Source of the DNA: a virus
DNA: 64,000 nucleotides
IMG/VR virus record: IMGVR_UViG_3300024520_000060
Location: 1-64,000 of that record
Strand: one strand, 5' to 3'
The position numbers and the translations under genes were made by a program. The notes below the pieces were generated by a model. The model did no database searches. It saw only the letters and a list, made by a program, of their open reading frames with translations, and had not been told where the DNA came from. Shown piece after piece: positions 1-64,000 of this stretch (the first letter of the stretch is position 1; the number at the start of each line of letters is the position of its first letter).

Positions 1-510
1 CTTCGTTCGCTTGGCGCCCGGGTTCTTGAACCGGCCCGACTCGTCGAATACGTAGATGCACTTCCGCTTCTGGAGCATGGCCTTCACAGCCTTGGCCCCT
101 GCCTGTGTCATCAACGAGTTATATGACATGGACAGCACGGATAGTCCGTCGTGGGCGATCAGATCCTTGAGGACCTTCTGCGTTCCCTTCTGTCCACCCT
201 TTGACGAGTACCAGGTCATCATCCTAGTCTCGGCCTGAATGTCGTCAGGCATGTGGGTGGGGATCTCGTCCTCCGTCCAGTTCACATGGACAGAGTTGGG
301 GGCCAGGATGACGACGCCGTCGATCTTGCCCGTGAGGTAGAGGTACGCTGCCGTGCCGATTGTGCAGCAGGACTTGCCTGTGCCCATCTCCCACCAGAGC
401 GCATACCCTTCCAGGTCCTTGCTCTTCTTCCACTCCTCCAGCTGGTGAGTGTAGGGAGGCAGCCGGAAGCATCGCTCCGGGCCGGGGTTCTCAATAGGGC
501 GGCAGATCAT
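1..510 (-). CDS. SNF2/DEAD-type helicase, N-terminal part (cut by window edge)
   Basis: Only the first 170 residues are in the window; the frame stays open to base 1, so the gene continues to the left. Residues 43-47 are a Walker A GTGKS in the context LWWEMGTGKS. VILAPNSV near residue 67 fits motif Ia, and FDESG at 155-159 is a DExx Walker B followed by RFKNP, an arrangement typical of SNF2-like phage helicases. A Q-motif-like PPYTHQ lies just before. By family this is an ATP-dependent DNA or nucleoprotein remodeller used in replication or recombination. The ATG at 508-510 starts the conserved part. It lies downstream of a leftward promoter-like element at about 870-897, with a terminator in between, so transcription may come from another start. 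Confidence 0.85.
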   Translation of the reverse strand, partial: MICRPIENPGPERCFRLPPYTHQLEEWKKSKDLEGYALWWEMGTGKSCCTIGTAAYLYLTGKIDGVVILAPNSVHVNWTEDEIPTHMPDDIQAETRMMTWYSSKGGQKGTQKVLKDLIAHDGLSVLSMSYNSLMTQAGAKAVKAMLQKRKCIYVFDESGRFKNPGAKRTK

Positions 511-661
511 GGTTGGCTCGGTTGGCTAGGTGGGGCCGGATCCCCGCGAAGAGTCCGGCCCCTAGGGCTTTGTAGAAGGTGGATGAAGCCAACCAGAAGA
601 ACACCTTCGCCCCGAAGACCGGATTGTACACCTGAACCTGCGGAGCGCTAGAACCTTCTGG

Positions 662-698
662 AAAAAGAGATCCCGCCTGCCGAAGCAAACGGGATCTC
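662..698 (-). terminator. Rho-independent terminator ending the structural operon
   Basis: Perfect 9-bp inverted repeat, GAGATCCCG (667-675) and CGGGATCTC (690-698), with a 14-base loop. On the minus strand the second arm is followed directly by TTTTT (662-666). It sits downstream of the last tail-operon gene ending at 1016. Confidence 0.85.
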
Positions 699-867
699 CC
701 CTCTACCTGTCAGACCCCCGTCCAACAGAACCTGTCCAAAAGAGGGATCCCTCAAGTGGAATCCGAACTCATGGCCCAAGGGATTCGGAATCCCTTAGAG
801 TACTTCCGCCCTCAAACAGTTTGGCATTCTTCGTACATGACATGCGACGCGCACTGCGTGTACATGT

Positions 868-959
868 GTACTATAGATATTTCTATTATTTCTTGAGGGG
901 TGGAGTAGTAATAAGAGAATAGTTCGTTGTTGGGCATGTCAGTCCTGCACTCGTCCCTC
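868..959 (-). promoter_or_regulatory. Leftward promoter-like element (copy A of a shared control element)
   Basis: Reading leftward, TATAGT (870-875) lies 15-16 bp from TCAAGA/CTCAAG (891-897) in an AT-rich patch. Upstream are CTTATTACTACTCC (902-915) and GAGGGACGAGTGC (947-959). Both blocks recur in the same order before the strong promoter at 27.96 kb. The orientation fits expression of the helicase at 510. The -35 match is weak. Confidence 0.5.
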
Positions 960-1015
960 CAAACGCCACTCATCCTGCCCCTCGTTACTCTGCCCGTCTC
1001 AAGGGGTCTAAGGGA

Positions 1016-1312
1016 TTATCCGATGATACTCGCTTTGATTCCGATCCAGATGACCCCGACGAGCGCAGTAATGAGGAGGCCGGTCATCACGAGTAGGCTC
1101 TTCGACTTGATGTTCTCAGACGTCTCCCTCATTTCTCGGATGAAGTGCATGTCCTGCTGGAGTGCCATCGGATCTGACGCGTCCATTCCCAGTGTGACCA
1201 AGGTCTCCTGGACAGCAGTGCGGACCACATCCTGGACATGGACAGCGGTGGGCTCCCTGGCGGCAGCTAGTTCGGAGCGAATCAGCTCCCGGAGTTCTTC
1301 GTCGGGGATCAT
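1016..1312 (-). CDS. Small membrane protein at end of tail operon, holin-like
   Basis: 98 residues. The N-terminal two thirds are charged and helical with an EELRELIRSELA start and an LRELRET-like stretch (HFIREMRETSENIKSK). Residues about 73-95 form one hydrophobic segment (LLVMTGLLITALVGVIWIGI). The layout resembles small phage membrane proteins of unknown role found behind tail genes, some called holin-like. One predicted membrane segment is compatible with a class III-type holin but does not prove it. It is the last gene before the operon terminator and starts 3 bases after the tail-tip gene stop. Confidence 0.6.
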   Translation of the reverse strand: MIPDEELRELIRSELAAAREPTAVHVQDVVRTAVQETLVTLGMDASDPMALQQDMHFIREMRETSENIKSKSLLVMTGLLITALVGVIWIGIKASIIG

Positions 1313-1314
1313 GT

Positions 1315-4281
1315 CTAGTTCTCGAAGACGGCGAACCCGTCCTGACCAGCTCCAGCTGCGTTCATGGTGATGACCTTCTTGATACCGCTATCGCTGGAGA
1401 GATGTTGGATCTCAAGGGTGTCAGTAGCGGTGAGGCTGGCGGTGCTGCCAGATGTACCTCCCGCTGTGATGAGGTTGGTCCAGGCACCACCGTTCACCCT
1501 GTATTCCACGTTCCCTACCGTGAATGCAGAGGTGAGGGTGAATGCATAGACTCCGGTGATGGTTGTAGTGTAGAGTGCACTCGTCTCGCCGTTGCTGAGG
1601 AGTCCGAACTCGAACTCTCCGCTCTTGTCATTGATCGTGGAGAACTGATGGTCAAGGGTCTGGCGCGAGACCAGATCAGTGTCCGCTCCGTCGTCGTGGT
1701 TCGCAGTGATCAGAACCTGGATGTCACCTGTGGGCGCTGCCCCATTGAGACCAATCCAGATGTCAATGAGTTGAAGTTCGTAGGTCTGACCATCCGTGAG
1801 GAATGCCTCTCCGGTGAGGATCAGGTCATCGGTTCCAGCAGGATCGTGGCGGATCTCAACCGAGTGCTGAAGGTCGTTGTCGTCGAACAGGGCCCCGGTG
1901 CCGAAGGCGATGCCGTCCGTCACGAGCGCGACGAGTTCGTTGTTGCCATCCGCCACCCGGTAGTCTCGCCGGTCGATGGTGAGCGTGGTGCTGTAGTCCT
2001 CGAACCCGGAGCCGGTGCCCTGCATGTCGACAGAGGTGGTGTCCCAGTCCGTGCCGCCCACGTTGAGCATGCTCGGAGGGTAGGGTCGACGGTTCCGCTT
2101 GTCCATCGCGAACGAGATGGTGGTTGCGGCAGACTCCAGCACTTCGTCGGTGATGCTCATGGGGATGAGCTTCACATCCACATTGTTCGTTTCCTTCACG
2201 GAGTCGACCGTGATGCCAGCCCCAGCGGTGACGATGAAGACATCAGAGCTGATCGCGTGGTCAGCCTGCACGGAGTCCAACACACCTCGGTAGACATCGA
2301 TCAGGTCGACGGTCGTGCCCGATCCTGCCTGTGCAGAGGACACGAGGATGAACTCGTCGTCGATCAGAAGCAGGTTGAGGAGTTCCACTCCGAGTTCGGT
2401 AGTGCTGGATGCGGTAGTGAACGCGGCCAGAATGTCCGTCTCGGTGTCCGGGTTGTCCGTGATGTTTAGGGTAGCCAGCGGATAGGCCGACTTCGTTGTC
2501 AGGGCGGAGGTGAGCTGTCCGATCTTCACGAAGTCGTACACTGTGCCCGCCTCTTGGTATGCCCCACTCGGGGTGCCCGAAGAGTTGCGCTCCCTGATCT
2601 CGAACTTCACCTCGTTATTGTTCTGACGCCCCATGGCGTAGAGCTTCGCCGTCAGGGTGCCCCCGGTAGTAGGGTCGCGGCGCACCAGGGCGCGAGGAGC
2701 CTCGAAGGCTCGCTGTTCGGTCGCAGGGAAGGCCACAAGCGTATCCTCTGGAGCGGTCCACCCGGTAGGCCCGGGGGCTGCACCGGACGCTGAGGCGCTG
2801 TAGAAGACGTCCTGAACAAGGTCCAGCCGGATCTTGTTGTTTTCCAGCTGCCCGTAGTCGATCCGCTGAACCCGCATCGGCATCTCTACGATGCCCAGGG
2901 TTGCATGGGTGAACGTGTAGACGTCTCCCGGGTTGACGTCCCAGAAGGTACGGTCCACGGTGATGGTGGCCTTCGCGAGCGGGTAGCTCAGGGTGCGGAG
3001 GTCTCGCCATGCGAGCACGTTCGCCAGGTCTGCGTTCTTGCAGCCAGGATAGCTGACAGTTGAGCTGACGTTGGAACCTTGGATCCGGATGTTCGCCGTG
3101 TCTTGGGCCAGCCCGAAGGTGGTCTTGTACTCGTCATCCCTATCGCTGTACTGCGTGCGGATGATGTTGGTCGTGTTCTCCCAGCTGCCACGACTGAAGC
3201 TCCAGTCCGCCTTGGACATGTTGCCGACGTTGATGTTCGGCAGCGCAGCAGGGGTATAGTCCGCCCGGACGAGCTTCACCACCCACAGCGCGGTAGTCTG
3301 ATCGAAGAAGATCACACCTTCGATCTGCTTCTCAACGATGCGGATGACCTCGGCAGCTTCCGTTGGGCTGTCCAGGATGAAGCTGAATCCGTTGCCTTCA
3401 GTTGCCAAGGTAGCGGCAGCTGCCGCGAAGTTGGTCGTGTCGATTTCCGCAGGGTCATAGCCCAGGCCCCAGTCCGAGTCGGTCATGATCTCGTAGATCA
3501 CGTTCATCGGATTGCAGTCAGCACTGTTGATGATTTCGGCACCGGCAGCCAGGGACAAACCATCCGGGATGCGCCGGAGCTCGAACTTGTTGGGCTTGAT
3601 GCTGGTCGAGTTACCCAGGTAGGCATTCTCGGAGGAGGGAGCCAGGTAGCAGGTGCCTCGGTAGGCAGGGGTGTCCCCACCCTCGAGTTGGAAGGCTGTC
3701 AGGTAGGTACTGACCGCCTGGTTCGCCGCCCCACCATGGAACTTCCAGGTACCAATGAAGCCACCATTGCCGAGGTCGTTCCCTCCGAACAGTCTCGGCT
3801 CACTGATCGCGATGTCGTTTCCGGCAGTGACGATTGCTCCACCATATACAGCATCGTCACCAACCCACATCTCGAGCAGGCCATCATGCGTGCCGGTCAG
3901 AGGCCCACGGCACAGCGCGAACTGAATCCCGAGATAGTACTTGTAGCCAGTGATGACTGACTCTGAGGAGAACATCCCCGTCTTGACCTTCTCCTTGATT
4001 TTCTCCTGGAAGAGGTCGCCGTACCACACCACGTTCGGACCGTCAATGCGGACGGTACCCCAGATGAGGGGAACAGCGCGTCCCTCCGTAGCCGTCGGGA
4101 ACTTGAAGTCGCCCAGGCCAGAGGGCTTGGCGTTCTCGAGTTCGGGCTTGGGCGCGAGCAGGATGCTGGCCACGAAGGTGATGGCCCACCAGAGGAGGGT
4201 CCACCAGAAGCCGCCCCGGGCCCGGGCCTTGGGATCACTCTCCCAACGGATGAGCGCACACTGGAACTTGGTGAGAATCAT
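1315..4281 (-). CDS. Tail tip / central hub protein (J-like)
   Basis: 988 residues, by far the largest distal-tail gene. A short N-terminal basic part and a hydrophobic stretch (WWTLLWWAITFVASILLAP, about 26-44) are followed by EGRAVPLIWGTVRIDGPNVVWYGD, the signature at the start of phage host-specificity/baseplate hub proteins. The C-terminal 300 residues are rich in Thr, Asp and beta-type sequence. In this position, directly before the tail operon end and after the BR0599-type gene, such proteins form the tail tip and contact the receptor. Its ATG overlaps the upstream stop by four bases, so translation is probably coupled. Confidence 0.8.
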   Translation of the reverse strand: MILTKFQCALIRWESDPKARARGGFWWTLLWWAITFVASILLAPKPELENAKPSGLGDFKFPTATEGRAVPLIWGTVRIDGPNVVWYGDLFQEKIKEKVKTGMFSSESVITGYKYYLGIQFALCRGPLTGTHDGLLEMWVGDDAVYGGAIVTAGNDIAISEPRLFGGNDLGNGGFIGTWKFHGGAANQAVSTYLTAFQLEGGDTPAYRGTCYLAPSSENAYLGNSTSIKPNKFELRRIPDGLSLAAGAEIINSADCNPMNVIYEIMTDSDWGLGYDPAEIDTTNFAAAAATLATEGNGFSFILDSPTEAAEVIRIVEKQIEGVIFFDQTTALWVVKLVRADYTPAALPNINVGNMSKADWSFSRGSWENTTNIIRTQYSDRDDEYKTTFGLAQDTANIRIQGSNVSSTVSYPGCKNADLANVLAWRDLRTLSYPLAKATITVDRTFWDVNPGDVYTFTHATLGIVEMPMRVQRIDYGQLENNKIRLDLVQDVFYSASASGAAPGPTGWTAPEDTLVAFPATEQRAFEAPRALVRRDPTTGGTLTAKLYAMGRQNNNEVKFEIRERNSSGTPSGAYQEAGTVYDFVKIGQLTSALTTKSAYPLATLNITDNPDTETDILAAFTTASSTTELGVELLNLLLIDDEFILVSSAQAGSGTTVDLIDVYRGVLDSVQADHAISSDVFIVTAGAGITVDSVKETNNVDVKLIPMSITDEVLESAATTISFAMDKRNRRPYPPSMLNVGGTDWDTTSVDMQGTGSGFEDYSTTLTIDRRDYRVADGNNELVALVTDGIAFGTGALFDDNDLQHSVEIRHDPAGTDDLILTGEAFLTDGQTYELQLIDIWIGLNGAAPTGDIQVLITANHDDGADTDLVSRQTLDHQFSTINDKSGEFEFGLLSNGETSALYTTTITGVYAFTLTSAFTVGNVEYRVNGGAWTNLITAGGTSGSTASLTATDTLEIQHLSSDSGIKKVITMNAAGAGQDGFAVFEN

Positions 4282-5108
4282 GTGGAGATCCCCGTCTGGA
4301 AGATGTTCTTGGTGGGCACGAAGGCGAACCCTCCGTAGTTGATGACGTTGTTGAACTTGTTCTTGCAGACGGAGATCGAATGGTCGCAGCCTGCGAAGAC
4401 GATTACCGTGGAGCCCAACGGGCTGGCAGAGAACGGAAGGAGCAGCGTCAGGACGTCGCCGGAGCTGGACAGGATGAGTCTGCGGTCCACACCCCCAAGG
4501 GACTCCACGAATCCACCATTGAAGAAGTTGGCGCCGAAGGCTGTGACACCTGTGACAGTGATCGTGTTCCCACTGACAGCCGTGACCGCAGCCGCCGAAA
4601 GACGGAAGGCCGGGTCAGTGTCGTCTACCTGACAGAGGTCGTCGTAGAGAACGTGGTTGCAGAGGCCCTGATAGTTGAAACGAGGGATGGTGCGACTGGT
4701 CGCCGTGACGAGCGGATCCACATTGATCTTGGCCAGGCGGCCATGATCCGAGAAGGCCACAGCGGCAACTCGGCCCTCGAAGATCTTGATGACCTCGAAG
4801 CCGGGGCCATCGCTGCGCTGAATGCGCTCGATCACAACGGAGGTGGCTACCCCGGGGACAGAGTTGATGAACTGCGCCGCGATGGCGTTCTCTGTCGGAA
4901 CCGTGATGACCAGGCTCTGGTCACGCTGGTCGGGACCCCCACCAGCCATCGCTTCTCGGCTAATCGTGACAGCGGTGAAGAGGTCAGCACCCTCAGTGAC
5001 ATCGTCCTCAGCAGAGGTCCATCGGTTGATGGCCGCCCCTGTTGTGAAGGTGTAGAGCTCTACCGGGCGGGAGCCCTCGAGAGATTCTTCGTAGGTGCTG
5101 AAGGCCAT
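4278..5108 (-). CDS. Distal tail protein, DUF2163/BR0599 family
   Basis: 276 residues. The N-terminus (SRPVELYTFTTG) and the C-terminus (GCDHSISVCKNKFNN followed by YGGFAFVP) match the DUF2163 plus phage BR0599 arrangement found in tail-tip proteins of lambda-like and gene-transfer-agent tails. The conserved Cys residues near 182 and 252-257 are typical of the C-terminal domain. It overlaps the hub gene by 4 bases and lies 6 bases from the next tail gene. It probably belongs to the hub complex at the tail end. Confidence 0.8.
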   Translation of the reverse strand: MAFSTYEESLEGSRPVELYTFTTGAAINRWTSAEDDVTEGADLFTAVTISREAMAGGGPDQRDQSLVITVPTENAIAAQFINSVPGVATSVVIERIQRSDGPGFEVIKIFEGRVAAVAFSDHGRLAKINVDPLVTATSRTIPRFNYQGLCNHVLYDDLCQVDDTDPAFRLSAAAVTAVSGNTITVTGVTAFGANFFNGGFVESLGGVDRRLILSSSGDVLTLLLPFSASPLGSTVIVFAGCDHSISVCKNKFNNVINYGGFAFVPTKNIFQTGIST

Positions 5109-5114
5109 GGGGGT

Positions 5115-6839
5115 TCAGGGCAGAATGGAGCGGACGGGACCAGAGACGTAGACCTGTCGCTCGCCTCGAACATACCTGATTTCCAGCTCGTCCGTATCGA
5201 ATCTCACCTCTTCCAGGTAGGAAATCCGATCAATTTCTGCGAGCGTGATGTCCTGGCCCCAGATTGCGTCCACGACCAGAGTCTCTGTTGTAGAGTCAAC
5301 CTCTACAGCGGTGGTGACCTGACGAGTGAAGATGGTGCCGTCGACGAGCTTCACCCAGATCCTATCCCTGGGCTGGCGCTGCCTGACGAACTGGACATAC
5401 CCCATGTTGACGATGTTCAGATCCTGAGATGCCGTAGCAAGGTTCTGGTTGGCGATCAGGTCATTGCGGAAGGTGGGCACGTAGAAGCTGATCTGACGCC
5501 CACGGAGCGCATGGAGGAGGCCTCGGAGATCCCAGAGCTCGGCCCTGGAGTTGGCTCGAAGGGTCAGGGGGTACACGCTGATCCCGTTTTCCCAGGGACT
5601 GTCCTGGAAGGGCAGGCCAGTGATGTTGTCCACAAGGATGAGCTCCTGCAGCATGGAAGCCTGCTTCTGGCCACCCCGCATGACGTTGCAGTCGTCAAGC
5701 AGTACCTTGGAGTTATAGACGTCGAAGGGTGTGGTGCTTCCCAGGTTCGCATCGTTGTCCGTGATGCGGAACCGGAGCTTGACGTTCTGGTCTCCACTCG
5801 TCCACCGGCTGGCTGCGACCTGCCTCTGCATGTGTCCTGTACGCAGAGGAGTCACGGATGCCCCCACAGGGTAGGAGCCCACGACAGCGCTCTTCAGCGT
5901 GACGGTGGTGGAGGTGAAGCTGTCCACAGTCTGGACATCGAAGGTGGAGGCGTCGGTGAAGATCAGGATCAGCCCATCGTTACGGTAGTCCGCGTCGTCG
6001 GTGCTGTCCACGTTGATCGTGAGGTCCCCAGCCGTCACAGCGACACTCACCTCGGTGGCCTCGTGCCACATAGGCACACCCCAGTTGCGGCTCTGCCAGT
6101 CGAACATCAGGGACTCGAACCGGCTGTTGTCGAAGGTGCCGTTGTCCATTCGGACATCCCACTCGAAGAATTGACGAGGGTTCTTCCGAGCGGCGATCCG
6201 CTGCTCGCTACCGTCCTCGTGTTCAATGATGTCGGTCAGGAACTGCAGCTTCTCAAGGTAGGGAATCTCCGGCCTGATCGGGAAGAGTACGATCCGGTTC
6301 AGGACGATCGGCACCAGGATGGTGACAGCCCCAGAGTCGAACTCGAAGTCCAGAGTGCTGTCCACCGACGGGCTACCAGTGGCGCTGACCTCCAGAGTCA
6401 TGGCGTACCCTGCCAAGGGGTACATCGGTGCCGGCAGCCCGGGGTTTCCAGACAGAGTGGTGCCATCTCCAGCGTTGTTCGTGAAGCCGGTCCAGCTGCC
6501 CTCAGTTTTCCGGAAGCCGGAGAACACATCCATGGCAATAGACTGATCGCTTAGGATGTTGCCAAGGTCAAACGAGCGGGGGATGACATGATAGTTCTCG
6601 AAGAAGTCCGGAAACGCCTCGTCCTGGTGGAGGCCCACGAACACAGCGTTCAGCACATGATTGGTCTTCCCAGGACCAGCCACAAGGTTGTGCATCTCCT
6701 GCTGCATCGACGGCAACCCGTCAGCAGGAAACGGAAAGAGCGTGGGCAGCGATCTCAGATACGCATCGGCGGCAGCCCCGTTGTCGGTAACTGCCGCCGT
6801 GATGAGTGTGGTCTGAGAGAGCCCCGCGAAGACGGTCAT
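5115..6839 (-). CDS. Minor tail protein
   Basis: 574 residues, no signal peptide or membrane segment. The last 40 residues (VRFDTDELEIRYV and VSGPVRSIL) resemble the C-terminal signature of distal minor tail proteins next to DUF2163 proteins, and NWGVPMWHEA near 255 is a conserved-looking aromatic patch. Its ATG shares bases with the stop of the preceding gene. The assignment to the distal tail rests on position and this C-terminal pattern; the precise role is not visible. Confidence 0.65.
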   Translation of the reverse strand: MTVFAGLSQTTLITAAVTDNGAAADAYLRSLPTLFPFPADGLPSMQQEMHNLVAGPGKTNHVLNAVFVGLHQDEAFPDFFENYHVIPRSFDLGNILSDQSIAMDVFSGFRKTEGSWTGFTNNAGDGTTLSGNPGLPAPMYPLAGYAMTLEVSATGSPSVDSTLDFEFDSGAVTILVPIVLNRIVLFPIRPEIPYLEKLQFLTDIIEHEDGSEQRIAARKNPRQFFEWDVRMDNGTFDNSRFESLMFDWQSRNWGVPMWHEATEVSVAVTAGDLTINVDSTDDADYRNDGLILIFTDASTFDVQTVDSFTSTTVTLKSAVVGSYPVGASVTPLRTGHMQRQVAASRWTSGDQNVKLRFRITDNDANLGSTTPFDVYNSKVLLDDCNVMRGGQKQASMLQELILVDNITGLPFQDSPWENGISVYPLTLRANSRAELWDLRGLLHALRGRQISFYVPTFRNDLIANQNLATASQDLNIVNMGYVQFVRQRQPRDRIWVKLVDGTIFTRQVTTAVEVDSTTETLVVDAIWGQDITLAEIDRISYLEEVRFDTDELEIRYVRGERQVYVSGPVRSILP

Positions 6840-7861
6840 CAGGCAGTGACCTTCTTGTAGGCGATGCCCTGGTAGTAGGTCCGCCCGATGACGTCGTCCT
6901 CAGTACGCCTCACCTGAGGGAAGAAGAGCCACACATCCGAACCGACCGTGACCTCCTGGCCAGCGGTGAAGTTGAAGATGTCCACACCACGGATGTCCGG
7001 GATGTCACCGAGGAAGTAAGCATAGTCGTTCGTGAAGTCCCTCAGGAAGATAGCCCACGGGTACATCGGGATGTGTCCCGTCGCATTGTCCGAACGGAAG
7101 TCTCCGAGCCCAAAGGCCACAGGGCCTGCTCGGAACCCGCCGAACGTGAGTCGTTTGTGCTCGCCCGCCGTGTCAACGAAGTTGGCACTCTCGTCGGCAG
7201 TGATACCCCCAGCGTGCATCAGCCACTTCTCGGCCGCGAGTTGGTTGGGCAGTCCTTCCGCATGGATGGTAGCCGCCCTGCGCGAGGGGGTCCCCACAAC
7301 AGCCTGCATCCCATCAAACGGAGGGTATGCCTGGGTATCCACACCCGACGATGCGCTGTTCTCATCGGCGAAGTGCCCATAGCAGTACTCGCCTCCGGTC
7401 CAGTCATTGAACTTGTTCATCTCGCCCCATCCGAAGTGGCGGAATGTCTCGCTGGCGATCTCCACCACGATGTGGACGTAGGCAGGGCTCGCGTCCTGCT
7501 CGAAGATGTAGTAGGACGGGAAGGGACCATCGCCGATGTCGTTCACGCACCGCTCGTCATCAAGCTGCGCGTCCGTGCCAAAGGCAGCGTTGTACCCATT
7601 CCCGCTGTCGTCGGTATGCGCGCCGGGGAACACCGCACCGGCATTGGCGAGTGCCTGGTGGATGGACAGGTTGTTGGGAGCGTTCGCCACCCACTTCAGG
7701 CCAACGTGCATGGAGTTCTTGTTCCACTGCGCGAATCCCTCAGCAGCGGTGGTAGTACCATCATCGAAGTCGTCTTGTGTCCACCCGTGGGCAGCCATGA
7801 AGACGTCGATCTTGGAGAGGAGGTCGCCGAGGTCGGTGGCGGAGCCGGTTTGATAGGCCAT
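6839..7861 (-). CDS. Tail-associated structural protein, function unknown
   Basis: 340 residues, acidic, with many aromatic residues and no membrane segment. The start (LGDLLSKIDVFMAAHGWTQ) and end (FFPQVRRTEDDVIGRTYYQG) resemble structural proteins encoded between tape measure and tail tip in siphoviruses. It may be a fibre or receptor-side component. It starts 5 bases after the previous stop and is part of the tail transcript. Confidence 0.55.
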   Translation of the reverse strand: MAYQTGSATDLGDLLSKIDVFMAAHGWTQDDFDDGTTTAAEGFAQWNKNSMHVGLKWVANAPNNLSIHQALANAGAVFPGAHTDDSGNGYNAAFGTDAQLDDERCVNDIGDGPFPSYYIFEQDASPAYVHIVVEIASETFRHFGWGEMNKFNDWTGGEYCYGHFADENSASSGVDTQAYPPFDGMQAVVGTPSRRAATIHAEGLPNQLAAEKWLMHAGGITADESANFVDTAGEHKRLTFGGFRAGPVAFGLGDFRSDNATGHIPMYPWAIFLRDFTNDYAYFLGDIPDIRGVDIFNFTAGQEVTVGSDVWLFFPQVRRTEDDVIGRTYYQGIAYKKVTA

Positions 7862-7865
7862 GAGA

Positions 7866-9551
7866 TCAGTCCTCGTCCAGAGCGAAGTAGCTCCAGTCCT
7901 GGATACGGTTGCCGTTATGGAAGATGGTGTAGCGTTTGGTGGTCAACTCGAAGCGATCCTCGCTCACGATTGCGTTGCCTCCGGTGTGGAACCAGAAGAC
8001 TCCGTCGATCTCACCATAGATGTTGTAGAAGTCCGGGAAGAGGTTTACACCAGAGTTCTCGTATCGGATGACCATCGGAGGGACGAGCCAATAGTAGTCG
8101 TCCCCCGTCCCCGGGGTGGGCTTGAGCAGCAGGTTCTGGGTGCCAGGCACCCCACTGACAGGAATGATTGAATGACCACCAGTTGAACTCCAGTCCACAT
8201 CCGAAGTGAGCGACACCTTCTGGTCCGCTCCCGACAGTGCGCCACGGTTCGTGAACGGGTAGATGCAGAACTCGTGTTCAATGATACGAGTAGAGGCCGA
8301 GTCTGAGGTAGCTGCAGCGAAGCTCAGCCAAGTGGCCGCAGGTAGCCGCAGGTAGCCCGGTCCGATGGGGTCACCAGAGACCGAGGAGATGACCTCCACG
8401 ATTCCACCAGTCAGCTCGGAGGTCTCGTCCCACAACCTGTTCTGGTCACTGGTATGGCCAGAGATCCAAAGCGGGTAGGGGTACTCGGTATCCGTGGCCG
8501 TCTGGTTCAGGAAGCCCACGTACATGCTGGAGTACTGGGTCGTGGCACCCGACTCAACCTTGCAGACCATGATGATGCGTCGACCTGTCCAGGAGATCCA
8601 CCAACCAATATTGGGATCAGCATCGTCATCCTTCAGAACCACGTACGACCCAATGTTCCCGTTGGTCGGGAGAGCTCCGGTGCTATCGTTGATCTGGTTC
8701 GAAGGTGCCGTACCAGCGTTCATACCAATCTGCTGGTGGATGGGCAGTGTGGCACTGTATGCCGTGGCACCGTAGAGAGCCCAGTTGAACGCTGTGTCGA
8801 ATCCCGAGGCCTGACTGAAGGGGCGGATGACGACATGGATCTCGTCAAGGCCAGCGAGACCTTCGCCCTCGAGCATGCAGACCTGCTCTTCGTTGGCAGC
8901 GAACGTTCCATCTGCCCACGTGACGGTCAGCTCACAGGCATCGTCTCCGGAACCGTCGTTGGTGGTGGCCACATCGTTGGACGGCACCTCTTCGTAGTTG
9001 CCTGCCACAAGGAGAGTGACCGTCGCCACACCCGTACCCGCTCCGCCGGTGAGCGTCGCCACAGTGAACGTCGCGTCCGCACCTGCGAACCCCTGGACAC
9101 CCGGTAGCACGTTGGTCGCTGTGAGGATGTCACCGACGTTGTAGCCGTTCCCAGCGGTTCCCACCACGGCGCTGGCCGCCTGTTGCGTACGACGATTCTG
9201 GGACCACACAGCAGCGCTCATGGTCAGTACGAAGGTGGCGTTGATGCCCGAGCCGGTGGTGCCGCTCTGGGCATTGGTCGTGACGTCCGTGGGGTCGACC
9301 GTGTAGGCCCCGCTTCGGTAGACTCGGATGCCGTCGATGACCCCAGCGGCAACAGACGTCACCTCCAGTTGCGCCAAGATGGAGGACGTTGAACCCGTGG
9401 CGTCGATCTCGATGATGTCGCCGATGGCATGACCTGTGCCACCCACAGCGACAGCGACCGAGGCGAGGTGGCGCGAGTTGACCACGACCTCGAGCAACTT
9501 GTCGAGCATGTCGACATGGTCGGTGATTCCGGTTCCGCTATTGAAGGGCAT
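7866..9551 (-). CDS. Tail-associated structural protein, function unknown
   Basis: 561 residues. Residues about 35-225 are Gly/Thr/Val-rich with repeated turns of the type GxGYNVGDILTAT and GHAIGDIIEID, a pattern of beta-structured fibre proteins. The C-terminal half holds Trp- and Tyr-rich sequence. It lies between the tape measure and the minor tail genes and shares the same gene order logic as the following 340-aa protein, so a fibre or tail-surface role is inferred only. Confidence 0.55.
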   Translation of the reverse strand: MPFNSGTGITDHVDMLDKLLEVVVNSRHLASVAVAVGGTGHAIGDIIEIDATGSTSSILAQLEVTSVAAGVIDGIRVYRSGAYTVDPTDVTTNAQSGTTGSGINATFVLTMSAAVWSQNRRTQQAASAVVGTAGNGYNVGDILTATNVLPGVQGFAGADATFTVATLTGGAGTGVATVTLLVAGNYEEVPSNDVATTNDGSGDDACELTVTWADGTFAANEEQVCMLEGEGLAGLDEIHVVIRPFSQASGFDTAFNWALYGATAYSATLPIHQQIGMNAGTAPSNQINDSTGALPTNGNIGSYVVLKDDDADPNIGWWISWTGRRIIMVCKVESGATTQYSSMYVGFLNQTATDTEYPYPLWISGHTSDQNRLWDETSELTGGIVEVISSVSGDPIGPGYLRLPAATWLSFAAATSDSASTRIIEHEFCIYPFTNRGALSGADQKVSLTSDVDWSSTGGHSIIPVSGVPGTQNLLLKPTPGTGDDYYWLVPPMVIRYENSGVNLFPDFYNIYGEIDGVFWFHTGGNAIVSEDRFELTTKRYTIFHNGNRIQDWSYFALDED

Positions 9552-12247
9552 CAGGCTAGGTTGTTCTTGACTGTGGAGCGGTTCTTCTGGATGACGTTCA
9601 TGATCATCTGTTCGCCCTCGGGACTGTTGATTGCGGACACGACCTCGGAGGGGTCGGTGACGTTGACGACTGAGACGTTGACCGGGGGAGCCTGGACCAC
9701 CTGGGGAGTACCTCCACCTGCGGCAGCTGTGGCAGCAGCCGTGGCGATACTACCTGCGCCCGGAGGCACAAAGAGTTCAGGCCCACGCTCACCAACGATG
9801 GTGGGCTCACCTGGGCGGACCGGACCACCCTCGGCTTTGGCGGCGAAGAGCCCAGCGATGCCGGCAGCCCCGCCTCCACCCGCAGCGCCACCCGTGAAAC
9901 TGTTGATCAGAGCCAGGATAGCCTGGCGTGCGAGCAGTCTCGTGATGTCTGCCAGGATGCCGTTGACCAGGCCCGCGAAGTCAGCCTCGCCGGTGGTCGC
10001 GAAGCTCACCAGAGCGTCCTCAGCGGACCCGAAGGCGTTCGTCATGGCTCCCTCCATGGCACCTGCCACATCGGTGATGCCGGCGAGGCCGTTCTCGAGG
10101 CCAGCGCGGAATCCACCCTGGAGCGATTCGGCCATGGAACCCACAGCACCTGTGGCCCCTCCCGTCTTTTCAGTGAGCGCAGCCTGAAGTTCCACAGCCT
10201 TGGCCGTCTCTTCATTGGCCAGCCGCTGTGCTTCCGCCTGTCGCTCCAGAGCCTCTCGCTCGGCAGCGAGTGCATCAGCGGCAACGAAGGTCTCGAGAAT
10301 GAAGTCGGTGACACCAGAGAAAGCGATACCGTCTTCGAACCCCTTGGTCATGTTGGCGGCCATCTCTTGGCCGGCACCTTCGAACGGGTTCGCGATTTCC
10401 TCGATCGTACGAGTCAGTTCCCCTTCGGAGACTTCCGACTTGAACTTCTTCATGAAGTTGTCTCCGATCCCGTCGAACTGACCGTTCAGCACCTCTTGGG
10501 CCTGTGCTGCCGTCGACGCCGCTGCGTCAGCCTGACCCTGGAGAAGCTGCGTCAAGGCAACGTCCATCTCCCCGAAGAAGATGACAAGACTCAGACCTAG
10601 CTGCTTGGCCGAGAAGGCGACAGCACTGAAGAGAGCAGTCGAGACATCGATGGTCTTCTCGATGAAGTTGTTGATGCCCTGAAGAACGACGAAGATGCCA
10701 CTCCCGATAGCCCTCGGAAGCCCAAGGAAGAGTTCGGTCAGAGAGTTGCCCAGTCCGAAGAAGATGCCGATGGCGACATCGGAGAAGGTGGCGATGGCCA
10801 GCAGCACGTTCTGGAGGTTCAGCTCAAAGCCATCGAAGGCACCGCCGAACACCGCATTGATCTCATCCCCAATCCCCTGGACGAGGGGCACGAAACTGTC
10901 CATGATCACGGCGATCTGGTCGAACGCTGCCTGAGCAACATCCGCGAGGGTGGTCGTGCTCTCGTTGGTCAGGGTGATCTCTTCACGGAACGCGATGAGC
11001 AATCCGGTGATCAATGTGACCGCGACGGCCAGGGCGTAGAGTGGGTTGGCCGCAGCCGCGAGCGCCAGAGCCTTGAGGGAGAGAGTCAGGTTCTTGACCT
11101 GCTGAACCACGATCACGAACGTGATGCCCTGGACGACGTTGATGAATCCGGTCAGGTCGTCAGACACAGCACGGAGGCCTGCCGCCAGAGTTTCGAAGGC
11201 ATTCCGAATCGCACCCGTGGCGCCGGAGTCACCGAGTCGGATGACCAGGGTCTGGAAGGCTGACCGGACCCGGCGGAGAGCGCCGAGCAGGTTGTCGTCC
11301 ATGATGTCCGCCATGCGCTCACCGGCACCTGCCGCACCGTCGAGTTTCTCACGCAGCTCCGTGATGCTGGGCACAGCGTTGACCATGACCTCGAAGGCCG
11401 GACCACCCCTCTGGCCGAACAGCTCGAGAGCGTCACCAACATCCACACCCGATTGCTTCAGCAAGCCGAGCGTAGTGATCAGGCCACTCACCGAGACCCC
11501 CACGTCCCGGTAGTCGAGCCCCAGGTCCCTGAAGATCTTCTGAGACTTGATGGAGGGAGCCTCGAGCTCGCCGAGCACCTTCCGGAGTCCAGTACCACCG
11601 AGGCTGGCTTGGAGACCAGCGTCAGACAGGGCACCGATAGCAGCAGTGGTCTCCTCAAGGGAGAGACCGAGACCGGCAGCGACAGGAGCAACGAACTTCA
11701 GGGCGTCACCCAACTGGGAGACGTTGGTGTTCGCGCTGTTGGCAGCCACGGCCATGACGTCCAGGACGCGTCCCATCTCTGAGACCGGCAGCCGGAAACC
11801 CTTCAGGACGTTCGAGGAGATGTCGGCAGCACGGGCCAGCTCCAGGCTGCCCGCGACTGCGAGGTCCAGGGTGGGCCCAATGGCCTCCAGCACCTCCACA
11901 GCGTCGAAGCCAGCCCGGGCCAGGAAGGTCATGCCGTCCGCAGCCTCTGTGGCAGAGAACCGAGTATCTCGCCCGAGGAGGATGGCCTGCTCGCGCAAAT
12001 CTTCGAACTCGTCGCCGAGCGCCCCCGTGATGGCGGCGACCTGAGACATGGACTGACCGAAGTTGGCCAGGGTCTTGATGCCCACGATCAGGAAGGCCCC
12101 GGTAGCAATAGGTGCCAGGGCGCGAACCAGAGCCGCACCGAGGAGTCCTGCCTTGGCCGTCGTCCGAGTCAGCGCCGCATCAACCTTCCTCGCGCCGGCA
12201 ACTGCCGGAACGGGGTTGATTACAACATTGATTCTGAAGTCGACCAT
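9551..12247 (-). CDS. Tail tape measure protein
   Basis: 898 residues. The first 350 residues match the TMP core repeat type (NFGQSMSQVAAITGA, ATEAADGMTFLARAGFDA, AVAANSANTNVSQLGDALKFVAPVA), the pattern of TIGR01760-like phage tape measures. Two hydrophobic stretches follow at about 365-415 and 450-560, then Ala/Glu-rich helix and a Gly-rich end. Tape measure length sets tail length; the family rule of about 0.15 nm per residue would give a tail near 135 nm. It starts 4 bases after the frameshifted chaperone ORF ends, the usual order. Confidence 0.9.
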   Translation of the reverse strand: MVDFRINVVINPVPAVAGARKVDAALTRTTAKAGLLGAALVRALAPIATGAFLIVGIKTLANFGQSMSQVAAITGALGDEFEDLREQAILLGRDTRFSATEAADGMTFLARAGFDAVEVLEAIGPTLDLAVAGSLELARAADISSNVLKGFRLPVSEMGRVLDVMAVAANSANTNVSQLGDALKFVAPVAAGLGLSLEETTAAIGALSDAGLQASLGGTGLRKVLGELEAPSIKSQKIFRDLGLDYRDVGVSVSGLITTLGLLKQSGVDVGDALELFGQRGGPAFEVMVNAVPSITELREKLDGAAGAGERMADIMDDNLLGALRRVRSAFQTLVIRLGDSGATGAIRNAFETLAAGLRAVSDDLTGFINVVQGITFVIVVQQVKNLTLSLKALALAAAANPLYALAVAVTLITGLLIAFREEITLTNESTTTLADVAQAAFDQIAVIMDSFVPLVQGIGDEINAVFGGAFDGFELNLQNVLLAIATFSDVAIGIFFGLGNSLTELFLGLPRAIGSGIFVVLQGINNFIEKTIDVSTALFSAVAFSAKQLGLSLVIFFGEMDVALTQLLQGQADAAASTAAQAQEVLNGQFDGIGDNFMKKFKSEVSEGELTRTIEEIANPFEGAGQEMAANMTKGFEDGIAFSGVTDFILETFVAADALAAEREALERQAEAQRLANEETAKAVELQAALTEKTGGATGAVGSMAESLQGGFRAGLENGLAGITDVAGAMEGAMTNAFGSAEDALVSFATTGEADFAGLVNGILADITRLLARQAILALINSFTGGAAGGGGAAGIAGLFAAKAEGGPVRPGEPTIVGERGPELFVPPGAGSIATAAATAAAGGGTPQVVQAPPVNVSVVNVTDPSEVVSAINSPEGEQMIMNVIQKNRSTVKNNLA

Positions 12248-12250
12248 GAG

Positions 12251-12613
12251 TTACCTTTTCAATCTAGCTGCCGGAGAGGGCTTGTTCTGAGCAGCTTGCT
12301 TGTCCTGCTCACCCTTGGCCCACGTGTTGTAGGCACCTTCCAACGTCCAGATGATTGTTCTGAAGGTGACGAGCATAGCGGAATTCAGTCCGGAACGCTC
12401 GCCAAAATCCAGGATCTCCGAGTGGGGAATACAGACACCGCCCCTGCGCTCCGTGATGAGACAGTAGAAAGCGGTGATGTAGAAGTCCTCAAAGGGCTCG
12501 AGCTCGGGTTCATCGACGTACCAGTCAGGTAGCGGCTTCTCCCTTGCTAGAGCTGCGTCAACAAGGAACCCGTCCCGCTGGTATCGCAGCTCCCAGAGGA
12601 GCCGCTCTGTTAC
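12251..12613 (-). CDS. Tail assembly chaperone, T-type extension made by -1 frameshift
   Basis: This reading frame has no good start of its own. It begins where ribosomes leave the upstream chaperone frame at the GGGAAAG heptamer and adds about 120 residues (first V-T-E-R-L-L-W-E-L) to give a fusion of about 268 residues. In lambda the G-T fusion and G alone act together in loading the tape measure. The extension is rich in aromatic and acidic residues and ends 4 bases before the tape measure ATG. Confidence 0.85.
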   Translation of the reverse strand, partial: VTERLLWELRYQRDGFLVDAALAREKPLPDWYVDEPELEPFEDFYITAFYCLITERRGGVCIPHSEILDFGERSGLNSAMLVTFRTIIWTLEGAYNTWAKGEQDKQAAQNKPSPAARLKR

Positions 12614-13056
12614 TTTCCCGAGAGCTCCTCGAGTTCGTCGGGATCCATCTCCAGGCGGAAGTTGGCGATGTCCAGGCAGAACATCCGGAGCTCGTCGAAC
12701 ATGTCGCCGGGGATGGCCTCCAGGAACTGCTTGCACACTTCCTTGTTGAACTTGACGGCCTTGCCCTTGGCGTCGACCACGTTGGTCCAGCCAGTGACGA
12801 TGAAGGACACGAAGAGCTCGATGTCGGCGGTCCTGGCCTCGGCCAGGGTGGTAGCCGTGGGGGCGACAGCCCTGCGACCCTTGGCCTTGCGTTGGGCCTG
12901 CTTGTTCTTCGTGAGAACCGCATTGAAGAACGGTTTGTTCTCCTGCGTAGCCGGACGAACGGAGAGGGTGGGCTCGCCATTGATTCCGAAGAACACGAAC
13001 TCGGCCGTGGCGTCTTCGGTGATCTGGAGAGCGGAGAGGTTGCTGAAGTCAGTCAT
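12610..13056 (-). CDS. Tail assembly chaperone (G-type)
   Basis: 148 residues ending LEELSGK, with the TAA stop directly after the slippery heptamer. Position between the tail tube and tape measure genes, the acidic helical C-terminus and the frameshift arrangement identify it as the shorter of the two tail chaperones. By analogy with lambda G it binds the tape measure before tube polymerisation and is absent from the virion. Confidence 0.85.
   Translation of the reverse strand: MTDFSNLSALQITEDATAEFVFFGINGEPTLSVRPATQENKPFFNAVLTKNKQAQRKAKGRRAVAPTATTLAEARTADIELFVSFIVTGWTNVVDAKGKAVKFNKEVCKQFLEAIPGDMFDELRMFCLDIANFRLEMDPDELEELSGK
12613..12619 (-). promoter_or_regulatory. Programmed -1 ribosomal frameshift site GGGAAAG
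   Basis: The minus strand reads TCG GGA AAG TAA in the zero frame. G GGA AAG is the X XXY YYZ heptamer used by lambda G/GT. The zero-frame stop follows at once, and the -1 frame continues for about 120 codons to the tape measure gene. Confidence 0.9.
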
Positions 13057-13087
13057 GTCGAATTGGGGGTAGAGGTAGAGAGACTAG

Positions 13088-13110
13088 GGTGGCCGGCAAG
13101 TCCGACCACC
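13088..13110 (-). terminator. Hairpin after the tail tube gene
   Basis: Arms GGTGGCCGG (88-96 of the line at 13,000) and CCGACCACC form a stem with one mismatch just past the tail tube stop. No T-run follows, so it may stabilise the mRNA or only partly terminate. Confidence 0.45.
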
Positions 13111-13119
13111 CCGTGTAGA

Positions 13120-14628
13120 TCAGGCCCAGTGGGGGAACTCGGTGAAGCCGATGCTGGTGTCCAGCGTGGCATCAGCGAAGGTGTTCCCCGTGACGGCGAT
13201 CTTGATGGACTCGTTGACCGGGAAGCTCTTCGCGCCACCACCGAGGGTGAGGGACGGGAGATCCAGGGAGATAGCCCCATCGTCGTTCGACAGAAGGAAG
13301 TCGAACGTGACAGTCGTGTTGTCCGTGATGGCCGTGGCGAGGTCCGCATCGGTGAAGATGAGTTCCGCTTCCAGGCTGACCGCCAGGTTGCCCGTGTTCA
13401 TGAAGACAGCGCCCAGGGTGCCAAGGCACTTCTCCGGCGAGACTTCGTTGGCGATCGTGAGCGTCAGCGACTTGAAGCACGTGGCGAGGTCAGCCTCGGC
13501 CGTGGTCCAAAGGTTCAGACGAGCGAAGGCAGCTGCCGTGTTGAATGCTGCCTTCTGGACTGCCACTACCCGGTTGGACGCGTTGCCCTTGCGAGTGACG
13601 GTGATCTCGTCGGAGTTCGTCCCGATGAAGTTGAAGGCCATGGTGGCCTTGTCCTGACCGGGCATGTTGATGGCCACCTCGTTGCAGAGGTTGCCAATGG
13701 CGTACTCGTACTCGTCAGTGCCCACCGAGTCCAGGTCGGCGTAGGCCAGTTCGAACTGGAACGAGCGCTCGAGGAAGAGACTATCCGAGACCGCGACGTT
13801 CTTCACGAAGGGCCCGTAGAGCAAGTCGACCGCAGTGGCCGTCTCGTTGCCGCCACCGTCAAGCGTACCCGTGCCGACGTTCTCGACCTTGTCGAGGACG
13901 ATGCCGCTGGTGCCGTCGATGCTGACGATTCGACCAGTGATGACACCGTTACCGAACTCGTTGCCACCTGCGATACCAACCTTGATCTGTTGGCCAGCCG
14001 AGAGACCCAACGTGGATTCGTCCACCAGGGCCGTGGTCAGCGTGTTGGTGGCATCCGTCCAGACCAGGTCCGTGAACCGGAAGCCACAGACATCGATCCG
14101 AGCGCCGGTCGTGGTGGCCGGGGTCTCAGCAACCACACCGGGCGTGCTGGCCAGGGGCGTGGAGGTCACTGAGGAGGCCGCATCCACTTCGAAGAGACCG
14201 TTGTTCGCAGCCGTGCTGAAGCCTCGCGACTTGACGAGCGAACCCTGAAGGATCGCCGTGCCGATGGTCGTGTGGGTGAACTCGTTGGTAGCCGCTGCCA
14301 GGGTCTCGTAGTCCGACCCTGCCTGTGCGGAGTTGATGATCGCCGCGCTCTGACGAGTCGCGAAGATGAACCCTTCCATGAACTGCATGGCGTGGTGCTT
14401 GGTGAGGTCGCCCTCCCACTCCACACTTGAGTCCTTGTCCGTGACCGAGCCCTTCTGGGCCTGACGGGTGTTGGAGATGGGGTTCCGGGGAACCGTAGTG
14501 ATCTCGGGACCATAGGTCCCGACGGAGTTGGGCTCGAGATCCACCCACAGGGGAGTGGCCGGGAGCGTGCCGATGCTCGCCTCGATGGCGACAGCCATCC
14601 CGAGGTTGTTGGTGAGTGAACGTGCCAT
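13120..14628 (-). CDS. Major tail tube protein
   Basis: 502 residues. N-terminus MARSLTNNLGMAVAIEASIGT and the following TTVPRNPISNTRQAQKGS are typical of large siphovirus tail tube proteins with an N-terminal tube fold. The rest is beta-rich and Thr-rich with a possible added Ig-like or insertion region (residues about 140-260). It lies between the tail terminator gene and the chaperones, the standard place of the tube gene. GGAAAAACCC before the ATG gives a short Shine-Dalgarno. A hairpin follows, as expected for a highly expressed gene. Confidence 0.8.
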   Translation of the reverse strand: MARSLTNNLGMAVAIEASIGTLPATPLWVDLEPNSVGTYGPEITTVPRNPISNTRQAQKGSVTDKDSSVEWEGDLTKHHAMQFMEGFIFATRQSAAIINSAQAGSDYETLAAATNEFTHTTIGTAILQGSLVKSRGFSTAANNGLFEVDAASSVTSTPLASTPGVVAETPATTTGARIDVCGFRFTDLVWTDATNTLTTALVDESTLGLSAGQQIKVGIAGGNEFGNGVITGRIVSIDGTSGIVLDKVENVGTGTLDGGGNETATAVDLLYGPFVKNVAVSDSLFLERSFQFELAYADLDSVGTDEYEYAIGNLCNEVAINMPGQDKATMAFNFIGTNSDEITVTRKGNASNRVVAVQKAAFNTAAAFARLNLWTTAEADLATCFKSLTLTIANEVSPEKCLGTLGAVFMNTGNLAVSLEAELIFTDADLATAITDNTTVTFDFLLSNDDGAISLDLPSLTLGGGAKSFPVNESIKIAVTGNTFADATLDTSIGFTEFPHWA

Positions 14629-14637
14629 GGGTTTTTC

Positions 14638-15060
14638 CTACTTGGTCTCTTGATAGTCGAAGGGAGCGTCCACGATGAGCTGCATCCACTCACCATCCTG
14701 ACCGCTTTCCCGAATGTCTGCGCTGATGAAGTACACCCCGTCGAATAGGGTGCCCTCGAAGATATCACGAGACTCGTCAGCAAGCAAGTCTAGAACTCGG
14801 GTTCCTTGGTCAACTTGGTCGTAGATCTGGATGAGGACCCGACCACGTCTGAGGAACTTGCGCTTTGCACTCGCGATGGGACCCAGAGAGTCCTGCTCGC
14901 CTTGCTCGTGTACGACCGTCAACCGAGCCCAAGGGGCATTGGTGGGCGGTGTGAATGCCTCGTTTGCGAAGGCGTAGTTGCTGCCAATGCCTGAGGGGAC
15001 GTTGTCAACCCAGCGTTGGTAGATGGCCTCGCGAGCCTCGTTGATGGTGACGCTCGTCAT
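14638..15060 (-). CDS. Tail terminator protein (DUF4128-like)
   Basis: 140 residues. The start TINEAREAIYQRWVDN and FANEAFTPP..PWARLTVVHEQG match the phage tail terminator-like DUF4128 pattern. Such proteins cap the finished tail tube and join it to the head. It overlaps the next upstream gene by 4 bases and lies 9 bases before the tube gene, in the normal order completion, terminator, tube. Confidence 0.8.
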   Translation of the reverse strand: MTSVTINEAREAIYQRWVDNVPSGIGSNYAFANEAFTPPTNAPWARLTVVHEQGEQDSLGPIASAKRKFLRRGRVLIQIYDQVDQGTRVLDLLADESRDIFEGTLFDGVYFISADIRESGQDGEWMQLIVDAPFDYQETK

Positions 15061-15461
15061 GCGGCGTTCATCGCAACAGCAGCGGTGATCGCTGCCTGCA
15101 CGAAACCCTTGGGAGCCTGACTGGAGTGTCCGTCATTCAGACGAGTGATGTACGGCACGTTGTTCGTGATGTAGACCGGGCCGATGAGCAGCTTGTAGTT
15201 CAGGAGGGAACCGAGCCCGCTCTGGGTGGCCGCTTCCGCAGACAGGACAGATATCTTGGAGCCCACCGGCTCGGAGGCAGGTTCTCCGCCCAGGGAGGGG
15301 ACCCAGTTGGCACGTGCCCACCCCGTATCCACCGGCGTGCCGCCCTCACTCCCCGCCTTGCGGAGATTGGCGACTACGTCAAAGGCCATCTTCCTGATGA
15401 GACCTTCAGTGAAGATCTCCAGAGACTTGATGACGACGGCGAGTTGGGGCGTGGCTGCCAT
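15057..15461 (-). CDS. Neck / tail completion protein (HK97 gp10-like)
   Basis: 134 residues. A pattern of PVDTGWARANW followed much later by NNVPYITRLNDGHSSQAPKGFV is the hallmark of the gp10-type minor tail/tail completion family, where the YIxxLNxGxSxQAPxGFV segment is most conserved. It is placed correctly between neck and tail terminator genes. It overlaps the terminator gene by 4 bases. Confidence 0.8.
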   Translation of the reverse strand: MAATPQLAVVIKSLEIFTEGLIRKMAFDVVANLRKAGSEGGTPVDTGWARANWVPSLGGEPASEPVGSKISVLSAEAATQSGLGSLLNYKLLIGPVYITNNVPYITRLNDGHSSQAPKGFVQAAITAAVAMNAA

Positions 15462-15820
15462 CAGGCCGGGATGTTCTGCTTGCCGCGAATGCGGGTAGTG
15501 ATCCCGTTGCGTGTGACGTCGTAGTAGCCACCACCAACGTGGACAGTGCTCTGGAGCGACCCGCTACTCAGGTCCGGGGCCAAGTCCTCACCTGCTCCTG
15601 CTGAGGGAGCCTCGAGCTCTGCCTGATCATCGATCTGCAGGAAGCCACCTTCCCACCAGATGCGGAGACGGTGAACGCCGAAATGGTCCTTCATTTCCTG
15701 AGGAACGCGGTCGCCGGGTTCGGCAACATCCACACCCCATCCACGGATGACCATCCTCTTGCGAAAGACGAGGTCTGCGTCAGGGTCGAAGCGTTGTTTC
15801 CAGTGTCGAAGAGTTGCCAT
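15461..15820 (-). CDS. Small structural-module protein, unknown
   Basis: 119 residues from the ATG at 15820. A longer frame reaches upstream, but the extra part overlaps the hairpin after the capsid gene and looks non-coding. The sequence has WKQRFDPDADLVFRKRMVIRGWGVDVAEPGDRV, ending in a basic tail (ITTRIRGKQNIPA). Position directly after the capsid gene suggests a head-completion or head-tail joining protein; I recognise no family. Confidence 0.6.
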   Translation of the reverse strand: MATLRHWKQRFDPDADLVFRKRMVIRGWGVDVAEPGDRVPQEMKDHFGVHRLRIWWEGGFLQIDDQAELEAPSAGAGEDLAPDLSSGSLQSTVHVGGGYYDVTRNGITTRIRGKQNIPA

Positions 15821-15862
15821 GGTGTACTGTGTTGGGTGGGGGTAGGGGCAGAGGGTGGGCCA

Positions 15863-15890
15863 AGCTCCGGACCGTTTCAAGTCCGGAGCT
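15863..15890 (-). terminator. Perfect 10-bp hairpin after the major capsid gene
   Basis: AGCTCCGGAC (15863-15872) and GTCCGGAGCT (15881-15890) pair perfectly with an 8-base loop. It lies just past the capsid stop on the transcribed strand. No T-run follows, so it may be an attenuator or a 3'-end stabiliser of the capsid message. Confidence 0.6.
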
Positions 15891-15900
15891 CGGCGTCGAA

Positions 15901-16890
15901 TCAGTTGACCACGGTCAGGAAGAAGTAGCCGAGGTCGGCACTCACCTGGTTCTGGTCGAAGGCCATCTCGATCTCGAGACGGTCGGCCTTCAGGTGCTCC
16001 ATGCGCATGCGGGAGATCCGCGTGCCGAGAGCACCACCACCGAGCAGACCGCTCCACGTGAACGTGTAGCCAGCCGAGGGGACCATGAGTCCCGGCGACG
16101 GCGCAGCGAACAGGAGCAGCGCGTTCTTCCCACCGATGTAGGAGTGGACGTTCGTGAGCCCCTCCGACGCGGTGTTCTGGATCGCGTCCATGACGAGGAT
16201 CTCGCTGAGCTCGAAGAGAGCAGCGAGGGCGTCACGCATGACGATGGCGGGACCGGAGGTCTGGCCCCGGTCAAGACGACCGACGATGTCGGGGTGGTCC
16301 AGAAGCTGATCGTAGACCTCGCGGCCAAGGATCATCTTGTTGGGACGGAAACCCGTCGACTCGTGCACCGTGCGGATGCCGGTACGGACGTCTTCGATCG
16401 GAGTCGAAGCAGCCTCGTCCCAGCGTTGCACCTGAGAAGCACCCGGAGCGCCGGAGACGCCCGTGACTTCCGAAGTCCACGCGCCGGTGACGAAGTGAGT
16501 GGAGGTCCACTCCACTTCCTTGCGGAGCAGACCCTGAAGGGTCAGGAGCTCCGTGGCCTCGCGGTCGAGGCTGATGGGGCTGTCGGCGTTGGCACGGACT
16601 TGGTCCGCGACGTCCCGGTGCAGGGCCCACACATCAGCGGCGTAGGACGCCGTGCTGATGCTGTAGTTGGCACCAGCGGACTCGGCACCCGGGGCACGCT
16701 TCTCCATCTCGGCGCGGTTGAAGTACCCGCGATCGTAGGTGAAGTAGGTATCCGACTGCTTCGCCACTGCGATGCGAGGGAACGCCCGATCGGCGATGAA
16801 TGCATCCTGACTCTGGATGTAGGCCAGAGAGATGCTGGAAAGCGGACCGTTGACATGAACGTCAGACCGCGACGGTTGAGAGAAAGGCAT
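15901..16890 (-). CDS. Major capsid protein
   Basis: 329 residues. The N-terminus (VHVNGPLSSISLAYIQSQDAFIADRAFPRIAVAKQSD) is the recognisable start of a siphovirus major capsid family, and TYFTYDRGYFNRAEMEKRAPGAES and the C-terminal RLEIEMAFDQNQVSADLGYFF fit an HK97-fold coat protein. It is preceded by AAGGAG, a strong Shine-Dalgarno, and followed by a strong hairpin. The decoration gene is just upstream. Confidence 0.88.
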   Translation of the reverse strand: MPFSQPSRSDVHVNGPLSSISLAYIQSQDAFIADRAFPRIAVAKQSDTYFTYDRGYFNRAEMEKRAPGAESAGANYSISTASYAADVWALHRDVADQVRANADSPISLDREATELLTLQGLLRKEVEWTSTHFVTGAWTSEVTGVSGAPGASQVQRWDEAASTPIEDVRTGIRTVHESTGFRPNKMILGREVYDQLLDHPDIVGRLDRGQTSGPAIVMRDALAALFELSEILVMDAIQNTASEGLTNVHSYIGGKNALLLFAAPSPGLMVPSAGYTFTWSGLLGGGALGTRISRMRMEHLKADRLEIEMAFDQNQVSADLGYFFLTVVN

Positions 16891-16922
16891 TGTTGATGCT
16901 CCTTGTTGTTGCGATCAGAAGA

Positions 16923-17300
16923 TCAGGTGACTTGGTCGAGGTCGACCGTGAAGAGGACAGAGATGATCTGACCGTCGACACCGGCTTCCATGGCCTTGCC
17001 AACCCAGCTGGCACCCGTGGCACCAGCGTAGTCCTGCACTTTGCCGTCGGTCATCGCTTCGAGCTTCCCGCCTGCGGTGACAACGCCACCACATTCGAGT
17101 TTCACGACCGCACCATTGGGCAGAGCCAGGGGGAATGCGCCACCAACGGTGGCTTGCGTTTCGGCAGCGACACCGTCAGGTGCCCCGTCGGCAACGGTGT
17201 GGTCGTACTGACCGTCCGCTGCAAGAGTGACGAGACGGTAGACCACGACTGCGGTTCCGGCTTCGCCCGAGATGAGCTTGACTGCTTGAGAGGTTGCCAT
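16923..17300 (-). CDS. Head decoration protein (DUF2190-like)
   Basis: 125 residues of small, beta-rich sequence (Gly, Ala, Val, Thr). It shows the pattern seen in DUF2190 and lambda-D-like decoration proteins: VVVYRLVTLAADGQYDHTVADG, then GVAAETQATVGGAFPLA and VKLECGG. It lies directly upstream of the capsid gene. Such trimeric proteins stabilise the expanded capsid. Confidence 0.75.
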   Translation of the reverse strand: MATSQAVKLISGEAGTAVVVYRLVTLAADGQYDHTVADGAPDGVAAETQATVGGAFPLALPNGAVVKLECGGVVTAGGKLEAMTDGKVQDYAGATGASWVGKAMEAGVDGQIISVLFTVDLDQVT

Positions 17301-17317
17301 GATTGGAACTCCTGGGC

Positions 17318-18526
17318 TCAGAAGCCGAGCGACTTGCTGTAAGCCACTTCGCCTTCAGGGGTTTTCAGAGCCTTGGCCATGGCCTGCTCCGGGGAAAGGG
17401 TGGGATCCTGGGTGAGGATCGCTTTCGCGAGGACCTCCAGCTCGTTGCCTTCACCGCTCGGAACCTCGGAGGTCCCTTTGCGCACGAACGCCTCGGCCAT
17501 CGCAGCTTCCTGCTTGGTCAGCGCCTCAAGAGCCGGACTTTGGTCCGCCTCCGGGAGCGCGTCGATCCCCTTGAGGATCAGAGCCGCAGCGACGGTGCCG
17601 CCCACGATGTGGGAGAAACCTTCCGCACGCTTGGAGAGGTCGGCCGCTTTCGCGATCTCCTCACCCTTCACGCGCAGGTCACGCTCGGCATCGGCACGCT
17701 TGGCGAGGGAGACCATGCGTTGGTCGTCGCTTTTGCGGTACTCGGTGCCTTCGGCATCGGTGTAGACCACCGCGTTCGCCTCAGCCGCTTTCGCGACCTC
17801 GGCGTTGCGGAGATCGGTGGGAAGAGCGAGGAAGTCATCCTGGCCCACGGAGTCGAGAGCGGAGAAGATCGACCGCTGGGCATCGTTCAGCTCAGCGACT
17901 TTCTCTGCGCGCTCGGCACGCTTGGTCAGCTCATCGAGCTGCTTGGCGACCGCCTCGTCGACAGTCTGATCGTTCTCTTTGGACATGTGTGTACCTTGTT
18001 GAACGGTGCCGACAGAATCGGCGGTGGAGTCACCCGAGTTGGATTTGGAGGCTTCGGTGGGGTCGGGCACCCCGGCTTTGGCCTTTTCTAGGCTGATCGC
18101 AACGTCCAGAGAACGGTGGTCCAGCAGTGTGTTGTGAGTGTGACCGTTGGCCTCACCGATGGTGAAGTTGCCGGTGTCCGGATCTCGAACCCAGGGGTGC
18201 GAGTGGTGCATCCCGTCGCTGTCCATGATGAAGGAAGTCTCCCCCACCATGGTGCGGGCCCCGGGGCCTGACTCGTCGACGAGGGTATGCGTGTGTCCGT
18301 TGGTCGCTGTGGTGAGGATGGCTCGCTTGCCGAAGGGATTCTTGCTTTTGCCTTTGCCCTTCTTGCCGTCCTCCTCCTCCTCCTCCTCCTCGCCCTTCTT
18401 GCCGTCTGCCCTCTTCATGATCGACATCACGCAGTCAGGTTGGGCCGGACGATCCACGGCGCTGATCTCGTCCAGGGTCATGGACTCGAACACGCTCTTC
18501 ACGATGTTGCCGTCTGCGTCAATCAT
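17318..18526 (-). CDS. Prohead protease C-terminal segment fused to scaffold-like protein
   Basis: 402 residues. Residues about 13-38 (ESMTLDEISAVDRPAQPDC, SIMKR) form the EIS.VDRPA block that normally closes XkdF-type prohead proteases. Next come a Lys/Glu-rich run (40-60) and three His-rich repeats (NGHTHTLV, MHHSHPW, NGHTHNTL). A long Ala/Glu/Lys coiled-coil-like region follows (about 180-300), as expected of a scaffold. The protease domain itself is in the neighbouring overlapping ORF, so this is a split protease-scaffold pair, coupled by an ATGA overlap. Confidence 0.7.
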   Translation of the reverse strand: MIDADGNIVKSVFESMTLDEISAVDRPAQPDCVMSIMKRADGKKGEEEEEEEDGKKGKGKSKNPFGKRAILTTATNGHTHTLVDESGPGARTMVGETSFIMDSDGMHHSHPWVRDPDTGNFTIGEANGHTHNTLLDHRSLDVAISLEKAKAGVPDPTEASKSNSGDSTADSVGTVQQGTHMSKENDQTVDEAVAKQLDELTKRAERAEKVAELNDAQRSIFSALDSVGQDDFLALPTDLRNAEVAKAAEANAVVYTDAEGTEYRKSDDQRMVSLAKRADAERDLRVKGEEIAKAADLSKRAEGFSHIVGGTVAAALILKGIDALPEADQSPALEALTKQEAAMAEAFVRKGTSEVPSGEGNELEVLAKAILTQDPTLSPEQAMAKALKTPEGEVAYSKSLGF

Positions 18527-18918
18527 GCGAGGGGTACGTTGGTGGCGTTGCCGCCGATGGAGAAGCCTGTGTACTCGCCGTCAGCGAACTTCTTCAGGAC
18601 TTCCGGGGAGTCAGGCTTCATTGCGATCAGGAGCCCGGTATGCTTGGTCACAATGCCCAGGGAGTCGGCGATGTCGCCGGTCAGGGGGAACATGAAGGTG
18701 ATGTCGCCGATCTGATCACCCGTGTGCATCTCTTTCGCCACCCGCGAGTTCTTCGCGAAGTCGAACGAACCCTTGAGCATTACGGGTTCGGGGATGTGGT
18801 CGCCCTGGAGGTCGAAGTAGGGCTCGCCGTCAGCCTTGCAGACGATGGCGAAGCCAAAGACGAGACCTAGGGAGTCATCAACCTTGAGGATGGAGGAGGT
18901 CTGGAGGTGAGATGTCAT
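18523..18918 (-). CDS. Prohead maturation protease domain (XkdF/S78-like)
   Basis: 131 residues: SLGLVFGFAIVCKADGEPYFDLQGDHIPEPVM, then EMHTGDQIGDITFMFPLT and a terminal GEYTGFSIGGNAT. This is the XkdF-like putative serine protease pattern, in which the FSIGG motif is normally followed in the same chain by VDRPA. Here the ORF stops after TNVPLA, and VDRPA is supplied by the next ORF starting within the stop (ATGA). It processes scaffold and capsid during head maturation. Confidence 0.75.
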   Translation of the reverse strand: MTSHLQTSSILKVDDSLGLVFGFAIVCKADGEPYFDLQGDHIPEPVMLKGSFDFAKNSRVAKEMHTGDQIGDITFMFPLTGDIADSLGIVTKHTGLLIAMKPDSPEVLKKFADGEYTGFSIGGNATNVPLA

Positions 18919-18980
18919 AGTGTGACGAGTCCGATAGTAAGGCGAGTGACGAGCCGAGCGAAAGGGAAATCCTCAGATTC

Positions 18981-19964
18981 CTAAAGGAACTCCACAGAAA
19001 GTCCAGGCACAGGCGCCAGTTCCTTGATCCGAGTCCCCACCGCGCAACGACATTGGATGTCTTCTTCCGCGACACCGAATCCACCTGGAATCAGGGTTGT
19101 ATTACCTTTTCCTGAGGTAAATCGTTCGCCGAATTGTACGACCTGGCCGTGCATGGAACTGTGCGTACCACGGACCCGCTCGTCAAGGGCAGTGTTCCAC
19201 TCGGTGGAGAGGCCAGCAGGATCGAGGCCAGCCGCGATGGCTTGCTCGTACATGGCTAGGTTGCCCGCGTGAACGCTACCAAGCGCCTCCGTGCGGGCGA
19301 TGGTCGTGGCACGGAAGTCGATGAATCGCTCCCGGTAGCGGTCGACCATGCGGTCGATCTGAGTGCGGGTCAGGGGCTTGTTCTGCTCGATGGCCCGTCG
19401 GACCGTGGAGTCGAATCGTTTGTCGCGGAGAGCTCGATCGAAGATGGCCTTGTCACCTTCGCTGAGCAATCGCTTGTAGTTGTTCACCGCCTTCACCTGA
19501 TGCTCGGTGAGGCCGATGGAGTCCTTGAAGTTCCGAGCCTGCTGTGCAGGGTTGGCCCCGGTCCGGATACCTTCAAGGATCGCTTCGCGTGTCGCCCGGG
19601 CCTGGGCCTGGGTGAACTCTCGGACCAGCCGCAGCTGGTTTTCTCGCGCCAGTTGCATGGCGAAGGGGTTCGTCTGGTCGAAGTGGACCACGAGGAACTC
19701 GAGGTTCTTGTTGAGGAACTCAGCAGTGTCCTTGGCGGCAGCCACGAACGCTTCGGTGTATAGCCCACCCAAACCTGGCGCACGGCGCAGGGTCTCTGTG
19801 AGGGCTTCCTCGAATCTGCCTCGCTCGAGCAGGTCTGCAATGTGAGCGAGGTCGATGTCAGACTTGATGTCCCTGACCAGCAGAGAGAACCCCGAAGCAA
19901 ACTGGGGTGCTTGCGCAGCCACCAGTGCCTGGAGCCTCTCTGCTGGATCGAGGATGTCAGCCAA
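18981..19964 (-). CDS. Head morphogenesis protein (SPP1 gp7 / Mu F-like)
   Basis: 327 residues. The C-terminal third contains TTIARTEALGSVHAGNLAMYEQA, then EWNTALDERVRGTHSSMHGQVV and EEDIQCRCAVGTRI. This is the Mu gpF/SPP1 gp7 domain with its conserved RT.A, ALDERVR..H and CRC motifs. Such minor head proteins sit inside the capsid near the portal and may be ejected with DNA. It lies between neck genes and the protease, slightly out of the more common position directly after the portal. Confidence 0.85.
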   Translation of the reverse strand: MADILDPAERLQALVAAQAPQFASGFSLLVRDIKSDIDLAHIADLLERGRFEEALTETLRRAPGLGGLYTEAFVAAAKDTAEFLNKNLEFLVVHFDQTNPFAMQLARENQLRLVREFTQAQARATREAILEGIRTGANPAQQARNFKDSIGLTEHQVKAVNNYKRLLSEGDKAIFDRALRDKRFDSTVRRAIEQNKPLTRTQIDRMVDRYRERFIDFRATTIARTEALGSVHAGNLAMYEQAIAAGLDPAGLSTEWNTALDERVRGTHSSMHGQVVQFGERFTSGKGNTTLIPGGFGVAEEDIQCRCAVGTRIKELAPVPGLSVEFL

Positions 19965-19965
19965 C

Positions 19966-20541
19966 TCAGCTGTTCTCGTTGCCGAGGTCGATGAAGGTGA
20001 TGTCCACGGTGCCCGTCAGGCTGACCGTGTCGTCGACCGTGACCGGAGTCGGGAGGCCGATGTTCCAGTAGACGCCGCAGGTGGCCGAGTCGGGCAGGAC
20101 GGAGGCCGGGGTGGCCGTCGCCTGAGCGTGCGAGTCATAGAGCGCAGCGGGCGTCAGGTCCGAGGCGTCTTCGTCCTGCTTCTCGATGATGTTGATCATC
20201 GTGGTGGCGAGCGTCTGAGCCGAGGCCGGTTCCGAACCGAGGCCAACGTCCATGTCCGTGCCGATCACGATGCCGGTGGACAGGTTGCCCTTGGTCATCT
20301 CGACGTTGGTCTCGCAACCGAGAATCATGATGTTGCGATCCTGGAAGTCGAGCAGCTGTGCGCTGCCGTAGTCCAGGGCTGCCGTGATGGAGACCACGAC
20401 GTCGGTGAGGGTGACACGAACACGCTGAACGGCATGGAACTGCCGATCGACGGCAGTGCCGGAGTCGCCAGCGCCGGGAGCGGCACTGTTCGCGTCTTCG
20501 AGATGGGGAATCAGCGTAGGCTGATGGAGATGAGTTGTCAT
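19966..20541 (-). CDS. Structural-module protein, unknown
   Basis: 191 residues, Thr/Asp-rich, without membrane segments. It includes RVRVTLTDVVVSITAALDYGSAQLLDF, then LGCETNVEMTKG, and ends in SLTGTVDITFIDLG; this beta pattern is compatible with a head decoration or minor capsid protein. It starts after a short hairpin-bearing gap and ends 2 bases before the SPP1-gp7-like gene. No family recognised. Confidence 0.55.
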   Translation of the reverse strand: MTTHLHQPTLIPHLEDANSAAPGAGDSGTAVDRQFHAVQRVRVTLTDVVVSITAALDYGSAQLLDFQDRNIMILGCETNVEMTKGNLSTGIVIGTDMDVGLGSEPASAQTLATTMINIIEKQDEDASDLTPAALYDSHAQATATPASVLPDSATCGVYWNIGLPTPVTVDDTVSLTGTVDITFIDLGNENS

Positions 20542-20593
20542 TGGAAGTTTCCGTGTGGTACCAGAAAGGGGTTCTCAGAGTGCGACTCTGAGG

Positions 20594-20971
20594 CTACTCG
20601 CTTCGCGAGATGCAGTTGTAGACGGCCTGAGCCGGGTCTACGAGGACCTGGATCACGTTGTAGGTTGTACCCAGAATCGTGATCCGGTCCCCCGGGGTGG
20701 GCACAGTGCTTCCCCCGTTGATCGTGTCTCCGAGAAGGGCAATCAGAGTGTCTGCCTCCTCGGTGAGAGTTGCGTCGACTCGGTTGCGGTCGAGGATGTC
20801 GATGAATCCCTTGCACGCGTGGGACGCGGTGGTCGGGTTGGTTCCGCCGGTCAGCTGCCCACCAGTGCGAGATCCACCCGTGACCTTGATCAGCGTGGCA
20901 TCGTTGACACCAGGACCGATATTGTCCTTGATGAGCTTGGAGATGTCGACTCCGAAGAGGGGGTTGCCCAT
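20594..20971 (-). CDS. Neck / head-closure-like protein
   Basis: 125 residues. The C-terminal GDRITILGTTYNVIQVLVDPAQAVYNC matches the small beta-barrel head-closure or stopper proteins, whose usual ending is GD.I...G..Y.V..V. The N-terminal helix begins MGNPLFGVDISKLI, as in many neck proteins. It overlaps the next gene by one base. Role as connector between portal and tail is inferred from position and this pattern. Confidence 0.6.
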   Translation of the reverse strand: MGNPLFGVDISKLIKDNIGPGVNDATLIKVTGGSRTGGQLTGGTNPTTASHACKGFIDILDRNRVDATLTEEADTLIALLGDTINGGSTVPTPGDRITILGTTYNVIQVLVDPAQAVYNCISRSE

Positions 20972-21582
20972 TAGGCCAGTCCGCCGTTCAAGCCGAAGTC
21001 ATCCTCGTCGAATGCGGAGTCGCAGTCTGTACCCCTGGAGACAGGAGTGGCGAAGCCAGAGCTGGTCCCAGCTTCTGTGTAGCACTTGGTGTAGTCGTGG
21101 GCCACCTGAGGCAGGCGAACATCGCTGGCCGTACCCTCCGTGCCTACGAAGAACAGAACCGAGGCCGAGCCTGCGCCAACCCTCTTGATGTTGGAGCCCT
21201 CGCCCGGGGAGGTGGAGGATGCGGCGTCCACCAGGATCATGCCGGCGAGCCACGCCTGAGCGTAGAACATGTCGTCCGGAGTGGTGCCGTCAGCGACTGC
21301 CGTGCCACAGTCCTCGGCGTTGTCCCGGGGCCATGCGCGAGGCTGACCCGCCACCGTCTCGTCACCCGTGAAGATGAGAGCGCGGTCGATCCAGTCTGCA
21401 GCCTGCACGAGCGCACGCTTCTCGTCGTCCGCAGCCGCAGTCACGGCAGCGTCCCATGCAGTCTTCTCCGCACCGAGCCTGCCGTTCCAGAAGGTCGTGG
21501 TCTCAGCAACCGCGTTGGTGGCGGTGAGGGCGTAGACGGAGAAGGTGTCCGCTCCGATGGTGATTGTGTCGATGACTGCCAT
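20971..21582 (-). CDS. Head-tail adaptor, DnaT-like neck protein
   Basis: 203 residues. TFWNGRLGAEKTAWDAAV...KRALVQAADWIDRALIFTG followed by GQPRAWPR is the pattern of the DnaT-like putative adaptor family of neck proteins (a helical bundle binding the portal). It precedes the head-closure protein gene, as expected for an adaptor. Confidence 0.7.
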   Translation of the reverse strand: MAVIDTITIGADTFSVYALTATNAVAETTTFWNGRLGAEKTAWDAAVTAAADDEKRALVQAADWIDRALIFTGDETVAGQPRAWPRDNAEDCGTAVADGTTPDDMFYAQAWLAGMILVDAASSTSPGEGSNIKRVGAGSASVLFFVGTEGTASDVRLPQVAHDYTKCYTEAGTSSGFATPVSRGTDCDSAFDEDDFGLNGGLA

Positions 21583-21586
21583 GGCA

Positions 21587-21823
21587 TTACGGCTGGTTCA
21601 GGAGGAACTGGAGATCAGCTCGGAGTTGGGCGAGGGTAGCCGGAGGGATGACGTAAGCGATAGCGACTTCTTGCAATTTGCTGAGACGAGCATCTAGAAC
21701 AAGCAGTTCGGCCTTGGTGCTGGCTGGGACGTTGGGGGAGATGGCAGAACCAAGATCACGAGTGATCTTGGCGAGCTCTTCAGTGACGACGTAGAGCATG
21801 TGGGCTTCGTCGTACTGAACCAT
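21587..21823 (-). CDS. Small helical protein, unknown
   Basis: 78 residues from the ATG at 21823, which overlaps the previous stop. It is a predicted all-helical protein (MVQYDEAHMLYVVTEELAKI, then KAELLVLDARLSKLQEVAIAYVI and QLRADLQFLLNQ). The longer upstream frame is a shadow of the neighbouring gene. Lying between fibre-like and neck genes it is probably structural or an assembly helper. Confidence 0.6.
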   Translation of the reverse strand: MVQYDEAHMLYVVTEELAKITRDLGSAISPNVPASTKAELLVLDARLSKLQEVAIAYVIPPATLAQLRADLQFLLNQP

Positions 21824-22692
21824 CAGGTTTCTCTCCGTCGCATGTAGACAGTCGCGACGCCGTCCACAATGGTAGTTGGACTCAGCACCCCGTCGATATC
21901 TCCCCAGTTGACGGACAGGAAGCCATTTGCTGCGAAGTTGTCGTTGAGGTCGAAATCGGACGCCCCATCGGCAGGGCTGGTGACGACCACGCCGGTCAGT
22001 CGCGTGCTGTTTCGCCACACCACAAAGTCCCCACTCGGCGTTACGCTTCCGTCGTGTTGGGCGACCATGCCTACAATGGTGACGGCATGGACCGGAGAGT
22101 GACCGGAGCCTCCACCGTTTGCGAGTACGTTGCCTCCGTATCGTAGATACGATTCAGCGGTCACGTTGCCGTTGCGGCCAAACTGGTAGATTTCCAACTC
22201 GCCGAGCCACTTGGCGCGGTCGGAGTCGTAGTGGAAGGCCCAGTTGAGGTCGGTACGGTACCAAGGCTTGCCGTGGTAGAGCGCGGACGGGAACGAGTCG
22301 CCAGAGTTGGTAGCCTCCACCAACTTGACGAATCCGTCCGAGGTATACATGCGCCACACACCGTCACGCTCAACCCAGTGGAGGGCCTCGCCGATTTCAA
22401 GCGTGCCCTTCCAGAGCTGACGATCAGTGGAGCCATCGTAGGCCATGATCGTGATGAGGTTCGAGACGGAGGCGTGCGTGTTGGTCACGACAATGTGCCG
22501 GATCTGAGCTTCGACGCCCGACGCTGGTTGGTACAGCGTGGTCGTAGTCGCGGTCGAGATCGTGCCCTGACTGAGAGGAGCTACGATGTCGGACGGCCCC
22601 GTCGCGTGCGTCGTGCCAAACACTCCGTATTCGATCGTGCCGGCGGAGCCGGTGACAACTCTGGGATAGACTGTATTGGATGCTGAGTACAT
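21823..22692 (-). CDS. Fibre- or decoration-like structural protein
   Basis: 290 residues starting at the ATG at 22690-22692. It is rich in Gly, Ser, Thr and aromatic residues (LYHGKPWYRTDLNWAFHYD, WLGELEIYQFGRNGNVTAES, ANGGGSGHSPVHAVTIVGM), a pattern of beta-structured surface proteins. It follows a collagen-like protein gene with a four-base overlap and is followed by small neck genes, so head fibres are a reasonable guess. Confidence 0.5.
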   Translation of the reverse strand: MYSASNTVYPRVVTGSAGTIEYGVFGTTHATGPSDIVAPLSQGTISTATTTTLYQPASGVEAQIRHIVVTNTHASVSNLITIMAYDGSTDRQLWKGTLEIGEALHWVERDGVWRMYTSDGFVKLVEATNSGDSFPSALYHGKPWYRTDLNWAFHYDSDRAKWLGELEIYQFGRNGNVTAESYLRYGGNVLANGGGSGHSPVHAVTIVGMVAQHDGSVTPSGDFVVWRNSTRLTGVVVTSPADGASDFDLNDNFAANGFLSVNWGDIDGVLSPTTIVDGVATVYMRRRET

Positions 22693-23117
22693 CAGAAAAT
22701 GTAGTTCAGTTTTCGGTTCTCGGGAGCAGCAGCACCGGCAGCACCTGTGGCTCCGATGATGTTCGTGGAGAGGGCCCAAGCTGAAGAGACGACCTGGTAC
22801 ACATCCCCGTTGGTCTCATTGAGGTACATGTCCCCTTCTTCATCGCCGCCGATGAGGGAAGGAGCTCCGGCAGCTGTGCGCCAGTCGTTTCCATCGACCC
22901 CGGGGTCTCCCTGTGCGCCAGTGGCGCCCGTGATGTTGGAGACGAAGGCCCATACGCTGGACTGCACCTGGTAGATGTCGTCCGCCGTGGTGTCGAGGTA
23001 CATGTCCCCTTCTTCGTCACCTCCAATGAGGGAGGGGGCTCCTGCGCCCACGCGCCAGTCGTTTCCGCCTCCGCTGCCTCCGCTGACGTTCTCGCCGTAT
23101 GCTCTCGGGAGTGTCAT
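22692..23117 (-). CDS. Collagen-like repeat protein, head- or tail-fibre component
   Basis: 141 residues with an internal duplication. NDWR.(G/A)AGAPSLIGGDEEGDMYL occurs twice (about residues 19-41 and 76-98), each copy followed by D.YQV.SS.WA and a Gly-X-Y triplet run (GATGAQGDPGVDG and GATGAAGAA). Such Gly-rich modules occur in phage fibres and head decorations, where they trimerise. The two copies probably arose by tandem duplication. Confidence 0.65.
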   Translation of the reverse strand: MTLPRAYGENVSGGSGGGNDWRVGAGAPSLIGGDEEGDMYLDTTADDIYQVQSSVWAFVSNITGATGAQGDPGVDGNDWRTAAGAPSLIGGDEEGDMYLNETNGDVYQVVSSAWALSTNIIGATGAAGAAAPENRKLNYIF

Positions 23118-23491
23118 GACAGGAAGGACTGAACGTCCACCCTCCAGGTCGTGACCCCGGCAGAGAGTGCCGAAGTCACTGCGACATTGATACGACGGAT
23201 GGGACCGGCGAAGTCGACTTGTGTTAGCGCAGCAGCATCCTGAACGCTGCCTGTAGGAGCCTCGAGGTGCGGGTTCACATCACTGGCCAGCGTGACGGTG
23301 AACTCTCCGGTCTCCGTAGCGGCATCGATGGGATCGCCACTGACGTCGAACATCTTGATTCCCAGGAAGCTGTGAGGCAGCAGGGTCTCCGCGAGTTCCA
23401 TGTCCACCGAGTCCGTAGGCCCAGCGTCTGCAGACCTGACAGTCTGGATGACACCTTGGGCTCGCTGGGTATGGGTGGAGACGACGGCCAT
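23114..23491 (-). CDS. Small structural protein, paralogue of the following gene
   Basis: 125 residues of beta-type sequence. It shares a pattern with the neighbouring 125-aa protein: F..I.MF.V.GD.I, a TVT segment in the middle, and a TW...V..F ending. The pair is wedged between the portal and fibre-like genes, so they could be head spike or decoration subunits. It overlaps the next gene by 4 bases. No family recognised. Confidence 0.55.
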   Translation of the reverse strand: MAVVSTHTQRAQGVIQTVRSADAGPTDSVDMELAETLLPHSFLGIKMFDVSGDPIDAATETGEFTVTLASDVNPHLEAPTGSVQDAAALTQVDFAGPIRRINVAVTSALSAGVTTWRVDVQSFLS

Positions 23492-23494
23492 TCG

Positions 23495-23872
23495 TTACTT
23501 GTAGAAGGTGACGATGAGCTGCCAGGTGATGGTGAGTGACTCAGAGGCGAGCACACCTCGGATAGCCTCGACCGGACGGTTCTGCGTCTTGGAGACGGGA
23601 GCTGTCAGGTCGATCGAGGAGCTGTAGGGTTCGAAGGCAAGCGTCTTCGAGCTGTCCCCTCCCGGACCCATGGAGGTGACAGTACATGTGCCGGCGACGT
23701 CGACAATCTCATCGCCACCAACATTGAACATCCGAATCTGGACGAAGGTCTGGCGGAACGACCCACCGAGGTTCGTGAGGAGGATGTCGTCAGCCGCGAG
23801 GGCCTTGTCGGAGGTGAAGGTGACTTTGTCTGTACCTTCCTGACGATTGAGTACTGTGCTGTTGTCTGCCAT
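23495..23872 (-). CDS. Small structural protein, paralogue of the preceding gene
   Basis: 125 residues, same length and same pattern as its neighbour (QTFVQIRMFNVGGDEIVD, TVTSMGPGG, ITWQLIVTFYK). It probably arose by tandem duplication. It begins 2 bases before the portal stop region and is the first gene after the portal. Function unknown; virion surface role inferred. Confidence 0.55.
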   Translation of the reverse strand: MADNSTVLNRQEGTDKVTFTSDKALAADDILLTNLGGSFRQTFVQIRMFNVGGDEIVDVAGTCTVTSMGPGGDSSKTLAFEPYSSSIDLTAPVSKTQNRPVEAIRGVLASESLTITWQLIVTFYK

Positions 23873-23874
23873 GA

Positions 23875-25338
23875 CTACTTGCTATCTGAGGGCTTCTCGC
23901 CCTCCTTGGGTTTCGGTTCCGCCCCGGGCTGGGTGGGCATGCCGGGGATGTTGGTCCCGCCGAGGGCGAGGTCCGGGTCGAGGAGAACCGGCTCGGATTG
24001 CTCCGACAGGCCGATCAGCTCCCTGATTTCGTTGATGGCGGGATCGTCCGGAGCCAGCGGCGCACCGGCACGGGCCAGAGTCTCCAGAGCGTCGACGACC
24101 TGCTGGATCTCACGGTACTGGACCTTCTCGATGACGAAGGTGGGCCTGAGCTTGTCGTCCCACCCGTTCAGAGTCCAGATCGGAGTAAGGAGGTCCTTCT
24201 CCATCGTTTCCCGCACAGACTGAAGGCACGAGTCGATGATGAGGCCCAAGGACTGAGACTTGTCCTTCGCCAGTGCGAAGCTGCCGGTGGAGTCCCCACC
24301 CAGCAACATCTGCTCAACGCCGAGAACCCGCGCCATCTCACGGTTGATCCGTTCGATTGCTGCAGCGACTTCCTTCTGCCCCTGGGGTTCCCCCTGAAGA
24401 ATTTCGACGTCCCACTGACGGACAGACGAAGGCGCGTTGCGCTCGTCGGCTGTCGAGTACGTTGCACTGTCCAGGATCATCCCGAGCTCGGGATTCCGGT
24501 TGTGCGATTCGATGAAGTCCAGCATGGGCTGCTGAAGGGCTGTCGCCTGAGCCCGCGTGAGGGCTCCCTGAGTGACCATTTCCTCCATCTGCGTGAAGGG
24601 GCCCCGGGCCACGGGCATACCGCGAAGGTCCGTCTCGAACCCCCACGACTCCAGAAGTTCGAACCTCTCCAGCTTCACCGCGAGCTTGATGAGGTGCCGG
24701 AACAGGCCGAGGCCCTCCGGACTGTCATTCAGAGTGTCGTCTACCGTGTAGACAATCTTCTCTCGGGGGAGGTAGACCTCAGCCCCTGTCTGCGGATTCC
24801 GTTGAACCACGCCCATCACCCTACCCGTAGTGTCGATGTCCCACTTCTCAATCGTCTTCTGCGATCGAGGCTCGATGTCGAGAAGGCCGAACGCTCCGTC
24901 CTCTTCTCGGATCTTCGCTGTCCACTCCTGGATGCTGAACCCCCAGAAGCAGTACATCGCCGAGCGACGCACGATCCGGTGCCAGGGAGTGAGCATGTCA
25001 TGCATCATCTCCGTGACGAGTTCCGCCTTCTCCTCGGCTTCCGAGCTGTCGTCCGCCGGTTCGGCGTGCCAACCCGCCTTGCTCACCATGTTGATGAAGA
25101 ACCGAACACCAGCCGCCACAATGGCGGTGTTCGCCAACATCTCGGAATACGAGGTGAATCGCTCCTGGCCCTGAAGCCGAGAGTCTTTCTCGTTGTTGAC
25201 CACCTGCCCGGCGTACACGGCGACACCCGGAGCCCCGACTGTGTCGGTAGGCTGAGGGGTACTGTGTCCTGCGGCGATGTTCGGATCCAGCGGTGCTGCC
25301 TTGCGGATCCGGTTGTTTCGTCTGCTGCGTTTGCTCAT
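23875..25338 (-). CDS. Portal protein
   Basis: 487 residues. The pattern of MLANTAIVAAGVRFFINMVSKAGW, MYCFWGFSIQEWT, then NDSPEGLGLFRHLIKLAVKLE and INREMARVLGVEQMLLGGDSTGSFALAKDKSQ fits the DUF935/Mu gp29-like portal family. The C-terminus is Pro- and Lys-rich and disordered (EPKPKEGEKPSDSK). Portal dodecamers form the packaging vertex. It follows the terminase genes, separated by 138 bases that hold no clear gene. Confidence 0.85.
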   Translation of the reverse strand: MSKRSRRNNRIRKAAPLDPNIAAGHSTPQPTDTVGAPGVAVYAGQVVNNEKDSRLQGQERFTSYSEMLANTAIVAAGVRFFINMVSKAGWHAEPADDSSEAEEKAELVTEMMHDMLTPWHRIVRRSAMYCFWGFSIQEWTAKIREEDGAFGLLDIEPRSQKTIEKWDIDTTGRVMGVVQRNPQTGAEVYLPREKIVYTVDDTLNDSPEGLGLFRHLIKLAVKLERFELLESWGFETDLRGMPVARGPFTQMEEMVTQGALTRAQATALQQPMLDFIESHNRNPELGMILDSATYSTADERNAPSSVRQWDVEILQGEPQGQKEVAAAIERINREMARVLGVEQMLLGGDSTGSFALAKDKSQSLGLIIDSCLQSVRETMEKDLLTPIWTLNGWDDKLRPTFVIEKVQYREIQQVVDALETLARAGAPLAPDDPAINEIRELIGLSEQSEPVLLDPDLALGGTNIPGMPTQPGAEPKPKEGEKPSDSK

Positions 25339-25476
25339 GTGGTGACTCAGCTGGCCGTTGTGCTGGTGGGTTGCCCGCGTTGGGGCGAATGTTCAGTGCT
25401 TGAGGCCGCTTTGTCTCTGACAATCCCGATCATAACCTGACGAGGTCCAAGATGTATAGGAGAAAACGAGAAACTC

Positions 25477-27078
25477 CTACTGGTACCTGATCATGCGTCC
25501 TGGGGTGGTCGCCAGTCGTGGGCCGTTGTTCATGATGAGCTGATGGTAGGCCCGGGAGAGCGCATCGATCTGGTCCATATAGGTACCGTTCGGGAACAGC
25601 ATGGCCTCTGCCAGGAACGCATCGTTCCACTCGCCTCGGACAAGGTAGACGTTTCCGACCTCGACCTGGGCAGCAATGGGAATTGCTCGATTTTCCTTGC
25701 TTCCCGACTCAGGAGTGAACCTGACGTTGTACCCATGAAGCAGAATCGCGAGCGCACGGATTTGGGCCTTGCCTGCCTGTCCCGGGTCCTGCGGAATCGA
25801 GATGGCGACATTGTGCCCATCCCGAGTGGCCGCTCCGAGAATGTTCTTCTCGACGTCTGCGGGGCCCAGCCGGTACCTGTCGACGTCCGCAATGACGATT
25901 GACCCGTCCTTCATCTTCCCGAGCTTCACACTCGCGGTCCATGCCGCCTTGTTGCTGTCTGTCGCGGCGAGGTCATACCCCCTAGTCCATTGGGTGACCC
26001 CCTCCGGAACCTTGTCGAGCATGTTGAAGTCCGCTCGCTTGAACATACCCCCGCCCCGAGGAACGGGACGCTGGTTCAGCTGGGCATCCTCAGCGTAGCT
26101 GCCACCCTCAGATCTGAACATGATCTTCAGGTCATCGACCGCTGTCTTGTCGAACCGTTCCGGCCACGCCAGCTCACCGTCTTCCGTACGAGGATCTTGG
26201 GGGTACATGAGGATACCGTCCTCATCCGGAACGTAGTAGGGCAGGGGCTCCCCCTCCTCCTTGACGCGTCGCATAGGAGCTGGCTCGCCGAAGGAGCTCG
26301 GGACGGTAGTCCAGCTCTTGTGTGTCGGGTCCCCGTCCATCGGAATCACGAGGTGGGTCCAGTCCTGGTGTTGGGCCAGGTTGTTGATCACGAGCCCCGA
26401 GATGTCTTGTTCATGCAGCCTCTGCATGATGATCACGTAGACAGGACGCTTCTGGTTCACGAATCGTGTGGGCGTCGTCTCCGTGAACCAAAACCTCGCC
26501 GTAGCACGTTCAGCTTCGGATTCTGCCAGACCCACAGAGTGAGGATCATCAATGATGAACCTATGACCCCGACGACCAGTGAGGCCTGAACCCACAGATG
26601 CTGCGAAACGCCACCCCCTACCCGAGTTCGAGTATTCCTGCTTCCCGTCATGGTCCGCCTTGAAGATAATTGGCCAATGAGACTGGTACCATTCCGACTT
26701 GATGAGGTCACGGCAGTACATCAGATCTCGGGTAGCCAGGCCCTTCTCGTAGCTCGCGGAAATATACTTGAAGTGGTCGTTTCCACCAGGACCCCACTCC
26801 CAGGCAGGCCAGAAGACGTTGACCAGCATGGACTTGCAGAATCCAGGGGGAACGTTGATGAGGAGACGATCAATCTCTCCCCTGCTGACTGCCTCTAGGT
26901 GGGCCGCCATGGTCTCGATCGCCCACCCCGACACGAAGGGTTCCCCTGGGTGAAGACAGGGCCACGCAGCCTTCACAAACTCGAGCAGGGACCCCTGACA
27001 GCGGATCCTCTCCAGCTGGTGAAGAGCCTGCTTGGGGTTCTTCATCGCCTCGCCGAGAATGTCGTCGTGGTCTGTCAT
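25477..27078 (-). CDS. terL: Terminase large subunit
   Basis: 533 residues. ATPase: Walker A PPGFCKS at 77-83 (a variant with Cys before Lys-Ser), Walker B FIIDDPH at about 174-180, and coupling-motif-like IIMQRLHEQD. The C-terminal nuclease (Terminase_6C type) shows RGYDLAATDSN at about 366 and later Asp residues in an RNase-H-like fold. It packages DNA into the prohead with the small subunit. The ATG lies 12 bases after the zinc-finger gene stop. Confidence 0.92.
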   Translation of the reverse strand: MTDHDDILGEAMKNPKQALHQLERIRCQGSLLEFVKAAWPCLHPGEPFVSGWAIETMAAHLEAVSRGEIDRLLINVPPGFCKSMLVNVFWPAWEWGPGGNDHFKYISASYEKGLATRDLMYCRDLIKSEWYQSHWPIIFKADHDGKQEYSNSGRGWRFAASVGSGLTGRRGHRFIIDDPHSVGLAESEAERATARFWFTETTPTRFVNQKRPVYVIIMQRLHEQDISGLVINNLAQHQDWTHLVIPMDGDPTHKSWTTVPSSFGEPAPMRRVKEEGEPLPYYVPDEDGILMYPQDPRTEDGELAWPERFDKTAVDDLKIMFRSEGGSYAEDAQLNQRPVPRGGGMFKRADFNMLDKVPEGVTQWTRGYDLAATDSNKAAWTASVKLGKMKDGSIVIADVDRYRLGPADVEKNILGAATRDGHNVAISIPQDPGQAGKAQIRALAILLHGYNVRFTPESGSKENRAIPIAAQVEVGNVYLVRGEWNDAFLAEAMLFPNGTYMDQIDALSRAYHQLIMNNGPRLATTPGRMIRYQ

Positions 27079-27090
27079 AGCGCTCGTTTT

Positions 27091-27249
27091 CTATTCGGGC
27101 TTGTCATCAGCGGGTGTGCGTTTCCGACCCGCAGGGTCGGACTCCCACGCGTCGATCGCGCAATCGGAGCAGCAGTACTCGATGCCCCTGTATATGGGAG
27201 CATGTCCCTTGATGGGTTTTCCGCAGGGGCATACCCTACTCGGCCGCAT
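27091..27249 (-). CDS. 52-aa zinc-finger protein between the terminase genes
   Basis: The ATG lies inside the 3' end of the small terminase gene in another frame. The product has CPCGKPIKGH and then YCCSDCAIDAWESD, four well-placed cysteines for one zinc site, and a charged tail. Short CxC..CxxC proteins lie next to terminase genes in many phages, with unknown role. The overlap and the full reading to TAG just before the large terminase support it as a real gene. Confidence 0.7.
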   Translation of the reverse strand: MRPSRVCPCGKPIKGHAPIYRGIEYCCSDCAIDAWESDPAGRKRTPADDKPE

Positions 27250-27724
27250 CTTTGGCTGCTTCATTCTCCAGAATCTGCCGAAGCAGTTCCTGGGACTCCG
27301 GAGTCAGCGATCCCAGACCGAGATCAGCTTGGTGGACGACGCCCGTGACTTCGACCTTCGAAGAGCCCAGGGCATCGCGAATGCGCTTCGACTTCACCTT
27401 TCCGTAGATCTCGAGCAGCTTGTCCGAGTACCGGGTGACGGATCCGAAAGCAGTCGTCTCCGCCCAGCCTTCGAGACCACGACGGTGCATCTCCTTGAGG
27501 ATGGCCTCGTCAGCCAGCATCAGGGCCTCTTCCCAGCGCTCGCGGAACTCGGGGTTCTTCTTGCGCTCTTGGTAGAAGGTCTTCGTCCCACCAGCAGGAG
27601 CGTGGGCTGAGGCATGCTTGCACGCGAGCCCCACTAGGCCGAAGGTGGTCAGGTGTTCGATGAACAGATCCATACGGGCCTGGGTCATGCCTCTCTTGGG
27701 CACATTCTTCATTGCGTCACTCAT
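27236..27724 (-). CDS. terS: Terminase small subunit
   Basis: 162 residues, first gene of the leftward structural operon. The N-terminal part (TQARMDLFIEHLTTFGLVGLACKHA) fits the helix-turn-helix DNA-binding part, and FYQERKKNPEFRERWEEALMLADEAILKEMHRRGLEGW is the conserved central helix of small terminases. It recognises the packaging site, which in many phages lies in or near this gene. The long non-coding region just upstream is a candidate. Confidence 0.82.
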   Translation of the reverse strand: MSDAMKNVPKRGMTQARMDLFIEHLTTFGLVGLACKHASAHAPAGGTKTFYQERKKNPEFRERWEEALMLADEAILKEMHRRGLEGWAETTAFGSVTRYSDKLLEIYGKVKSKRIRDALGSSKVEVTGVVHQADLGLGSLTPESQELLRQILENEAAKDAAE

Positions 27725-27893
27725 AGGGGTCGAACCTACGCTCGGCGAGTAGGAAACGCAAGAACAATGTTGGAAATCTGATCCCGGAGGGGTCAGGATT
27801 ACATCGGAACTCGCGTATGGCTCCGTGAGTCGGCATTTGTTATCCTCCCCTTGAGGGCCCTAAGAGTGAAATAGAGACCGGGCAGAGCGAGAT

Positions 27894-27984
27894 GAGGGAC
27901 GAGTGCCCAAGGGAGCCACTCCTGGGGACCTATTTCTTATTACTACTCCTACCCTTTGAAAATATTAGACATTCTCCATATACA
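27894..27984 (+). promoter_or_regulatory. Rightward sigma70-like promoter with upstream element (copy B)
   Basis: TTGAAA (27956-27961), exactly 17 bp, TATACA (27979-27984). Upstream are CTTATTACTACTCC (27936-27949) and GAGGGACGAGTGC (27894-27906), both shared with copy A near 0.9 kb. It points toward the early gene cluster. The expected transcript starts near 27992. Confidence 0.7.
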
Positions 27985-28315
27985 CATACATGTATGTCAT
28001 GTGTAGACGATCTGTTTGGAGGAGCGGGCAGAGGGATTTCTCTGCTTGGTGCCTGTATGTGGGCTTTCCCTCTTTTGGAATGAGGGAACGCAGGGTCTGA
28101 CATGGGCACAGGGTCTGAGAGCAGCAGCCGTGGTCTAGCCTCTTGCGGTTCTTGGCCCCGGCTTGATGGTGGTGGACTCCAGTCTTGCTGGTCTTATTCT
28201 CGGTTGGAAATTACTGCTCGAGGTAGAGAGGCGAAGATCGTCCGACGCAGGACCGGATTCCTAGCAATCTCCTGTTAGGGTTCCGTTAGGGTTCTGTTAG
28301 TGGTCCGTTTCAGAC

Positions 28316-28361
28316 CCAATACGGACCATTGTCGTCCGTTACGTCACCAATACGGACCATT
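28316..28361 (+). repeat. CCAATACGGACCATT direct repeat pair
   Basis: Two perfect 15-bp copies at 28316-28330 and 28347-28361, 31 bp apart (three helical turns). The core ACGGACCAT recurs at about 28816 and 29963, and in inverted form (TGGTCCGT) near 28301, suggesting a protein-binding site. Confidence 0.6.
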
Positions 28362-28405
28362 CTGGTGGTCCCATCTGTTAGGTGTACTCTCCCTAGTGGT
28401 GGTGT

Positions 28406-28512
28406 CCAGGCTACCCCCTACCTGTAGTGGTACCCTATATAGCGCCCCCTTCCAGGTACCCCCTACCTGTAGTGGTACCCCATATAGGGCCCCCTTCCAG
28501 GCTACCCCCTAC
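28406..28512 (+). repeat. 46-bp tandem repeat, 2.4 copies
   Basis: Copies start at 28406, 28452 and 28497 (periods 46 and 45). The unit begins CCAGG(C)TACCCCCTACC and contains GTAGTGGTACCC and a CATATAG/TATATAG core; the third copy breaks off after CCCCCTAC. The unit is AT-poor except for the ATATAG core. Confidence 0.8.
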
Positions 28513-28563
28513 ATAGGGTATGATCCGCCTTGGTGCCTAGAATCGGCTTTAGCCTAAATCGGA

Positions 28564-28744
28564 AAAATAAATCCGGAATAGCCTAAAGGCCGGATTCCTG
28601 AAAATAAATCCGGAATAGGCTAAAGTACGGGCGGCGAAAATAAATCCGGAATCGTCTAAAGTAGGGCCCCGGCCCCGGCCCCGAAAATAAATCCGGAATC
28701 GTCTAAAGGCGGAATTCTGAAAATAAATCCGGAATCGTCTAAAG
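28564..28744 (+). repeat. Five 25-bp iteron-like direct repeats
   Basis: Copies at 28564, 28601, 28637, 28684 and 28720. All begin AAAATAAATCCGGAAT and end CTAAAG, with a variable pair of bases between. Start-to-start distances are 37, 36, 47 and 36 bp, so one interval is longer by about one helical turn. Regular phasing suggests initiator or repressor binding. Confidence 0.85.
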
Positions 28745-29105
28745 ATTCTTCGCGCCTGAAGCGGTCTTCGCTTAGGTCGTCTAGGGCCGGGGTACCCGTC
28801 CGTATTGGCCCCCTAACGGACCATGACCCCCGCCCTAGGCCCCCAAAACGACCATAGCCGTACGCAGGACCAGGATCGTCGCTAGGCCCCGTAGGCCCTA
28901 CGGCCCCGGATCCGGATCCAAAGTCCGTACGCGATCCCCTAGGCCCACCCTTGGGCTACCCCCGCCCTAGGCCCCGTAGGCCCGGCCCCGCCGCCCCCTA
29001 CCTTATATAGGCCCCCCGCGATTAGGCTACCCCCGCCCCTAAACTTGCGGCCCTAAACCCCTACCCCGCAAGGGGTTACGCCCGCCCGCTAAACTTCCGG
29101 TAGGT

Positions 29106-29144
29106 AAAGTAGCCCCGCCCTGGATCCGGGGGTAAAGTACCCCC
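29106..29144 (+). promoter_or_regulatory. Leaderless-type promoter cassette 1
   Basis: AAAGTAGCC at 29106, 18 bp after GTAGCC comes TAAAGT (29133-29138), then 6 bases and the ATG at 29145. The upstream block is TAAACTTCCGG instead of the A-rich block used by most other copies. Confidence 0.75.
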
Positions 29145-29402
29145 ATGAAGAAATCAACCCCCGGCCTACGCAAGTCCACCGAATCCGACCGCATGGGCCT
29201 ACCCGGCCTGCCCGTAGGGGCCTGGATCCTGGAAACCCTGGAAATCCTGGTAATCGTGGACGACTTTACGGTCCGCGCCACGACCAACCCGGTCCACGAC
29301 CCCCGTAGCTACGCCCGTACCTACCCTACCCGGGCCGCCGCCCGCCGCGTAGCCCGTAGCCTAGGGGCCTTCCCCCAGGCCGCCCCTTTCCTGGCCGCCT
29401 AA
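29145..29402 (+). CDS. Early protein, unknown (85 aa)
   Basis: First gene of the early cluster, driven by cassette 1. It starts MKKSTPG. The N-terminal half is mixed, with a hydrophobic patch (LETLEILVIVDDFTV), and the C-terminal half is basic and Ala-rich (YPTRAAARRVARSLGAF). Codon use is extreme, with many CTA, GTA and CCC codons unlike the structural genes. No family recognised. No Shine-Dalgarno sequence precedes the ATG. Confidence 0.7.
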   Translation: MKKSTPGLRKSTESDRMGLPGLPVGAWILETLEILVIVDDFTVRATTNPVHDPRSYARTYPTRAAARRVARSLGAFPQAAPFLAA

Positions 29403-29451
29403 GTCCAGCCCTACCAGGGGGTTACGGCCCCCGGGTAAACTTCCGTCAAAG

Positions 29452-29489
29452 AAAGTAGCCCGCCCCCGATTTGGGGGGTATACCTACCC
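29452..29489 (+). promoter_or_regulatory. Leaderless-type promoter cassette 2
   Basis: AAAGTAGCC at 29452, 18 bp, TATACC (29479-29484), 5 bases, ATG at 29490. The spacer carries a CCCCC/GGGGG dyad. It shares the upstream TAAACTTCCG block with cassette 1. Confidence 0.75.
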
Positions 29490-29606
29490 ATGAAGAATCT
29501 AATCCGCGCCTGCCCGTCCTACCTACTTTTCCTGGTGCCCTTTACGGCTACCGTAGCCTACGGGGCGTACCGCGCCCTAGCCCTACTGGAATCGGTCCAG
29601 GGCTAG
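29490..29606 (+). CDS. 38-aa membrane protein, early
   Basis: Starts MKNLIRACPSYLL directly after cassette 2. It consists mainly of one hydrophobic segment (LLFLVPFTATVAYGAYRALALL). It ends 2 bases before a long terminator hairpin. The promoter, start context and terminator make a tidy single-gene unit, which supports it despite the length. Function unknown; small inner-membrane toxins or host-takeover peptides are common in this gene position. Confidence 0.65.
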   Translation: MKNLIRACPSYLLFLVPFTATVAYGAYRALALLESVQG

Positions 29607-29607
29607 A

Positions 29608-29644
29608 ATCCAAAATCCGCCCCCGGTAGGGGGCGCGTTTGGAT
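29608..29644 (+). terminator. Terminator hairpin after the 38-aa gene
   Basis: Outer arms ATCCAAA and TTTGGAT enclose inner arms CCGCCCCC and GGGGGCG with a tight GGTA loop. The A-rich left and T-rich right flanks would let it work in either direction. Confidence 0.7.
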
Positions 29645-30085
29645 CTGTGCCCGGCCCCCGGGGTAGGGCCCCCGTGGCCCCGCTACATTATAAAGGAATC
29701 ATAAAGATCCGCCCGTACCCCGACCCCTGGACCCCCTGACCAACCGACCATCAGACGTCCAGACAGACCCACACAGTCGTCCTGGTCCGATCCAGGCCCT
29801 AGGGCCCGTCCGCGATCCAACGTCCACCTGGTCCTACACAGCGATCGCTACGCAGGACCAGACGGCGTCCGGATCGGAAAGGGGCCGTACCGTCCGCCTT
29901 GGATCCAAAGCGACTGAGCGATCCCCTGCAGCGTCTGATGGGGCCCGACCCCTGGACCCCTAGACGGACCATACCCAATATAAAGGCCCGGTAAAGGCCC
30001 CTACGCGGGCGTATTTAGCGGCAGCGGCAGCCATAAGCACCGGCAGAGCCTGGACTTACGACCGCCCCGAAAAGAAAACGAAACC
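29645..30085. other. Non-coding early segment
   Basis: About 440 bases with no convincing gene. It holds AT-rich ATTATAAAGGAATCATAAAG near 29689, an ACGGACCAT copy (29963), AATATAAAGG, one copy of the dispersed element CGCGATCCAACGTCCACC (29811), and a CGGCAG repeat just before the next cassette. Confidence 0.5.
29811..29835 (+). repeat. Dispersed early-region repeat, copy 1
   Basis: CGCGATCCAACGTCCACC followed by TGGTCCT. An identical 25-bp copy lies at 30654-30678, and shorter relatives end in CACCTGGTCCTGCTCA at about 30991-31012 and 37081-37102. All lie in gaps just upstream of promoter cassettes. Confidence 0.65.
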
Positions 30086-30123
30086 AAAGTAGCCCCGGCC
30101 CCGGCCCCGGGGTATAGTACGGC
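30086..30123 (+). promoter_or_regulatory. Leaderless-type promoter cassette 3
   Basis: AAAGTAGCC at 30086, 18 bp of CCGG repeats, TATAGT (30113-30118), 5 bases, ATG at 30124. Preceded by GACTTACGACC and the A-rich block GAAAAGAAAACGA. Confidence 0.8.
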
Positions 30124-30411
30124 ATGAAGAAAACGATAACGACAGACGCCCGCCTACGCCCCTTTACCCAGGCCGACTGGGACGCCTACTCCGGATGCGA
30201 CGCAAAGGTCCCGCTGATGTACCAGGCGGACGATTTCGCGGTCATCGTGGACGGCACCTGCGTGCTTTTCCAGCTTTTGAACAAAAATTGCGATTTCTGG
30301 ACAGGATACTACGCCGACCTGCGTGACGCCCAGGCGGTCGGGGAAATCCTGGCCGCTAACCCCGAGGCCGGGCGGGCCCTGGTCATCCTGGACGGGATTC
30401 GGGGCTGCTAA
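30124..30411 (+). CDS. Early protein with a shared GCD/IVDG domain (95 aa)
   Basis: From residue 10 it reads LRPFTQADWDAYSGCDAKVPL...FAVIVDG..V.F, then W.GYY.....A.AVGEILAANP. The C-terminal domain of the protein at 31237 has the same pattern (LR.F...DW.AF.GCD...PL, IVDG..V.F, W.G, A...I.ANP). The two define a small domain of about 85 residues that I do not recognise. A single-domain version, leaderless start. Confidence 0.75.
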   Translation: MKKTITTDARLRPFTQADWDAYSGCDAKVPLMYQADDFAVIVDGTCVLFQLLNKNCDFWTGYYADLRDAQAVGEILAANPEAGRALVILDGIRGC

Positions 30412-30460
30412 ACCCCTACCCTACAACGAGTTACGCACCCCCGGAAAAGAAACCGGAAGT

Positions 30461-30499
30461 AAAGTAGCCCAGGGGCCCCGTTCGGGGTACCCTACCCTG
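30461..30499 (+). promoter_or_regulatory. Leaderless-type promoter cassette 4 (orphan)
   Basis: AAAGTAGCC at 30461, exactly 18 bp, TACCCT (30488-30493), and a GGGGCCCCGTTCGGGG-type spacer. No ATG, GTG or TTG lies in the expected 5-6 base position; the sequence continues ACCCTGGGCCC. Confidence 0.65.
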
Positions 30500-30653
30500 G
30501 GCCCCCTAAATCCGGGCACCCTCGTGTCCAGAAATAAATCCGACGGATCCGACCCCCTGTGGTCGCCCCGGACGGTACCCGCCTACGCCCCATCAGACCG
30601 CGCCACAGGCCCTACCGCTCGTTTAGGCCCCGTACCCCGCCCTACCCTTACCC

Positions 30654-30678
30654 CGCGATCCAACGTCCACCTGGTCCT
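30654..30678 (+). repeat. Dispersed early-region repeat, copy 2
   Basis: 25 bases identical to the copy at 29811-29835, again in a non-coding gap upstream of a promoter cassette. Confidence 0.65.
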
Positions 30679-30746
30679 GCCTATAGAGCCGCGCCGTAAC
30701 TCCCTACCCCGCAACGACTTACAGCCCCGGAAAAGAAAACGAAACC

Positions 30747-30784
30747 AAAGTAGCCCCGGGTCGGAAACCGGGGTACACTGGGGC
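30747..30784 (+). promoter_or_regulatory. Leaderless-type promoter cassette 5
   Basis: AAAGTAGCC at 30747, 18 bp with CCCCGG/CCGGGG arms, TACACT (30774-30779), 5 bases, ATG at 30785. The A-rich block GGAAAAGAAAACGAAACC lies upstream. Confidence 0.8.
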
Positions 30785-30991
30785 ATGAAGAACAAAGACC
30801 ACCAGGCCGCCGGGGCCCGCGCTGCCGTGCGCTCCGCCGCCGCTGAACTCGCCCGCTACCACCTCCAGGCCGCCGACACGACGGGCAGCGCGGAGTACCA
30901 TGAGCACTCCGTGATCGTCGCTGAGATCGCCCTGGACGACCTCGAGGACGCCATCGCGACCCTGAAGGCCACCCTGACGGATCGCCGCTGA
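30785..30991 (+). CDS. Early helical protein, unknown (68 aa)
   Basis: Starts MKNKDHQAAG after cassette 5. It is mostly helix-forming, Ala/Glu-rich (ARAAVRSAAAELARYHLQAA, then IVAEIALDDLEDAIATLK), possibly a two-helix coiled-coil dimer. A longer in-frame extension upstream is rejected because the start context fits all other cassette genes. Function unknown. Confidence 0.7.
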   Translation: MKNKDHQAAGARAAVRSAAAELARYHLQAADTTGSAEYHEHSVIVAEIALDDLEDAIATLKATLTDRR

Positions 30992-31197
30992 AGTCCACCT
31001 GGTCCTGCTCAGCGAGTCTGGGGAGACCCATCGTGGAGAGACCGTAACGGACCCCTAACAGGGCCCTAACACCCCCACAGGGGTGATGGCGCCCACGTAC
31101 CCCACAGGGGCTCATATTCGCCGGCAGCGGCAGAGATCCACGGGCAGCCCCAGATCCAGCGGCAGCGGCAGCGGCAGCCCGAAAAGAAAACCGAAAC

Positions 31198-31236
31198 AAA
31201 GTAGCCCCGACCACGAACACGAGGTAAGTTGAAGCC
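31198..31236 (+). promoter_or_regulatory. Leaderless-type promoter cassette 6
   Basis: AAAGTAGCC at 31198, 18 bp without a dyad (CGACCACGAACACGAGG), TAAGTT (31225-31230), 6 bases, ATG at 31237. It shows that the hairpin is not essential. CGGCAG repeats precede the A-rich block, as before cassette 3. Confidence 0.75.
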
Positions 31237-31749
31237 ATGAAGAACCAACGACTGAACGAAGACGCCATGATGGCGCAAGTCAACGTCCACCAGGCGCTGA
31301 AGCAGGCCACAGAGGCCCACCAGGCACTGATGTTTGAGGGTACCGACGCCGGGGCCAGGGAGTACGCCCGGGCCTCCTTCGGGACCGCTGCAGCCGAGGT
31401 GCTGGGGCTCCTGCAGACGATGAACGATCAGGTCCGGACCCTGGGCCTACCACCCACCGAGCTCCGCACGTTCGGCAAGTGCGACTGGATGGCGTTCATG
31501 GGGTGCGACTCCGCCCAGCCCCTGATCGCCGAGAACGCCGACTACACCATGATCGTGGACGGCGACTACGTGTCCTTCATGACCTTCCTAGGTGACGAGC
31601 CGGGCCCCGCCTGGGGTGGGACGTTCCGGACCCCTGAGATCGCTGTGGCAGCCGCTGAGGCGATCATCGCCAACCCTAGCCGGGAGAAGGTCACGGGGCT
31701 CCTGGTCTGGGAGAACTGGACCATGCCCGACCACGGTAACTCCTTCTAG
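31237..31749 (+). CDS. Early protein with the shared GCD/IVDG domain (170 aa)
   Basis: The N-terminal 70 residues are helical (VNVHQALKQATEAHQALM, TAAAEVLGLLQTMNDQVRT). Residues about 75-165 repeat the domain of the 95-aa protein at 30124: ELRTFGKCDWMAFMGCDSAQPL, MIVDGDYVSFM, AWGGTF, AAAEAIIANP. The promoters of both genes share CGGCAG-rich upstream DNA, so a segmental duplication with a helical extension is likely. Function unknown. Confidence 0.75.
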   Translation: MKNQRLNEDAMMAQVNVHQALKQATEAHQALMFEGTDAGAREYARASFGTAAAEVLGLLQTMNDQVRTLGLPPTELRTFGKCDWMAFMGCDSAQPLIAENADYTMIVDGDYVSFMTFLGDEPGPAWGGTFRTPEIAVAAAEAIIANPSREKVTGLLVWENWTMPDHGNSF

Positions 31750-31786
31750 GCACTGGACTTACGACCGCCCCGAAAAGAAAACGATC

Positions 31787-31827
31787 AAAGAGTAGCCCCG
31801 CCCGGAAACGAGGGGTATACTGTAGCC
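31787..31827 (+). promoter_or_regulatory. Leaderless-type promoter cassette 7
   Basis: AAAGAGTAGCC variant, 18 bp from GTAGCC (31792-31797) to TATACT (31816-31821), 6 bases, ATG at 31828. Upstream GGACTTACGACC and GAAAAGAAAACGATC. Confidence 0.8.
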
Positions 31828-31992
31828 ATGAAGAAATCAATCGAAGCAGCGGAGAAGGCCCTGAACGAAGCCCAGGATGAGCTGGAACGCCTGATCGCCT
31901 GGGGCATCACGAGCGGGTCTGCCTACGACAAGGCCGATCGGGCCTACGACCTCGCGAGTGCCTACCTCTGCGCCGTCTCGGGGTGCGTCTGA
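31828..31992 (+). CDS. Early helical protein, unknown (54 aa)
   Basis: MKKSIEAAEKALNEAQDELE and on to ASAYLCAVSGCV: a short amphipathic helical protein with coiled-coil character in the first 25 residues. Its TGA overlaps the ATG of the following gene (TGATG), so the two are translated together from one cassette. Function unknown. Confidence 0.7.
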   Translation: MKKSIEAAEKALNEAQDELERLIAWGITSGSAYDKADRAYDLASAYLCAVSGCV

Positions 31993-32357
31993 TGGGTGCT
32001 CACGAGTTCATGACCGTCGGGTACGGCAAGACCAAGAGCGAGGCCTACCGAGGTGCCTGCTGGGAAGCCCAAGCCGAGAACGGTCACCAGGACGGCTACA
32101 GCGGGGACATCCAGACGACCAGCGGGTCGTGGGCCATCCACCCTGACACGGTCAAGGGACTCCGCAGGGCGACGCGACTGCGGATCCTGGAGCTGGTCGC
32201 CTTCGGCCTGAAGCCGAGCAAGGGCGAGCTCTACGGACGATCCCTGGAGGCCTACAACGAGGTGAAGGGGTGGGCTGAGGCCGAGAAGTGGGGTCGCTGC
32301 TACGCGGTCCAGCTCCGTCACCGCGAGTGGGCCTTCGCCGGTATCGCCGCAAGCTGA
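31992..32357 (+). CDS. Early protein, unknown (121 aa)
   Basis: Begins at the ATG overlapping the previous stop: MGAHEFMTVGYGKTKSEAYRGA. It is mixed alpha/beta with many Trp and Tyr residues (SWAIHPDTVKGLRRAT, EVKGWAEAEKWGRCYAVQLRHREW). As the second gene of a two-gene unit it relies on coupling with the first. No family recognised. Confidence 0.7.
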   Translation: MGAHEFMTVGYGKTKSEAYRGACWEAQAENGHQDGYSGDIQTTSGSWAIHPDTVKGLRRATRLRILELVAFGLKPSKGELYGRSLEAYNEVKGWAEAEKWGRCYAVQLRHREWAFAGIAAS

Positions 32358-32400
32358 GTCACCTCAGCGACTTACGCAAACCCGAAAAGAAAACGAGGTC

Positions 32401-32439
32401 AAAGTAGCCCCGGGTCCGATCCCGGGGTACACTGTACCC
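32401..32439 (+). promoter_or_regulatory. Leaderless-type promoter cassette 8
   Basis: AAAGTAGCC at 32401, 18 bp with CCCCGGG/CCCGGGG arms, TACACT (32428-32433), GTACCC, ATG at 32440. Upstream CGACTTACGCAAACC and GAAAAGAAAACGAGGTC. Confidence 0.85.
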
Positions 32440-32826
32440 ATGAAGAAACAAACCGCAGGCAACAACGACTACCTGAAAAGAGCCCGGGCCACCTGGAACG
32501 ACCCGATCTACAAGGAGGTCCTGAGGATCTACAACGAGCGGGGCCACGACGCAGCCCAGCGATACACCCAGGCGTACACACGCATCCCGGTGTTCCTCCT
32601 GGACCCGACCCCGGCCGAGCGGGACATCCGGATGTACGGCTGCCCCCGGGAGACCCTGGACGCCGACGCGGAGTCGGCCCGAGCGGGCGTCCGCAGCCTC
32701 GTCCTGAGCCTTTTGAGCGATGCTCAGGAGCTGATCAGCCTGAGCGGGCCCGACTACGCCGAGGACGCCCGTCACCTGATCAACCGAGCCAAGTACATCA
32801 CGCACACCTATCTCACTGGTGCGTAG
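32440..32826 (+). CDS. Early protein, unknown (128 aa)
   Basis: Starts MKKQTAGNNDYLKRA. Mostly helical and charged (IYKEVLRIYNERGHDAAQRY, RAGVRSLVLSLLSDAQELI, AEDARHLINRAKYI). No membrane segment or metal motif. Single gene under its own cassette. Function unknown. Confidence 0.72.
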   Translation: MKKQTAGNNDYLKRARATWNDPIYKEVLRIYNERGHDAAQRYTQAYTRIPVFLLDPTPAERDIRMYGCPRETLDADAESARAGVRSLVLSLLSDAQELISLSGPDYAEDARHLINRAKYITHTYLTGA

Positions 32827-32859
32827 GGACTTACGACGCCCCGAAAAGAAAAGCCAACC

Positions 32860-32898
32860 AAAGTAGCCCCGGGTCAGATCCCGGGGTACACTGTACCC
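32860..32898 (+). promoter_or_regulatory. Leaderless-type promoter cassette 9
   Basis: AAAGTAGCC at 32860, 18 bp with CCCCGGG/CCCGGGG arms, TACACT (32887-32892), GTACCC, ATG at 32899. Upstream GGACTTACGACG and GAAAAGAAAAGCC. Confidence 0.85.
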
Positions 32899-33294
32899 AT
32901 GAAGAAAACAACGATCGACCGTGCGCTGATGAGCGCTCTCCGCCCCGAAATCACCGACGCCCTTGCCGCCCTGGGCACCAAGTACGGGATCCAGATCTCA
33001 GTTGGCAACGGTCGCTACACGGCCGACCACGCTCAGTTCAAGATCCAGATGGACGCCATCGGTGAAGGAGGTACAGCGATCCGCAAGGAGGCCAAGGACT
33101 TCACCCGACAGGCGAACACGTCCTGGAGCGAGCTCCAGCCTGAATGGCTCGGCGCGACGTTCCAGAGTCGGGGTCAGACGTTCACGGTGGTCGGGTACCG
33201 TACCCGGGCCCCGAAGAACAACATCCTCTGCGCCAGCCAGGGCAAGGAATACGTCTTCACGACCCCGGCCCTGGTCCGCCTGATGAGTGCGTAA
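32899..33294 (+). CDS. Early protein, unknown (131 aa)
   Basis: Starts MKKTTIDRALMSALRPEIT. The middle has an alpha/beta look (GIQISVGNGRYTADHAQFKI), and the C-terminal half (LGATFQSRGQTFTVVGYR, NNILCASQGKEYVFTTPALV) reads like a small SH3-type barrel of the kind YxLG..F...G..Y.V.G. I infer only a possible nucleic-acid or protein-binding fold. Single-gene unit. Confidence 0.72.
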   Translation: MKKTTIDRALMSALRPEITDALAALGTKYGIQISVGNGRYTADHAQFKIQMDAIGEGGTAIRKEAKDFTRQANTSWSELQPEWLGATFQSRGQTFTVVGYRTRAPKNNILCASQGKEYVFTTPALVRLMSA

Positions 33295-33342
33295 ATCCCG
33301 CCACCGCAACGACTTACGCAACCACCAAAAGAAAACGAGGTC

Positions 33343-33380
33343 AAAGTAGCCCCGGGCTCCGGCCCGGGGTACCTTGAGGC
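33343..33380 (+). promoter_or_regulatory. Leaderless-type promoter cassette 10
   Basis: AAAGTAGCC at 33343, 18 bp with CCCCGGG/CCCGGGG arms, TACCTT (33370-33375), 5 bases, ATG at 33381. Confidence 0.8.
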
Positions 33381-33641
33381 ATGAAGAAATCAATCAAGAT
33401 GCTGACGCACTTCGCTCCTCCGCCCTTCTACTCGACCCAGGGAGGCGACTACTGGATCGCCTTCAACCTGGACCGCTGCGCGAACTGCGGAGCCACCACT
33501 CAGGCCCCGAACGCGATCAACTTCCACGAGTCCCGGGCCACGCTGGAGGGCCTGGGCTCCACGTTCCTCCCGGTCCTCCCGCCGGAAGCTAGTTGGGCGG
33601 ACAACGACGCCGAAGAAGAGTGCGACGCCTGTCCCCAGTAG
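33381..33641 (+). CDS. Early zinc-ribbon protein (86 aa)
   Basis: MKKSIKMLTHFAPPP, then CANCGATTQAPN and a C-terminal ECDACPQ. Two CxxC knuckles, residues about 34-37 and 81-84, would make one zinc site. The protein is otherwise acidic. Small zinc proteins of this type often bind host enzymes or DNA; the target is unknown. Confidence 0.7.
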   Translation: MKKSIKMLTHFAPPPFYSTQGGDYWIAFNLDRCANCGATTQAPNAINFHESRATLEGLGSTFLPVLPPEASWADNDAEEECDACPQ

Positions 33642-33660
33642 CCACCAAAAGAAAACGAGG

Positions 33661-33701
33661 AAAGAGTAGCCCCGGGCTCCGGCCCGGGGTATCTTGAAGG
33701 C
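33661..33701 (+). promoter_or_regulatory. Leaderless-type promoter cassette 11
   Basis: AAAGAGTAGCC variant at 33661, 18 bp with CCCCGGG/CCCGGGG arms, TATCTT (33690-33695), GAAGGC, ATG at 33702. Confidence 0.8.
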
Positions 33702-33917
33702 ATGAAGAAATCAATGACAGCCGACGACATCCGCTACTCCGACATGGTTGCTGACTACTGGCGCGAGCGCGAAGAGGTCATCCAGAGTGGGCGCATGGCC
33801 TTCCCGGAGAACATGCCCAGGTACGAGGCAGCCCACGTGGCCCTGCTGCAGGACTGGGGTCAGGACCGTGTGGACCTCGCCGCGAGCCGCTACGAGTCCA
33901 CCACGGAGCAGGGCTGA
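33702..33917 (+). CDS. Early protein, unknown (71 aa)
   Basis: MKKSMTADDIRYSDMVADYW, acidic and helical with several Trp/Tyr residues (YWREREEVIQSG, RYEAAHVALLQDWGQDRVDLA). Its stop shares a base with the next ATG (TGATGG). First gene of a two-gene unit. Function unknown. Confidence 0.7.
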   Translation: MKKSMTADDIRYSDMVADYWREREEVIQSGRMAFPENMPRYEAAHVALLQDWGQDRVDLAASRYESTTEQG

Positions 33918-34102
33918 TGGAGCCCGAATACCGCTTCTTCCCTGACCACCTGAACCCGATGGAGCCGGTCTCCTACCGGATACCGGGGCCCGAGCCCAGG
34001 GACGACCGGCCCGGTGACGTCTACCTGATCACCTGGGACGAGGAGGGGAACTGGACTGAGTCCGTCGCCCGCTGGGACGGCACGCAAATCGTTACCCTGT
34101 AG
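33917..34102 (+). CDS. Early protein, unknown (61 aa)
   Basis: Starts at the ATG in the TGATGG overlap: MEPEYRFFPDHLNPMEPVSY. It is beta-type and acidic (DVYLITWDEEGNWTESVARW). Depends on translational coupling with the 71-aa gene. Function unknown. Confidence 0.68.
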   Translation: MEPEYRFFPDHLNPMEPVSYRIPGPEPRDDRPGDVYLITWDEEGNWTESVARWDGTQIVTL

Positions 34103-34135
34103 GGACTTACGCAAACCCGAAAAGAAAACGAGGTC

Positions 34136-34174
34136 AAAGTAGCCCCGGCCCTAGTCGTCGGGTATACTGTAGCC
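34136..34174 (+). promoter_or_regulatory. Leaderless-type promoter cassette 12
   Basis: AAAGTAGCC at 34136, 18 bp with only a weak dyad, TATACT (34163-34168), GTAGCC, ATG at 34175. Upstream GGACTTACGCAAACC and GAAAAGAAAACGAGGTC. Confidence 0.8.
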
Positions 34175-34423
34175 ATGAAGAACGAAATGACAGCCAGCGA
34201 AGCCAACGAAGTCGCCATGAACCTGGAAGAGATCCGGGACCAGATCAAGGACCTCGCCCAACAGGCGCTGGAGCTGGTCCGGGGGACGCCCGAAGCCGAG
34301 CGCTCCAGGGTCTACTGGTACGGTCACGTGATGTCCGCCATGGACGACCAGGAGTACCCCGGTGGCTCCTACACGCTGGCCGACACCGAGGCCTACTTCC
34401 GCAACGACGGGGAAGAGGCATGA
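34175..34423 (+). CDS. Early helical protein, unknown (82 aa)
   Basis: MKNEMTASEANEVAMNLEEI, then KDLAQQALELVRGTPEAER: strongly helical first half, followed by a short aromatic segment (RVYWYGHVMSAMDDQEY). It overlaps the next gene by 4 bases (ATGATGG), forming a two-gene unit with the HD-domain gene, and may assist it. Function unknown. Confidence 0.7.
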   Translation: MKNEMTASEANEVAMNLEEIRDQIKDLAQQALELVRGTPEAERSRVYWYGHVMSAMDDQEYPGGSYTLADTEAYFRNDGEEA

Positions 34424-34818
34424 TGGAGCTACTGACCCCGGAAGGTCAGGCCCATGCCGAGCGGGTCGCAGACCGGGTTCCGCGCCACACCCTCCACCGA
34501 CTGATCGCCCTCCTTCACGATGTGATAGAGGACACAGAGGCGACCCACCTGGACATCGAACGTCTGTATGGGGCAACCGTGGCTGACTCCGTCCGCGTCC
34601 TTACACGAGTCCCTGAGGAGACCTACAGGGAATACATCCTGCGCGTCCTCTACAGCGACGATCCATACGCCCGGGTCATCAAGGTAGCCGACCTAGAGGA
34701 CCATCTGGACCAGGCAGCTACCCTGAAGCCGAGCCTGAAGTCCAGGTACATGAACGCTCTAAGTGTCCTGTCTCCAGGGACTTACGCACTTCGCGAAAAG
34801 AAAACGAGGTCAAAGTAG
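34420..34818 (+). CDS. Small HD-domain protein, RelA/SpoT-hydrolase-like
   Basis: 132 residues. LLHDVIEDTEATHLDIERLYG followed by VADSVRVLTRV and the later RVIKVADLEDHL reproduce the HDxxED and KxADxxxN-type motifs of the (p)ppGpp-hydrolase domain of RelA/SpoT and of small alarmone hydrolases. Metal-binding His and Asp candidates lie near 33-34, with the last Asp near 97. This would degrade guanosine tetraphosphate in the host cytoplasm; activity is inferred from motifs only. Its last residues (REKKTRSK) are read through the A-rich block of the next promoter, and its TAG stop is the TAG of AAAGTAGCC. Confidence 0.72.
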   Translation: MMELLTPEGQAHAERVADRVPRHTLHRLIALLHDVIEDTEATHLDIERLYGATVADSVRVLTRVPEETYREYILRVLYSDDPYARVIKVADLEDHLDQAATLKPSLKSRYMNALSVLSPGTYALREKKTRSK

Positions 34819-34850
34819 CCCCGGGTCTGAACTCGGGGTAGAGTACACCC
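34812..34850 (+). promoter_or_regulatory. Leaderless-type promoter cassette 13
   Basis: AAAGTAGCC at 34812 (its TAG also ends the HD gene), 18 bp with CCCCG/CGGGG arms, TAGAGT (34839-34844), ACACCC, ATG at 34851. Confidence 0.8.
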
Positions 34851-35324
34851 ATGAAGAAACTCACGAAACAAGAAATGAACGTCCTGATCTCCGCCCACGA
34901 AGCCACGGAGGACAACGGAGGCGACTTCGGGTTCAAGGACGAGATCATGCTTCCCGGTGACGGTACGGATCAGCTCACGATGATGGGGATCCTCCTGCGA
35001 CTGGAGGAGCTGGGCCTGATTGAGAACGAGCGCTGCCGGATCAACGACTCGGGGGCCTGGGTCAACCAGTTCGAGCTGACGGCGGACGGCCTCTACCAGC
35101 TGAACCCCGAGCCGTCTGAGCAGGACCACCTGGACGCGGCGGCTCGGGAGAGGAAGGCCCCCGAGACGGACGGCCAAACGGCCTCACGGATCGCTCTGGC
35201 TCTTGCCGGGTTCCAGGCTGAGTTGGCCGTCCAGGCGACCAGCAACAAGCCGATGGCCATGGTCCGCGAGATCCTGGCCGTCGCCGAGTCGGCCCTCCAG
35301 GACCGCGCACGCAACGTCGTCTGA
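34851..35324 (+). CDS. Early protein with winged-helix-like part (157 aa)
   Basis: MKKLTKQEMNVLISAHEATED starts like a DNA-binding winged helix. TMMGILLRLEELGLIENERC with WVNQFELTADGLYQL resembles the recognition helix and wing of MarR/PadR-type or archaeal-type winged helices. The second half (residues 85-157) is Ala/Gln-rich and helical. It could be a small transcription regulator of early genes; unproven. Confidence 0.65.
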   Translation: MKKLTKQEMNVLISAHEATEDNGGDFGFKDEIMLPGDGTDQLTMMGILLRLEELGLIENERCRINDSGAWVNQFELTADGLYQLNPEPSEQDHLDAAARERKAPETDGQTASRIALALAGFQAELAVQATSNKPMAMVREILAVAESALQDRARNVV

Positions 35325-35362
35325 GCACTGGACTTACGACCGCCCGAAAAGAAAACCCGATC

Positions 35363-35401
35363 AAAGTAGCCTGACCACCAAACACGAGGTACAGTGAAGC
35401 C
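35363..35401 (+). promoter_or_regulatory. Leaderless-type promoter cassette 14
   Basis: AAAGTAGCC at 35363, 18 bp without a dyad (TGACCACCAAACACGAGG), TACAGT (35390-35395), GAAGCC, ATG at 35402. Confidence 0.75.
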
Positions 35402-35743
35402 ATGAAGAACAACGTCATCTACAGCGTCCATATCCCGAACACCCCGACCGTCACGACCGAATACGGTAGCCTCCTGACCAAGCAGAACGTCCGGGCCTTC
35501 GATGGCCTGATCAGGGTCGTGGAGGACGGAGACAACTACTTCGGGACCGGGGCAGCCTTCCGCGACTACGTCCTGGAGAACCCTACCTGGGGCTCCATGA
35601 AGGCCGCAGCGGGTCGCATGATCGCCACGACGGGTGATCAGCACCATCAGTTCCTGGAGGGGGCCCACCTCACCGGGGAGACCGAGCTCCGGAAGAAGGA
35701 CGGTCGGGTCATCCGCATCGTCCGGCTCATGATGGGCTCCTGA
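35402..35743 (+). CDS. Early protein, unknown (113 aa)
   Basis: MKNNVIYSVHIPNTPTVTTE, then GDNYFGTGAAFRDYVLENP and a basic, beta-like end (ELRKKDGRVIRIVRLMMGS). No known motif. Single-gene unit of the early cluster. Function unknown. Confidence 0.7.
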   Translation: MKNNVIYSVHIPNTPTVTTEYGSLLTKQNVRAFDGLIRVVEDGDNYFGTGAAFRDYVLENPTWGSMKAAAGRMIATTGDQHHQFLEGAHLTGETELRKKDGRVIRIVRLMMGS

Positions 35744-35764
35744 CCCTGAAAAGAAAACGAGGAA

Positions 35765-35802
35765 AAAGTAGCCCCGGGCCCCGGCCCGGGGTACTCTTAC
35801 CC
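35765..35802 (+). promoter_or_regulatory. Leaderless-type promoter cassette 15
   Basis: AAAGTAGCC at 35765, 18 bp with CCCCGGGC/GCCCGGGG arms, TACTCT (35792-35797), 5 bases, ATG at 35803. Confidence 0.8.
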
Positions 35803-36060
35803 ATGAAGAACGACAACGAAGCGCGCCCCCTGACCGACGACGAAGCCGAGCTCATCCTGGGCGAGTGGCCGACGGCCCAAGTAGACGAGGCAGTGACCTG
35901 GGCAGGACCCGAGGTACAGCTGGATCTCCACGACCACAAGGGACCCCTGAGCTGCGCCACCGCCACCCGAGCCGTGGAGGTGGAGGTCGGCCTCCGGTGC
36001 CTTCACATCTTCCTGGACGAGGCCCGTCTGGACCCGATCGTCGCGGTCTACGAAGTCTGA
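35803..36060 (+). CDS. Early protein, unknown (85 aa)
   Basis: MKNDNEARPLTDDEAELILG, acidic, with a His-rich turn (LDLHDHKGPL) and a hydrophobic end (LRCLHIFLDEARLDPIVAV). Its TGA overlaps the ATG of the following exported protein gene. Function unknown. Confidence 0.68.
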   Translation: MKNDNEARPLTDDEAELILGEWPTAQVDEAVTWAGPEVQLDLHDHKGPLSCATATRAVEVEVGLRCLHIFLDEARLDPIVAVYEV

Positions 36061-36383
36061 TGCGGGCCCTCTACCCGGTCCTTGGAGGGGCCCTCGTGCT
36101 CGCCTTGGCGACCCCTGAGCACCCTTCCTTCAGGCCGAGGCACATGGCTCTGCCACAGATCGCTCAGGAGCCTCCGCTCCCGGATTGGGCTACGGGCCCG
36201 TCCTGGCAGGAACGTGAGGCACAGGCCCTGTCAGCGAGCCCCGCTGGGGTGGACATCCCGTGGCCTCGTACCGTCGTGGGGTGGGACGGCCCTGACCTGA
36301 TCCTGGAGGACGCGACCGGGGCCCGATGGCGGGCCACGTTCAGCGACTACCCTCACCAGCCGCAAACTCTTACACCCGAGTGA
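36060..36383 (+). CDS. Exported protein, unknown (107 aa)
   Basis: Starts at the ATG of the TGATG overlap: MRALYPVLGGALVLALATPEH, a plausible Sec signal peptide of about 17 residues. The mature part is Pro- and Trp-rich (IAQEPPLPDWATGPSWQERE) and ends near the next cassette. If exported it would act in the periplasm. Unusual for an early phage gene. Confidence 0.6.
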   Translation: MRALYPVLGGALVLALATPEHPSFRPRHMALPQIAQEPPLPDWATGPSWQEREAQALSASPAGVDIPWPRTVVGWDGPDLILEDATGARWRATFSDYPHQPQTLTPE

Positions 36384-36411
36384 CTTACGACGCCACCAAA
36401 AGAAAACGATC

Positions 36412-36452
36412 AAAGAGTAGCCCCGGGTCAGATCGTGGGGTACACTGTAGCC
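36412..36452 (+). promoter_or_regulatory. Leaderless-type promoter cassette 16
   Basis: AAAGAGTAGCC variant, 18 bp from GTAGCC (36417-36422) to TACACT (36441-36446), GTAGCC, ATG at 36453. Upstream TGACTTACGACG and AAAAGAAAACGATC. Confidence 0.8.
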
Positions 36453-36689
36453 ATGAAGAACGCAATCGAACGCATCCAGGAAGCTCTGGAAGACATGATC
36501 GAAGAGGCCACCGACGGCCTGAACCACCTGATCGCCTGCCAGGAGCAGGCTGAGGACCAGCTGAAGTCCGACGGCAACGCCGACCCGGACTGGACGGAGG
36601 TGGACGACGTCGCCCACGAGCTCGTGGATCTGGAGCACCAGGTGAGCCGGATCCGCCACTGCCTTGCTACCGTCACACGGGACATCTAA
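36453..36689 (+). CDS. Early coiled-coil protein, unknown (78 aa)
   Basis: MKNAIERIQEALEDMIEEAT, then GLNHLIACQEQAEDQLKS and a second helix (VAHELVDLEHQVSRIRHCLA): acidic helical hairpin with heptad-like Leu/Ile spacing. An in-frame ATG 18 bases earlier lies within the -10 box and is rejected. Function unknown. Confidence 0.7.
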   Translation: MKNAIERIQEALEDMIEEATDGLNHLIACQEQAEDQLKSDGNADPDWTEVDDVAHELVDLEHQVSRIRHCLATVTRDI

Positions 36690-36703
36690 AAGAAAACGAG
36701 GAC

Positions 36704-36742
36704 AAAGTAGCCCCGGGTCAGATCCCGGGGTACAGTGAAACC
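36704..36742 (+). promoter_or_regulatory. Leaderless-type promoter cassette 17
   Basis: AAAGTAGCC at 36704, 18 bp with CCCCGGG/CCCGGGG arms, TACAGT (36731-36736), GAAACC, ATG at 36743. Confidence 0.85.
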
Positions 36743-36955
36743 ATGAAGAACCAAGAAGAGCTTGAGACCATCCCCGTCTACATCCTCTATGTGGAGATGA
36801 ACCAAACCGAGGAGTACGAGGTGACCTTCAAGGTCACGCTCTCAGAGGACGCCCCTGTCACCGACTTCGTTGACGAAGCCTGTGAGATGCTGGACACACA
36901 CATCGCCAAGCACCATCCCACCTGGAGAGACTGGGAGATCCTGGACATCGCCTGA
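36743..36955 (+). CDS. Early acidic protein, unknown (70 aa)
   Basis: MKNQEELETIPVYILYVEMN, then YEVTFKVTLSEDAPVTDFVDE: small alpha/beta protein, very acidic (possible DNA mimic, but without proof). It is followed by a strong terminator hairpin. Function unknown. Confidence 0.7.
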   Translation: MKNQEELETIPVYILYVEMNQTEEYEVTFKVTLSEDAPVTDFVDEACEMLDTHIAKHHPTWRDWEILDIA

Positions 36956-36965
36956 TCACCAACCT

Positions 36966-36993
36966 GGCCCGGGCCCCTCAGGGGGTCCGGGCC
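36966..36993 (+). terminator. Rho-independent-type terminator
   Basis: Arms GGCCCGG and CCGGGCC around an inner GCCCCTCAGGGGG hairpin, followed by TCTTCGTGT. It closes the main early transcript before the last two early genes. Confidence 0.65.
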
Positions 36994-37123
36994 TCTTCGT
37001 GTCCGTCGTGTACTCGCTCGCTCACAGCTCGCACCTGGACTTTGGATTCTGGATAGGCCCTAGGGCCCGCGTCCAAACAGGACGTCACCTGGTCCTGCTC
37101 ACAGCCCCGAAAAGAAAGCGAGG

Positions 37124-37164
37124 AAAGAGTAGCCCCGGGTCAGATCGTAGGGTAGAGTGAGGCA
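37124..37164 (+). promoter_or_regulatory. Leaderless-type promoter cassette 18
   Basis: AAAGAGTAGCC variant, 18 bp from GTAGCC (37129-37134) to TAGAGT (37153-37158), GAGGCA, ATG at 37165. A dispersed-repeat relative (37081-37102) lies just upstream. Confidence 0.8.
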
Positions 37165-37449
37165 ATGAAGAAATCAGCCATAGTCAAACAGATCGTCAAA
37201 GAGGCTTGGGAAGGCGAGACCAACTTCCGGCCCTACGACACCCACGACCTGCTCGCTGCTCGGAAGTTCGTCTACAACCGACCTCTGGTTGGAAAGAGCT
37301 TGAAGACGGCACTCCATGCCGAGGACGCTCTCCTCTGTGAGATCCTGGAGATGCGCAACGACATCCATCCCGTCACTCAGCGGCAGCTCATCGAGCGGCA
37401 CGAGTACATTCGCCGGCAGCTCCGCGACAAACAGAAACGATCAAAATGA
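37165..37449 (+). CDS. Early helical protein, unknown (94 aa)
   Basis: MKKSAIVKQIVKEAWEGETN, then LVGKSLKTALHAEDALLCEI and a basic end (EYIRRQLRDKQKRSK). The C-terminal KQKRSK resembles the tails of other genes that run into the A-rich block of a cassette. It overlaps the next gene by 4 bases. Function unknown. Confidence 0.7.
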   Translation: MKKSAIVKQIVKEAWEGETNFRPYDTHDLLAARKFVYNRPLVGKSLKTALHAEDALLCEILEMRNDIHPVTQRQLIERHEYIRRQLRDKQKRSK

Positions 37450-37664
37450 ACGTCTACATCGTCAAGGAGCTGATCGCGTGGGAGAGCGAGAGCATCGTCA
37501 GTGCCCATCTAGATCCAGCGGCAGCGGTGAAGGCCATGGCGGAGTACGCCGAGGCATCGGCCGAGCCCATGCTGGAGACGGGCATCCGGCCTGGTGATCA
37601 GTTCACCCGATGGATGGACACGGTCGAGTGTACCCTCCTCATCCAGACGGTGCCTCTGACCTAG
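37446..37664 (+). CDS. Last early-strand protein, unknown (72 aa)
   Basis: MNVYIVKELIAWESESIVSA, a small alpha/beta protein starting with a beta-strand like many viral ferredoxin-fold peptides. It overlaps the stop of the converging minus-strand gene by 4 bases, the only tail-to-tail junction in the early region. No terminator hairpin is visible between them. Confidence 0.65.
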   Translation: MNVYIVKELIAWESESIVSAHLDPAAAVKAMAEYAEASAEPMLETGIRPGDQFTRWMDTVECTLLIQTVPLT

Positions 37665-37906
37665 GCTGGCCCGCTCGGGCCCATCCAGCCATCCTGGGTC
37701 CACTCACCGGCAGCCTCGTCTGACGTATCCATGACCAGGCCTCCGACCTCGGTCGGGTCGAACATCAGCATCGGGATGGAGACGCCCGCCAGCTGGTACC
37801 CACACTCAGCGAAGAGCTGGAGAGCGATCTCTTCAGCAGCTTCCCTGGTGGGTCCAGTGGCGATCACGATCTTCGACCCATACCGGGCTATGAGTCCGAC
37901 AACCAT
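37661..37906 (-). CDS. Small protein downstream of SSB, unknown (81 aa)
   Basis: MVVGLIARYGSKIVIATGPT, then EAAEEIALQLFAECGYQLAGVSI: compact alpha/beta fold. Its start shares a base with the SSB stop, so it is translated from the same message. Last gene of a minus-strand operon. Function unknown. Confidence 0.68.
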   Translation of the reverse strand: MVVGLIARYGSKIVIATGPTREAAEEIALQLFAECGYQLAGVSIPMLMFDPTEVGGLVMDTSDEAAGEWTQDGWMGPSGPA

Positions 37907-38289
37907 CAGAAAGGGGTGTCGTCGTCGGTAGATCCACCGGCAGCGACAGCCTTCTTCTCGCCGACGAACTCCCAGTCCTGGGCATGGACCACGAGCTTGC
38001 TTCGCTTGTCCCCTGTCGTCTTGTCAGACCAGGTCTCGTACTTCAGGCTGGCACGAGGGAAGAGAGCGGCACTGCCCTTGCCATGGAACTTGGCGAAGGC
38101 CTCGGCACGCTTGCCGAAGAGCTTCACATCGACAAAGCAGGGCTCATCGACCCACTCGTCACCTTGCTTCCGGCGACCATTCACCGCCAGCCCGATGGAG
38201 GTGTAGGCCACCCCTCCTCCCGAGAACCGCAGGTCGACGTCACGGGTCAGATGACCTCCAAGGACGACGACGTTGACGTTGTTGCTCAC
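37906..38289 (-). CDS. ssb: Single-stranded DNA-binding protein
   Basis: 127 residues with the OB-fold signature of bacterial-type SSB: VVVLGGHLTRDVDLRFSGGG, then SIGLAVNGRRKQG and CFVDVKLFGKRAEAFAKF and FPRASLKYETW. The acidic tip DDDTPF at the C-terminus matches the DDDIPF tail that recruits replication partners. It protects ssDNA at the phage fork. It overlaps the next upstream gene by 4 bases. Confidence 0.9.
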   Translation of the reverse strand: MSNNVNVVVLGGHLTRDVDLRFSGGGVAYTSIGLAVNGRRKQGDEWVDEPCFVDVKLFGKRAEAFAKFHGKGSAALFPRASLKYETWSDKTTGDKRSKLVVHAQDWEFVGEKKAVAAGGSTDDDTPF

Positions 38290-38555
38290 AGGGTGGCCAG
38301 GTTGAGGAGGACGCCGGAGATGACGCCCACGAGACGAGAGTCAGCGGCAGAAGCGACCATCGTCGTGCTGACGCCAGCCTTGAGGGCGATGGCGTTGCGA
38401 GTGGCGATGAGGGCCTTGTCGAAGCCAGGCTCATTGGAAGCCAGGCTCAGACGAGCACCCTGCGCGATGGTGTACGCGACGAGTTCGTCGCTGGAGATTT
38501 TGAGTTCGGCCCCGGTCTCTTCGAGAGTGGAGCGGATGAGGTCTTCGGTGTTCAT
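38286..38555 (-). CDS. Small protein upstream of SSB, unknown (89 aa)
   Basis: MNTEDLIRSTLEETGAELKI, helical, ends with a hydrophobic segment (LVGVISGVLLNLATL) that could lie in a membrane or a core. Four-base overlaps on both sides. Function unknown. Confidence 0.65.
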   Translation of the reverse strand: MNTEDLIRSTLEETGAELKISSDELVAYTIAQGARLSLASNEPGFDKALIATRNAIALKAGVSTTMVASAADSRLVGVISGVLLNLATL

Positions 38556-38989
38556 TGGGCGTAGGGGTTGGAGTAGGAGAGGGAGAGACGACGCTCAGCG
38601 ACCCGCTGTTCCGCAGTCGGGAGACCGCGAGCTTGGGCCGAGAGGAAGGGTTTCTGGATCTGAAGCATGGCCTGGTTCATCTGGTTCAGCTGCTCGGTGA
38701 GCAGGAGGAATCCATTCGGGCCGATCGTACCCGCGTCCAGCTGGTTCTGGATACCGTCGGCACCGGCAGCGTTGAGAACGGCCCACGGCACCTGCCGAAG
38801 AAGAGCCTTGGACTCAGCCTCAATGGCTGCGTCCATGTCGCTGACGGCCTGCGTGGGAGGCGTGGTGGCCTCCATCACATCAGACCTGACAGCGGGCCAG
38901 GCGTTGACGATGGCCGGCACGAGGGTGGAGTCCTCCGCTCGGGAGGCGAGGCAGCTGCTGAGGAGTAGGACGAGGAGTAGATGCTTCAT
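38552..38989 (-). CDS. Putative lipoprotein (145 aa)
   Basis: The start at 38989 gives MKHLLLVLLLSSCLASRAED, a lipoprotein signal with lipobox LSSC. The mature part is helical (AVSDMDAAIEAESKALLRQV, LLLTEQLNQMNQAMLQIQ). A lipoprotein next to a holin-like gene could be an o-spanin, but its length and lack of Pro-rich sequence make that uncertain. It overlaps both neighbours by four bases. Confidence 0.65.
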   Translation of the reverse strand: MKHLLLVLLLSSCLASRAEDSTLVPAIVNAWPAVRSDVMEATTPPTQAVSDMDAAIEAESKALLRQVPWAVLNAAGADGIQNQLDAGTIGPNGFLLLTEQLNQMNQAMLQIQKPFLSAQARGLPTAEQRVAERRLSLSYSNPYAQ

Positions 38990-39249
38990 GAAGTCTTGGG
39001 TCCGATCTTGGAGATTCCGCGAGAGACAGAGTAGGCAGCGACTGCCCACTGGATGAGTTGAAGGCCCTCGTCCCGAAGAACAGGGTCGTGGGAATAGGAG
39101 CCGAGCGCGACCAGGCCCATGCCGGCAGCGAAGGCGATGGCCGTCAGCTTGAACTCAGAGGTGGTGGTGCCCCGACGAGGAGCAGTGGAGGCAGCACGCA
39201 GTTGGTCGGCGAGTGCCTGGATGGAGACGAGTTCAGGTTGGGTGGTCAT
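38986..39249 (-). CDS. Holin-like membrane protein (87 aa)
   Basis: Start at the ATG at 39249 rather than the in-frame GTG upstream. The pattern SEFKLTAIAFAAGMGLVALG, a gap, then LQLIQWAVAAYSVSRGISK matches phage membrane proteins annotated as holins with two hydrophobic segments. The charged N-terminus (ALADQLRAASTAPRRG) precedes the first segment. No endolysin is seen in the window. Confidence 0.6.
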   Translation of the reverse strand: MTTQPELVSIQALADQLRAASTAPRRGTTTSEFKLTAIAFAAGMGLVALGSYSHDPVLRDEGLQLIQWAVAAYSVSRGISKIGPKTS

Positions 39250-39353
39250 GAGAAGATGCACCAGCAGAGGGCGTAGAAAGGGACAACGTAGAGAATGGCA
39301 TACACCATCCCGACGAAGAAGGAAGAGGGTTCAGTAGCGGTGGATTGTGTCAT
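39246..39353 (-). CDS. 35-aa membrane peptide
   Basis: Begins MTQSTATEPSSFF within the end of the kinase gene and consists mainly of the segment VGMVYAILYVVPFYALCWCI. Its TGA overlaps the ATG of the holin-like gene (ATGA). The overlap on both sides and the hydrophobic content support a real small gene, perhaps part of the lysis group. Confidence 0.55.
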   Translation of the reverse strand: MTQSTATEPSSFFVGMVYAILYVVPFYALCWCIFS

Positions 39354-39927
39354 TGAACGAGATCAGTCCTAGCTCTTTGGCGAACAGGGTTCCGCCATCG
39401 TTGTCAACGTCGAACGTCGGGATGTCCAGCTCAATGTACGACCGGCTATCTGCCGAGAAATCGTACCCTTCCCGGGTGATCCTGACTAGAGAACAATTGG
39501 CTTTCCCATAGGCAGCCACGAGTGACTCTGCCTCTTCCACGAACCCGCTGTCCGTGATGATGTGTGTCCACCTGGCTCTCATGTGCTGCTCATGCTTCCT
39601 GAGCTTCGCCACAAGGAGTTCTCCGAGGAAACCCTGGCCGTGGGTAGGCTTCATCCAGGATTCGCTCACGGCGATGTACGCGTCTCTGGGGGAGATACCG
39701 TGAAACTCCTCCAGGGGGTTGTCCTTGACCTGCTCGAAGTAGTCGTGACCGAGCGGATGCCCACCCTGGTCAAAGAGGAGGTAGAGGGCGTGGGTCCGCT
39801 CCTTCAGGATGGCCGACAGCTTGGCCATGTTGGTCAGACCAAGGTCCTTCCGTTGGGCCAGCACCATCCCGGCGAAGTCCTTCCCCGAGCGGGGAGGGCC
39901 GTTCACGAAGATCAGACGATGGTTCAC
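39331..39927 (-). CDS. P-loop kinase, dNMP-kinase-like
   Basis: 198 residues. NGPPRSGKDFAG (about 9-20) is the GxxxxGKD P-loop of phage deoxynucleoside monophosphate kinases, where D replaces S/T. HIITDSGFVEEAESLVAAYG (about 132) and LVRITREGYDF fit the later sheet and sensor region. It may phosphorylate dNMPs, including modified ones such as hmdUMP. It lies next to a MazG-like gene, forming a small nucleotide-metabolism pair. Confidence 0.72.
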   Translation of the reverse strand: MNHRLIFVNGPPRSGKDFAGMVLAQRKDLGLTNMAKLSAILKERTHALYLLFDQGGHPLGHDYFEQVKDNPLEEFHGISPRDAYIAVSESWMKPTHGQGFLGELLVAKLRKHEQHMRARWTHIITDSGFVEEAESLVAAYGKANCSLVRITREGYDFSADSRSYIELDIPTFDVDNDGGTLFAKELGLISFNDTIHRY

Positions 39928-39958
39928 AGCGTGTACCCTCTCTCCTTGCCTTCGGCGT

Positions 39959-40450
39959 TCATCTCAGACCTTGCTTGTACTTGTAGAGGACTTCAGCTGC
40001 GTCGGGCTTCTGCCAGCCTTCAGGCTTCAGAGGCTTGGATCGCGGGCCAGCAGCCACCTTCGCCATGTTCGCACGCTGTACATCACGCCAGAACGGCATG
40101 AGGGGTAGGCCCAGCGCGACGAGAGTACCCACCACAACGTAGATGACGTCGACGGCTTCCGAGGCGATCTTGGCCAGGTTGCGACCCATGATGGCCTCGC
40201 AGAGTTCCTCGCACTCCTCACGGATCAGCTCACACCGGAAGACCAGCATGCCATGGTAGGGAGTGTCATTGGGTGTCGTCGGGGCCGGGTGGCCAAACTT
40301 CAGATGGAAGTCACTGACGTCCTCGTAGATCCCGTGCTCCAGCCCCTCTGCCGCGTCGGCACACTCGTGGAGGAGCTGGGAGTTTGAGATGCGCTGCGAA
40401 CTTCGACTCAGTTCGCGGAGAGTCTTGGATAGCTTCATCGGCTGGGTCAT
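39959..40450 (-). CDS. MazG/HisE-like NTP pyrophosphohydrolase
   Basis: 163 residues. CELIREECEELCEAIMGRN, then KIASEAVDVIYVVVGTLVALG reproduces the EExxE...ExxD metal-binding pattern of all-alpha NTP pyrophosphohydrolases. The later LMPFWRDVQRANMAK and KPEGWQKPD ending is typical of phage members. Such enzymes can remove selected dNTPs, for example dTTP where thymine is replaced. Starts 4 bases before the end of the upstream exported-protein gene. Confidence 0.78.
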   Translation of the reverse strand: MTQPMKLSKTLRELSRSSQRISNSQLLHECADAAEGLEHGIYEDVSDFHLKFGHPAPTTPNDTPYHGMLVFRCELIREECEELCEAIMGRNLAKIASEAVDVIYVVVGTLVALGLPLMPFWRDVQRANMAKVAAGPRSKPLKPEGWQKPDAAEVLYKYKQGLR

Positions 40451-40896
40451 AGTTCTGCTTTCGTGCTGGGCACGGTACCGACTCCACCACTGGAGCCGCC
40501 ACCTGAGTCTGCGACGACGGTGCCAATCTCATCGCCTTCTTTCTTCTCCGGAGCTTCCTTGAGCTTGCGCCACTTGCCTTTGGCGTTCTTCCCCTGGAGT
40601 TCTCCATGCTTGTTGACCCGGTAGGTGCCGCCCGTGGTGGGGTTGCCTTCGGGGTCCGTTCCGTGGGTTGTACCCTCGCCAGCGCTGGAGACACTGTTGC
40701 CTCCGCCGGGAGTACCTCCTACAGTCAGCGAGGTACCTGCCGAGTCGGAGTAGGTCACTAACGCGGTGTTCGTGGTATGGTGGACGGTGGTTGTGACGGT
40801 CACGATGCCGTGCGACTTGGTCAGGTACTGGGCACCGTTGCCCACGTTGGCTGAGGCGACGGCGGAGAGGAGAACAAGGGCGATCAGAGTTTTCAT
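40447..40896 (-). CDS. Exported Gly/Ser-rich protein (149 aa)
   Basis: MKTLIALVLLSAVASANVGN, a clear Sec signal peptide cut after ASA. The mature chain is rich in Gly, Thr, Ser (TPGGGNSVSSAGEGTTHG) with a basic centre (KHGELQGKNAKGKWRKLK), disordered in appearance. One of several exported proteins in this stretch. Function unknown. Confidence 0.62.
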   Translation of the reverse strand: MKTLIALVLLSAVASANVGNGAQYLTKSHGIVTVTTTVHHTTNTALVTYSDSAGTSLTVGGTPGGGNSVSSAGEGTTHGTDPEGNPTTGGTYRVNKHGELQGKNAKGKWRKLKEAPEKKEGDEIGTVVADSGGGSSGGVGTVPSTKAEL

Positions 40897-41570
40897 TGGG
40901 TGCTTTCGCAAGGGTTGATGTAGGTATCGGACTTCTCCAGCATACGCCATTCCTCCAGTTCCGCTAGTGCCCCTATCAGGGTGGCCAACCGCTCGGCTTC
41001 GAAGCCGATCTCACCATAGACTAGGTTGGTCGTCTTGGAGGCATCGGTAGCCTGGAACGAGCGATCCGTCACCAGATCGATATCCAGAGCGAGGTCATGC
41101 TCGTCTAGGTCGTTGGCGTACCGCATCCACCAGCGGTGCTCCGCTCGGGCCCTCTGGACGAGCTCGAACGCTCGCTGGACCTCTGGTCGGAGCCACTCGT
41201 CAGCGAGTACCAACCCGCTGTCACTCAGACACTCCAGAGGTCTGAAGTGCTTGATGAGGTTCGCCTCGGTGACGGCGAAGTCCTCAGATGCTGCTGCCCC
41301 TTCCCAGTCGTAGCGCAGGTCCCAGGAGAACTCGTCCATGGTGGAGGAGTTGTCGAAGGTGTAGAGCACGTACGACTCCAGGTCGCCCTGACCGTTCCAC
41401 TTCGCGAAGGCTGCAGTCCGAGCGGTGTGGAGCTCCACCTTCGTGGTCAGAACTTCCTCCGTCATCCGCCAGCTCGCCTTGGGCGTCGCAGCGTTCCCAC
41501 TAGTTGCCGTGTACATCAGAAAAGTGAGTGTGAGCCCAAGGGCGGCGACAAGGAGAATGAGGAACTTCAT
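40893..41570 (-). CDS. Membrane-anchored or exported protein (225 aa)
   Basis: MKFLILLVAALGLTLTFLMY begins with a hydrophobic segment, either an uncleaved anchor or a signal ending at NAA. The rest is soluble and acidic with Trp-rich segments (SWDLRYDWEG, RAEHRWWMRYANDLDE). It overlaps its neighbours by four bases on each side. Function unknown. Confidence 0.62.
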   Translation of the reverse strand: MKFLILLVAALGLTLTFLMYTATSGNAATPKASWRMTEEVLTTKVELHTARTAAFAKWNGQGDLESYVLYTFDNSSTMDEFSWDLRYDWEGAAASEDFAVTEANLIKHFRPLECLSDSGLVLADEWLRPEVQRAFELVQRARAEHRWWMRYANDLDEHDLALDIDLVTDRSFQATDASKTTNLVYGEIGFEAERLATLIGALAELEEWRMLEKSDTYINPCESTQ

Positions 41571-42019
41571 CGGTTGTTCTCCATGCTCGGGCGACCGGGA
41601 AGGGGTGACATCCAGAGCGGGGCCTTGATGATGTCCTCGCAACAGGCAGCCTCGGCAACCGCGAAGGCTGCTTGGTTCTTGATCTTGGCCGTGACGTAGG
41701 TGAGTGTGACAGCCTGGGAGAGGGTCACATAGTTGGCGTTCGAGGCTGCGATGCATGCCTCGTCGCCTTCACAGGCAGCGACAGCCTTCTGGTTGATGAA
41801 GAGGAGAGACTCCATCGACTCTGCGAGTGTCGTCGCAGCTTCGTTGTTGGCCTTCCGCTTGGCCGTGCTCGCGGTGAGCCAGCACTCCCAGTTCATGGTC
41901 TGACCATCGGCGCAGGGACCCAGGGGTTCCGGGTCGATCTCCCCCTGCTGCGGAGGCTGCTGCGCGCCGAGTACGAGTGCGGTGAAGGAGAGGGCGAGAA
42001 GGGCGATGTTGAGGTTCAT
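41567..42019 (-). CDS. Exported cysteine-containing protein (150 aa)
   Basis: MNLNIALLALSFTALVLGAQ, a Sec signal peptide cleaved near GAQ. The mature protein has six or more Cys residues (GPCADG, WECWL, AACEGDEACIA, EAACCEDII), which suggests disulfides in the periplasm. Helical Ala-rich middle. Third exported protein in a row. Function unknown. Confidence 0.65.
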   Translation of the reverse strand: MNLNIALLALSFTALVLGAQQPPQQGEIDPEPLGPCADGQTMNWECWLTASTAKRKANNEAATTLAESMESLLFINQKAVAACEGDEACIAASNANYVTLSQAVTLTYVTAKIKNQAAFAVAEAACCEDIIKAPLWMSPLPGRPSMENNR

Positions 42020-42054
42020 ATGGTGCTTTCAATGTTGAGTGTCATGACTTCATA

Positions 42055-42339
42055 CTACCCCGGGAATGCTTCCGGGGCGGGTCGAACTTCTTCGCCACGG
42101 CAAATGGCTGGCTCACAGGCAGTTACAGCGTCCAGAAGCTTCTGAAGGTAGGAGACATCTCGGCGGAGACCCTCCCGAGCATTCCATGCGTTGGCCTCTG
42201 AGATGCCTCCGGTGCCTCGTAGATCGGCGTACCGTTCTTCGGCTGTCTCCAGGTTCGCCATCGCATACTCGTGCATGTTGGCGAGTGGCTTGCGGACCTT
42301 GATGTAGACCCGCTCCTCTTGGTTCCTGTACTTGGCCAC
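42055..42339 (-). CDS. Small helical protein, unknown (94 aa)
   Basis: The likely start is GTG at 42339, overlapping the stop of the previous gene (TAGTG), with GGGAG about 8 bases before. The product (M/V-A-K-Y-R-N-Q-E-E-R) continues as EYAMANLETAEERYADLRG and RRDVSYLQKLLDAVTACE, two helices with a Cys pair near the end. No ATG lies in a better place. Function unknown. Confidence 0.55.
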   Translation of the reverse strand: MAKYRNQEERVYIKVRKPLANMHEYAMANLETAEERYADLRGTGGISEANAWNAREGLRRDVSYLQKLLDAVTACEPAICRGEEVRPAPEAFPG

Positions 42340-42509
42340 TACGTCGTCTCCCAGAACTTGATCAGACGTTCCATGACCTCGGGCTCCAGGGTCACAGTCC
42401 TCTCCTGGGGCCAGCCTTTGTCTACCAAAAGGATGATGGCGTAGTCTGTCCGGGTGGCGATGACGCCGTCGCCAAGGTTCTCTGTAGGCATACCGTTTGT
42501 GCCGCTCAT
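42339..42509 (-). CDS. Small protein, unknown (56 aa)
   Basis: MSGTNGMPTENLGDGVIATR, then YAIILLVDKGWPQERTVTLE: a short beta-rich protein. ATG overlaps the stop of the 49-aa gene (TCATGAGC). Full coding overlap on both sides supports it. Function unknown. Confidence 0.62.
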   Translation of the reverse strand: MSGTNGMPTENLGDGVIATRTDYAIILLVDKGWPQERTVTLEPEVMERLIKFWETT

Positions 42510-42655
42510 GATTGACCTCGGCAGGCGTTGCGGTTGGCTTGTTTCTTGCGGTTGGTGAACGAGCGGGCCCGACCCTTGGTGGTGCTGGCCAGGCCGGCAC
42601 CGCGTCGTTTGGCTTGCTCGACTCCCATCGGCAACTTCTTCGTGTGATTCTTCAT
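42506..42655 (-). CDS. Very basic small protein (49 aa)
   Basis: MKNHTKKLPMGVEQAKRRGA, then KGRARSFTNRKKQANRNACR: net charge strongly positive, like a small nucleic-acid-binding protein. It is driven by cassette 19 and starts with the conserved ATGAAGAA. Function unknown. Confidence 0.68.
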   Translation of the reverse strand: MKNHTKKLPMGVEQAKRRGAGLASTTKGRARSFTNRKKQANRNACRGQS

Positions 42656-42694
42656 GCCTTCAACCTACCCCGACATCTGACCCGGGGCTACTTT
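42656..42694 (-). promoter_or_regulatory. Leaderless-type promoter cassette 19 (minus strand)
   Basis: Reading leftward: AAAGTAGCC (42694-42686), 18 bp with CCCCG/CGGGG arms, TAGGTT (42667-42662), GAAGGC, ATG at 42655. Almost identical to cassette 20 in sequence. Confidence 0.8.
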
Positions 42695-42707
42695 GATCGG
42701 GATTTCC

Positions 42708-43115
42708 TTACAGCATGCCTTCCAGGTGCTGCTCGGATACACCTGAACGCTTCGGAACCTTGTACTCGAACCCGTGACCATAGTAGCCGTTCTGGGAGTT
42801 GAACAGGTGGAGGTACATCCGAGAGGAACCACCGTCGTTCCTACGCAAGCGGAAGATCGCGACACCACCATACTCAAGATGTTCGGGCTCGGCCTCTACC
42901 ACTTTCCAGGTGGTGTCGAACTCCCAGTTCTCCCAGTCCAGCTCCTTGTCTGTGTCCTCATAGGCGTCGAACTCTAGCTTGGGCTCTGGGCTGAGAAACC
43001 AGTCAGCGTGCTCACAGCAGTCGTGTGTACTGTCGTAGCCAACGAACACGTTGTGCTCGTCTACGAAGTTGTGTTTCTCATGGTAGATACCGTTTGCTGA
43101 TTCGAAGTATTTCAT
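42708..43115 (-). CDS. Protein with DCCE motif, DUF7448-like (135 aa)
   Basis: 135 residues with VFVGYDSTHDCCEHADWFL and a C-terminal LHLFNSQNGYYGHGFEY. The paired Cys in a GYD..DCCE context and FN..NGYYGHGFE resemble a conserved family of small phage proteins I recall as DUF7448; this is from memory. Acidic middle. Function unknown. It overlaps the next gene by 4 bases. Confidence 0.62.
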   Translation of the reverse strand: MKYFESANGIYHEKHNFVDEHNVFVGYDSTHDCCEHADWFLSPEPKLEFDAYEDTDKELDWENWEFDTTWKVVEAEPEHLEYGGVAIFRLRRNDGGSSRMYLHLFNSQNGYYGHGFEYKVPKRSGVSEQHLEGML

Positions 43116-43462
43116 GATGCGTTGTGTACCGTGTGGGCGTTCCAGCCAGCGACGAAGGAGGTGATACTCGGTTCGCCCACTCCTTTGTAGTCCTTCACGA
43201 AGTTGAACCAGGCAGTTCGGATGACGGGAGAAGCCTGACGACTACAGACGACCTGTCGCGTGCGGGTCTCGTTGGCGTAGACCGAAGCCTCGTCACGATA
43301 GTACCCTTCCGTCTTGCTGACCCAGCAGCCAGCCTTGACCAGGCATTCGGCAGCCTGGGCAGCCTCGTGACAATCCAGACGCGCCCCGATGAGCTCCGCG
43401 TCCGACATCCGCTTGGCTTGGGCTTTCTTCGCGACCCAATCGATTTCCGTTGTTTGCTTCAT
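43112..43462 (-). CDS. Protein under cassette 20, unknown (116 aa)
   Basis: MKQTTEIDWVAKKAQAKRMS, then ARLDCHEAAQAAECLVKAGC and TAWFNFVKDYKGVGEPSITS. Several Cys residues without a clear zinc pattern. Mostly helical. First of a two-gene unit with the DCCE protein. Function unknown. Confidence 0.66.
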   Translation of the reverse strand: MKQTTEIDWVAKKAQAKRMSDAELIGARLDCHEAAQAAECLVKAGCWVSKTEGYYRDEASVYANETRTRQVVCSRQASPVIRTAWFNFVKDYKGVGEPSITSFVAGWNAHTVHNAS

Positions 43463-43501
43463 GCCTTCAACCTACCCCGACATCTGACCCGGGGCTACTT
43501 T
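43463..43501 (-). promoter_or_regulatory. Leaderless-type promoter cassette 20 (minus strand)
   Basis: Reading leftward: AAAGTAGCC (43501-43493), 18 bp with CCCCG/CGGGG arms, TAGGTT (43474-43469), GAAGGC, ATG at 43462. Its TAG ends the upstream GGDEF gene. Confidence 0.8.
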
Positions 43502-43965
43502 GATCGGGATTTCTTCTGATTGAACATGGAACGGTCCGCCATTTCCAGCGAGGAGCCCATGCCCACCGATGCGTTGACCCAGCAGTCGTTACTGTACCAT
43601 TTCGAGATCACCTGGAAGATCCTGTGAGCCCCAGCAGAGGTCGAGCACCAGACAACGAACTCGTCGCCTCCCAGCCTACTGACCACGTGATCCGTGTGCT
43701 TCCTCACAGATCGCTGAAGGAACTCTGCAAACTCACGGAGGATACGGTCCCCGTAGAGGTGGCCGTCCGGGTGCGCGTCCTGAGCAGCCTTGAACTTGTT
43801 CAGGTCAGCCACAATGAACCAACCCTCCCGAGCATTGACTTTGCTCTCTAGACCTCGTCGGTTGGACAGGTCGGTCAGGGGGTCTGTTTCAGCGAGGTGC
43901 CGGAACTCGTCGCGCTGACGCTCCAACACATCGATGCGGTTCAGTAGCTGTGCGGTTGTTTCCAT
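43495..43965 (-). CDS. Stand-alone GGDEF domain, diguanylate-cyclase-like
   Basis: 156 residues, essentially one GGDEF domain after a 25-residue helix. Motifs: TDPLTDLSNRRG (27-38), ADLNKFK (53-59), GHLYGD (68-73), RLGGDEFVV (97-105), and a C-terminal WVNASVGMG...MADRSMF like the usual SxGxA...ADxAMY. The signature GGDEF and catalytic Asp54 are intact. The residue at the usual guanine-contacting Asn is Gln62, and the RxxD inhibitory site is absent. It would make cyclic di-GMP in the host cytoplasm if active. The last residues (QKKSRSK) come from the next promoter cassette. Confidence 0.8.
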   Translation of the reverse strand: METTAQLLNRIDVLERQRDEFRHLAETDPLTDLSNRRGLESKVNAREGWFIVADLNKFKAAQDAHPDGHLYGDRILREFAEFLQRSVRKHTDHVVSRLGGDEFVVWCSTSAGAHRIFQVISKWYSNDCWVNASVGMGSSLEMADRSMFNQKKSRSK

Positions 43966-44003
43966 GCCTCACCCTACCCCCGGATCCGGCCCGGGGCTAA
44001 TCT
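43966..44003 (-). promoter_or_regulatory. Leaderless-type promoter cassette 21 (minus strand)
   Basis: Reading leftward: TTAGCC instead of GTAGCC (44000-43995), 18 bp with CCCCGG/CCGGGG arms, TAGGGT (43976-43971), GAGGC, ATG at 43965. Confidence 0.7.
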
Positions 44004-44566
44004 TTCTCTGACCAAATCTGGTCGATCAGGCCCCACTCCAGAGCCTGTTCGGCACCGAAGTATCGATCGGTGCTCGCCTTGCTGAGTCGCGACCAGTGCC
44101 TGTAGGGCATGTCAGTGTACTTGGCGAGTAGCCTGTCCATCCGCTCACACCGTCGCTTGATTGCCGCCATGGTGCCGTCCACGTTCGCCATCTGACCGTC
44201 GAGTTCTACGCTCGCTGTGTGCAGCATGAACTCGCAGTTCTCGCTGGCGTACCGCTCGCCGCGACTCCCACAGGCCACGAGGAAGGGAGCTGCCGACATG
44301 CACATCCCGAGCGCTGTGGTGCGGACCGGCACCCTGATGGTACGGGTCACATCGTGGAGGGCGAACGTCTCGTCGATATCCCCACCGTAGCTGGCGATGA
44401 AGAGGTCAATCGGTGAGTCACCATCGTCCGCCATGAGGTACATGCCTCGGATGGCCGTCGCGATGGTGTCAGACTCTACGTCACCCTGGAGGAAAATCCT
44501 CCGACCTCGGACGTCGATGCCGTACTCTAGAGCAGCCTCCAGGTTGACCTTGAACGCGTCGGTCAT
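43997..44566 (-). CDS. ClpP-like serine protease
   Basis: 189 residues with the ClpP fold. GMCMSAAPFLVAC (87-99) carries the nucleophile Ser91, EFMLHTASV (112-120) carries His116, and ASTDRYFGAEQALEWGLID places Asp167. All three catalytic residues are present. Such phage ClpP homologues may act in prohead maturation, but this gene lies among early or regulatory genes rather than next to the capsid, and the head protease of this phage is of another type. The N-terminal loop that docks Clp ATPases is short. A role in host protein turnover is possible. Confidence 0.8.
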   Translation of the reverse strand: MTDAFKVNLEAALEYGIDVRGRRIFLQGDVESDTIATAIRGMYLMADDGDSPIDLFIASYGGDIDETFALHDVTRTIRVPVRTTALGMCMSAAPFLVACGSRGERYASENCEFMLHTASVELDGQMANVDGTMAAIKRRCERMDRLLAKYTDMPYRHWSRLSKASTDRYFGAEQALEWGLIDQIWSEKD

Positions 44567-44802
44567 TTCGGGAGGTTGAGCCAGGCGTGTTGGTCAGACC
44601 CGGGACAGCGGTCCCGAGCGGTACCCTCCCTGGAGTGGCGGAAGGGCCTGACTGAACGAAAGACGTCGCCGAACTTCGTGGTCTCCCTGGCGCGGAACGG
44701 ACGCCCACACACCCTGCAGAACACGGGCCTTTCGCCGGCAAGGGCCTCTTCGAACTGAATCGTGAGTTCCTTCTGGAGTTTTGCGTACTCGTCGCTGTTC
44801 AT
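44563..44802 (-). CDS. Zinc-finger protein (79 aa)
   Basis: MNSDEYAKLQKELTIQFEEA, then CRVCGRPFRARETTKFGD and RDRCPGSDQHAWL. CxxC pair plus later Cys/His give a probable zinc site. Four-base overlap with the ClpP gene. Function unknown. Confidence 0.66.
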   Translation of the reverse strand: MNSDEYAKLQKELTIQFEEALAGERPVFCRVCGRPFRARETTKFGDVFRSVRPFRHSREGTARDRCPGSDQHAWLNLPK

Positions 44803-45083
44803 TTCTTCAGCACCTCGTGTACAGCATCAAGACCGAACGCTTCGATTAGACGATCGATGATCTGCTCCATATTCGCGATTCGCTTGTCCCGAGCCTCGAT
44901 CTCGTCGGCCGCAATGTCGGTCAGCTCTTCGCCTTCCGCTCTCAGATGCTGGAGGATGTCGACAGTCTCCCAGCAATCGCGGGAGCAGAACTCGTAGAGC
45001 CAAGGCTTGTCGATGTCGTTGGAAGCCTCTATGGTCAGGGCATCACGGTCACAGTCGGGACCACAGCAGGGGAGGTTGGTCAT
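44799..45083 (-). CDS. Zinc-finger coiled-coil protein (94 aa)
   Basis: The N-terminal half holds CCGPDCDRDALT and FCSRDCWETVD, two Cys pairs for one zinc, as in MYM/TRASH-like fingers. The second half is helical (IEARDKRIANMEQIIDRLIE) and probably dimerises. Four-base overlap with both neighbours. Function unknown. Confidence 0.66.
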   Translation of the reverse strand: MTNLPCCGPDCDRDALTIEASNDIDKPWLYEFCSRDCWETVDILQHLRAEGEELTDIAADEIEARDKRIANMEQIIDRLIEAFGLDAVHEVLKK

Positions 45084-46393
45084 AGTTTGAAGTCCGGTAG
45101 CCAGAGTTGTTGGGGGTCGGGCTCTCCGAGCCCTGGGTTTTCGTACACCTTGCCTTCAATCACACAGATCCCCTCGCTCGTGACGACAGGGTACTGATGG
45201 ACCCGGCCTCCCGGGTGCACGAAGCATACCCCGAAACCTGTCTGCCAGCCTGTATTTCTCTTCTTGAACATGTAGCTCCGACCGGCCCGGGGCACACAGC
45301 CCATCGGAGTTGACATCCAGGATCGGGCTCCTCCGCGTTCTTCGGTGGCGAAGGCCATCCCGGCCCGGTGAACGTGGCCACTCTGTCCCGAGTAGCCGTG
45401 GTCCCGAAGCTCAGTCAGGGCCGGTGTCTGCCCAAGGGCATGGCCGTGGTAGATCAGGTAGAAGTCATGGAAGAGGGTACCCGGTAGATGGTCCTCAGTC
45501 CCCACAGGTGACGCGATGGTGCCACCTTGGGCCAACTTCACCCCATACTCCGCAACTCCCGCCAGGCGGTCGAAGCGGAGCTCCTCGACGTCGCCCACCT
45601 TGATGCCCAGCCCACTCAGGGAGCCGGACACTTGGCTGAGGTACATGGCGATGCGGTCCAGACCGTGGTTGCCACTGCCCCAGATGAGCTCTCCGTCGTA
45701 GACCTCCCTGATCTGACGCATCATCTCACGAGCGAAGGCGAACTCCATGCTCATGGGAACTGACCAGCCCGGGATCTTCGGGTGACGACTGATGGCCGCA
45801 CCCTCCAGGATGTCTCCGTTCAGGTAGACATAGTCGGGCTCCAGCTCCTGGATGGTACGGAGGAAGCACCACCAGGTGAAGGGGTCCAGGAAGGTGGCGT
45901 GGGTATCTGAGATGCTGACGACACACTCGACGTCGCACAGTCCTCGCTCGTCTGGGTCGTACACGTGGGGATGCATGTACCGTTCCTGGTAACGACCACC
46001 ATGCTCTCGCCTACTCTGTTGGGCCCTTGCTGCCTTGGCCGTCCGGGTTCCAGGCTGGTCAGCCAGGCCCGCTACCTGCTTGGCGTGTTCGAATTGGCCG
46101 AACTCCTGCTCCAGGAAGGAGATGTACCATCGGCCGAATCGCTTGTACCTCTTCCGACTGAGGGTCTTGTCCTTGTAGAAGGGGTTGGTCTGAGGGTCTG
46201 ACGCCACCCTGCGCATGTCGGCGAGGAGGTCCTCGGTGGTGGGCGGTTCCTTGATCTTGGAGTTGCGCTCGCGCTCCTCCTCGGCAGCCTCTTCGGCCTT
46301 CCGGAGATGGTACTTCTTGAGTTCAGCCTCGTTCTTCCGAACACTGTCGGGAGCGGAGAGGAATGAACTGAGGTCGTGGGGTTCGTCTGTCAT
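45080..46393 (-). CDS. Calcineurin-like metallophosphoesterase
   Basis: 437 residues from the ATG at 46393. The phosphoesterase signatures appear in order: SDTHATF (D-x-H), NGDILEG (GDxxxG), GSGNHG (GNH), YHGH and SGHVHR (GHxH). The first 160 residues are charged and helical (DLLADMRRVASDPQTN, KRYKRFGRWYISFLEQEF) and form an additional domain of unknown role. Such enzymes cleave phosphoesters in nucleic acids, nucleotides or proteins; the substrate cannot be told. It shares four bases with the next gene start. Confidence 0.82.
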   Translation of the reverse strand: MTDEPHDLSSFLSAPDSVRKNEAELKKYHLRKAEEAAEEERERNSKIKEPPTTEDLLADMRRVASDPQTNPFYKDKTLSRKRYKRFGRWYISFLEQEFGQFEHAKQVAGLADQPGTRTAKAARAQQSRREHGGRYQERYMHPHVYDPDERGLCDVECVVSISDTHATFLDPFTWWCFLRTIQELEPDYVYLNGDILEGAAISRHPKIPGWSVPMSMEFAFAREMMRQIREVYDGELIWGSGNHGLDRIAMYLSQVSGSLSGLGIKVGDVEELRFDRLAGVAEYGVKLAQGGTIASPVGTEDHLPGTLFHDFYLIYHGHALGQTPALTELRDHGYSGQSGHVHRAGMAFATEERGGARSWMSTPMGCVPRAGRSYMFKKRNTGWQTGFGVCFVHPGGRVHQYPVVTSEGICVIEGKVYENPGLGEPDPQQLWLPDFKL

Positions 46394-46644
46394 AGTTGCG
46401 TGAATCCAAGATGCATCCGGAGGTGGATGCGGAGTGTCTTCTCTGAGCCCATGCCCCACTTGGGGCCGAAGTAGCCGGACCAGATTGAATGGATGGTGTG
46501 GTGGATGGTGCCGTCCATCCGCCCTGCTGCGTACTCGGCCACCTCGGCGGCGAGCTTGGGATTCTTGCAGACGGAGCACATCGGGGAAACCCGAGTGCCA
46601 GGGGGAGGAGCCTCACCTTTGAGAAAGTCGCGGAATTCACTCAT
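46390..46644 (-). CDS. Small zinc-finger-like protein (84 aa)
   Basis: Start chosen at the ATG exactly 6 bases after TAGACT, giving MSEFRDFLKGEA; an ATG two codons earlier is less likely. CSVCKNPK near residue 23 is a Cys pair, and later His residues (IHHTIHSIW, RIHLRMHLG) could complete a site. It precedes the phosphoesterase and is co-transcribed. Function unknown. Confidence 0.66.
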   Translation of the reverse strand: MSEFRDFLKGEAPPPGTRVSPMCSVCKNPKLAAEVAEYAAGRMDGTIHHTIHSIWSGYFGPKWGMGSEKTLRIHLRMHLGFTQL

Positions 46645-46683
46645 GACCATAGTCTACCCCGAACAGGGCCGGAAGGCTAGGAA
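46645..46683 (-). promoter_or_regulatory. Leaderless-type promoter cassette 22 (minus strand)
   Basis: Reading leftward: CTAGCC (46680-46675), 18 bp with CCGGCCC and CGGGG, TAGACT (46656-46651), 6 bases, ATG at 46644. The start lacks the usual ATGAAGAA. Confidence 0.6.
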
Positions 46684-46712
46684 AAGAGAGCCCGACTGGG
46701 AGTCGGACTCTC
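46682..46712 (-). terminator. Rho-independent terminator after the metallopeptidase gene
   Basis: Arms GAGAGCCCGACT and AGTCGGACTCTC form a 12-bp stem with one G-U pair and a 3-base loop. On the minus strand TTTT follows directly (82-85 of the 46,600 line). Confidence 0.85.
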
Positions 46713-46755
46713 GCTAGATATTGTCACCTCCTTGTCAGCGGGGTGTGCCCCTACT

Positions 46756-47235
46756 CTACCGGAAGGCTGCAGGATGGGTAGGGGAAACCTTCAATCGTGC
46801 CTCCCGCATGGACTGGATGACGTCCCCGTACCTTGCTGCGGTGTAGACGTCCAGCAGCCGAGCGTACTCCTGACAGAACTCAGGCCCATGGGCAGCGAGA
46901 TCCCAGGAGTCAGGACCCAGGTCCCGACGACGTCTCTGGATGGAGTGGGTGAGCTCGTGGAGCACATACCACGTTGTCTGGGTGACACGGTAGGAGCCCG
47001 ACAACTTGATGAGGTGGCCCGTTGCGGTGCCCCTTCCTCGGTTGTTCATGACCCGAATCTTCGGGACCGAGCCGAGGTGAGCCCACTCCTGGGCCCAGAC
47101 CTCGTTGACCAGCCGTTGGGCCCCAGCCTCTCCGAGCGGGGTGTTCTCTTTGTCGGTGACCAACCATGCCGAACCGAGTTCTGCGAGTTCCCATCCGTAG
47201 AGCTTGGATCTCTGACTGTCTCTTTGTTTCTTCAT
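46756..47235 (-). CDS. Zinc metallopeptidase-like protein
   Basis: 159 residues. WYVLHELTHSIQ (about 90-101) is a classic HExxH zinc motif, and AHGPEFCQEYARL (about 115) gives the third His in the H.G.F context known from SprT-like and TIGR04338-type putative metallohydrolases. The N-terminal part has KIRVMNNRGRGTATGHLI. Possible role in protein processing or DNA-protein crosslink repair; unproven. Stand-alone unit with promoter and terminator. Confidence 0.72.
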   Translation of the reverse strand: MKKQRDSQRSKLYGWELAELGSAWLVTDKENTPLGEAGAQRLVNEVWAQEWAHLGSVPKIRVMNNRGRGTATGHLIKLSGSYRVTQTTWYVLHELTHSIQRRRRDLGPDSWDLAAHGPEFCQEYARLLDVYTAARYGDVIQSMREARLKVSPTHPAAFR

Positions 47236-47273
47236 GCCTCAAGATACCCCGAGATCTGAGACGGGGCTACTTT
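47236..47273 (-). promoter_or_regulatory. Leaderless-type promoter cassette 23 (minus strand)
   Basis: Reading leftward: AAAGTAGCC (47273-47265), 18 bp with CCCCG/CGGGG arms, TATCTT (47246-47241), GAGGC, ATG at 47235. Confidence 0.8.
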
Positions 47274-47287
47274 ACTCTCTAGATATG

Positions 47288-47327
47288 AAAAGGCCCGCAC
47301 CCCCATGAAGAAATCAGGGTGCGGGCC
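47288..47327 (-). terminator. Rho-independent terminator after the DUF932 gene
   Basis: Perfect 11-bp arms GGCCCGCACCC and GGGTGCGGGCC, 14-base loop, followed on the minus strand by TTTT. The loop contains a copy of the cassette gene start, CATGAAGAAATC. Confidence 0.88.
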
Positions 47328-47351
47328 GAGGCTCCGTCAGGAGAGGTGCCT

Positions 47352-48374
47352 CTAGACACTGGCGAGCGCGACCTTCATGGCCATGGCCTTGTCGCGGCTG
47401 CTCGCTCCGAAGATGTTGTTGCCGACCCGAGCATCAGACTCGTCGATGCCCCCGAAGTTGCCGCGATCGTGGTCGTGGAACTCGGTGACCGCATTGAGTG
47501 CCGCCCATGCGGTGCCCTGGATGCCGCGAATCTTCTGACGCTCGTTGCAGAGGTTGACTTCCCACTGCTCGATGAGGTTAGTACGCTTCAGCGTGAGACG
47601 CTCGAGGATCTCTGCCGAGACTTGGAGCGGTTCCGGGAGGGTACCGTAGGTTGCATCGTAGATGCTCTCGAGGAGCTTGTGAGTTCCCTCAGCGGTCAGC
47701 TTCTTGCCCACCAGGGCAGTGACCTTCTCCTGGAACTTCTCGGCCTGACCGATGGCGAGCCCAAGCACCGTCTGGGCTTGCTTGATCTTGTTCTCGAAGT
47801 TGCCGGTGTGCTGGAACTTGATGCCGCCAGCGTTCTGCTCAGACCACGCCAAGGTGTTCGCGCAGCAGACGCGGATGGCCGTGTCGTAGCAGGCTGCCGC
47901 AGCCGTGCCGCCGTGGCCGTTCTGGACCAGGATGTACTGCTCGAGCACATCGTCGGCCGAGGCCCGGATGATACCGGGCAGCTTGACCAGGACGAACACC
48001 CGACGGCTGTCGTAGAGCGAGCCAGCCGTCTCAACCGTGACCGCCGCATCCTGACCAGCGAGGGCGTCAGCGAAGGCAGCGACGTCCTTGTTCTGGAAGG
48101 GAGTGTAGCTCTCAGTGACGAGGCCGAGCAGCTGACTGGTGTCGCTGCGGAGGTGTGCCCGGTAGGGGTTCTTCCCGGCGAGCGGGACTTGGGTGCCGTT
48201 CGCCATGGTGGCGGTGAGCGGAGCGAGCTCGGTGTCCCAGTCAAGGCCGATGAAGGGGAATGCCTCCTGAGCGGAGAGACCTTCTTCGATCTCGCTACCC
48301 AGACCGTGCCATGCACGCTGCCCGTTCTTCCTGACTTCGCCGTACCTGTCCGTTCCCATGATCATGTGAGCCAT
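47352..48374 (-). CDS. DUF932 phage/plasmid protein
   Basis: 340 residues from the ATG at 48374. RAWHGLGSEIEEGLSAQEAF, RSDTSQLLGLVTESYTPFQN and ETAGSLYDSRRVFVLVKLPG, then VQNGHGGTAAAACYDTAIRVCCANTL match the DUF932/TIGR03299 family of phage and plasmid proteins. Their biochemical role is not established; they are often highly expressed in infected cells. The gene has its own promoter with a true 5' leader and Shine-Dalgarno, and a strong terminator. Confidence 0.85.
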   Translation of the reverse strand: MAHMIMGTDRYGEVRKNGQRAWHGLGSEIEEGLSAQEAFPFIGLDWDTELAPLTATMANGTQVPLAGKNPYRAHLRSDTSQLLGLVTESYTPFQNKDVAAFADALAGQDAAVTVETAGSLYDSRRVFVLVKLPGIIRASADDVLEQYILVQNGHGGTAAAACYDTAIRVCCANTLAWSEQNAGGIKFQHTGNFENKIKQAQTVLGLAIGQAEKFQEKVTALVGKKLTAEGTHKLLESIYDATYGTLPEPLQVSAEILERLTLKRTNLIEQWEVNLCNERQKIRGIQGTAWAALNAVTEFHDHDRGNFGGIDESDARVGNNIFGASSRDKAMAMKVALASV

Positions 48375-48448
48375 TGTTCTTTTCTCCGTGAAAGGTGTTT
48401 GCTTCAGACGCAAACAGTGTACCCGGCCCTGCCCGAGAAGGCTACTTT
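48375..48448 (-). promoter_or_regulatory. Cassette 24: promoter with a leader and 5' hairpin
   Basis: AAAGTAGCC (48448-48440), 18 bp, TACACT (48421-48416). Unlike other copies the gene start is about 42 bases downstream. The leader begins with a hairpin GTTTGC/GCAAAC with a 7-base loop and has ACGGAG before the ATG. Confidence 0.75.
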
Positions 48449-48464
48449 ATCTCAGATCTTTGTC

Positions 48465-49184
48465 TCAGCCACTGAACTGAGCGATCATCAGGTCGGAGAT
48501 CATGAACCATGTGCCATCAGTGAGGCCAAACTGCCAGGAATGACCAACATGACTCTGGACAGCATCTGTGATGCTGTCAGGGTCGTGTCCGTAGAGGCGG
48601 GCAATCGTGGAGATGGTGTCCACCTGTTTCGCCGTGAATGTACCCGGCCAACCGCCACGATCATAGGTGCCCAACCCGTGGGGGTCGATGAACCCACAAT
48701 GGTAGCACTTCGCATGGTTCTCCCCGGTGGTGGGGTTGACCACCATGTCATTCATATCGTGCTGGCCACTGAGCCACTTCTGACAGATGGAGGGAAGCAC
48801 GGTGTTGAACTCGTCGATCGCGTGGGCGGTCTGCTGGGTAGAGCTCGTCAGCTTGTCCAAGGCAGTAGTGATGACGTCCTCTGCGAGCTTCTTCCCGAGC
48901 CTCTCCATGAGCTCCTTGTCTGGGGCGGGGAAGTGGTGGCCACCCTTCAGGGGTTCCTGCTCGGCGTCGCGCCCATACCCACTGACTTCGGCGGACCTCC
49001 GACACTCGTCACCATAGGTGGACATCTTCATGTCCCCTACAGTGAACGAGTAGGACTCTTCGGCTTTCAGCTTTCCGTCCTGGGCTAGGAGTACCTGGCC
49101 CATGGCGTCGCGCTCGCTCTCTGCCTGGATAGTCCCGGAGTCGATATGCTTCGACCCGCAGTAGATCTTCCACTTGATCTTCAT
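48465..49184 (-). CDS. Protein with zinc-ribbon-like centre, unknown (239 aa)
   Basis: MKIKWKIYCGSKHIDSGTIQ. The N-terminal 60 residues are beta-type. The middle is helical (MERLGKKLAEDVITTALDKL), and KCYHCGFIDPHGLGTYDRGG may be half a zinc site. The C-terminal part ends LTDGTWFMISDLMIAQFSG. Last gene of an operon whose upstream members start at 50423. No family recognised. Confidence 0.62.
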   Translation of the reverse strand: MKIKWKIYCGSKHIDSGTIQAESERDAMGQVLLAQDGKLKAEESYSFTVGDMKMSTYGDECRRSAEVSGYGRDAEQEPLKGGHHFPAPDKELMERLGKKLAEDVITTALDKLTSSTQQTAHAIDEFNTVLPSICQKWLSGQHDMNDMVVNPTTGENHAKCYHCGFIDPHGLGTYDRGGWPGTFTAKQVDTISTIARLYGHDPDSITDAVQSHVGHSWQFGLTDGTWFMISDLMIAQFSG

Positions 49185-49609
49185 CAGGTGGTCTCAGCCC
49201 CCGGGAGGAATCGGTGACTGCACTCGGGACACTCGAGGACGCCTGCCGGAGCAGCCGAGTGCTTCTGGATCTCATTGTTGATCACGATCAGCATGTAGCG
49301 GTCCTCCAGTTCCTCACCCTGGCAGATCATGAAATCCCCGCCCTGGAACTCCAGGGTAGCCACCTCTCGGAGGAAGTTCAGTGCCTCCCGCATACCATAG
49401 GTCTTCTCGGACCCGTTCCACCTGAGCCCATGCAGCTCCTCGGTCAACTCCAGGTCAAAGTGGTTGAACGGGAGCTCCACGCCCGGGACGCCCAAGGAGG
49501 GGTCCAGATCTCGCTTGTCCTTGCCCAGGTACTGGTTCAGGATGCGGACCCTCTCCAGGTTCAGGTTGCGGATGCGGATCGTACCGACGTACTCTGTGCT
49601 GTAGCCCAT
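49184..49609 (-). CDS. Conserved-type phage protein, unknown (141 aa)
   Basis: Starts MGYSTEYVGTIRIRNLNLER, an opening like phage proteins of the MGYxTxYxGxI type. The GLRWNGSEKTYGMREALNFL segment fits that family, in which the function is not known. A C-terminal CPECSHRF makes a CxxC half-site. It overlaps the next gene by a TGATGG junction. Confidence 0.62.
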   Translation of the reverse strand: MGYSTEYVGTIRIRNLNLERVRILNQYLGKDKRDLDPSLGVPGVELPFNHFDLELTEELHGLRWNGSEKTYGMREALNFLREVATLEFQGGDFMICQGEELEDRYMLIVINNEIQKHSAAPAGVLECPECSHRFLPGAETT

Positions 49610-49785
49610 CAGAATTCCTCTACTTCCTTGACGGTCTCGACGTCGTACAGTTGATAGTCTCGCTCGTGTTCCGAGACGAAGGTGTCCCAGTTGTTCGGAT
49701 CGTAGGGGTCGGCCTTGTCGTCCTCGATCTCAATCTCGAGCTCAACTTGGGCGCGGTACTCGGCAATGATGATGTAGCGTTTCAT
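49609..49785 (-). CDS. Small acidic protein, unknown (58 aa)
   Basis: MKRYIIIAEYRAQVELEIEI, beta-strand-rich and very acidic (EIEDDKADPYDPNNW). It may be a small ferredoxin-like fold or DNA mimic. Its stop overlaps the next gene's ATG. Function unknown. Confidence 0.62.
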   Translation of the reverse strand: MKRYIIIAEYRAQVELEIEIEDDKADPYDPNNWDTFVSEHERDYQLYDVETVKEVEEF

Positions 49786-49868
49786 GAGAGGAGGCTCGTC
49801 ATCTTCACGATGTAGGTCACGATGATGGCGCCAAGGACCAACGCCCAGAACAGGTCACGCTTCTTCAC
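49782..49868 (-). CDS. 28-aa membrane peptide (tentative)
   Basis: A GTG start within the end of the 111-aa gene gives M/V-K-K-R-D-L-F-W-A, followed by one hydrophobic segment (LVLGAIIVTYIVKM). The stop overlaps the ATG of the 58-aa gene by ATGA. Very short, supported only by context and hydrophobicity. Confidence 0.45.
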   Translation of the reverse strand: MKKRDLFWALVLGAIIVTYIVKMTSLLS

Positions 49869-50190
49869 ACTCAAACTCCGTGTAGGGTACTTCACCTTCA
49901 GAGGTGAGGACAATGACTTCGCTCGTGTACCACCAGTCCAGGACTTCCACCTGCTCTCTAGGGTAGTCTTCCGTGGCCCTGAGCCACAGCTTGGTGCCCA
50001 CCTCGGGGCCTACCGGATCGGGAAAGAGAGCCGAGTGCATCTCCTTCGTGTGTCTGTCGCAGAGGTCCACCCCCTCCTCGGGCACGATCCATTTCGTGGA
50101 CCCAAGGGTGTAGTGGGTGGTTCCCTCGTCTTTGCATCGGGGCCACTGACAGATATACCCGTCAGCCTCCCGCCACCTCGGTTGCTTCAC
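49855..50190 (-). CDS. Protein with Cys/His pattern, unknown (111 aa)
   Basis: MKQPRWREADGYICQWPRCK, then DLCDRHTKEMHSALF. The residues C..C and later CxxH could bind zinc (treble-clef-like). The C-terminal half (VGTKLWLRATEDYPREQVEV) is a small beta domain. It shares four bases with the upstream gene. Function unknown. Confidence 0.64.
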   Translation of the reverse strand: MKQPRWREADGYICQWPRCKDEGTTHYTLGSTKWIVPEEGVDLCDRHTKEMHSALFPDPVGPEVGTKLWLRATEDYPREQVEVLDWWYTSEVIVLTSEGEVPYTEFECEEA

Positions 50191-50423
50191 AGGCTCCGAA
50201 GCTCGTCTTCGAGTTCCTCGTCGACTTCGATCAGGTCGCTGATCTTCGAGCGAAGACCGTAGAGATAAACCTCCACATCCATCCCGGTGGGGATGGCGTA
50301 GCTCTTGATGAACCCGAGCTTCTTGAGCTCCATCAGGTCCTCGATCATCGCGTCGATGTCGCAGTGTGCCGTGCGGCCCAGGGGGATGTTGATTCCATCA
50401 TCGTTGTCTGTTTGATTCTTCAT
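50187..50423 (-). CDS. Protein under cassette 25, unknown (78 aa)
   Basis: MKNQTDNDDGINIPLGRTAH, then MIEDLMELKKLGFIKSYAIP and a helical acidic end (ISDLIEVDEELEDELRSL). First gene of a run of small proteins reaching down to 48465. Function unknown. Confidence 0.66.
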   Translation of the reverse strand: MKNQTDNDDGINIPLGRTAHCDIDAMIEDLMELKKLGFIKSYAIPTGMDVEVYLYGLRSKISDLIEVDEELEDELRSL

Positions 50424-50461
50424 GGCTTCACTCTACCTCACTCACACGGGAAGGCTACTCT
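50424..50461 (-). promoter_or_regulatory. Leaderless-type promoter cassette 25 (minus strand)
   Basis: Reading leftward: AGAGTAGCC (50461-50453), 17 bp instead of 18, TAGAGT (50435-50430), GAAGCC, ATG at 50423. No dyad in the spacer. Confidence 0.72.
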
Positions 50462-50478
50462 GTCTGGAATCTTTGTGT

Positions 50479-50634
50479 CTACTCGTCGATGCGGTCGCCC
50501 ACTGTGATGTCGCCATCGCCATCGGTGGAGGTGTCGAACTGGGCACCACAGATGCTGCAGGTACAGGTGTCACTGTAGGGGCCGTCGCTGTGTAGATCCA
50601 TGGCGTGACAGATGGGGCATTCTTCGAACATCAT
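50479..50634 (-). CDS. 51-aa zinc-ribbon protein
   Basis: MMFEECPICHAMDLHSDGPY, then CTCSICGAQFDTST: CPIC and CSIC knuckles for one zinc, with an acidic tail. ATG overlaps the stop of the 107-aa gene (TGATG). Small zinc ribbons of this kind may be transcription or replication adaptors; unknown here. Confidence 0.68.
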   Translation of the reverse strand: MMFEECPICHAMDLHSDGPYSDTCTCSICGAQFDTSTDGDGDITVGDRIDE

Positions 50635-50957
50635 CAGATTGAATCCCAGTATTTTTGGGTTGCGGCGTCGGCGATCTCATCTTCCCACTCGGTTTCGATC
50701 TTCTGTATGATGATGGGCGGCAGCTCGCCAGTGTACTTGTGACAGGCTCGGATCATTCTCTCCGTGTTCACTTCCTCGACCTCCAGAGCCTCGATCACCT
50801 CGTCGATGTCGCCCACCTCCCAGGTGAAGGACTCACACCCACCGGGGTCCGCAGGGTAGCCGGGGTCTCCGTTGGAGTATGTATGTACCCCCGGGTCTCC
50901 TGGGTCAATCTCCGCCTCAATGTTGAGGCCACGGTACTCCAGATCGATGGTATGCAT
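50634..50957 (-). CDS. Acidic protein, unknown (107 aa)
   Basis: MHTIDLEYRGLNIEAEIDPG, a beta-rich start, then PADPGGCESFTWEVGDIDEV and a helical end (EWEDEIADAATQKYWDSI). Strongly acidic. Overlaps both neighbours. Function unknown. Confidence 0.66.
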   Translation of the reverse strand: MHTIDLEYRGLNIEAEIDPGDPGVHTYSNGDPGYPADPGGCESFTWEVGDIDEVIEALEVEEVNTERMIRACHKYTGELPPIIIQKIETEWEDEIADAATQKYWDSI

Positions 50958-51205
50958 CAGTTCTCCAGGTGGTTTCGGATCAGTTCTTCCAGGTCCGGCA
51001 CGGGCCGTGCCTGCTCTTCACTCAACAATACCCCGGCCCAGCGGGCGAAGCGGCATTCAATTGCGGAACCCGCCATTTGCCTCTCTTCGCGCTCACCGTT
51101 CGGGAATTCGATGCTCACAGTGATGACCCCTTTGCCGGCAGCTTTGGCCTCGGCTCGGAGTTCCTTCGGGTAGCTCGTGCGCAGTTTCAGCTTCGGTTCT
51201 GCCAT
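50957..51205 (-). CDS. Small protein next to the primase-helicase, unknown (82 aa)
   Basis: MAEPKLKLRTSYPKELRAEA, then GVITVSIEFPNGEREERQMA: small beta domain with basic N-terminus. It shares a base with the primase-helicase stop and is probably a replication accessory or unrelated passenger. Function unknown. Confidence 0.64.
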   Translation of the reverse strand: MAEPKLKLRTSYPKELRAEAKAAGKGVITVSIEFPNGEREERQMAGSAIECRFARWAGVLLSEEQARPVPDLEELIRNHLEN

Positions 51206-53601
51206 CAGAATGCGTCCTTGTCACTTGGGGGTGCGATGGGTTCCTTCTCCCACTCGGTAGCGCTGCCACTGTATCGGTCATACGCTTCGCGCATCTCCCT
51301 GAGGAAGGGTAGCGCGAACACGTAGGGGCGGGCGGAGTGGGTGGTCTTTTCCTGACCGCTGGAGGGGTGGACGTTCCGGCCCTGGATGTTGTGGATGCCG
51401 GTGCCGTCAATCTGCTGCTTGGTGTCCCGACCGATGACCTTCTTCAGGAAGGTTGCCATCTCACCGATTCGGATGCGACTGGCTGCCGAGTTGTAGTCCC
51501 AGCACACCATGCCGGTCTGCACCAAGGCACCGTTGGTCAGGATGACGTCATCCAGCACACCCTCCTGGAGGATGGAGACCCACCAGCGCTCCAGGCTGTT
51601 GCCTGACAGGTTCTTCTGCTCACTTAGAGCAAGGGTCTTGGGCCTACTGGCTTCGGCGTGGAAGTCGCCCACATCCCGGGCCATGAGCATGTAGAGCAGG
51701 GCCTCCCGGCCACCGTTGTCCAGCTCGGCATTCACCGCGTCGAAGTACTCGCGATCCTGGACTCGGCTGCTGTTGACGTCAAGCACCACAAACCGACGAT
51801 CACCCTTGGAGATCCTCACCGCCAGCTCTTCGTTCGACGCCATGATGATCCGGAGGTAGCTGGCCCTCTGACCGGCAGCCTTGAACTTGGCGTTGATCGC
51901 GATCGTTTCCTCCGTCACCAGGGCCTTGACGATGGACTCACCCTTCTTGTCCATGTTCGCCCCCACAGCCTCGTCAGCGAAGAGCGTGACGCAGTGCTCC
52001 AGGTGGCCGTTGAAGCTACCAACCAGGAGGGAGGGGTCTGTGATGGTCATCCCGTGGCTCCCGAAGAGCTCCGTGAAGGGTTTCGCGAACGTACCCTTGC
52101 CCGTGCCTGGTGCTCCCCTGAGAACCAGGGCCGTACCAATCTTCCGGTGAGGCTGCTGCACGGACTTCGCCATCCAATTGAGCAGGTACTCGTAGATGGT
52201 CGTGTCCCCACTCGCGACCACGTTCAGGATGTGGGCGAGGTAGAGGTCACATGACCCACCCGGCAGCGGCTCAACAGCAAACCCCTCCCACGTGTTCAGT
52301 TCGTCCTCGGCCACGGATACCCCGGGAGGAGCGAACTTGTCACGGGCGTAGGACCGGCGATCCTTGTGCTCCCACCAGTGCTTCCCGAGCGGCACCTGCC
52401 GAGGGTCGCCCTTGTCGTTGACGATAGTCACGAACTGATTGGCGTAGAAGGCAATGAACTCGTTGGGCTTGTGGGCCTCCCCCGTCACAAGGTTGACCAC
52501 CCTCTGGCCCACCCCGTCGTAGGCGAGGACCGCAGCGAACTCGTCATTGATGTCCATGAACCCGGAGCTGATCTTGACCAACTCCCTGGCCCGTTGGATC
52601 TGACGCTTGGCGTAGCCGTCCGTCCTGCCATTGGACCCGTCTATGACAGAGTCGCTGACCGCGAAGTCCGGGTCAGTGATAACCGAGTAGATGACGTCGT
52701 CGGAATAGTCCCCGCGCACCAACTCGCAGCACACGAAGTGCAGCACTGACGAGCGGTCGACGCCACCGCCTTCCTTGGCCCACCGGGTGGGGTCGTCGGG
52801 GTCGCAGCCCTGCACGATGGCCACCTTGGCCAGGTCGCTGGCTGCCTTGAGCTCCACCATGACGTCCTGGATACGCGGCAGGTTGCCGGAGATCACGATG
52901 GACTTGCCCCTGTCGGCGGTGGCGATGTCAGACTTCGCCGCCACGGAGGGGGCCTTGATGAACCGGGTCAGAGGGTACTCGGCATCAGTGGTGGAGATCA
53001 CCACGGCAGGAGCTATCTTCCTCCCCTTGCTGACCTTGCGCTGGTCAGGGTAGTTGGTGGTGCCCGGCAACCGGGCGATCCGGTCGACGTTGTGGCAGTG
53101 GTCAGCACCGAAGAGGAGTTCAAGCTGGAGGTTGTACAGCTTGGCCTCGTCGTACCTCTTCTCGTTGGCATTGATCGCGAACGGGTCAGTCAGTCGCCAG
53201 AACGCCCAGTACCCGCCACCGCTGTCGGTGATTGCGCTGGGAGCTGGCATGTCCTTGGGGAGCCCTGTGGTGAGGAGACTGAGAATCCTTGCTCGCTCCT
53301 CATCAGGGTCCTCCCCGGCTCGGGGGTCCAGGTCCACATGGAGGAAGGCGAGTTCCTTGATGTCCAGTCGAGTAGCCTTCTTCTCCATGTCCCGGTTGGG
53401 CGGGTTGACGCTGAAGTAGAAGTTGAATTCTCCATTGTCGAGATCTGTAAGCCAGGTGCCAACAAGAGATGCGTCCTTGGGGTAGAAAGTTCGGGAGTTG
53501 GTAGGGAGGCCTGACTTGCGCTCTACAGGGATCGCCGTGAGTAGCCACGGGCCCTGCGGGTACATGTACGTCAGGAATTCAACAGCAGCAGCAGACGCCA
53601 C
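51205..53601 (-). CDS. Primase-helicase (RepB/AEP-type primase with DUF5906 helicase)
   Basis: 798 residues. The N-terminal part (AFLHVDLDPRAGEDPDEER, SGGGYWAFWRL, HNVDRIARLPGTTNYPDQRK) matches the archaeo-eukaryotic primase fold used by RepB-like and phage primases: LDPR holds the metal aspartates and RLPGTxN the C-terminal signature. Around residue 500, LRGAPGTGKGTFAKPF is the Walker A of SF3-type DUF5906 helicases, with TLFADEA as Walker B and IIMASNEELAV as motif C-like. It primes and unwinds at the fork, partner of the family A polymerase. Confidence 0.85.
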   Translation of the reverse strand: MASAAAVEFLTYMYPQGPWLLTAIPVERKSGLPTNSRTFYPKDASLVGTWLTDLDNGEFNFYFSVNPPNRDMEKKATRLDIKELAFLHVDLDPRAGEDPDEERARILSLLTTGLPKDMPAPSAITDSGGGYWAFWRLTDPFAINANEKRYDEAKLYNLQLELLFGADHCHNVDRIARLPGTTNYPDQRKVSKGRKIAPAVVISTTDAEYPLTRFIKAPSVAAKSDIATADRGKSIVISGNLPRIQDVMVELKAASDLAKVAIVQGCDPDDPTRWAKEGGGVDRSSVLHFVCCELVRGDYSDDVIYSVITDPDFAVSDSVIDGSNGRTDGYAKRQIQRARELVKISSGFMDINDEFAAVLAYDGVGQRVVNLVTGEAHKPNEFIAFYANQFVTIVNDKGDPRQVPLGKHWWEHKDRRSYARDKFAPPGVSVAEDELNTWEGFAVEPLPGGSCDLYLAHILNVVASGDTTIYEYLLNWMAKSVQQPHRKIGTALVLRGAPGTGKGTFAKPFTELFGSHGMTITDPSLLVGSFNGHLEHCVTLFADEAVGANMDKKGESIVKALVTEETIAINAKFKAAGQRASYLRIIMASNEELAVRISKGDRRFVVLDVNSSRVQDREYFDAVNAELDNGGREALLYMLMARDVGDFHAEASRPKTLALSEQKNLSGNSLERWWVSILQEGVLDDVILTNGALVQTGMVCWDYNSAASRIRIGEMATFLKKVIGRDTKQQIDGTGIHNIQGRNVHPSSGQEKTTHSARPYVFALPFLREMREAYDRYSGSATEWEKEPIAPPSDKDAF

Positions 53602-53604
53602 GGA

Positions 53605-53928
53605 TCAGCCCCAAAACTCGACGAGACGCTTCGGATTGACCCGTCCTCGCTCCATCTGCGTCAACCACCAGCACGAGACTCCGATCTGCTTGGCCAGTTC
53701 GGTTCTCTTGAAACCCCAGCGACGGCGCATTGTGACCGCTGCCTCGTGGGGCTTCAGCTTGCCGATCCTAATACGTGGGCAGCTGCGTGACCGTTTGCCC
53801 GCCTCCAGCATCCGATAGTGCCACTCGGAAAATCCCCAAGCCTCCGCAGCCTGTTCTTGAGTGAGTCCTCGTCTCCGGCGGTCGATGAGGAGACGCTCCG
53901 AGGAGGTCAACTGAGATGATGTAAGCAT
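53605..53928 (-). CDS. Tandem helix-turn-helix DNA-binding protein
   Basis: 107 residues from the ATG at 53928, which lies within the end of the nuclease gene. There are two HTH units: RRRRGLTQEQAAEAWGFSEWHYRMLEAGKR (about 17-46) and RRRWGFKRTELAKQIGVSCWWLTQMERGR (about 68-96). Each has the XRE-type pattern with G and the A-x-x-x-G turn. Two HTHs in one chain suggest binding to an inverted or tandem repeat, so it is a candidate regulator of the promoter cassettes. It follows the primase-helicase stop by 4 bases on the downstream side. Confidence 0.78.
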   Translation of the reverse strand: MLTSSQLTSSERLLIDRRRRGLTQEQAAEAWGFSEWHYRMLEAGKRSRSCPRIRIGKLKPHEAAVTMRRRWGFKRTELAKQIGVSCWWLTQMERGRVNPKRLVEFWG

Positions 53929-54317
53929 GGGACGAGTTCTTTGCGGAGGGTTGCGGCGGAGGTCCAAACAACGATTGAGGCTTCCTTGAGTTCAGCTTGC
54001 GTTGCTTCACCAATAAGTCTAGCGGCCACCCCACCAGAAAGCAACAAGTAGTCCCGTGAAACCTGAAGAAGAACCAGGGCAACTCCGCCCTTTTCCTCCC
54101 TACGAGTCAGCCAGATCCGTTGTTCAATTGTGAGGTCGTGCCCGAGCACGAGCGGTGTCTCCGGCTTTTTGGGCCAGCTGTCATGCTGTTTGAGTTCAAT
54201 CCAGCCCCCGGTGTAATTGACATCGGGAGTGCCTCGGCCACAGCCATTTTCAACCCGAACCCCATCAAGTGGCTTGAGTGCTTTCATGACATGACCGGCG
54301 AGTGCTTTCTCACTCAT
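53907..54317 (-). CDS. PD-(D/E)XK nuclease, Holliday-junction-resolvase-like
   Basis: 136 residues from the ATG at 54317. GCGRGTPDVNYTGGWIELKQHD (about 25-46) holds PD followed by E-x-K, the PD-(D/E)XK catalytic core, and LTIEQRIWLTRREEKGGVAL is the helix that usually follows. Such small nucleases in phages resolve or trim replication intermediates. It overlaps the deaminase gene by 4 bases (ATGA). Confidence 0.75.
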   Translation of the reverse strand: MSEKALAGHVMKALKPLDGVRVENGCGRGTPDVNYTGGWIELKQHDSWPKKPETPLVLGHDLTIEQRIWLTRREEKGGVALVLLQVSRDYLLLSGGVAARLIGEATQAELKEASIVVWTSAATLRKELVPCLHHLS

Positions 54318-54832
54318 CGGATGAGCACATCCACACCGGCAGAGTCGAACATCTGACTGGCGGTGTCGTGGGCCACCTTCCACTTTGCACTCGTGGGGGC
54401 GTAGGTCACCACTCGGGCAATCCCCGACTGGATGATGGCCTTGGCGCACTCGTTGCAGGGGTAGAGGGAGGAGTAGAGGGTGGCACCTTCCAGGGAGGTA
54501 GGCACCCCGGTGTTCAGGATGGCGTTCATCTCAGCGTGTACCGTCATGCTGAGCTTGGCGTCCCGCTTCGCCAGGGTGGCCGGGTCATCCGGGAGTCCCC
54601 GTGGGAAGCCATTGTAGCCTACAGAAAGGACCCTACGCTTCGCGTCGACAATGACTGACCCTACCTTGGTGGAGGGGTCCTTGGACCAGGTAGCGACGAG
54701 CTGAGCGAGCTCGAGGAACCGCCCATCCCAGTCCACAGCTCGGGGTCCGGGGTGGAGTTCGTAGGGGAGGAAGGGGTGGCATGCCCGGAAGTGGTTTTCC
54801 ACAGGGCTGCCGCATATCTTGCACACGATCAT
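54314..54832 (-). CDS. dCMP deaminase
   Basis: 172 residues from the ATG at 54832. TVHAEMNAIL (HAE at 99-101) and YPCNECAKAI (125-129) are the zinc and catalytic motifs of dCMP deaminases. TKVGSVIVDAKRRVLSVGYNGFPRG is the usual substrate-loop region. The N-terminal CKIC...HFRACH may bind a second zinc. It converts dCMP to dUMP and so feeds the thymidylate-synthase-type enzyme. A longer in-frame extension to 55129 overlaps another small gene and is not adopted. Confidence 0.88.
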   Translation of the reverse strand: MIVCKICGSPVENHFRACHPFLPYELHPGPRAVDWDGRFLELAQLVATWSKDPSTKVGSVIVDAKRRVLSVGYNGFPRGLPDDPATLAKRDAKLSMTVHAEMNAILNTGVPTSLEGATLYSSLYPCNECAKAIIQSGIARVVTYAPTSAKWKVAHDTASQMFDSAGVDVLIR

Positions 54833-54954
54833 ATGTTCACTCGTCTCACACTGATGTCCGGTCGGTCCTTCATGCGGTTGAACACTGTGTCCCTCCGCTC
54901 CTCGGCCTGACTGTAGCTGCGGAACAGTGACCACTGTTCCCCCGGGAGGCCGCA
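54829..54954 (-). pseudogene. Second half of a basic small protein after an in-frame TGA
   Basis: In the same frame as the 49-aa gene upstream, after its TGA, the sequence continues as GLPGEQWSLFRSYSQAEERR, DTVFNRMKDRPDISVRRVNI and ends at TGA over the deaminase ATG. No start codon fits before the later Met. It reads as real coding sequence split from its start by one stop codon. Confidence 0.5.
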
Positions 54955-55104
54955 TCACGGGGACTCCGGAGTCCCCGGTTGGTAGAATCCAGGCTTCTGT
55001 CGCCAGAAGATCGCGTAGGTCATCGGGATCTGATGCTGGCTCGCCCAGTCCGACAGCTGCTGCATCTGCTTCTTGGCCTTGCGGCTCTTCTTCCTTTTGC
55101 TCAT
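54955..55104 (-). CDS. Basic small protein (49 aa)
   Basis: MSKRKKSRKAKKQMQQLSDW, then ASQHQIPMTYAIFWRQKPGF, ending PGTPESP before TGA. Very basic N-terminus and a hydrophobic-aromatic centre. It begins downstream of the polymerase stop. The same frame continues with protein-like sequence after the TGA, so the true product may be about 91 residues with the stop either recent, suppressed or an assembly error. Function unknown. Confidence 0.55.
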   Translation of the reverse strand: MSKRKKSRKAKKQMQQLSDWASQHQIPMTYAIFWRQKPGFYQPGTPESP

Positions 55105-55125
55105 CGTACCATTGCCAGTATTCGC

Positions 55126-57102
55126 TCATCTCTTTGCCCAATCCGGTTCGGCTATGTCGCCCCAATTGGGGCCAGTCTCAATGTCCACCTTGGCCGGGAC
55201 ACTCATCGGCAACGCTGCTTCCATGATCTCACGGCAGAGCAGTGATTCTTCGGGGCTCCAGATCGTGTGGGTCAACTCGTCATGAACCTGGAGCTGGAGC
55301 CGGATGCCTGCCTCGTCGGCATTCACCATAGCCTCCCGGGTCTGGTCGCCCGAGCTACCCTGGACCGCACGGTTGCCAGCCTTGTGGGCATCCTCGTACT
55401 CCCATCGTCGCTTCTCCGCGTTCCAGATCTTCTTGAACCGGCAGCGCCGACCACCTTTGGTGATGATGTAGCCCCGCTGCTTGGCCTTCTTCTCGGCAGC
55501 CTTCATCAGTAGCTTCACGAACGGGACGCCGGTCCGGAACCTGTCCAGCAGGGCCTGGGCTTCCTCCCCTGCCCCGAGATACTTGATCAGCTCGCCATCG
55601 TCGTTGGTGAACTCTTTCCATGCCGTCGGGAGGCCCAGGGAACGAGCCAGCTTGCCGGGGCCCATGCCGTAGGACAAACCGAGGAAGATCACCTTGGCTG
55701 CACCTCGCTCCTCCTTGGCTATCTTCCCCTTCAGGTTGGGCCAGTTCGGGTTGATCAGGGTGGCCATCATGTCGTGGTTGTCCGCTGTAGGATCGTTCCT
55801 GTAGCGTTCCGCCATCTCGAAGGCCCGGGGTAGGCGAAGCTGTTCCGCATAGGCTACAGCGCACCGTGGCTCCTGTTGGGAGTAGTCATGGACCGCCATC
55901 TGCCCACCCTCGTCAGCGATGTAGATGGAGCGCCACATAGGGCCGATCTCCGGGTCCCGAGCGGGTTGCTGCTGGAGGTTCGGATCCTTGCATGCCAGCC
56001 GCCCGTACCGTGCGCCGGAGTCATCGCCGTCAGCACTGTCAGACTCTCCGATCATCTGCTTGAAGGTGCAGTGGATGCGGTCGCCAATCGCGTGGGTCCT
56101 GATGGACTTGACGAAGGTGTTCCGCAGCTTGTTGAACTTCTTGGCCACCAGGATCTCCCGGGCAACATCGTTGTCCAGGGTACGGAGCCAGTCATTCTTG
56201 ACTGAGTTCTGACCGCTCGGGAACTTGGTGGTGGGTGCAGTCTGGGGGATGGTCAACCCCTGGGCGAGTAGCAGTGGAACCAGGGCTGCAGTCTTCGTGG
56301 TATCTGACAGGTCCAGACCGATGCCAGTCATGTGGGTCAGCTTGGCCAGGGCGGAGGTCTCCCGACCGATGGACCATTCCTCGATCTCGGCGAGCCGTTC
56401 GAAGTCGACGCGGATACCCCGGCGTCGCATCTTCAGCAGGACAGGGAGCAGCCGGGACTCCATGTCCCAGACAGCCTCCAGCCCTTGGTCGTAGATCTCA
56501 CGCTCTTGGCGGCGAAGCAGCTGCATGGGCAATCGGCAGTCCTGCTCCGCATAGGCCCCCACGTGCTCAGGAGGCAGCTCCCACATCCCCTTCTTCGGGT
56601 CTACTCCCCAGGCTGCCGCAGCGGCACGCATGTGGGTCTCGTCCTTGCCCGGGATACCTCTCCGCTCGGCAATAGCGTCCAGACCGTAGCTGTATTGAAG
56701 CTCGTCAAGGAGGGGCTCCGCTACTCCGATGTCCTTGTGCCGTCGGGGCCGGAAGGAGACTCCGTTCTCCTCGCAGTAGTCCAGATCGTACGGAAGGTTG
56801 GCCCCGCAGAGGTCTCCTTTGAACACCTTCGCCTGGTCCCGGATGTAGTTCCACACCTGAACAGGGTCTAGGTTGACACCGTTGGCGTGGCGGATAGGGA
56901 GGTAGGCAGCGGGCCCGTCCTCAATCGCGAAGCCCACACCAATGACGTAGCCGTCACGGCGGACCCCGGGGCCGAGCTTCGTGAGTTGCGGGTCCCGGGT
57001 TTCCAGGTCCACACATACTCTCTTGGCCTCAGCCCAGGAGGGGAGACTTCCAAGCTGGGGAGGGGTCCAGCCTGATCGCGGGGTGAAGGGCGGAAGGTTC
57101 AC
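55126..57102 (-). CDS. DNA polymerase, family A with 3'-5' exonuclease
   Basis: 658 residues. Exonuclease: VDLET (D32, E34), ANLPYDLDY (D106) and YAEQDC (Y184, D188) are intact, so it proofreads. Polymerase: HDYSQQEPR motif A (D406), motif B ERGAAKVIFLGLSYG (R466, K470, Y478), and QVHDEL motif C. The residue equal to E. coli Phe762 is Leu474; the position after DYSQ is Gln instead of Ile. There is no 5' nuclease domain. It is the replicative polymerase of the phage, acting with the primase-helicase and SSB. Confidence 0.92.
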   Translation of the reverse strand: MNLPPFTPRSGWTPPQLGSLPSWAEAKRVCVDLETRDPQLTKLGPGVRRDGYVIGVGFAIEDGPAAYLPIRHANGVNLDPVQVWNYIRDQAKVFKGDLCGANLPYDLDYCEENGVSFRPRRHKDIGVAEPLLDELQYSYGLDAIAERRGIPGKDETHMRAAAAAWGVDPKKGMWELPPEHVGAYAEQDCRLPMQLLRRQEREIYDQGLEAVWDMESRLLPVLLKMRRRGIRVDFERLAEIEEWSIGRETSALAKLTHMTGIGLDLSDTTKTAALVPLLLAQGLTIPQTAPTTKFPSGQNSVKNDWLRTLDNDVAREILVAKKFNKLRNTFVKSIRTHAIGDRIHCTFKQMIGESDSADGDDSGARYGRLACKDPNLQQQPARDPEIGPMWRSIYIADEGGQMAVHDYSQQEPRCAVAYAEQLRLPRAFEMAERYRNDPTADNHDMMATLINPNWPNLKGKIAKEERGAAKVIFLGLSYGMGPGKLARSLGLPTAWKEFTNDDGELIKYLGAGEEAQALLDRFRTGVPFVKLLMKAAEKKAKQRGYIITKGGRRCRFKKIWNAEKRRWEYEDAHKAGNRAVQGSSGDQTREAMVNADEAGIRLQLQVHDELTHTIWSPEESLLCREIMEAALPMSVPAKVDIETGPNWGDIAEPDWAKR

Positions 57103-57476
57103 TCGGAGGGTTCGTCGTAGCAGGTGCCGAGGAAATTGGTCGAACTACGCTGGGACTCCTGCTGGTGGATCTCGCCCTCCACCAGCAGGAGGTAGCGGCG
57201 CATGTCACCGATGTCGTCGAGGATACCTTCTTCTCGACCATCCAGCACCGCTCGTTTGATGATGTCGTACTTGTCGATGGCGGGGTATCCCTCCGCGCTC
57301 TTGTCCTCCATCACTCGCTCCATCGCCGTCTCCAGGCGATCCCACTTGCGGGCGAGCATCATGAATGCGCCCACCCCACCACGCTTGAGCCAGCTGCCTC
57401 CGTACTCCATGTCCTTCAGGTGAAGGACAGCGACGTCATGGTTGGCGATGTTTTCGATTCGGCCGATGTAACTCAT
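57099..57476 (-). CDS. Small conserved-type phage protein, unknown (125 aa)
   Basis: MSYIGRIENIANHDVAVLHL, then KDMEYGGSWLKRGGVGAFMM and LARKWDRLETAMERVMEDK. The K..YG.SW..RGG.GAF.ML.RKWDRLE pattern recalls phage proteins linked to nucleotide metabolism (DUF1599/Nmad1-like), but I am not certain. It lies between the HD nucleotidase and the polymerase and overlaps both by 4 bases. Confidence 0.6.
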   Translation of the reverse strand: MSYIGRIENIANHDVAVLHLKDMEYGGSWLKRGGVGAFMMLARKWDRLETAMERVMEDKSAEGYPAIDKYDIIKRAVLDGREEGILDDIGDMRRYLLLVEGEIHQQESQRSSTNFLGTCYDEPSE

Positions 57477-57994
57477 TTCGGGAGGACGTCAGGCGTCCGT
57501 GTCCATTCGTGGGTGGTGATGAAGTCCTGAACAGGCTTCGGGATGCGGTTGATGTTGGCCTTGAACCAGGCCAGAAGGTTGCCGAGGCAGGTTGCCACGT
57601 TCTGGTTTCCCATCGCGAGCTGGTCCTTTGCCCAGAGAAGGAGTTCCAGCTTGTCGCAAGCGTCGAGCCACTCCCAGTTTTCAGAACTGAGGATCATGTC
57701 GTAGCCCAGGTGGGCTAGGCACTGCTTCTCCATCGCTCCGATGCGTTTCGCGAACTCACCGTCAGACCACTTGGTCGGGGCAGGAACGTCACCACACCAG
57801 CGCTCGCCAAGGTCGTGAGTCATCATGGCCTTGACCAGGTTCATGCTGGGGTCAGGGTGTAGAGTGAACAGCAACATGGTGGCTGCGTACTGGTGGGCTC
57901 CGTTGGAGTAGGACCCGTGGTGGGGCAGGGTATGGGCCCGCTCCACAGCGGCACCCTCCCTGAGTTTCGTTACGAGGTCGACGATGTCGCGCAT
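57473..57994 (-). CDS. HD-domain 5'-deoxynucleotidase (YfbR-like)
   Basis: 173 residues from the ATG at 57994. SNGAHQYAATMLLF, then KAMMTHDLGERWCGDVPAPTKW follows the YfbR pattern, in which HDLxEx..GDx..P carries the metal-binding HD and substrate specificity. The later CDKLELLLWAKDQLAMGN holds the last Asp. YfbR removes phosphate from dNMPs; here it could remove dTMP and help exclude normal thymine. The gene overlaps the thymidylate-synthase-family gene by about 25 bases. Confidence 0.78.
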   Translation of the reverse strand: MRDIVDLVTKLREGAAVERAHTLPHHGSYSNGAHQYAATMLLFTLHPDPSMNLVKAMMTHDLGERWCGDVPAPTKWSDGEFAKRIGAMEKQCLAHLGYDMILSSENWEWLDACDKLELLLWAKDQLAMGNQNVATCLGNLLAWFKANINRIPKPVQDFITTHEWTRTPDVLPK

Positions 57995-58995
57995 TTGGCT
58001 TGTCTCCGAAGCAGCCACTCCTGACATGCGATGGCCCAGTCATGGGAGGCACACTGGCCCACATGCTGGAAGGCGCGGTCGAAGCGGTCAGGGGTCTTGC
58101 TCTTGAAGGCCCCATAGGCCAGATAGAGCGGGACCGCGACTTGGGTGAAGAAGGGGTCAACGTATGTCCCTGCGTCGCGGAGCAGGAAGAACGTGTCCAG
58201 TTCCCGGTCCCAGCGACCCCGAGGGATCGACATGAGCGGGACGATGTTGCCGATGTCACCCGTGGAGTAGGGGCACGTGTACTGCTCGGGAGGCTGCGGA
58301 GCCTTGTCCGCCAGGGTCTCCACGAGCTTCTGGTGCGGCTCGGTGTAGAAGTGCGTGTTGAAGGAGGTCTGATAGTACATCCCCACCTCCCGGCCAAGGC
58401 CGAGGGCGATGTACTCCTGGAGGAAGCTGAAGTGAACAGCATTCGCACCGTAGGCCCCCCAGATCAGGTCGTTGCTCCGGTTGGTGACCATCATCTGCAG
58501 CTTGCCGTCCAGGTCAACCTGGAAGTAGGCTTGCGTGTTGCAGGGGAGGTCTCGGCTCTGGAGGCCGAGGTCGTGGCGCGGATCCCACATCCCTAGCACT
58601 TGGCGGCGACACTCGGGATTCGCATCCAGAGCCTTGATGATGACATCAAGCTGATCGGTGCCGAAGTGCCTACGCCAGCGGTTGCCATAGGCAGCGTTGA
58701 AGGTCTGGCTGTCGTCGCTGTAGTTGTGCATCCCGGAGTTGAAGAAGCTGACGAACTCCACATCGTTGTCGCCGTGGAGCATCCACAGCGACTCGAACAG
58801 GTGGAAGAACGGGTTGGCGTCCCGCTCGGGATGGAAGATGACCCGCTCCGTCGGCCGCATGTACGCCGTGGTCAGGGGTACGGGAAGCACCTTGACCGGG
58901 CCGTTTCGGCTGGCGGTCTCCACACCAAAGTTGAGCAGCTGGAAGCAGCCTTCGGGAAGGGCCTGGTGCACGTTTCGGACGACGATTGTTCTCAT
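57970..58995 (-). CDS. Thymidylate-synthase-family enzyme (TS or dUMP hydroxymethylase)
   Basis: 341 residues from the ATG at 58995. SRDLPCNTQAYFQV carries the catalytic Cys152; the residue after Pro-Cys is Asn instead of the usual His. Then come NRSNDLIWGAYGANAVHFS (the RS.D...G...N substrate loop, N185 kept) and FNTHFYTEPHQ. The WDPR block near 137 is also typical. The C-terminus lacks the terminal Pro-Val or Ala-Val of true TS. Depending on the cofactor step it makes dTMP or hmdUMP. Its neighbour is an aGPT-Pplase-type protein, which favours hydroxymethylation. Confidence 0.78.
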   Translation of the reverse strand: MRTIVVRNVHQALPEGCFQLLNFGVETASRNGPVKVLPVPLTTAYMRPTERVIFHPERDANPFFHLFESLWMLHGDNDVEFVSFFNSGMHNYSDDSQTFNAAYGNRWRRHFGTDQLDVIIKALDANPECRRQVLGMWDPRHDLGLQSRDLPCNTQAYFQVDLDGKLQMMVTNRSNDLIWGAYGANAVHFSFLQEYIALGLGREVGMYYQTSFNTHFYTEPHQKLVETLADKAPQPPEQYTCPYSTGDIGNIVPLMSIPRGRWDRELDTFFLLRDAGTYVDPFFTQVAVPLYLAYGAFKSKTPDRFDRAFQHVGQCASHDWAIACQEWLLRRQAKCATSSTS

Positions 58996-59861
58996 GACGG
59001 AAAATACCTTCTCTTCAGACGTTGGCCACCCTGGGCACGACGCCACTTGTCGTACTCGCAGAGGGAGTGCTCGGCTTCGCGCATCTCCCAGGGCCGGTCA
59101 GGGTATGCCCACAGACCGTGCTTGGGTGTGGACAGTTGGACGAGTTGCTGCATGGTGGACATGGAGAGGGCGACGCCCTTGGCTGAACCATACCCCACCC
59201 TGTCACGGCAGCCGTGATGGAGCCAGGAAGTTCCCCGGGCAGCACCGGGCCCGGGGGAGGCCCAGGTGTTGATGTCCACAGCATTCTCAAGGATGTGCGT
59301 GTGGCGCAGGTCAGTGACGATTTCGTAGGCCAGGAACGGTCCCAGGAGCCATGTCTCGCACACGATCCTGTGAGCCTGCTCAAGGAACTTTGTTTCCTCT
59401 TCGGCCCCGTAGTCGGCCAGGTTCTCCGCAGTCTGCCTGGCTCCTTCGACGAGCTCGAGCACTCCCGTGAGCTTGTCCTTCCCAGCGGGGGTGCGAATCA
59501 TGTAGGCCCCGGTGCATGTTCGGCCTCCTGCGTTCACGTGCGGTCTGAGAGTTTTCTCCGCCCACGCGCTGTCCCACTCCCCGGTCCGCATCATGGGCAG
59601 CAGGAGTTCGCCAACCTCGATACGGTTGAACCAGCGGAAGGCGAGGGTCATGAGGGCCACGGAGCGCTCGTCTCGGAGCGGGTCCCGCACGTTCTCCCGG
59701 AACCAACGAGTGGTCTTGTCGTCCTCCCGGAAGACGTTGCAGAAGCGGAACTCGCTCAGGACAGGGTCTTTGGTCCAGGGGCCCGGGGCTCCGGACTCCT
59801 TCTTGATGCGGGTGGCTTCGCGCTCGTTGACGAACCCGAAGAACTGTTCAGTCTCGATCAT
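58992..59861 (-). CDS. aGPT-Pplase / 5-hmdU DNA kinase helical-domain family protein
   Basis: 289 residues. The N-terminus FFGFVNEREATRIKKESGAP, then GPWTKDPVLSEFRFCNVFRE and DDKTTRWFRENVRD. This matches the ER..R.....GxPxPWTxDPxLxxxRFxNVxRExDxxTxW block described for alpha-glutamyl/putrescinyl thymine pyrophosphorylases and the helical domain of 5-hydroxymethyl-dU DNA kinases (Pfam families around PF18723/PF18746). These act on thymine-type bases in phage DNA after replication. It overlaps the thymidylate-synthase-family gene by four bases. Confidence 0.75.
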   Translation of the reverse strand: MIETEQFFGFVNEREATRIKKESGAPGPWTKDPVLSEFRFCNVFREDDKTTRWFRENVRDPLRDERSVALMTLAFRWFNRIEVGELLLPMMRTGEWDSAWAEKTLRPHVNAGGRTCTGAYMIRTPAGKDKLTGVLELVEGARQTAENLADYGAEEETKFLEQAHRIVCETWLLGPFLAYEIVTDLRHTHILENAVDINTWASPGPGAARGTSWLHHGCRDRVGYGSAKGVALSMSTMQQLVQLSTPKHGLWAYPDRPWEMREAEHSLCEYDKWRRAQGGQRLKRRYFPS

Positions 59862-60022
59862 GCGGGGATCCTCTTGACAAGCTGGAGGTAGAAAGGGCCG
59901 ATCCGGAAGACGGCAGCATCGTACGTCAGGTCGTCAGTTTCATAGGCGATGCCCACGTACCAACGGCGAAGTCCACATCCTACGATTGCCTGGAAGTCCT
60001 CCGAGTCGTAGAGGACCTTCAT
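59858..60022 (-). CDS. Small protein next to the modification genes, unknown (54 aa)
   Basis: MKVLYDSEDFQAIVGCGLRR, then VGIAYETDDLTYDAAVFRIG: beta-type, acidic-aromatic. Its TGA overlaps the ATG of the aGPT-Pplase-type gene (ATGATC). It is too short for the other gene calls but fully open, with an overlap on both sides. Function unknown. Confidence 0.6.
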   Translation of the reverse strand: MKVLYDSEDFQAIVGCGLRRWYVGIAYETDDLTYDAAVFRIGPFYLQLVKRIPA

Positions 60023-60411
60023 CGTCCACCCGCGTTCCGGACCTCAGCCACCGTGGGCCGCAGGATGGTGCTGACCTTGGGCCGAATGACGAGGACGCTG
60101 ACATCGGTCATGGCCGGGACAGGTTCCTTGGACTCGATCATGAGAGCGGTATGGAGGCCGGTGAACGAGCGCTGGAGCGGATCGTGACACATCTCCAGGA
60201 GTAGGGCGGGAACGTGACCGAGGGGCCCACCCCACTTGTCCAGCACTTCGGCGAAGGTGATGTCCTGGCCGTTGCGGTCCACGAGCTTGATCTCCTCGCC
60301 GGGTCCACCTTCCGAGGTCTTCACCTCCTTGGCGGTCTCGATACCGGAGACGACGAGCGTGACATTGTTGCCAACCAAGTTGACGGGATTGTTGATCGTG
60401 AAGGTTCTCAT
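60019..60411 (-). CDS. Protein in the modification operon, unknown (130 aa)
   Basis: MRTFTINNPVNLVGNNVTLV, beta-rich, with IKLVDRNGQDITFAEVLDKW and ALMIESKEPVPAMTDVSVLV. It starts 4 bases before the end of the next gene and overlaps the small gene at 59858. Possibly an accessory of DNA modification or a host-interaction protein. Confidence 0.62.
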   Translation of the reverse strand: MRTFTINNPVNLVGNNVTLVVSGIETAKEVKTSEGGPGEEIKLVDRNGQDITFAEVLDKWGGPLGHVPALLLEMCHDPLQRSFTGLHTALMIESKEPVPAMTDVSVLVIRPKVSTILRPTVAEVRNAGGR

Positions 60412-60683
60412 GTGGTAGCCCAGTCGAAGGTGGGGCGAACTTCGCCCGGGGATATGTTGAGTTGAATCGGACCGCTCTTGGTGGACATACAGCCCTGGTC
60501 TGTCCACCTGCGGATGCAGGAGTAGCCAACGAACAGGTCCACTTGGTTAGGGTAGAGGCCCAACGCTAGAAAGTCTGCCCTAGATTGCACGAGAAAGCAA
60601 GTGGGACATTGGAATTTCCACTGATTGGGATCCTTCCCGAACAGGGCAATCGCTCGGTCCTGCCAATGCGCGAGTGCGGTCAC
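60408..60683 (-). CDS. VVA0879-type zinc protein (91 aa)
   Basis: Start taken as GTG at 60683, overlapping the stop of the upstream gene (GTGA), giving M/V-T-A-L-A-H-W-Q-D-R-A. The segment ALFGKDPNQWKFQCPTCFLV, then GYSCIRRW is the HW...A..LFG.DP..W.F.CP.C...SC..RW pattern of phage proteins called VVA0879 family. The CPTC and later Cys bind zinc. Function in phages is not established. Confidence 0.66.
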   Translation of the reverse strand: MTALAHWQDRAIALFGKDPNQWKFQCPTCFLVQSRADFLALGLYPNQVDLFVGYSCIRRWTDQGCMSTKSGPIQLNISPGEVRPTFDWATT

Positions 60684-60832
60684 GAGGTGAGACCCAGCCA
60701 CATGATGTAGATCAGGTAGAGGACGAGCGAGATGCGGAGCACCTTGATCCCGAACCGCCATCGTTTCCGCACACGGGCGATCCTTTGCTGTTGGGCCCGC
60801 ATGTTTTCCCATCCGTCACCAAACTGCTTCAC
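60680..60832 (-). CDS. 50-aa membrane protein
   Basis: A GTG start overlapping the stop of the previous gene gives M/V-K-Q-F-G-D-G-W-E. A basic stretch (QQQRIARVRKRWRFG) and one hydrophobic segment (VLRISLVLYLIYIMWLGL) follow. Type with positive cytoplasmic N-terminus. Function unknown. Confidence 0.55.
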   Translation of the reverse strand: MKQFGDGWENMRAQQQRIARVRKRWRFGIKVLRISLVLYLIYIMWLGLTS

Positions 60833-61263
60833 AGCTTTTCTACCCCGACTTGTCCTGAGGACGTAACAGTGATGCGGACATCATGACCGAAGACGGAGTG
60901 CATGACATCGTTAGGGATGGACCTGAAGTCATAGATCGCACAGTCGTAGGTCCGGCGATGATCGGCGGACAGCTGGTCAGGCTTGGCCCAGCCCATGCCC
61001 AGGGTACCAACCATCTTGGCGGCGAACGCTTCGGTCTGTCGGTGGGCTATGGTGTCTCGCTCGACCATAACCAAGGGCTGGCGGTGTAGGCTGACGAAGC
61101 ACCCCCCAATCATCTCCTGAGTCCAGCTGAGTCCCATGATCCCCGAGTGCCGAGCGAACATGGGCTGGAGGACTTCCTGGACAGCAGTCTGCCCAACCCG
61201 AGCGAGCCGGATCTGGGCCTGGGCCTGGGTGTTCAGGAAGGCAGTGATAGCCGGGTGCATCAT
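60829..61263 (-). CDS. Protein in the modification operon, unknown (144 aa)
   Basis: MMHPAITAFLNTQAQAQIRL, then MIGGCFVSLHRQPLVMVERD, and YDFRSIPNDVMHSVFGHDVR near the end. Some His and Asp residues are clustered but give no known metal motif. Four-base overlap with both neighbours. Function unknown. Confidence 0.64.
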   Translation of the reverse strand: MMHPAITAFLNTQAQAQIRLARVGQTAVQEVLQPMFARHSGIMGLSWTQEMIGGCFVSLHRQPLVMVERDTIAHRQTEAFAAKMVGTLGMGWAKPDQLSADHRRTYDCAIYDFRSIPNDVMHSVFGHDVRITVTSSGQVGVEKL

Positions 61264-61493
61264 CTGAGCACGAACTCCCAGCTGGTCGTCATGGTGTCGC
61301 CTTCGCGAATCACGGTCTCGACCAGCTTGTACTTGCTGGCCTCCTCAGACCCTGTCTCCATCAGGAAGGCCCCGGCGAACATCTCGATGTACTGCGCCCG
61401 CTCCTGCTTCAGCTTGTCCAGGTGGGCCCGCATCTCGGGACTCCCGGGAGCCTGGGCCGGGTTGGGCGAAACGTGAAGGTCGTCGGGATTCAT
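61260..61493 (-). CDS. Small protein, unknown (77 aa)
   Basis: MNPDDLHVSPNPAQAPGSPE, then MRAHLDKLKQERAQYIEMFA: disordered start and a helix. Coupled to its neighbours by 4-base overlaps. Function unknown. Confidence 0.62.
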   Translation of the reverse strand: MNPDDLHVSPNPAQAPGSPEMRAHLDKLKQERAQYIEMFAGAFLMETGSEEASKYKLVETVIREGDTMTTSWEFVLR

Positions 61494-61675
61494 GACAGGA
61501 TCTTCTTGGTACAGTACTCGAGGCCGACAGTGACGGTCGTGATGATCGCCATGGCAAGAGGTGCCCAGAGCGGGGCGGTCACCCAGATCCAGTTCCAGTT
61601 GATCACGCCGGTCAGCTTCAGGACGAGGAAGGTGAGGAACAGGAATGCGTTGAGCTTGTTGTCTGTGTCTTTCAT
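61490..61675 (-). CDS. 61-aa protein with two membrane segments
   Basis: MKDTDNKLNAFLFLTFLVLK, then LTGVINWNWIWVTAPLWAPL and AMAIITTVTVGLEYCTKKIL. Two hydrophobic segments around a Trp-rich loop, like small holin or membrane-stress proteins. Four-base overlap with the glycosyltransferase gene. Function unknown. Confidence 0.64.
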   Translation of the reverse strand: MKDTDNKLNAFLFLTFLVLKLTGVINWNWIWVTAPLWAPLAMAIITTVTVGLEYCTKKILS

Positions 61676-62433
61676 GACTTCACCTGCGAGGAGGCGAACG
61701 CCTTCTTCCAGTAGACCGTGACCTCGGTACGAGTACCGAACTCGCCACCGGCCTTGTTCTCCTTCTGGCGGAGACGGACGAACTCGGGGTGAAGCTCATG
61801 CAGCTTCTTCGCCGCACGCTCGTGGTTCTCGTGGGTCCGGTAGTCCGAGCAGCCACCAGCCATCTGGGTCTGGACCTGCCCTTGGGCCCAACGGGTGAGG
61901 ATACCGCTGGGCAGTCCTCGCTCGAGGAGCTGGAGCGCCACATCGAAGTCCTCCATCACCTGGACCCGGGTGAAGTCAACGTCAGCCGGAACCATGTCCG
62001 CGTTGATCCCGAGTGCCCGGATGTACCGCTGGTTCTCGAGGATGTCACCCAACCCCTTGAACCTGTTGAAACCTTCACGAGCAGCGATGCCCACGTGGGC
62101 GTAGTCGTCCAGAGCATCCTCGACGGCCTCAAGGAGGTTGACCATGTCCCGCTCACTGGCGTTGACCAGCTTGCCCTCGTCGTCTTCCCGACGAGTGTAG
62201 AACCAGAGGTCGTCGTCGAGCATCAGGATCTTGCCGCCGACATCGCGAACGCAGTACTCCCGGACACCAGCGATGCCACACACGCCCTCAGGGAGCACGT
62301 GAAGGTCCGCGTCAGGGTAGGCCGCACGGTAGTCCGCCGCCTGGCTGTAGTCCACAAGGAGTGTGGCGTTCGGGAGGTCACGGAAGATCCGGACTTTGCC
62401 GGCACGACTGAGGGTGGGTACGAGAATCTTCAT
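61672..62433 (-). CDS. Glycosyltransferase of TET-associated (TAGT) type
   Basis: 253 residues from the ATG at 62433. MKILVPTLSRAGKVRIFRDL, then GVCGIAGVREYCV and KILMLDDDLWFYTRR (DDD at 73-75) match the MKIxVPxxxR...GI...R...ILMLDDDL pattern of TET-associated glycosyltransferases (PF20691), which transfer sugars to oxidised or hydroxymethylated bases in phage DNA. The middle is helical with a large helical insert. It lies in the operon with the aGPT-Pplase-type and thymidylate-synthase-type genes, which fits glycosylation of hydroxymethyluracil. Confidence 0.7.
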   Translation of the reverse strand: MKILVPTLSRAGKVRIFRDLPNATLLVDYSQAADYRAAYPDADLHVLPEGVCGIAGVREYCVRDVGGKILMLDDDLWFYTRREDDEGKLVNASERDMVNLLEAVEDALDDYAHVGIAAREGFNRFKGLGDILENQRYIRALGINADMVPADVDFTRVQVMEDFDVALQLLERGLPSGILTRWAQGQVQTQMAGGCSDYRTHENHERAAKKLHELHPEFVRLRQKENKAGGEFGTRTEVTVYWKKAFASSQVKS

Positions 62434-62440
62434 CAGGGGT

Positions 62441-63634
62441 CTAGCCTTGCGGGTAGGTGTCAGGATTGACAGGTTGGCGATCTTCGACGAATGGCTTGGC
62501 AGCCTGGACGTTCCACGTGTTGGCACTGTGACGCCCAAAGAATGTTACCTCACCGTTGGGGAGGCCGTTGTGTTTCAGCTCGAATCCTGTTCCTGGTGCG
62601 TGGAGGAACATGAACGCTCGGTCGCCGTTCTTGATGTTCAACTTCTCCACAGAGTTGAACGCACACACGGGACGATCACCGTTGGGGAAGATGCCGATGT
62701 TCTCCTTCCAGATCATGCGGGACACCGCGAAGCCTTCAGTGTTCAGGAACCCCGGGCCTTCCACGATCCATGGCTTGTAGTTCTTGGTCGTCTGGTGCTG
62801 CTTGACGTCCCGGTACACCACAGACAGGCCGGTCGCATACTCGGACTCGCCGTAGTTGCGCGCCATGCGCACGAACCCATTGGGCCAGCCAGCGACCGTG
62901 TAATTGTAGGCCCCGTCCTGGCCACAGTTGTAGGCCGAGTTGCCTTCGATGATCAAGTTGCCTGTCGCCGCCTGGGGGTTCAGCATGTTCCCGGACCACC
63001 ATCGTGTGACCACCTGGGTATGCGTCCGCTTCCACTTGGCCGCACGATTGTTCAGGATGTATGCGTTCTGCTTCGGGTTGTTGATGTAGATGAAGTGCTC
63101 TTGCCCGCCACCCATTCCGGAGCAGCCATCGAACACGATCTCCTCTGTCTGACCATGGATGCGGTAGCCCCACTTGGTCCTGGCATCGGACAGCATCCGG
63201 ACGTTGTGGAACTCCAGGACACCGAGGTAGTTGTCCATATAGCCCAGGACACCTACCTGGCTGCCTCGTGCATCGATAGTGACATCGGTGAATACGACCC
63301 GACCAATGCCTCCCCCTTCGCTGGAGATGCCAATCGAGCCGAGGACCGAGTGGTCGTCTGCGCCAGTGATCGCTACATCAAAGGGAGCGGTCCGCACGGC
63401 CTGGTTCTTGCCAGCACCGTTGCCTACCGAGAGGTCCAGATGCGGCATCCTGCCGTGTACCTGGATGATGTCCCCAGGGTGGCTGCGAATCAGAGCGAAC
63501 GCCAGAGGGTTCTTTTGCCCTGTCTGATGTGTCTGTCCCGAAGCATGCTCGATAGCTTGCCCCGGGAAGACGTCCCAGTCGGGTTGGGATTGTTGCGGCA
63601 GAATTGCCAGTAGAAGAATCGCGAAGAAGTCCAT
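62441..63634 (-). CDS. Secreted or surface beta-helix protein
   Basis: 397 residues. MDFFAILLLAILPQQSQPDW begins with a hydrophobic segment like a signal peptide. The rest has right-handed beta-helix character (GGIGRVVFTDVTIDARGSQV, GVLEFHNVRMLSDART, NLIIEGNSAYNCGQDG, ENIGIFPNGDRPVCAF), as in pectate-lyase or tailspike folds. It may be a depolymerase or an envelope protein. It lies far from the tail genes and would be exported, which is unusual. No catalytic residues can be assigned. Confidence 0.62.
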   Translation of the reverse strand: MDFFAILLLAILPQQSQPDWDVFPGQAIEHASGQTHQTGQKNPLAFALIRSHPGDIIQVHGRMPHLDLSVGNGAGKNQAVRTAPFDVAITGADDHSVLGSIGISSEGGGIGRVVFTDVTIDARGSQVGVLGYMDNYLGVLEFHNVRMLSDARTKWGYRIHGQTEEIVFDGCSGMGGGQEHFIYINNPKQNAYILNNRAAKWKRTHTQVVTRWWSGNMLNPQAATGNLIIEGNSAYNCGQDGAYNYTVAGWPNGFVRMARNYGESEYATGLSVVYRDVKQHQTTKNYKPWIVEGPGFLNTEGFAVSRMIWKENIGIFPNGDRPVCAFNSVEKLNIKNGDRAFMFLHAPGTGFELKHNGLPNGEVTFFGRHSANTWNVQAAKPFVEDRQPVNPDTYPQG

Positions 63635-63669
63635 GAGGGAGAGTAGCTCGTGGAGAGAGGAAAGGAGTT

Positions 63670-63687
63670 GGGGGCCCGAAGGCCCCC
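63670..63687 (-). terminator. GC-rich hairpin after the last gene
   Basis: GGGGGCC, loop CGAA, GGCCCCC. On the minus strand the arm is followed by AACTCC without a T-run; a structural rather than strong terminator. Confidence 0.45.
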
Positions 63688-63694
63688 AGGTGAA

Positions 63695-63991
63695 TCAGTC
63701 GGTGAGGCGGATGACCCCATCGGCGTCGGTGGTGAGCCCGTAGCCCGTCCACCAGTTGAGGATGCGCAGTGTCTTGTGCAGCACGCCCTCCTCATTGAAC
63801 CCTACCTCAGTGTTGGCGAGAAGGGCATCGAAAGTGGAACCTTCGTTGAGAAGCAGCGTGATCAGGCGACCCCGACGACTGTTGGGGCGGAAGGTGCGGA
63901 TGAGCTCCTTGCGCTCCAGGTTGTAGATGCCGCGCACCTTGGGCTCCCTCGTCTTGGGAGCATTGCTCTCGTTGGGCTGGGAGGCATCCAC
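63695..63991 (-). CDS. Small winged-helix-like protein, possibly 5' truncated (98 aa)
   Basis: The frame is open upstream to the window end and may start beyond it; the first in-window start is a GTG-type codon before DASQPNES. A disordered first 20 residues are followed by GIYNLERKELIRTFRPN and then RRGRLITLLLNEGSTFDALL, HKTLRILNWWTGYGLTTDAD: a small winged-helix pattern known from phage proteins. DNA binding is possible. Function unknown. Confidence 0.55.
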   Translation of the reverse strand: MDASQPNESNAPKTREPKVRGIYNLERKELIRTFRPNSRRGRLITLLLNEGSTFDALLANTEVGFNEEGVLHKTLRILNWWTGYGLTTDADGVIRLTD

Positions 63992-64000
63992 CCGGCTCGT

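Follow-up and report, generated by a model that had tools for sequence, protein, structure and literature searches.

A compact stand-alone GGDEF domain with an altered base pocket in a family of phages, a candidate minimal cyclic-dinucleotide synthase

A 156-residue protein encoded on the minus strand of the window, by which we mean the whole analysed stretch of 64,000 nucleotides (bases 1-64,000 of a 69,996-base IMG/VR virus record), is a genuine GGDEF domain and represents, within a known type of enzyme, a conserved variant specific to phages. We regard it as a minimal, probably dimeric GGDEF enzyme that works as a cyclic-dinucleotide synthase, with cyclic di-GMP (c-di-GMP) as the most likely product, and acts on host signalling; the probability of this reading is roughly 55%. 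We place the protein in the GGDEF family but do not call it a canonical diguanylate cyclase: the base-contacting Asn was tested for and is absent, with Gln at its position in 14 of 14 family members. The positions of all features are compiled in Table 1.

Table 1. Features of the GGDEF gene and its surroundings in the window
Feature	Position	Strand	Basis and remarks
Stand-alone GGDEF gene, 156 aa	43495..43965	-	ORF; Pfam PF00990 E 1e-15; NCBIfam TIGR00254 E 1.7e-15; model pLDDT 95.6
N-terminal helix, residues 4-26; a/d heptad L7 I11 L14 R18 F21 A25 D28; candidate coiled-coil dimerisation stalk	43888..43956	-	DSSP on model; aligns with WspR and PleD stalk
Base pocket (residues 58-73, FKAAQDAHPDGHLYGD) with Gln62 in place of Asn, two inserted residues and Asp73 retained	43747..43794	-	14/14 relatives; 0/38 nearest bacterial GGDEFs
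RLGGDEF motif, residues 97-103	43657..43677	-	Sequence comparison
C-terminal ADxxMxxxK segment, residues 143-151, phosphate-binding Lys kept; 39 residues after GGDEF versus usual 58-60	43513..43539	-	Sequence comparison
Start element of GGDEF gene: CCCCGGG dyad, TAGGGT box, ATG	43963..43996	-	Also present at the start of about 20 other window genes
ClpP-like serine protease, upstream neighbour; adjoins the GGDEF gene in L039, L040 and L080 too	43997..44566	-	Pfam PF00574 E 1.1e-33; synteny
Metallophosphoesterase-like gene, two steps further upstream; kept in L039, L040, L080 and L085	45080..46579	-	PHROG 221 E 1.3e-16
PRA-PH/MazG-like nucleotide pyrophosphohydrolase, about 3 kb downstream of the GGDEF gene	39959..40450	-	Pfam PF01503 E 1.3e-16

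The match to PF00990 reaches 58.3 bits at a cut-off of 23.8, and this profile as well as TIGR00254 recognize every family member, so that the stand-alone GGDEF protein proposed in the first-pass annotation is borne out by reading frame, profile and model alike. Of the 161 profile positions of PF00990 only 1-103 are aligned, owing to the compact C-terminal half: the distance from GGDEF to the ADxxM segment is 37-40 residues in the family versus 58-60 in most full GGDEF domains, and in all 14 members the domain falls about 20 residues short of the usual length. An AlphaFold2 model (mean pLDDT 95.6) is confident throughout and contains the N-terminal helix, a sheet-and-helix core and a C-terminal helix with the phosphate-binding lysine, so the domain is not truncated. 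The comparison with PleD that had been asked for gave a Z score of 16.8 and an rmsd of 1.8 over 127 residues with the structure bound to c-di-GMP and GTP-alpha-S (2v0n), and many solved GGDEF domains lie in the same range (Z 16-17.7, rmsd 1.6-1.9, about 127 residues). The alignment with WspR (3bre) extends over 151 residues and includes the stalk, the top Foldseek matches of the model are active diguanylate cyclases, and the heptad positions of the helix are mostly hydrophobic in eight relatives.

Other origins of the open reading frame were considered and rejected. Read on the plus strand, the same interval is broken by stops, and a chance or frame artefact is ruled out by the 13 homologues with invariant catalytic residues. 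A bacterial gene in a misbinned contig is at odds with neighbours that are phage genes and with a gene order that is kept across related phage contigs. A known defence protein was dismissed as well, as PADLOC gave no match for the GGDEF protein and nine other window proteins.

The catalytic residues announced by the first-pass annotation were all verified: R97-LGGDEF, D28-x-LT and the metal Asp D54 are intact, and F58, K59, Asp73, GGDEF at residues 99-103 and K151 are kept as well. The GG[D/E]EF motif and the beta-1 metal Asp are found in 14 of 14 family members, in which D54, F58, K59, D73 and GGDEF are invariant, and 10 of 12 canonical catalytic or substrate positions were invariant among eight members (hypergeometric p ~3e-6). 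This conservation of the catalytic core would be hard to explain without catalysis. The Arg equivalent of PleD R446 has no clear counterpart in the 156-residue protein. The pocket that receives the base is altered, and the replacement of the guanine-contacting Asn had already been noted in the first-pass annotation: Gln62 sits where diguanylate cyclases have Asn (N335 in PleD), and two residues are inserted between Gln-Asp and the GHxxGD loop. To our knowledge, there is no enzyme with such a combination of Gln and a two-residue insertion in the pocket. Asp73, the equivalent of PleD D344 with its Watson-Crick contact to guanine, is kept in 14 of 14. The Asn equivalent to the one replaced by Gln62 contacts the base edge in GacA (Asn339; PMC6456294).

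A single-sequence scan of IMG/VR found no relatives and profile scans alone succeeded, yielding 13 further distinct phage proteins with 41-54% identity and thus a family of 14. Gln, the two-residue insertion and an intact GGDEF are present in every one of them, and because the Gln is invariant and accompanied by the adjacent insertion, it characterizes, judged from the alignment, the family as a whole rather than being a random loss. With the trait columns left out of the tree, the eight members then known form one clade (support 97/91), which in the best tree stands apart from the Yuavirus-type and other short phage GGDEF domains and from the bacterial ones; a shared origin of all compact phage GGDEF domains was not rejected (AU p 0.12 and 0.29). 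Short stand-alone GGDEF proteins of 155-192 residues that have Asn and are likewise shortened in the C-terminal half were also seen in other phage contigs (L013, L021, L026, L033, L034 and L036), and compact GGDEF domains are, by the sequences at hand, a recurrent phage gene.

A sample of 39 full-length GGDEF domains, taken mostly from two bacterial genomes, has Asn at the pocket position in 38 and Glu in a single, degenerate domain. The family profile was furthermore searched in bacterial genomes from two phyla (299 and 296 genomes), and the best match was read for 40 genomes: the motif was readable in 38 of these nearest bacterial GGDEF domains, with Asn in 38/38 and the insertion in 0/38, and all of them lie within longer open frames of at least 236 residues. 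Peptides of the family, scanned against 84,980 species genomes, returned only two ordinary GGDEF domains, both with Asn. The search of cultured phages with family member L007 gave no match at 1e-5, a plasmid search gave partial matches only and none at 80% query coverage, and no publication on the Gln/insertion family turned up in our literature search. As far as we can see, given limited sampling and pattern-based scans, the Gln/insertion pocket appears to be restricted to phages.

The inhibitory RxxD site is indeed missing in the window protein, as noted before, and the local sequence is R88-KHT-D92, that is RxxxD. The first-pass annotation had attached to this the idea that a lack of feedback control is the point of the protein, and this part is not supported. 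RxxD is present in 10 of 14 family members, one residue farther from GGDEF than in PleD, and is absent from the window protein, L080, L081 and L083. Because these 10 keep the site, its loss is, at the level of sequence, a property of the window protein and three relatives and not the purpose of the family.

At 1-27 kb the window has genes for tail, tape measure, head, portal and terminase, and at 51-59 kb those for primase, DNA polymerase, dCMP deaminase and a thymidylate-synthase-like protein, each of them on the minus strand. Its terminase shares 46% identity with the one of Shewanella phage S0112. The thymidylate-synthase-like protein and its Yuavirus counterpart, annotated in MP1412 as thymidylate synthase/deoxyuridylate hydroxymethyltransferase, are 55% identical. 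Because of this gene content and these two matches we classify the phage, on predicted functions, as siphovirus-type with a Yua-like nucleotide-modification gene. An integrase or serine recombinase was not found in the record, which is possibly incomplete.

The order metallophosphoesterase, ClpP-like protease, GGDEF and PRA-PH/MazG-like gene is largely kept in L039 and L040 and partly in L042, L080 and L085, with neighbourhood proteins of the nearest relatives at 35-72% identity. In L039, L040 and L042 the PRA-PH gene lies directly downstream of GGDEF and its start overlaps the GGDEF stop by four bases, which suggests that the two may be translationally coupled in these phages; in the window phage several small genes now lie between them. 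In L084, L086, L087, L090, L041, L043, L045 and L046 no homologue of window genes adjoins the GGDEF gene. L039 additionally contains a gene for a sigma-70-type factor with regions 2 and 4 (6478-7362, plus strand) between the metallophosphoesterase and ClpP-like genes, and no counterpart was seen at this place in the window phage. The ClpP-like type bears the PHROG label head maturation protease; the gene in the window is surrounded by non-structural genes, at a distance of 17 kb from those of the head, and this position suggests a role other than head maturation.

The start element of the GGDEF gene, with CCCCGGG dyad, TANNNT box and ATG, recurs at 14 small plus-strand genes at 29-37 kb and at a few minus-strand genes at 42-47 kb, and the pattern GGGTANNNT-N4-7-RTG has 24 matches in the window versus 2.4 expected. 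At about 20 gene starts (29083-37182, plus strand; 42060-47260, minus strand), the TAG stop of the previous gene is followed by the dyad CCCCGGG-N-CCCGGGG, the TANNNT box and then, 5-6 bases on, ATGAAGAA. The element looks like one promoter-operator per gene giving leaderless or near-leaderless transcripts, and it suggests that the GGDEF gene may be co-expressed with a group of small genes that are probably early. Two stretches of 57 bases (42650-42706 and 43457-43513) share 100% identity, each of them covering the end of one gene and the start element of the following one, and point to a recent duplication or recombination. The gene-poor stretch before the small-gene block contains five copies of a 49-base repeat with the core AAAATAAATCCGGAATCGTCTAAAG, 36-47 bases apart (28540-28744), with tandem 45-base and 31-base repeats nearby, and is a possible origin or control region.

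Sequence and model show a protein without sensor domain and I-site that consists of a compact domain with its own N-terminal helix. We assume that this helix would pair two copies in parallel, as the stalk of WspR or PleD does, and would thereby bring two half-sites face to face without an input domain. Such a dimer could join two purine nucleoside triphosphates, most likely two GTP to c-di-GMP, as soon as the protein is made. We favor c-di-GMP as product, since none of the phosphate and metal residues is lost, Asp73 is retained and the amide of Asn can equally be supplied by Gln; the Gln in place of the base-contacting Asn and the two added residues in the same loop would argue against it. 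Every phage record contains a single GGDEF gene, and a search for an EAL phosphodiesterase, a PilZ receptor and a c-di-GMP riboswitch found none in the phage. Therefore the product would act during infection through the c-di-GMP network of the host itself, with surface structures, motility and envelope as conceivable targets, and the phage GGDEF protein probably rewires host signalling in this way.

The altered pocket could also mean that the enzyme is active with a changed choice of base, so that Gln and the insertion lead to cGAMP, c-di-AMP or a hybrid, possibly directed against a cyclic-nucleotide defence or a different host receptor. A pocket change in 14/14 members versus 0/38 of the nearest bacterial GGDEF domains suggests a selected specificity, and there are precedents, as one pocket residue makes Hypr GGDEF enzymes produce cGAMP (PMC6456294) and the swap of a single base-contact residue alters the products of mCpol (PMC12657218). 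However, the Watson-Crick contact of Asp73 is kept where Hypr enzymes have Ser, the Gln may still offer the same amide, and no defence genes were detected among 10 neighbourhood proteins in a PADLOC scan, so we consider a changed base choice possible but doubtful. The more demanding version, a phage-only GGDEF subfamily whose new pocket makes a dinucleotide other than c-di-GMP and thereby subverts host signalling or cyclic-nucleotide defence, seems unlikely to us.

Loss of catalysis is decidedly unlikely. The fold would then be kept as a binder of GTP or c-di-GMP or as a partner of host GGDEF proteins and would in this way dampen host signalling, which would fit the altered pocket and the fact that degenerate GGDEF domains are well known as receptors or allosteric sites. 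Such domains lose the GGDEF motif or the metal Asp, whereas both are invariant in 14/14 family members, and the I-site, the usual binding site of receptors, is absent in the window protein. We give even less credit to a role of the GGDEF palm in nucleotide metabolism or DNA modification, together with the PRA-PH/MazG pyrophosphohydrolase and apart from signalling, which is very unlikely. The overlap of the PRA-PH gene with the GGDEF stop in the three phages mentioned above and the presence of dCMP deaminase and a dUMP-hydroxymethylase-like thymidylate synthase in the phage are in line with it, but the eight phages in which no window-gene homologue lies beside GGDEF are not, and we know of no nucleotide-pool activity for any GGDEF domain.

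If the protein is active as the minimal synthase that we favor, it would be hard to imagine a smaller self-contained GGDEF cyclase, given its 156 residues and the lack of a sensor, and phages would drive the cyclic-dinucleotide signalling of their hosts directly. The gene is carried by lytic-looking phages and stays in a conserved neighbourhood across strongly diverged relatives.

Diguanylate cyclases had been called rare in phages, and this has to be revised: stand-alone GGDEF genes are found in at least 47 sequenced Yuavirus/Vojvodinavirus records (at least 60% identity to the Psa21-HRN copy) and in several further phage groups. The Yuavirus/Vojvodinavirus proteins (YuA gp44, MP1412, Bordetella CN1/LK3) resemble the family in being single compact domains of about 155 residues with a shortened C-terminal half, and the phages that carry them are, like the window phage, siphoviruses with a related dUMP-hydroxymethylase. 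In contrast, they are only 31-34% identical to the window protein, have Asn, no insertion and RIAGDEF instead of RLGGDEF, and the YuA gp44-type clade is separate from the family in the best tree, a joint clade being compatible with the AU values given above. Lysogens of LK3 in Bordetella bronchiseptica form up to 2-4 times more biofilm and the GGDEF protein was proposed as possible cause, whereas flagellar motility was increased in one strain, which does not fit a simple excess of c-di-GMP (Petrovic Fabijan et al. 2021, PMC8471281). The idea that a stand-alone GGDEF protein of phages affects biofilm is thus already published, and the new aspect here is the family with the Gln/insertion pocket; the LK3 protein is about 33% identical to the window protein and has Asn, and phage LK3 has an integrase, unlike the window phage as far as recovered. 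Diguanylate cyclases of mobile elements that alter biofilm and motility are also known (PMC10672970). The diguanylate cyclase of Bacillus phage SP-15 (183 residues) and gp350 of phage G (254 residues) are near in predicted fold, longer and 24-29% identical.

With PleD, WspR and DgcB the window protein shares the fold, the metal Asp, GGDEF, the Asp344 equivalent and the stalk helix, and it differs from them by the lack of input domain and I-site, by Gln for Asn335, by two more residues in the pocket loop and by about 20 fewer after GGDEF. The mCpol protein (OptS of Panoptes) is likewise a small stand-alone palm cyclase of similar size, but is nearly devoid of a GGDEF motif (PMC12657218); an mCpol/Panoptes identity was rejected, as PF18182 finds no match in the GGDEF protein or the phage. 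Hypr GGDEF enzymes (GacA, Bd0367), which make cGAMP, have an altered base pocket in a GGDEF domain as the family does, but there the other guanine contact is changed from Asp to Ser (PMC6456294), and the family keeps this residue as Asp73. The fixed pocket change offers a natural, ready-made test of base choice by GGDEF domains, which so far has been opened only by the Hypr enzymes.

Follow-up and report, generated by a model that had tools for sequence, protein, structure and literature searches.

Base J, a glucosylated hmdU in DNA, is made by JBP oxygenases acting on thymine together with JGT. Among bacteriophages, the closest described relatives of the locus studied here are M6, YuA and PaMx11 (Mesyanzhinovviridae), which share a replication module in the order helical protein, dUMP hydroxymethylase, HD, polymerase A, dCMP deaminase. 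The helical protein, HMUDK_hel (PF18723), is found in the hypermodified phages M6, ViI and PhiW-14 and is absent from the hmdU-only phage SPO1 and from T4. For the known members of a separate family, the TAGT glycosyltransferases, the substrate is hydroxymethylcytosine in DNA or the glucoside of that base (PMC13390438, PMC13216743). In T2/T6 the TAGT puts glucose onto an existing sugar and not onto the base (PMC13216743), and family membership therefore does not fix acceptor specificity. Clusters of pelagiphage clade II are reported to hold a TAGT-like gene, a 5'-deoxynucleotidase, a TS and aG/PT-PPlase1 in one region (PMC9599517), an earlier notice of co-location that, in the accessible part of that report, comes without specificity, partner-exchange or fold analysis.

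Here we describe a phage that has the same replication module as M6, YuA and PaMx11 but a TAGT instead of their 5-hmdU DNA kinase, amino acid:DNA transferase, radical SAM, PLP, FAD and acetyltransferase genes. We conclude that it probably encodes a thymidine-replacement and glycosylation pathway, whose product would be a base-J-like glycosyl-5-hydroxymethyluracil and in which the helical protein would serve a swappable enzyme.

Gene content of the locus

The window is the whole stretch analyzed, 64,000 nucleotides forming positions 1 to 64,000 of IMG/VR record IMGVR_UViG_3300024520_000060. The record is circular, at about 70 kb with ends overlapping by 75 bp, and comes from an uncultured virus that infects bacteria and is a relative of the Pseudomonas phages YuA, M6 and PaMx11. 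As Megablast against phages returned only one match (72%, in the TS gene), we compared synteny at the protein level. PaMx11 and YuA keep five of the genes (helical protein, hydroxymethylase, HD, DNA polymerase A and dCMP deaminase) in synteny with the window, the proteins being 33-55% identical, so their grouping is not due to chance.

A sequence-only reading of the window had assigned four genes to one operon, and all four ORFs are open and lie on the minus strand in a single run (Table 1); their PHROGs matches also include phrog_2396 (7e-55). That reading had asked for E-values below 1e-5 in its key families. PF18723 and PF20691 were found at 5.4e-42 and 1.6e-18, and PF18746, the other family it named, gave no match in the profile search.

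Table 1. Features of the modification locus and of nucleotide metabolism in the window
Feature	Position	Strand	Length (aa)	Matches and remarks
Deoxynucleoside monophosphate kinase, candidate hmdUMP kinase	39331..39927	minus		phrog_139 1.7e-27
MazG/PRA-PH type nucleotide pyrophosphohydrolase	39959..40450	minus		PF01503 1.3e-16; phrog_671 5.5e-24
dCMP deaminase ORF	54314..55165	minus		PF00383 1.1e-24; phrog_174 2.9e-48; homologous part 54326-54832
Family A DNA polymerase	55126..57102	minus		PF00476 1.9e-46; 51% identical to PaMx11 gp55
Small conserved protein	57099..57476	minus	125	Family detected in 74 related loci, mostly near hydroxymethylase
YfbR-like HD phosphohydrolase, candidate dTMP/dTTP-removing enzyme	57473..58027	minus	184	PF12917 8.5e-6; phrog_6047 1.7e-47
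dUMP hydroxymethylase (TS family)	57970..58995	minus	341	PF00303 4.2e-20; phrog_5131 2e-113
HMUDK_hel helical protein, candidate hmdU-DNA base-presenting subunit	58992..59861	minus	289	PF18723 5.4e-42
Three small ORFs between glycosyltransferase and helical gene	60019..61263	minus	162, 134, 144	
TAGT-family GT-A glycosyltransferase, candidate hmdU-DNA glycosyltransferase	61672..62433	minus	253	PF20691 1.6e-18

The TS homologue, judged by its sequence, is of the dUMP-hydroxymethylase type. Its start ATG at 58995 shares bases with the helical gene's stop codon (ATGA), and it is 55% identical to the YuA/MP1412 dUMP hydroxymethyltransferase. The motif LPCNTQ places Pro-Cys-Asn where TS has Pro-Cys-His. 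The sequence-only reading was right about the family and the motif but wrong to call the motif unusual, which is ordinary in the dUMP hydroxymethylases of SPO1, M6, YuA and PhiW-14. Like the enzymes of these same four phages, it carries the uracil-reading Asn, a position occupied by Asp in T4 gp42 (a dCMP hydroxymethylase) and MilA, and the Asn is uniform across the hydroxymethylases of the compared loci (151/151). Asn and PCN together, as in SPO1 and M6, point to uracil rather than cytosine specificity.

The TAGT protein scores 67.8 bits against PF20691 (cut-off 27.5) and matches phrog_842 (beta-glucosyl-HMC-alpha-glucosyltransferase) at 6e-48. Its AlphaFold model (pLDDT 95) yields Foldseek matches to UDP-sugar GT-A enzymes with probability 1.00, and a DxD-type motif, D73-D74-D75, is invariant in an alignment of 58 homologues. 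Family, fold and motif agree with the TAGT-type assignment made from the sequence and are shared with the TAGTs of T-even and TET phages, which differ in acting on hydroxymethylcytosine or its glucoside whereas the hydroxymethylase here is of the uracil type. The sequence-only reading had further put the TAGT together with the lack of a TET enzyme; a PF12851 profile search of the record for TET gave no match, though the control in the same search was also silent. The TAGT gene and the helical gene are separated by 1.7 kb, and the three unrelated ORFs in between had no family match and no relatives among the fetched loci. We found no sugar-donor gene, so host UDP-sugars have to be assumed.

The HD protein bears a His-Asp pair at residue 71 and reaches PF12917 marginally (26.0 bits, cut-off 25.9), in line with its earlier designation as an HD deoxynucleotidase; its orthologues come after the hydroxymethylase in PaMx11, YuA and M6. 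The dCMP deaminase, dNMP kinase and MazG-like pyrophosphohydrolase previously placed elsewhere in the window were each recovered through their families (PF00383, phrog_139 and PF01503; Table 1).

The helical protein and its partners

The helical protein matches PF18723 at 144.5 bits (curated cut-off 25) over profile positions 5-275 of 281. It had been labeled aGPT-Pplase/hmdU-kinase-helical; the family part of this label stands, but the protein is not itself an hmdU kinase and is at most a putative pyrophosphorylase: it has no P-loop, and profile searches of the whole record found neither the 5-hmdU DNA kinase (PF18748) nor the amino acid:DNA transferase (PF18724) of the M6/PaMx11 type. The same searches detect both families in ViI, M6 and YuA; in PaMx11 the transferase is clear and the kinase sub-threshold. 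The M6 kinase is gp54 and the helical protein of that phage gp55. In the window, with PF18748 neither fused nor adjacent, the helical protein does not belong to such a kinase. No small P-loop kinase ORF was found near the operon, and a GT-A glycosyltransferase stands in the place of the kinase and transferase.

Searching the PDB by sequence with the helical protein and the TAGT gave spurious matches only, making structure prediction necessary; the alignments used for both predictions comprised the window and viral-contig rows only. The helical model (pLDDT 95.9) has as its top PDB match 8z2m, the PaMx11 gp46 glycinyltransferase (probability 1.00, E 0.02, TM 0.41), followed by weak matches (E at least 0.26) to HhH-GPD DNA glycosylases, which are base-flipping enzymes. 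Profile-profile comparison with the amino acid:DNA transferases gave only a weak link (15% probability), leaving homology between the two to rest on fold.

Across 155 loci, the partner of the helical protein is the kinase in 24, a TAGT in 74 and either of two methyltransferase families in 52, and kinase and TAGT never occur together with it (0/155). One apparent TAGT and kinase locus (L124/L125) was set aside, its 'TAGT' scoring only 16.5 bits against the cut-off of 27.5. When viral loci were collected by TAGT similarity alone (n=80), the helical gene was present in 69 and the hydroxymethylase likewise in 69; all 11 loci without the helical gene are contigs of less than 11 kb. The helical gene and the TAGT are encoded on the same strand in 73/73 loci and lie at most 150 bp apart in 51, and their distances correlate when the hydroxymethylase is controlled for (partial r 0.48, 0/2000 permutations). 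In the tree, the helical protein of the window is sister to one from a kinase/transferase cassette (SH-aLRT 96), showing that the partner was exchanged between close relatives.

The trio of TAGT, helical protein and dUMP hydroxymethylase is not peculiar to the window: dozens of viral contigs have it, as does one cultured phage, Brevibacterium phage LuckyBarnes. LuckyBarnes is an unrelated phage with two glycosyltransferases, yet it too has a uracil-type hydroxymethylase, TAGTs (two here) and a helical protein in one run and lacks the kinase and the amino acid:DNA transferase; we found no report of its DNA chemistry in the literature searched. The helical protein is not needed in every case, as ctUhy936 has TAGT, hydroxymethylase and HD with no helical protein detected. 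Nor is it tied to uracil in every lineage, since Microbacterium phages YuuY and Lucky3 pair a diverged form with a dCMP-hydroxymethylase-like enzyme. Long helical or TAGT ORFs resembling fusions in viral contigs were judged to be stop-to-stop artefacts.

A predicted pathway and its alternatives

We propose that the dCMP deaminase would supply dUMP, which the TS homologue would convert to 5-hydroxymethyl-dUMP and the dNMP kinase, with host kinases, to the triphosphate. The HD and MazG-like enzymes would meanwhile deplete its competitors dTMP and dTTP, and the DNA polymerase of the phage would incorporate hmdU. After replication, in the order of steps that we infer, the TAGT would add a sugar, probably a hexose, to the hydroxymethyl group through a presumed linkage. 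The helical protein, with its glycosylase-like base-flipping fold, would most likely present or select hmdU for its partner enzyme, a role that we advance tentatively; in M6/PaMx11-type phages it would serve the kinase instead. The product would fall in the same class as base J, with the difference that hmdU here would arise at the nucleotide level before the TAGT glycosylates it.

The helical protein could itself be an enzyme, like its fold relative gp46, making an activated or altered hmdU intermediate for the neighboring kinase, glycosyltransferase or methyltransferase. Its top fold match is indeed a catalytic DNA-modifying transferase, and conservation reaches 95% or more at 28 of its positions over the full set of partner classes. 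We nevertheless regard this as unlikely: no known chemistry joins one intermediate to all three partners, and the only real fusion seen, between kinase and helical protein in Bacillus phage Goe26, fits a subunit role. A purified 5-HMUDK preparation, whose subunit make-up is not given in the accessible part of the report, also phosphorylates hmU-DNA using ATP (PMC6457204). It is improbable, too, that the DNA carries plain hmdU and that the glycosyltransferase targets a host surface, protein or capsid. Such surface targets are common for phage glycosyltransferases, and the sequence is compatible with non-DNA TAGT acceptors, but the substrates of known TAGTs lie in DNA, phages that are unrelated have the TAGT fixed next to the genes for the hydroxymethylase and the helical protein, and SPO1 does with hmdU alone and no helical protein.

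If the kinase and transferase had diverged past detection, the phage might make an M6/PaMx11-type amino-acid hypermodification, with the glycosyltransferase an extra. Synteny of the remaining replication module and the sister relationship to a kinase-cassette helical protein would fit, but the silence of profiles that find both families in ViI, M6 and YuA, the lack of a small P-loop kinase ORF nearby and the mutual exclusion of kinase and TAGT make this highly improbable. Least probable of all is decoration of hydroxymethylcytosine in T-even fashion. PF20691 and phrog_842 carry names for that role and YuuY pairs a TAGT with its dCMP-hydroxymethylase-like enzyme; against it, the sole TS-family gene of the record is of the uracil type and the dCMP deaminase would divert dCMP to dUMP. 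Glycosylation of hmdU is the reading we retain, and 'glycosylated hydroxymethyluracil or a new base', as the sequence-only reading put it, stays the best description of a product predicted from these genes.

Implications

The pairing with a kinase or a methyltransferase in related viruses suggests a set of exchangeable tools with which viral DNA is disguised. It is possible, though we hold it with reserve, that HMUDK_hel is a general module of glycosylase-like fold that presents hydroxymethyl-pyrimidine DNA, not a part of the kinase, and that its partners are exchangeable: a kinase and an amino acid in M6, a glycosyltransferase here, giving phages their counterpart to base J, and in marine phages SAM methyltransferases from two families, with O-methylated or otherwise methylated hmdU as the predicted product. 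Swapping a neighboring gene would then switch the modification.

If the pathway is as proposed, phages have their own route, independent of the kinetoplastid one, to a sugared stand-in for thymine that resembles base J, and Pfam's name 'kinase helical domain', which phage annotations have already taken over, is misleading. Resistant sites in M6 and ViI favor TG/TC (PMC6449724), and partner alternation makes it testable whether the helical protein sets the sequence preference for whichever enzyme it accompanies. Read at the level of genes, these loci predict DNA bases so far unreported, in marine as well as cultured phages, which is relevant to restriction, Cas evasion and enzymology.

Proposed modification operon and genome context

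Profile searches placed the proposed modification genes in their families (table below). The start codon of the thymidylate synthase (TS)-family gene overlaps the stop codon of the gene for the helical protein (HMUDK_hel) as ATGA. The accessory enzymes named in the sequence-only reading, a dCMP deaminase, a dNMP kinase (phrog_139) and a PRA-PH/MazG protein, were also borne out.

Features of the window
Feature	Position	Strand	Support or remark
YfbR-like HD gene	57473-58027	-	Pfam 8.5e-6, PHROGs
TS-family gene	57970-58995	-	Pfam 4.2e-20, PHROGs
Helical protein (PF18723)	58992-59861	-	Pfam 5.4e-42, PHROGs
TAGT-family glycosyltransferase	61672-62433	-	Pfam 1.6e-18, PHROGs
397-aa protein	62441-63634	-	No Pfam or PHROG match; just upstream of TAGT gene
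GGDEF protein, 156 aa	43495-43965	-	PF00990 1e-15
ClpP-like protease	43997-44566		PF00574 1e-33
DUF932 protein	47352-48413	-	PF06067 9.5e-45

The full viral record comprises 69,996 bases, of which the window covers 1-64000. The record ends (window bases 1-75 and record bases 69922-69996) overlap by 75 bp at 96% rather than exact identity, and a helicase gene runs on across the joined ends, indicating an effectively complete, circular genome. Its replication half is syntenic with the Pseudomonas phages PaMx11 and YuA (Mesyanzhinovviridae), with matches at ~25-60% protein identity to the helicase, Dda-like helicase, ribonucleotide reductase, helical protein, TS-like gene, HD gene, DNA polymerase A, dCMP deaminase and primase. 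Elsewhere, the GGDEF protein, a possible diguanylate cyclase domain with an intact RLGGDEF motif, adjoins the ClpP-like protease, and a DUF932 protein is encoded.

A uracil-type active site

Alignment with reference enzymes revealed that the TS-like protein has an Asn where the base is read and a Pro-Cys-Asn motif around its catalytic cysteine, a combination shared with the dUMP hydroxymethylases of SPO1, M6, YuA and PhiW-14. In contrast, genuine TS has Pro-Cys-His, and T4 dCMP hydroxymethylase and MilA combine Asp with a Cys-Thr motif. The uracil-type Asn was found in 151/151 TS-like proteins at related loci. Applied to the cultured Microbacterium phages YuuY and Lucky3, the same residue test gives the cytosine type and is therefore discriminating. 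By these residues, the first step of the pathway would be conversion of dUMP to hydroxymethyl-dUMP. In YuuY and Lucky3 a diverged member of the helical family accompanies a dCMP-hydroxymethylase-like enzyme, and YuuY additionally encodes a TAGT, so this family seems to extend to hydroxymethylcytosine settings.

Alternation of partner enzymes

Upstream of the helical gene, M6, YuA and PaMx11 encode an amino acid:DNA transferase, tailoring enzymes (PLP, radical SAM, or FAD and acetyltransferase) and a P-loop 5-hmdU DNA kinase. None of these was detected in the record by tblastn, and the kinase (PF18748) and transferase (PF18724) profiles had no match in the whole record. The kinase profile recovered ViI, M6 and YuA, with only a sub-threshold match in PaMx11, and the transferase profile recovered ViI, M6, YuA, PaMx11 and PhiW-14. 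The sole genuine Walker-A protein from a motif search was the Dda-like helicase. In the window, this interval is instead occupied by the TAGT, the 397-aa protein and three small orphan ORFs. The 397-aa protein, which may be a beta-helix as judged by eye, occupies the place of the kinase/transferase cassettes of related phages and had no relatives in the fetched loci.

We scanned with iterated profiles 80 viral-contig loci chosen by TAGT similarity and 80 by helical-protein similarity. Locus counts and Fisher values are descriptive, because the loci were picked for their resemblance to the window, closely related ones do not count as independent, and the majority of loci are 20-kb slices. TAGT-selected loci contained the helical gene in 69/80, the hydroxymethylase in 69/80 and the kinase in 0/80, and all 11 without the helical gene lie on contigs <11 kb. 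Across 155 helical-gene loci, the partner was TAGT in 74, a Methyltransf_23 enzyme in 44, the kinase in 24, an FkbM-type methyltransferase in 8 and a radical SAM protein in 4, with one unassigned. Kinase and TAGT co-occurred in 0/155; one apparent case was dismissed, its TAGT match falling under the cut-off.

TAGT and helical genes shared a strand in 73/73 loci, with spacing of at most 150 bp in 51, and their distances correlated beyond the hydroxymethylase effect (partial r 0.48; 0/2000 permutations). A phylogeny of 89 helical proteins requires the TAGT label to have changed at least 3 times on well-supported branches. The window protein groups there as sister (SH-aLRT 96) to a protein whose cassette comprises kinase, transferase, FAD and acetyltransferase genes.

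In the 44 Methyltransf_23 loci (kinase 0, TAGT 0), the gene for this SAM methyltransferase immediately precedes those for the helical protein and dUMP hydroxymethylase (L134:9135-9998, L146:9117-9980 and 42 more); the predicted base in these phages, which appear to be marine, is a methylated hmdU. Five loci (L033, L036, L030, L035, L073) have an FkbM-type methyltransferase beside the helical gene as well as a TAGT, and there it possibly methylates the sugar; the eight with this enzyme by the helical gene and no TAGT are L100, L103, L107, L110, L111, L112, L166 and L094.

Role of the helical protein and the predicted base

The helical protein is present in ViI, M6, YuA, PaMx11, PhiW-14 and LuckyBarnes and was not found in T4, ctUhy936 or SPO1, which has undecorated hmdU. 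It tracks base decoration rather than hmdU synthesis, the exception being ctUhy936 (TAGT, hydroxymethylase and HD). Bacillus phage Goe26 fuses kinase and helical domains in a single 636-aa protein (L201:5002-6912), explaining the Pfam name of the family; Goe26 is SPO1-related, yet SPO1 lacks both domains.

AlphaFold models were confident (pLDDT 95.9 for the helical protein, 95.0 for TAGT). Among PDB structures, the helical model came closest to 8z2m, the 5-phosphomethyl-dU glycinyltransferase of PaMx11 (prob 1.00, E 0.02), with helix-hairpin-helix DNA glycosylases next in rank; scores are weak, but the matches consistently point to folds of the base-flipping type. The TAGT model matched UDP-sugar GT-A enzymes (E 7.6e-6), and its Asp triplet is invariant.

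A 2022 paper describes pelagiphages in which a TAGT-like gene lies close to TS and aG/PT-PPlase1 (PMC9599517), so co-location is not wholly new. We found no description of partner exchange or of a glycosylated-hmdU phage in the limited set of literature searched; the parts are ordinary and their combination seemingly unreported.

In the proposed mechanism, HD and MazG-like enzymes would remove dTMP/dTTP, hmdU would be incorporated in place of T, and TAGT would glycosylate it after replication. Under certain conditions, T4 beta-glucosyltransferase reportedly glucosylates 5hmU residues in DNA (PMC4111573), making this chemistry feasible. With all partner classes pooled, 28 helical-protein positions are at least 95% conserved, implying one common task. 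The helical protein may present the base to its partner enzyme. The product in the DNA of this virus is probably glycosylated hmdU.
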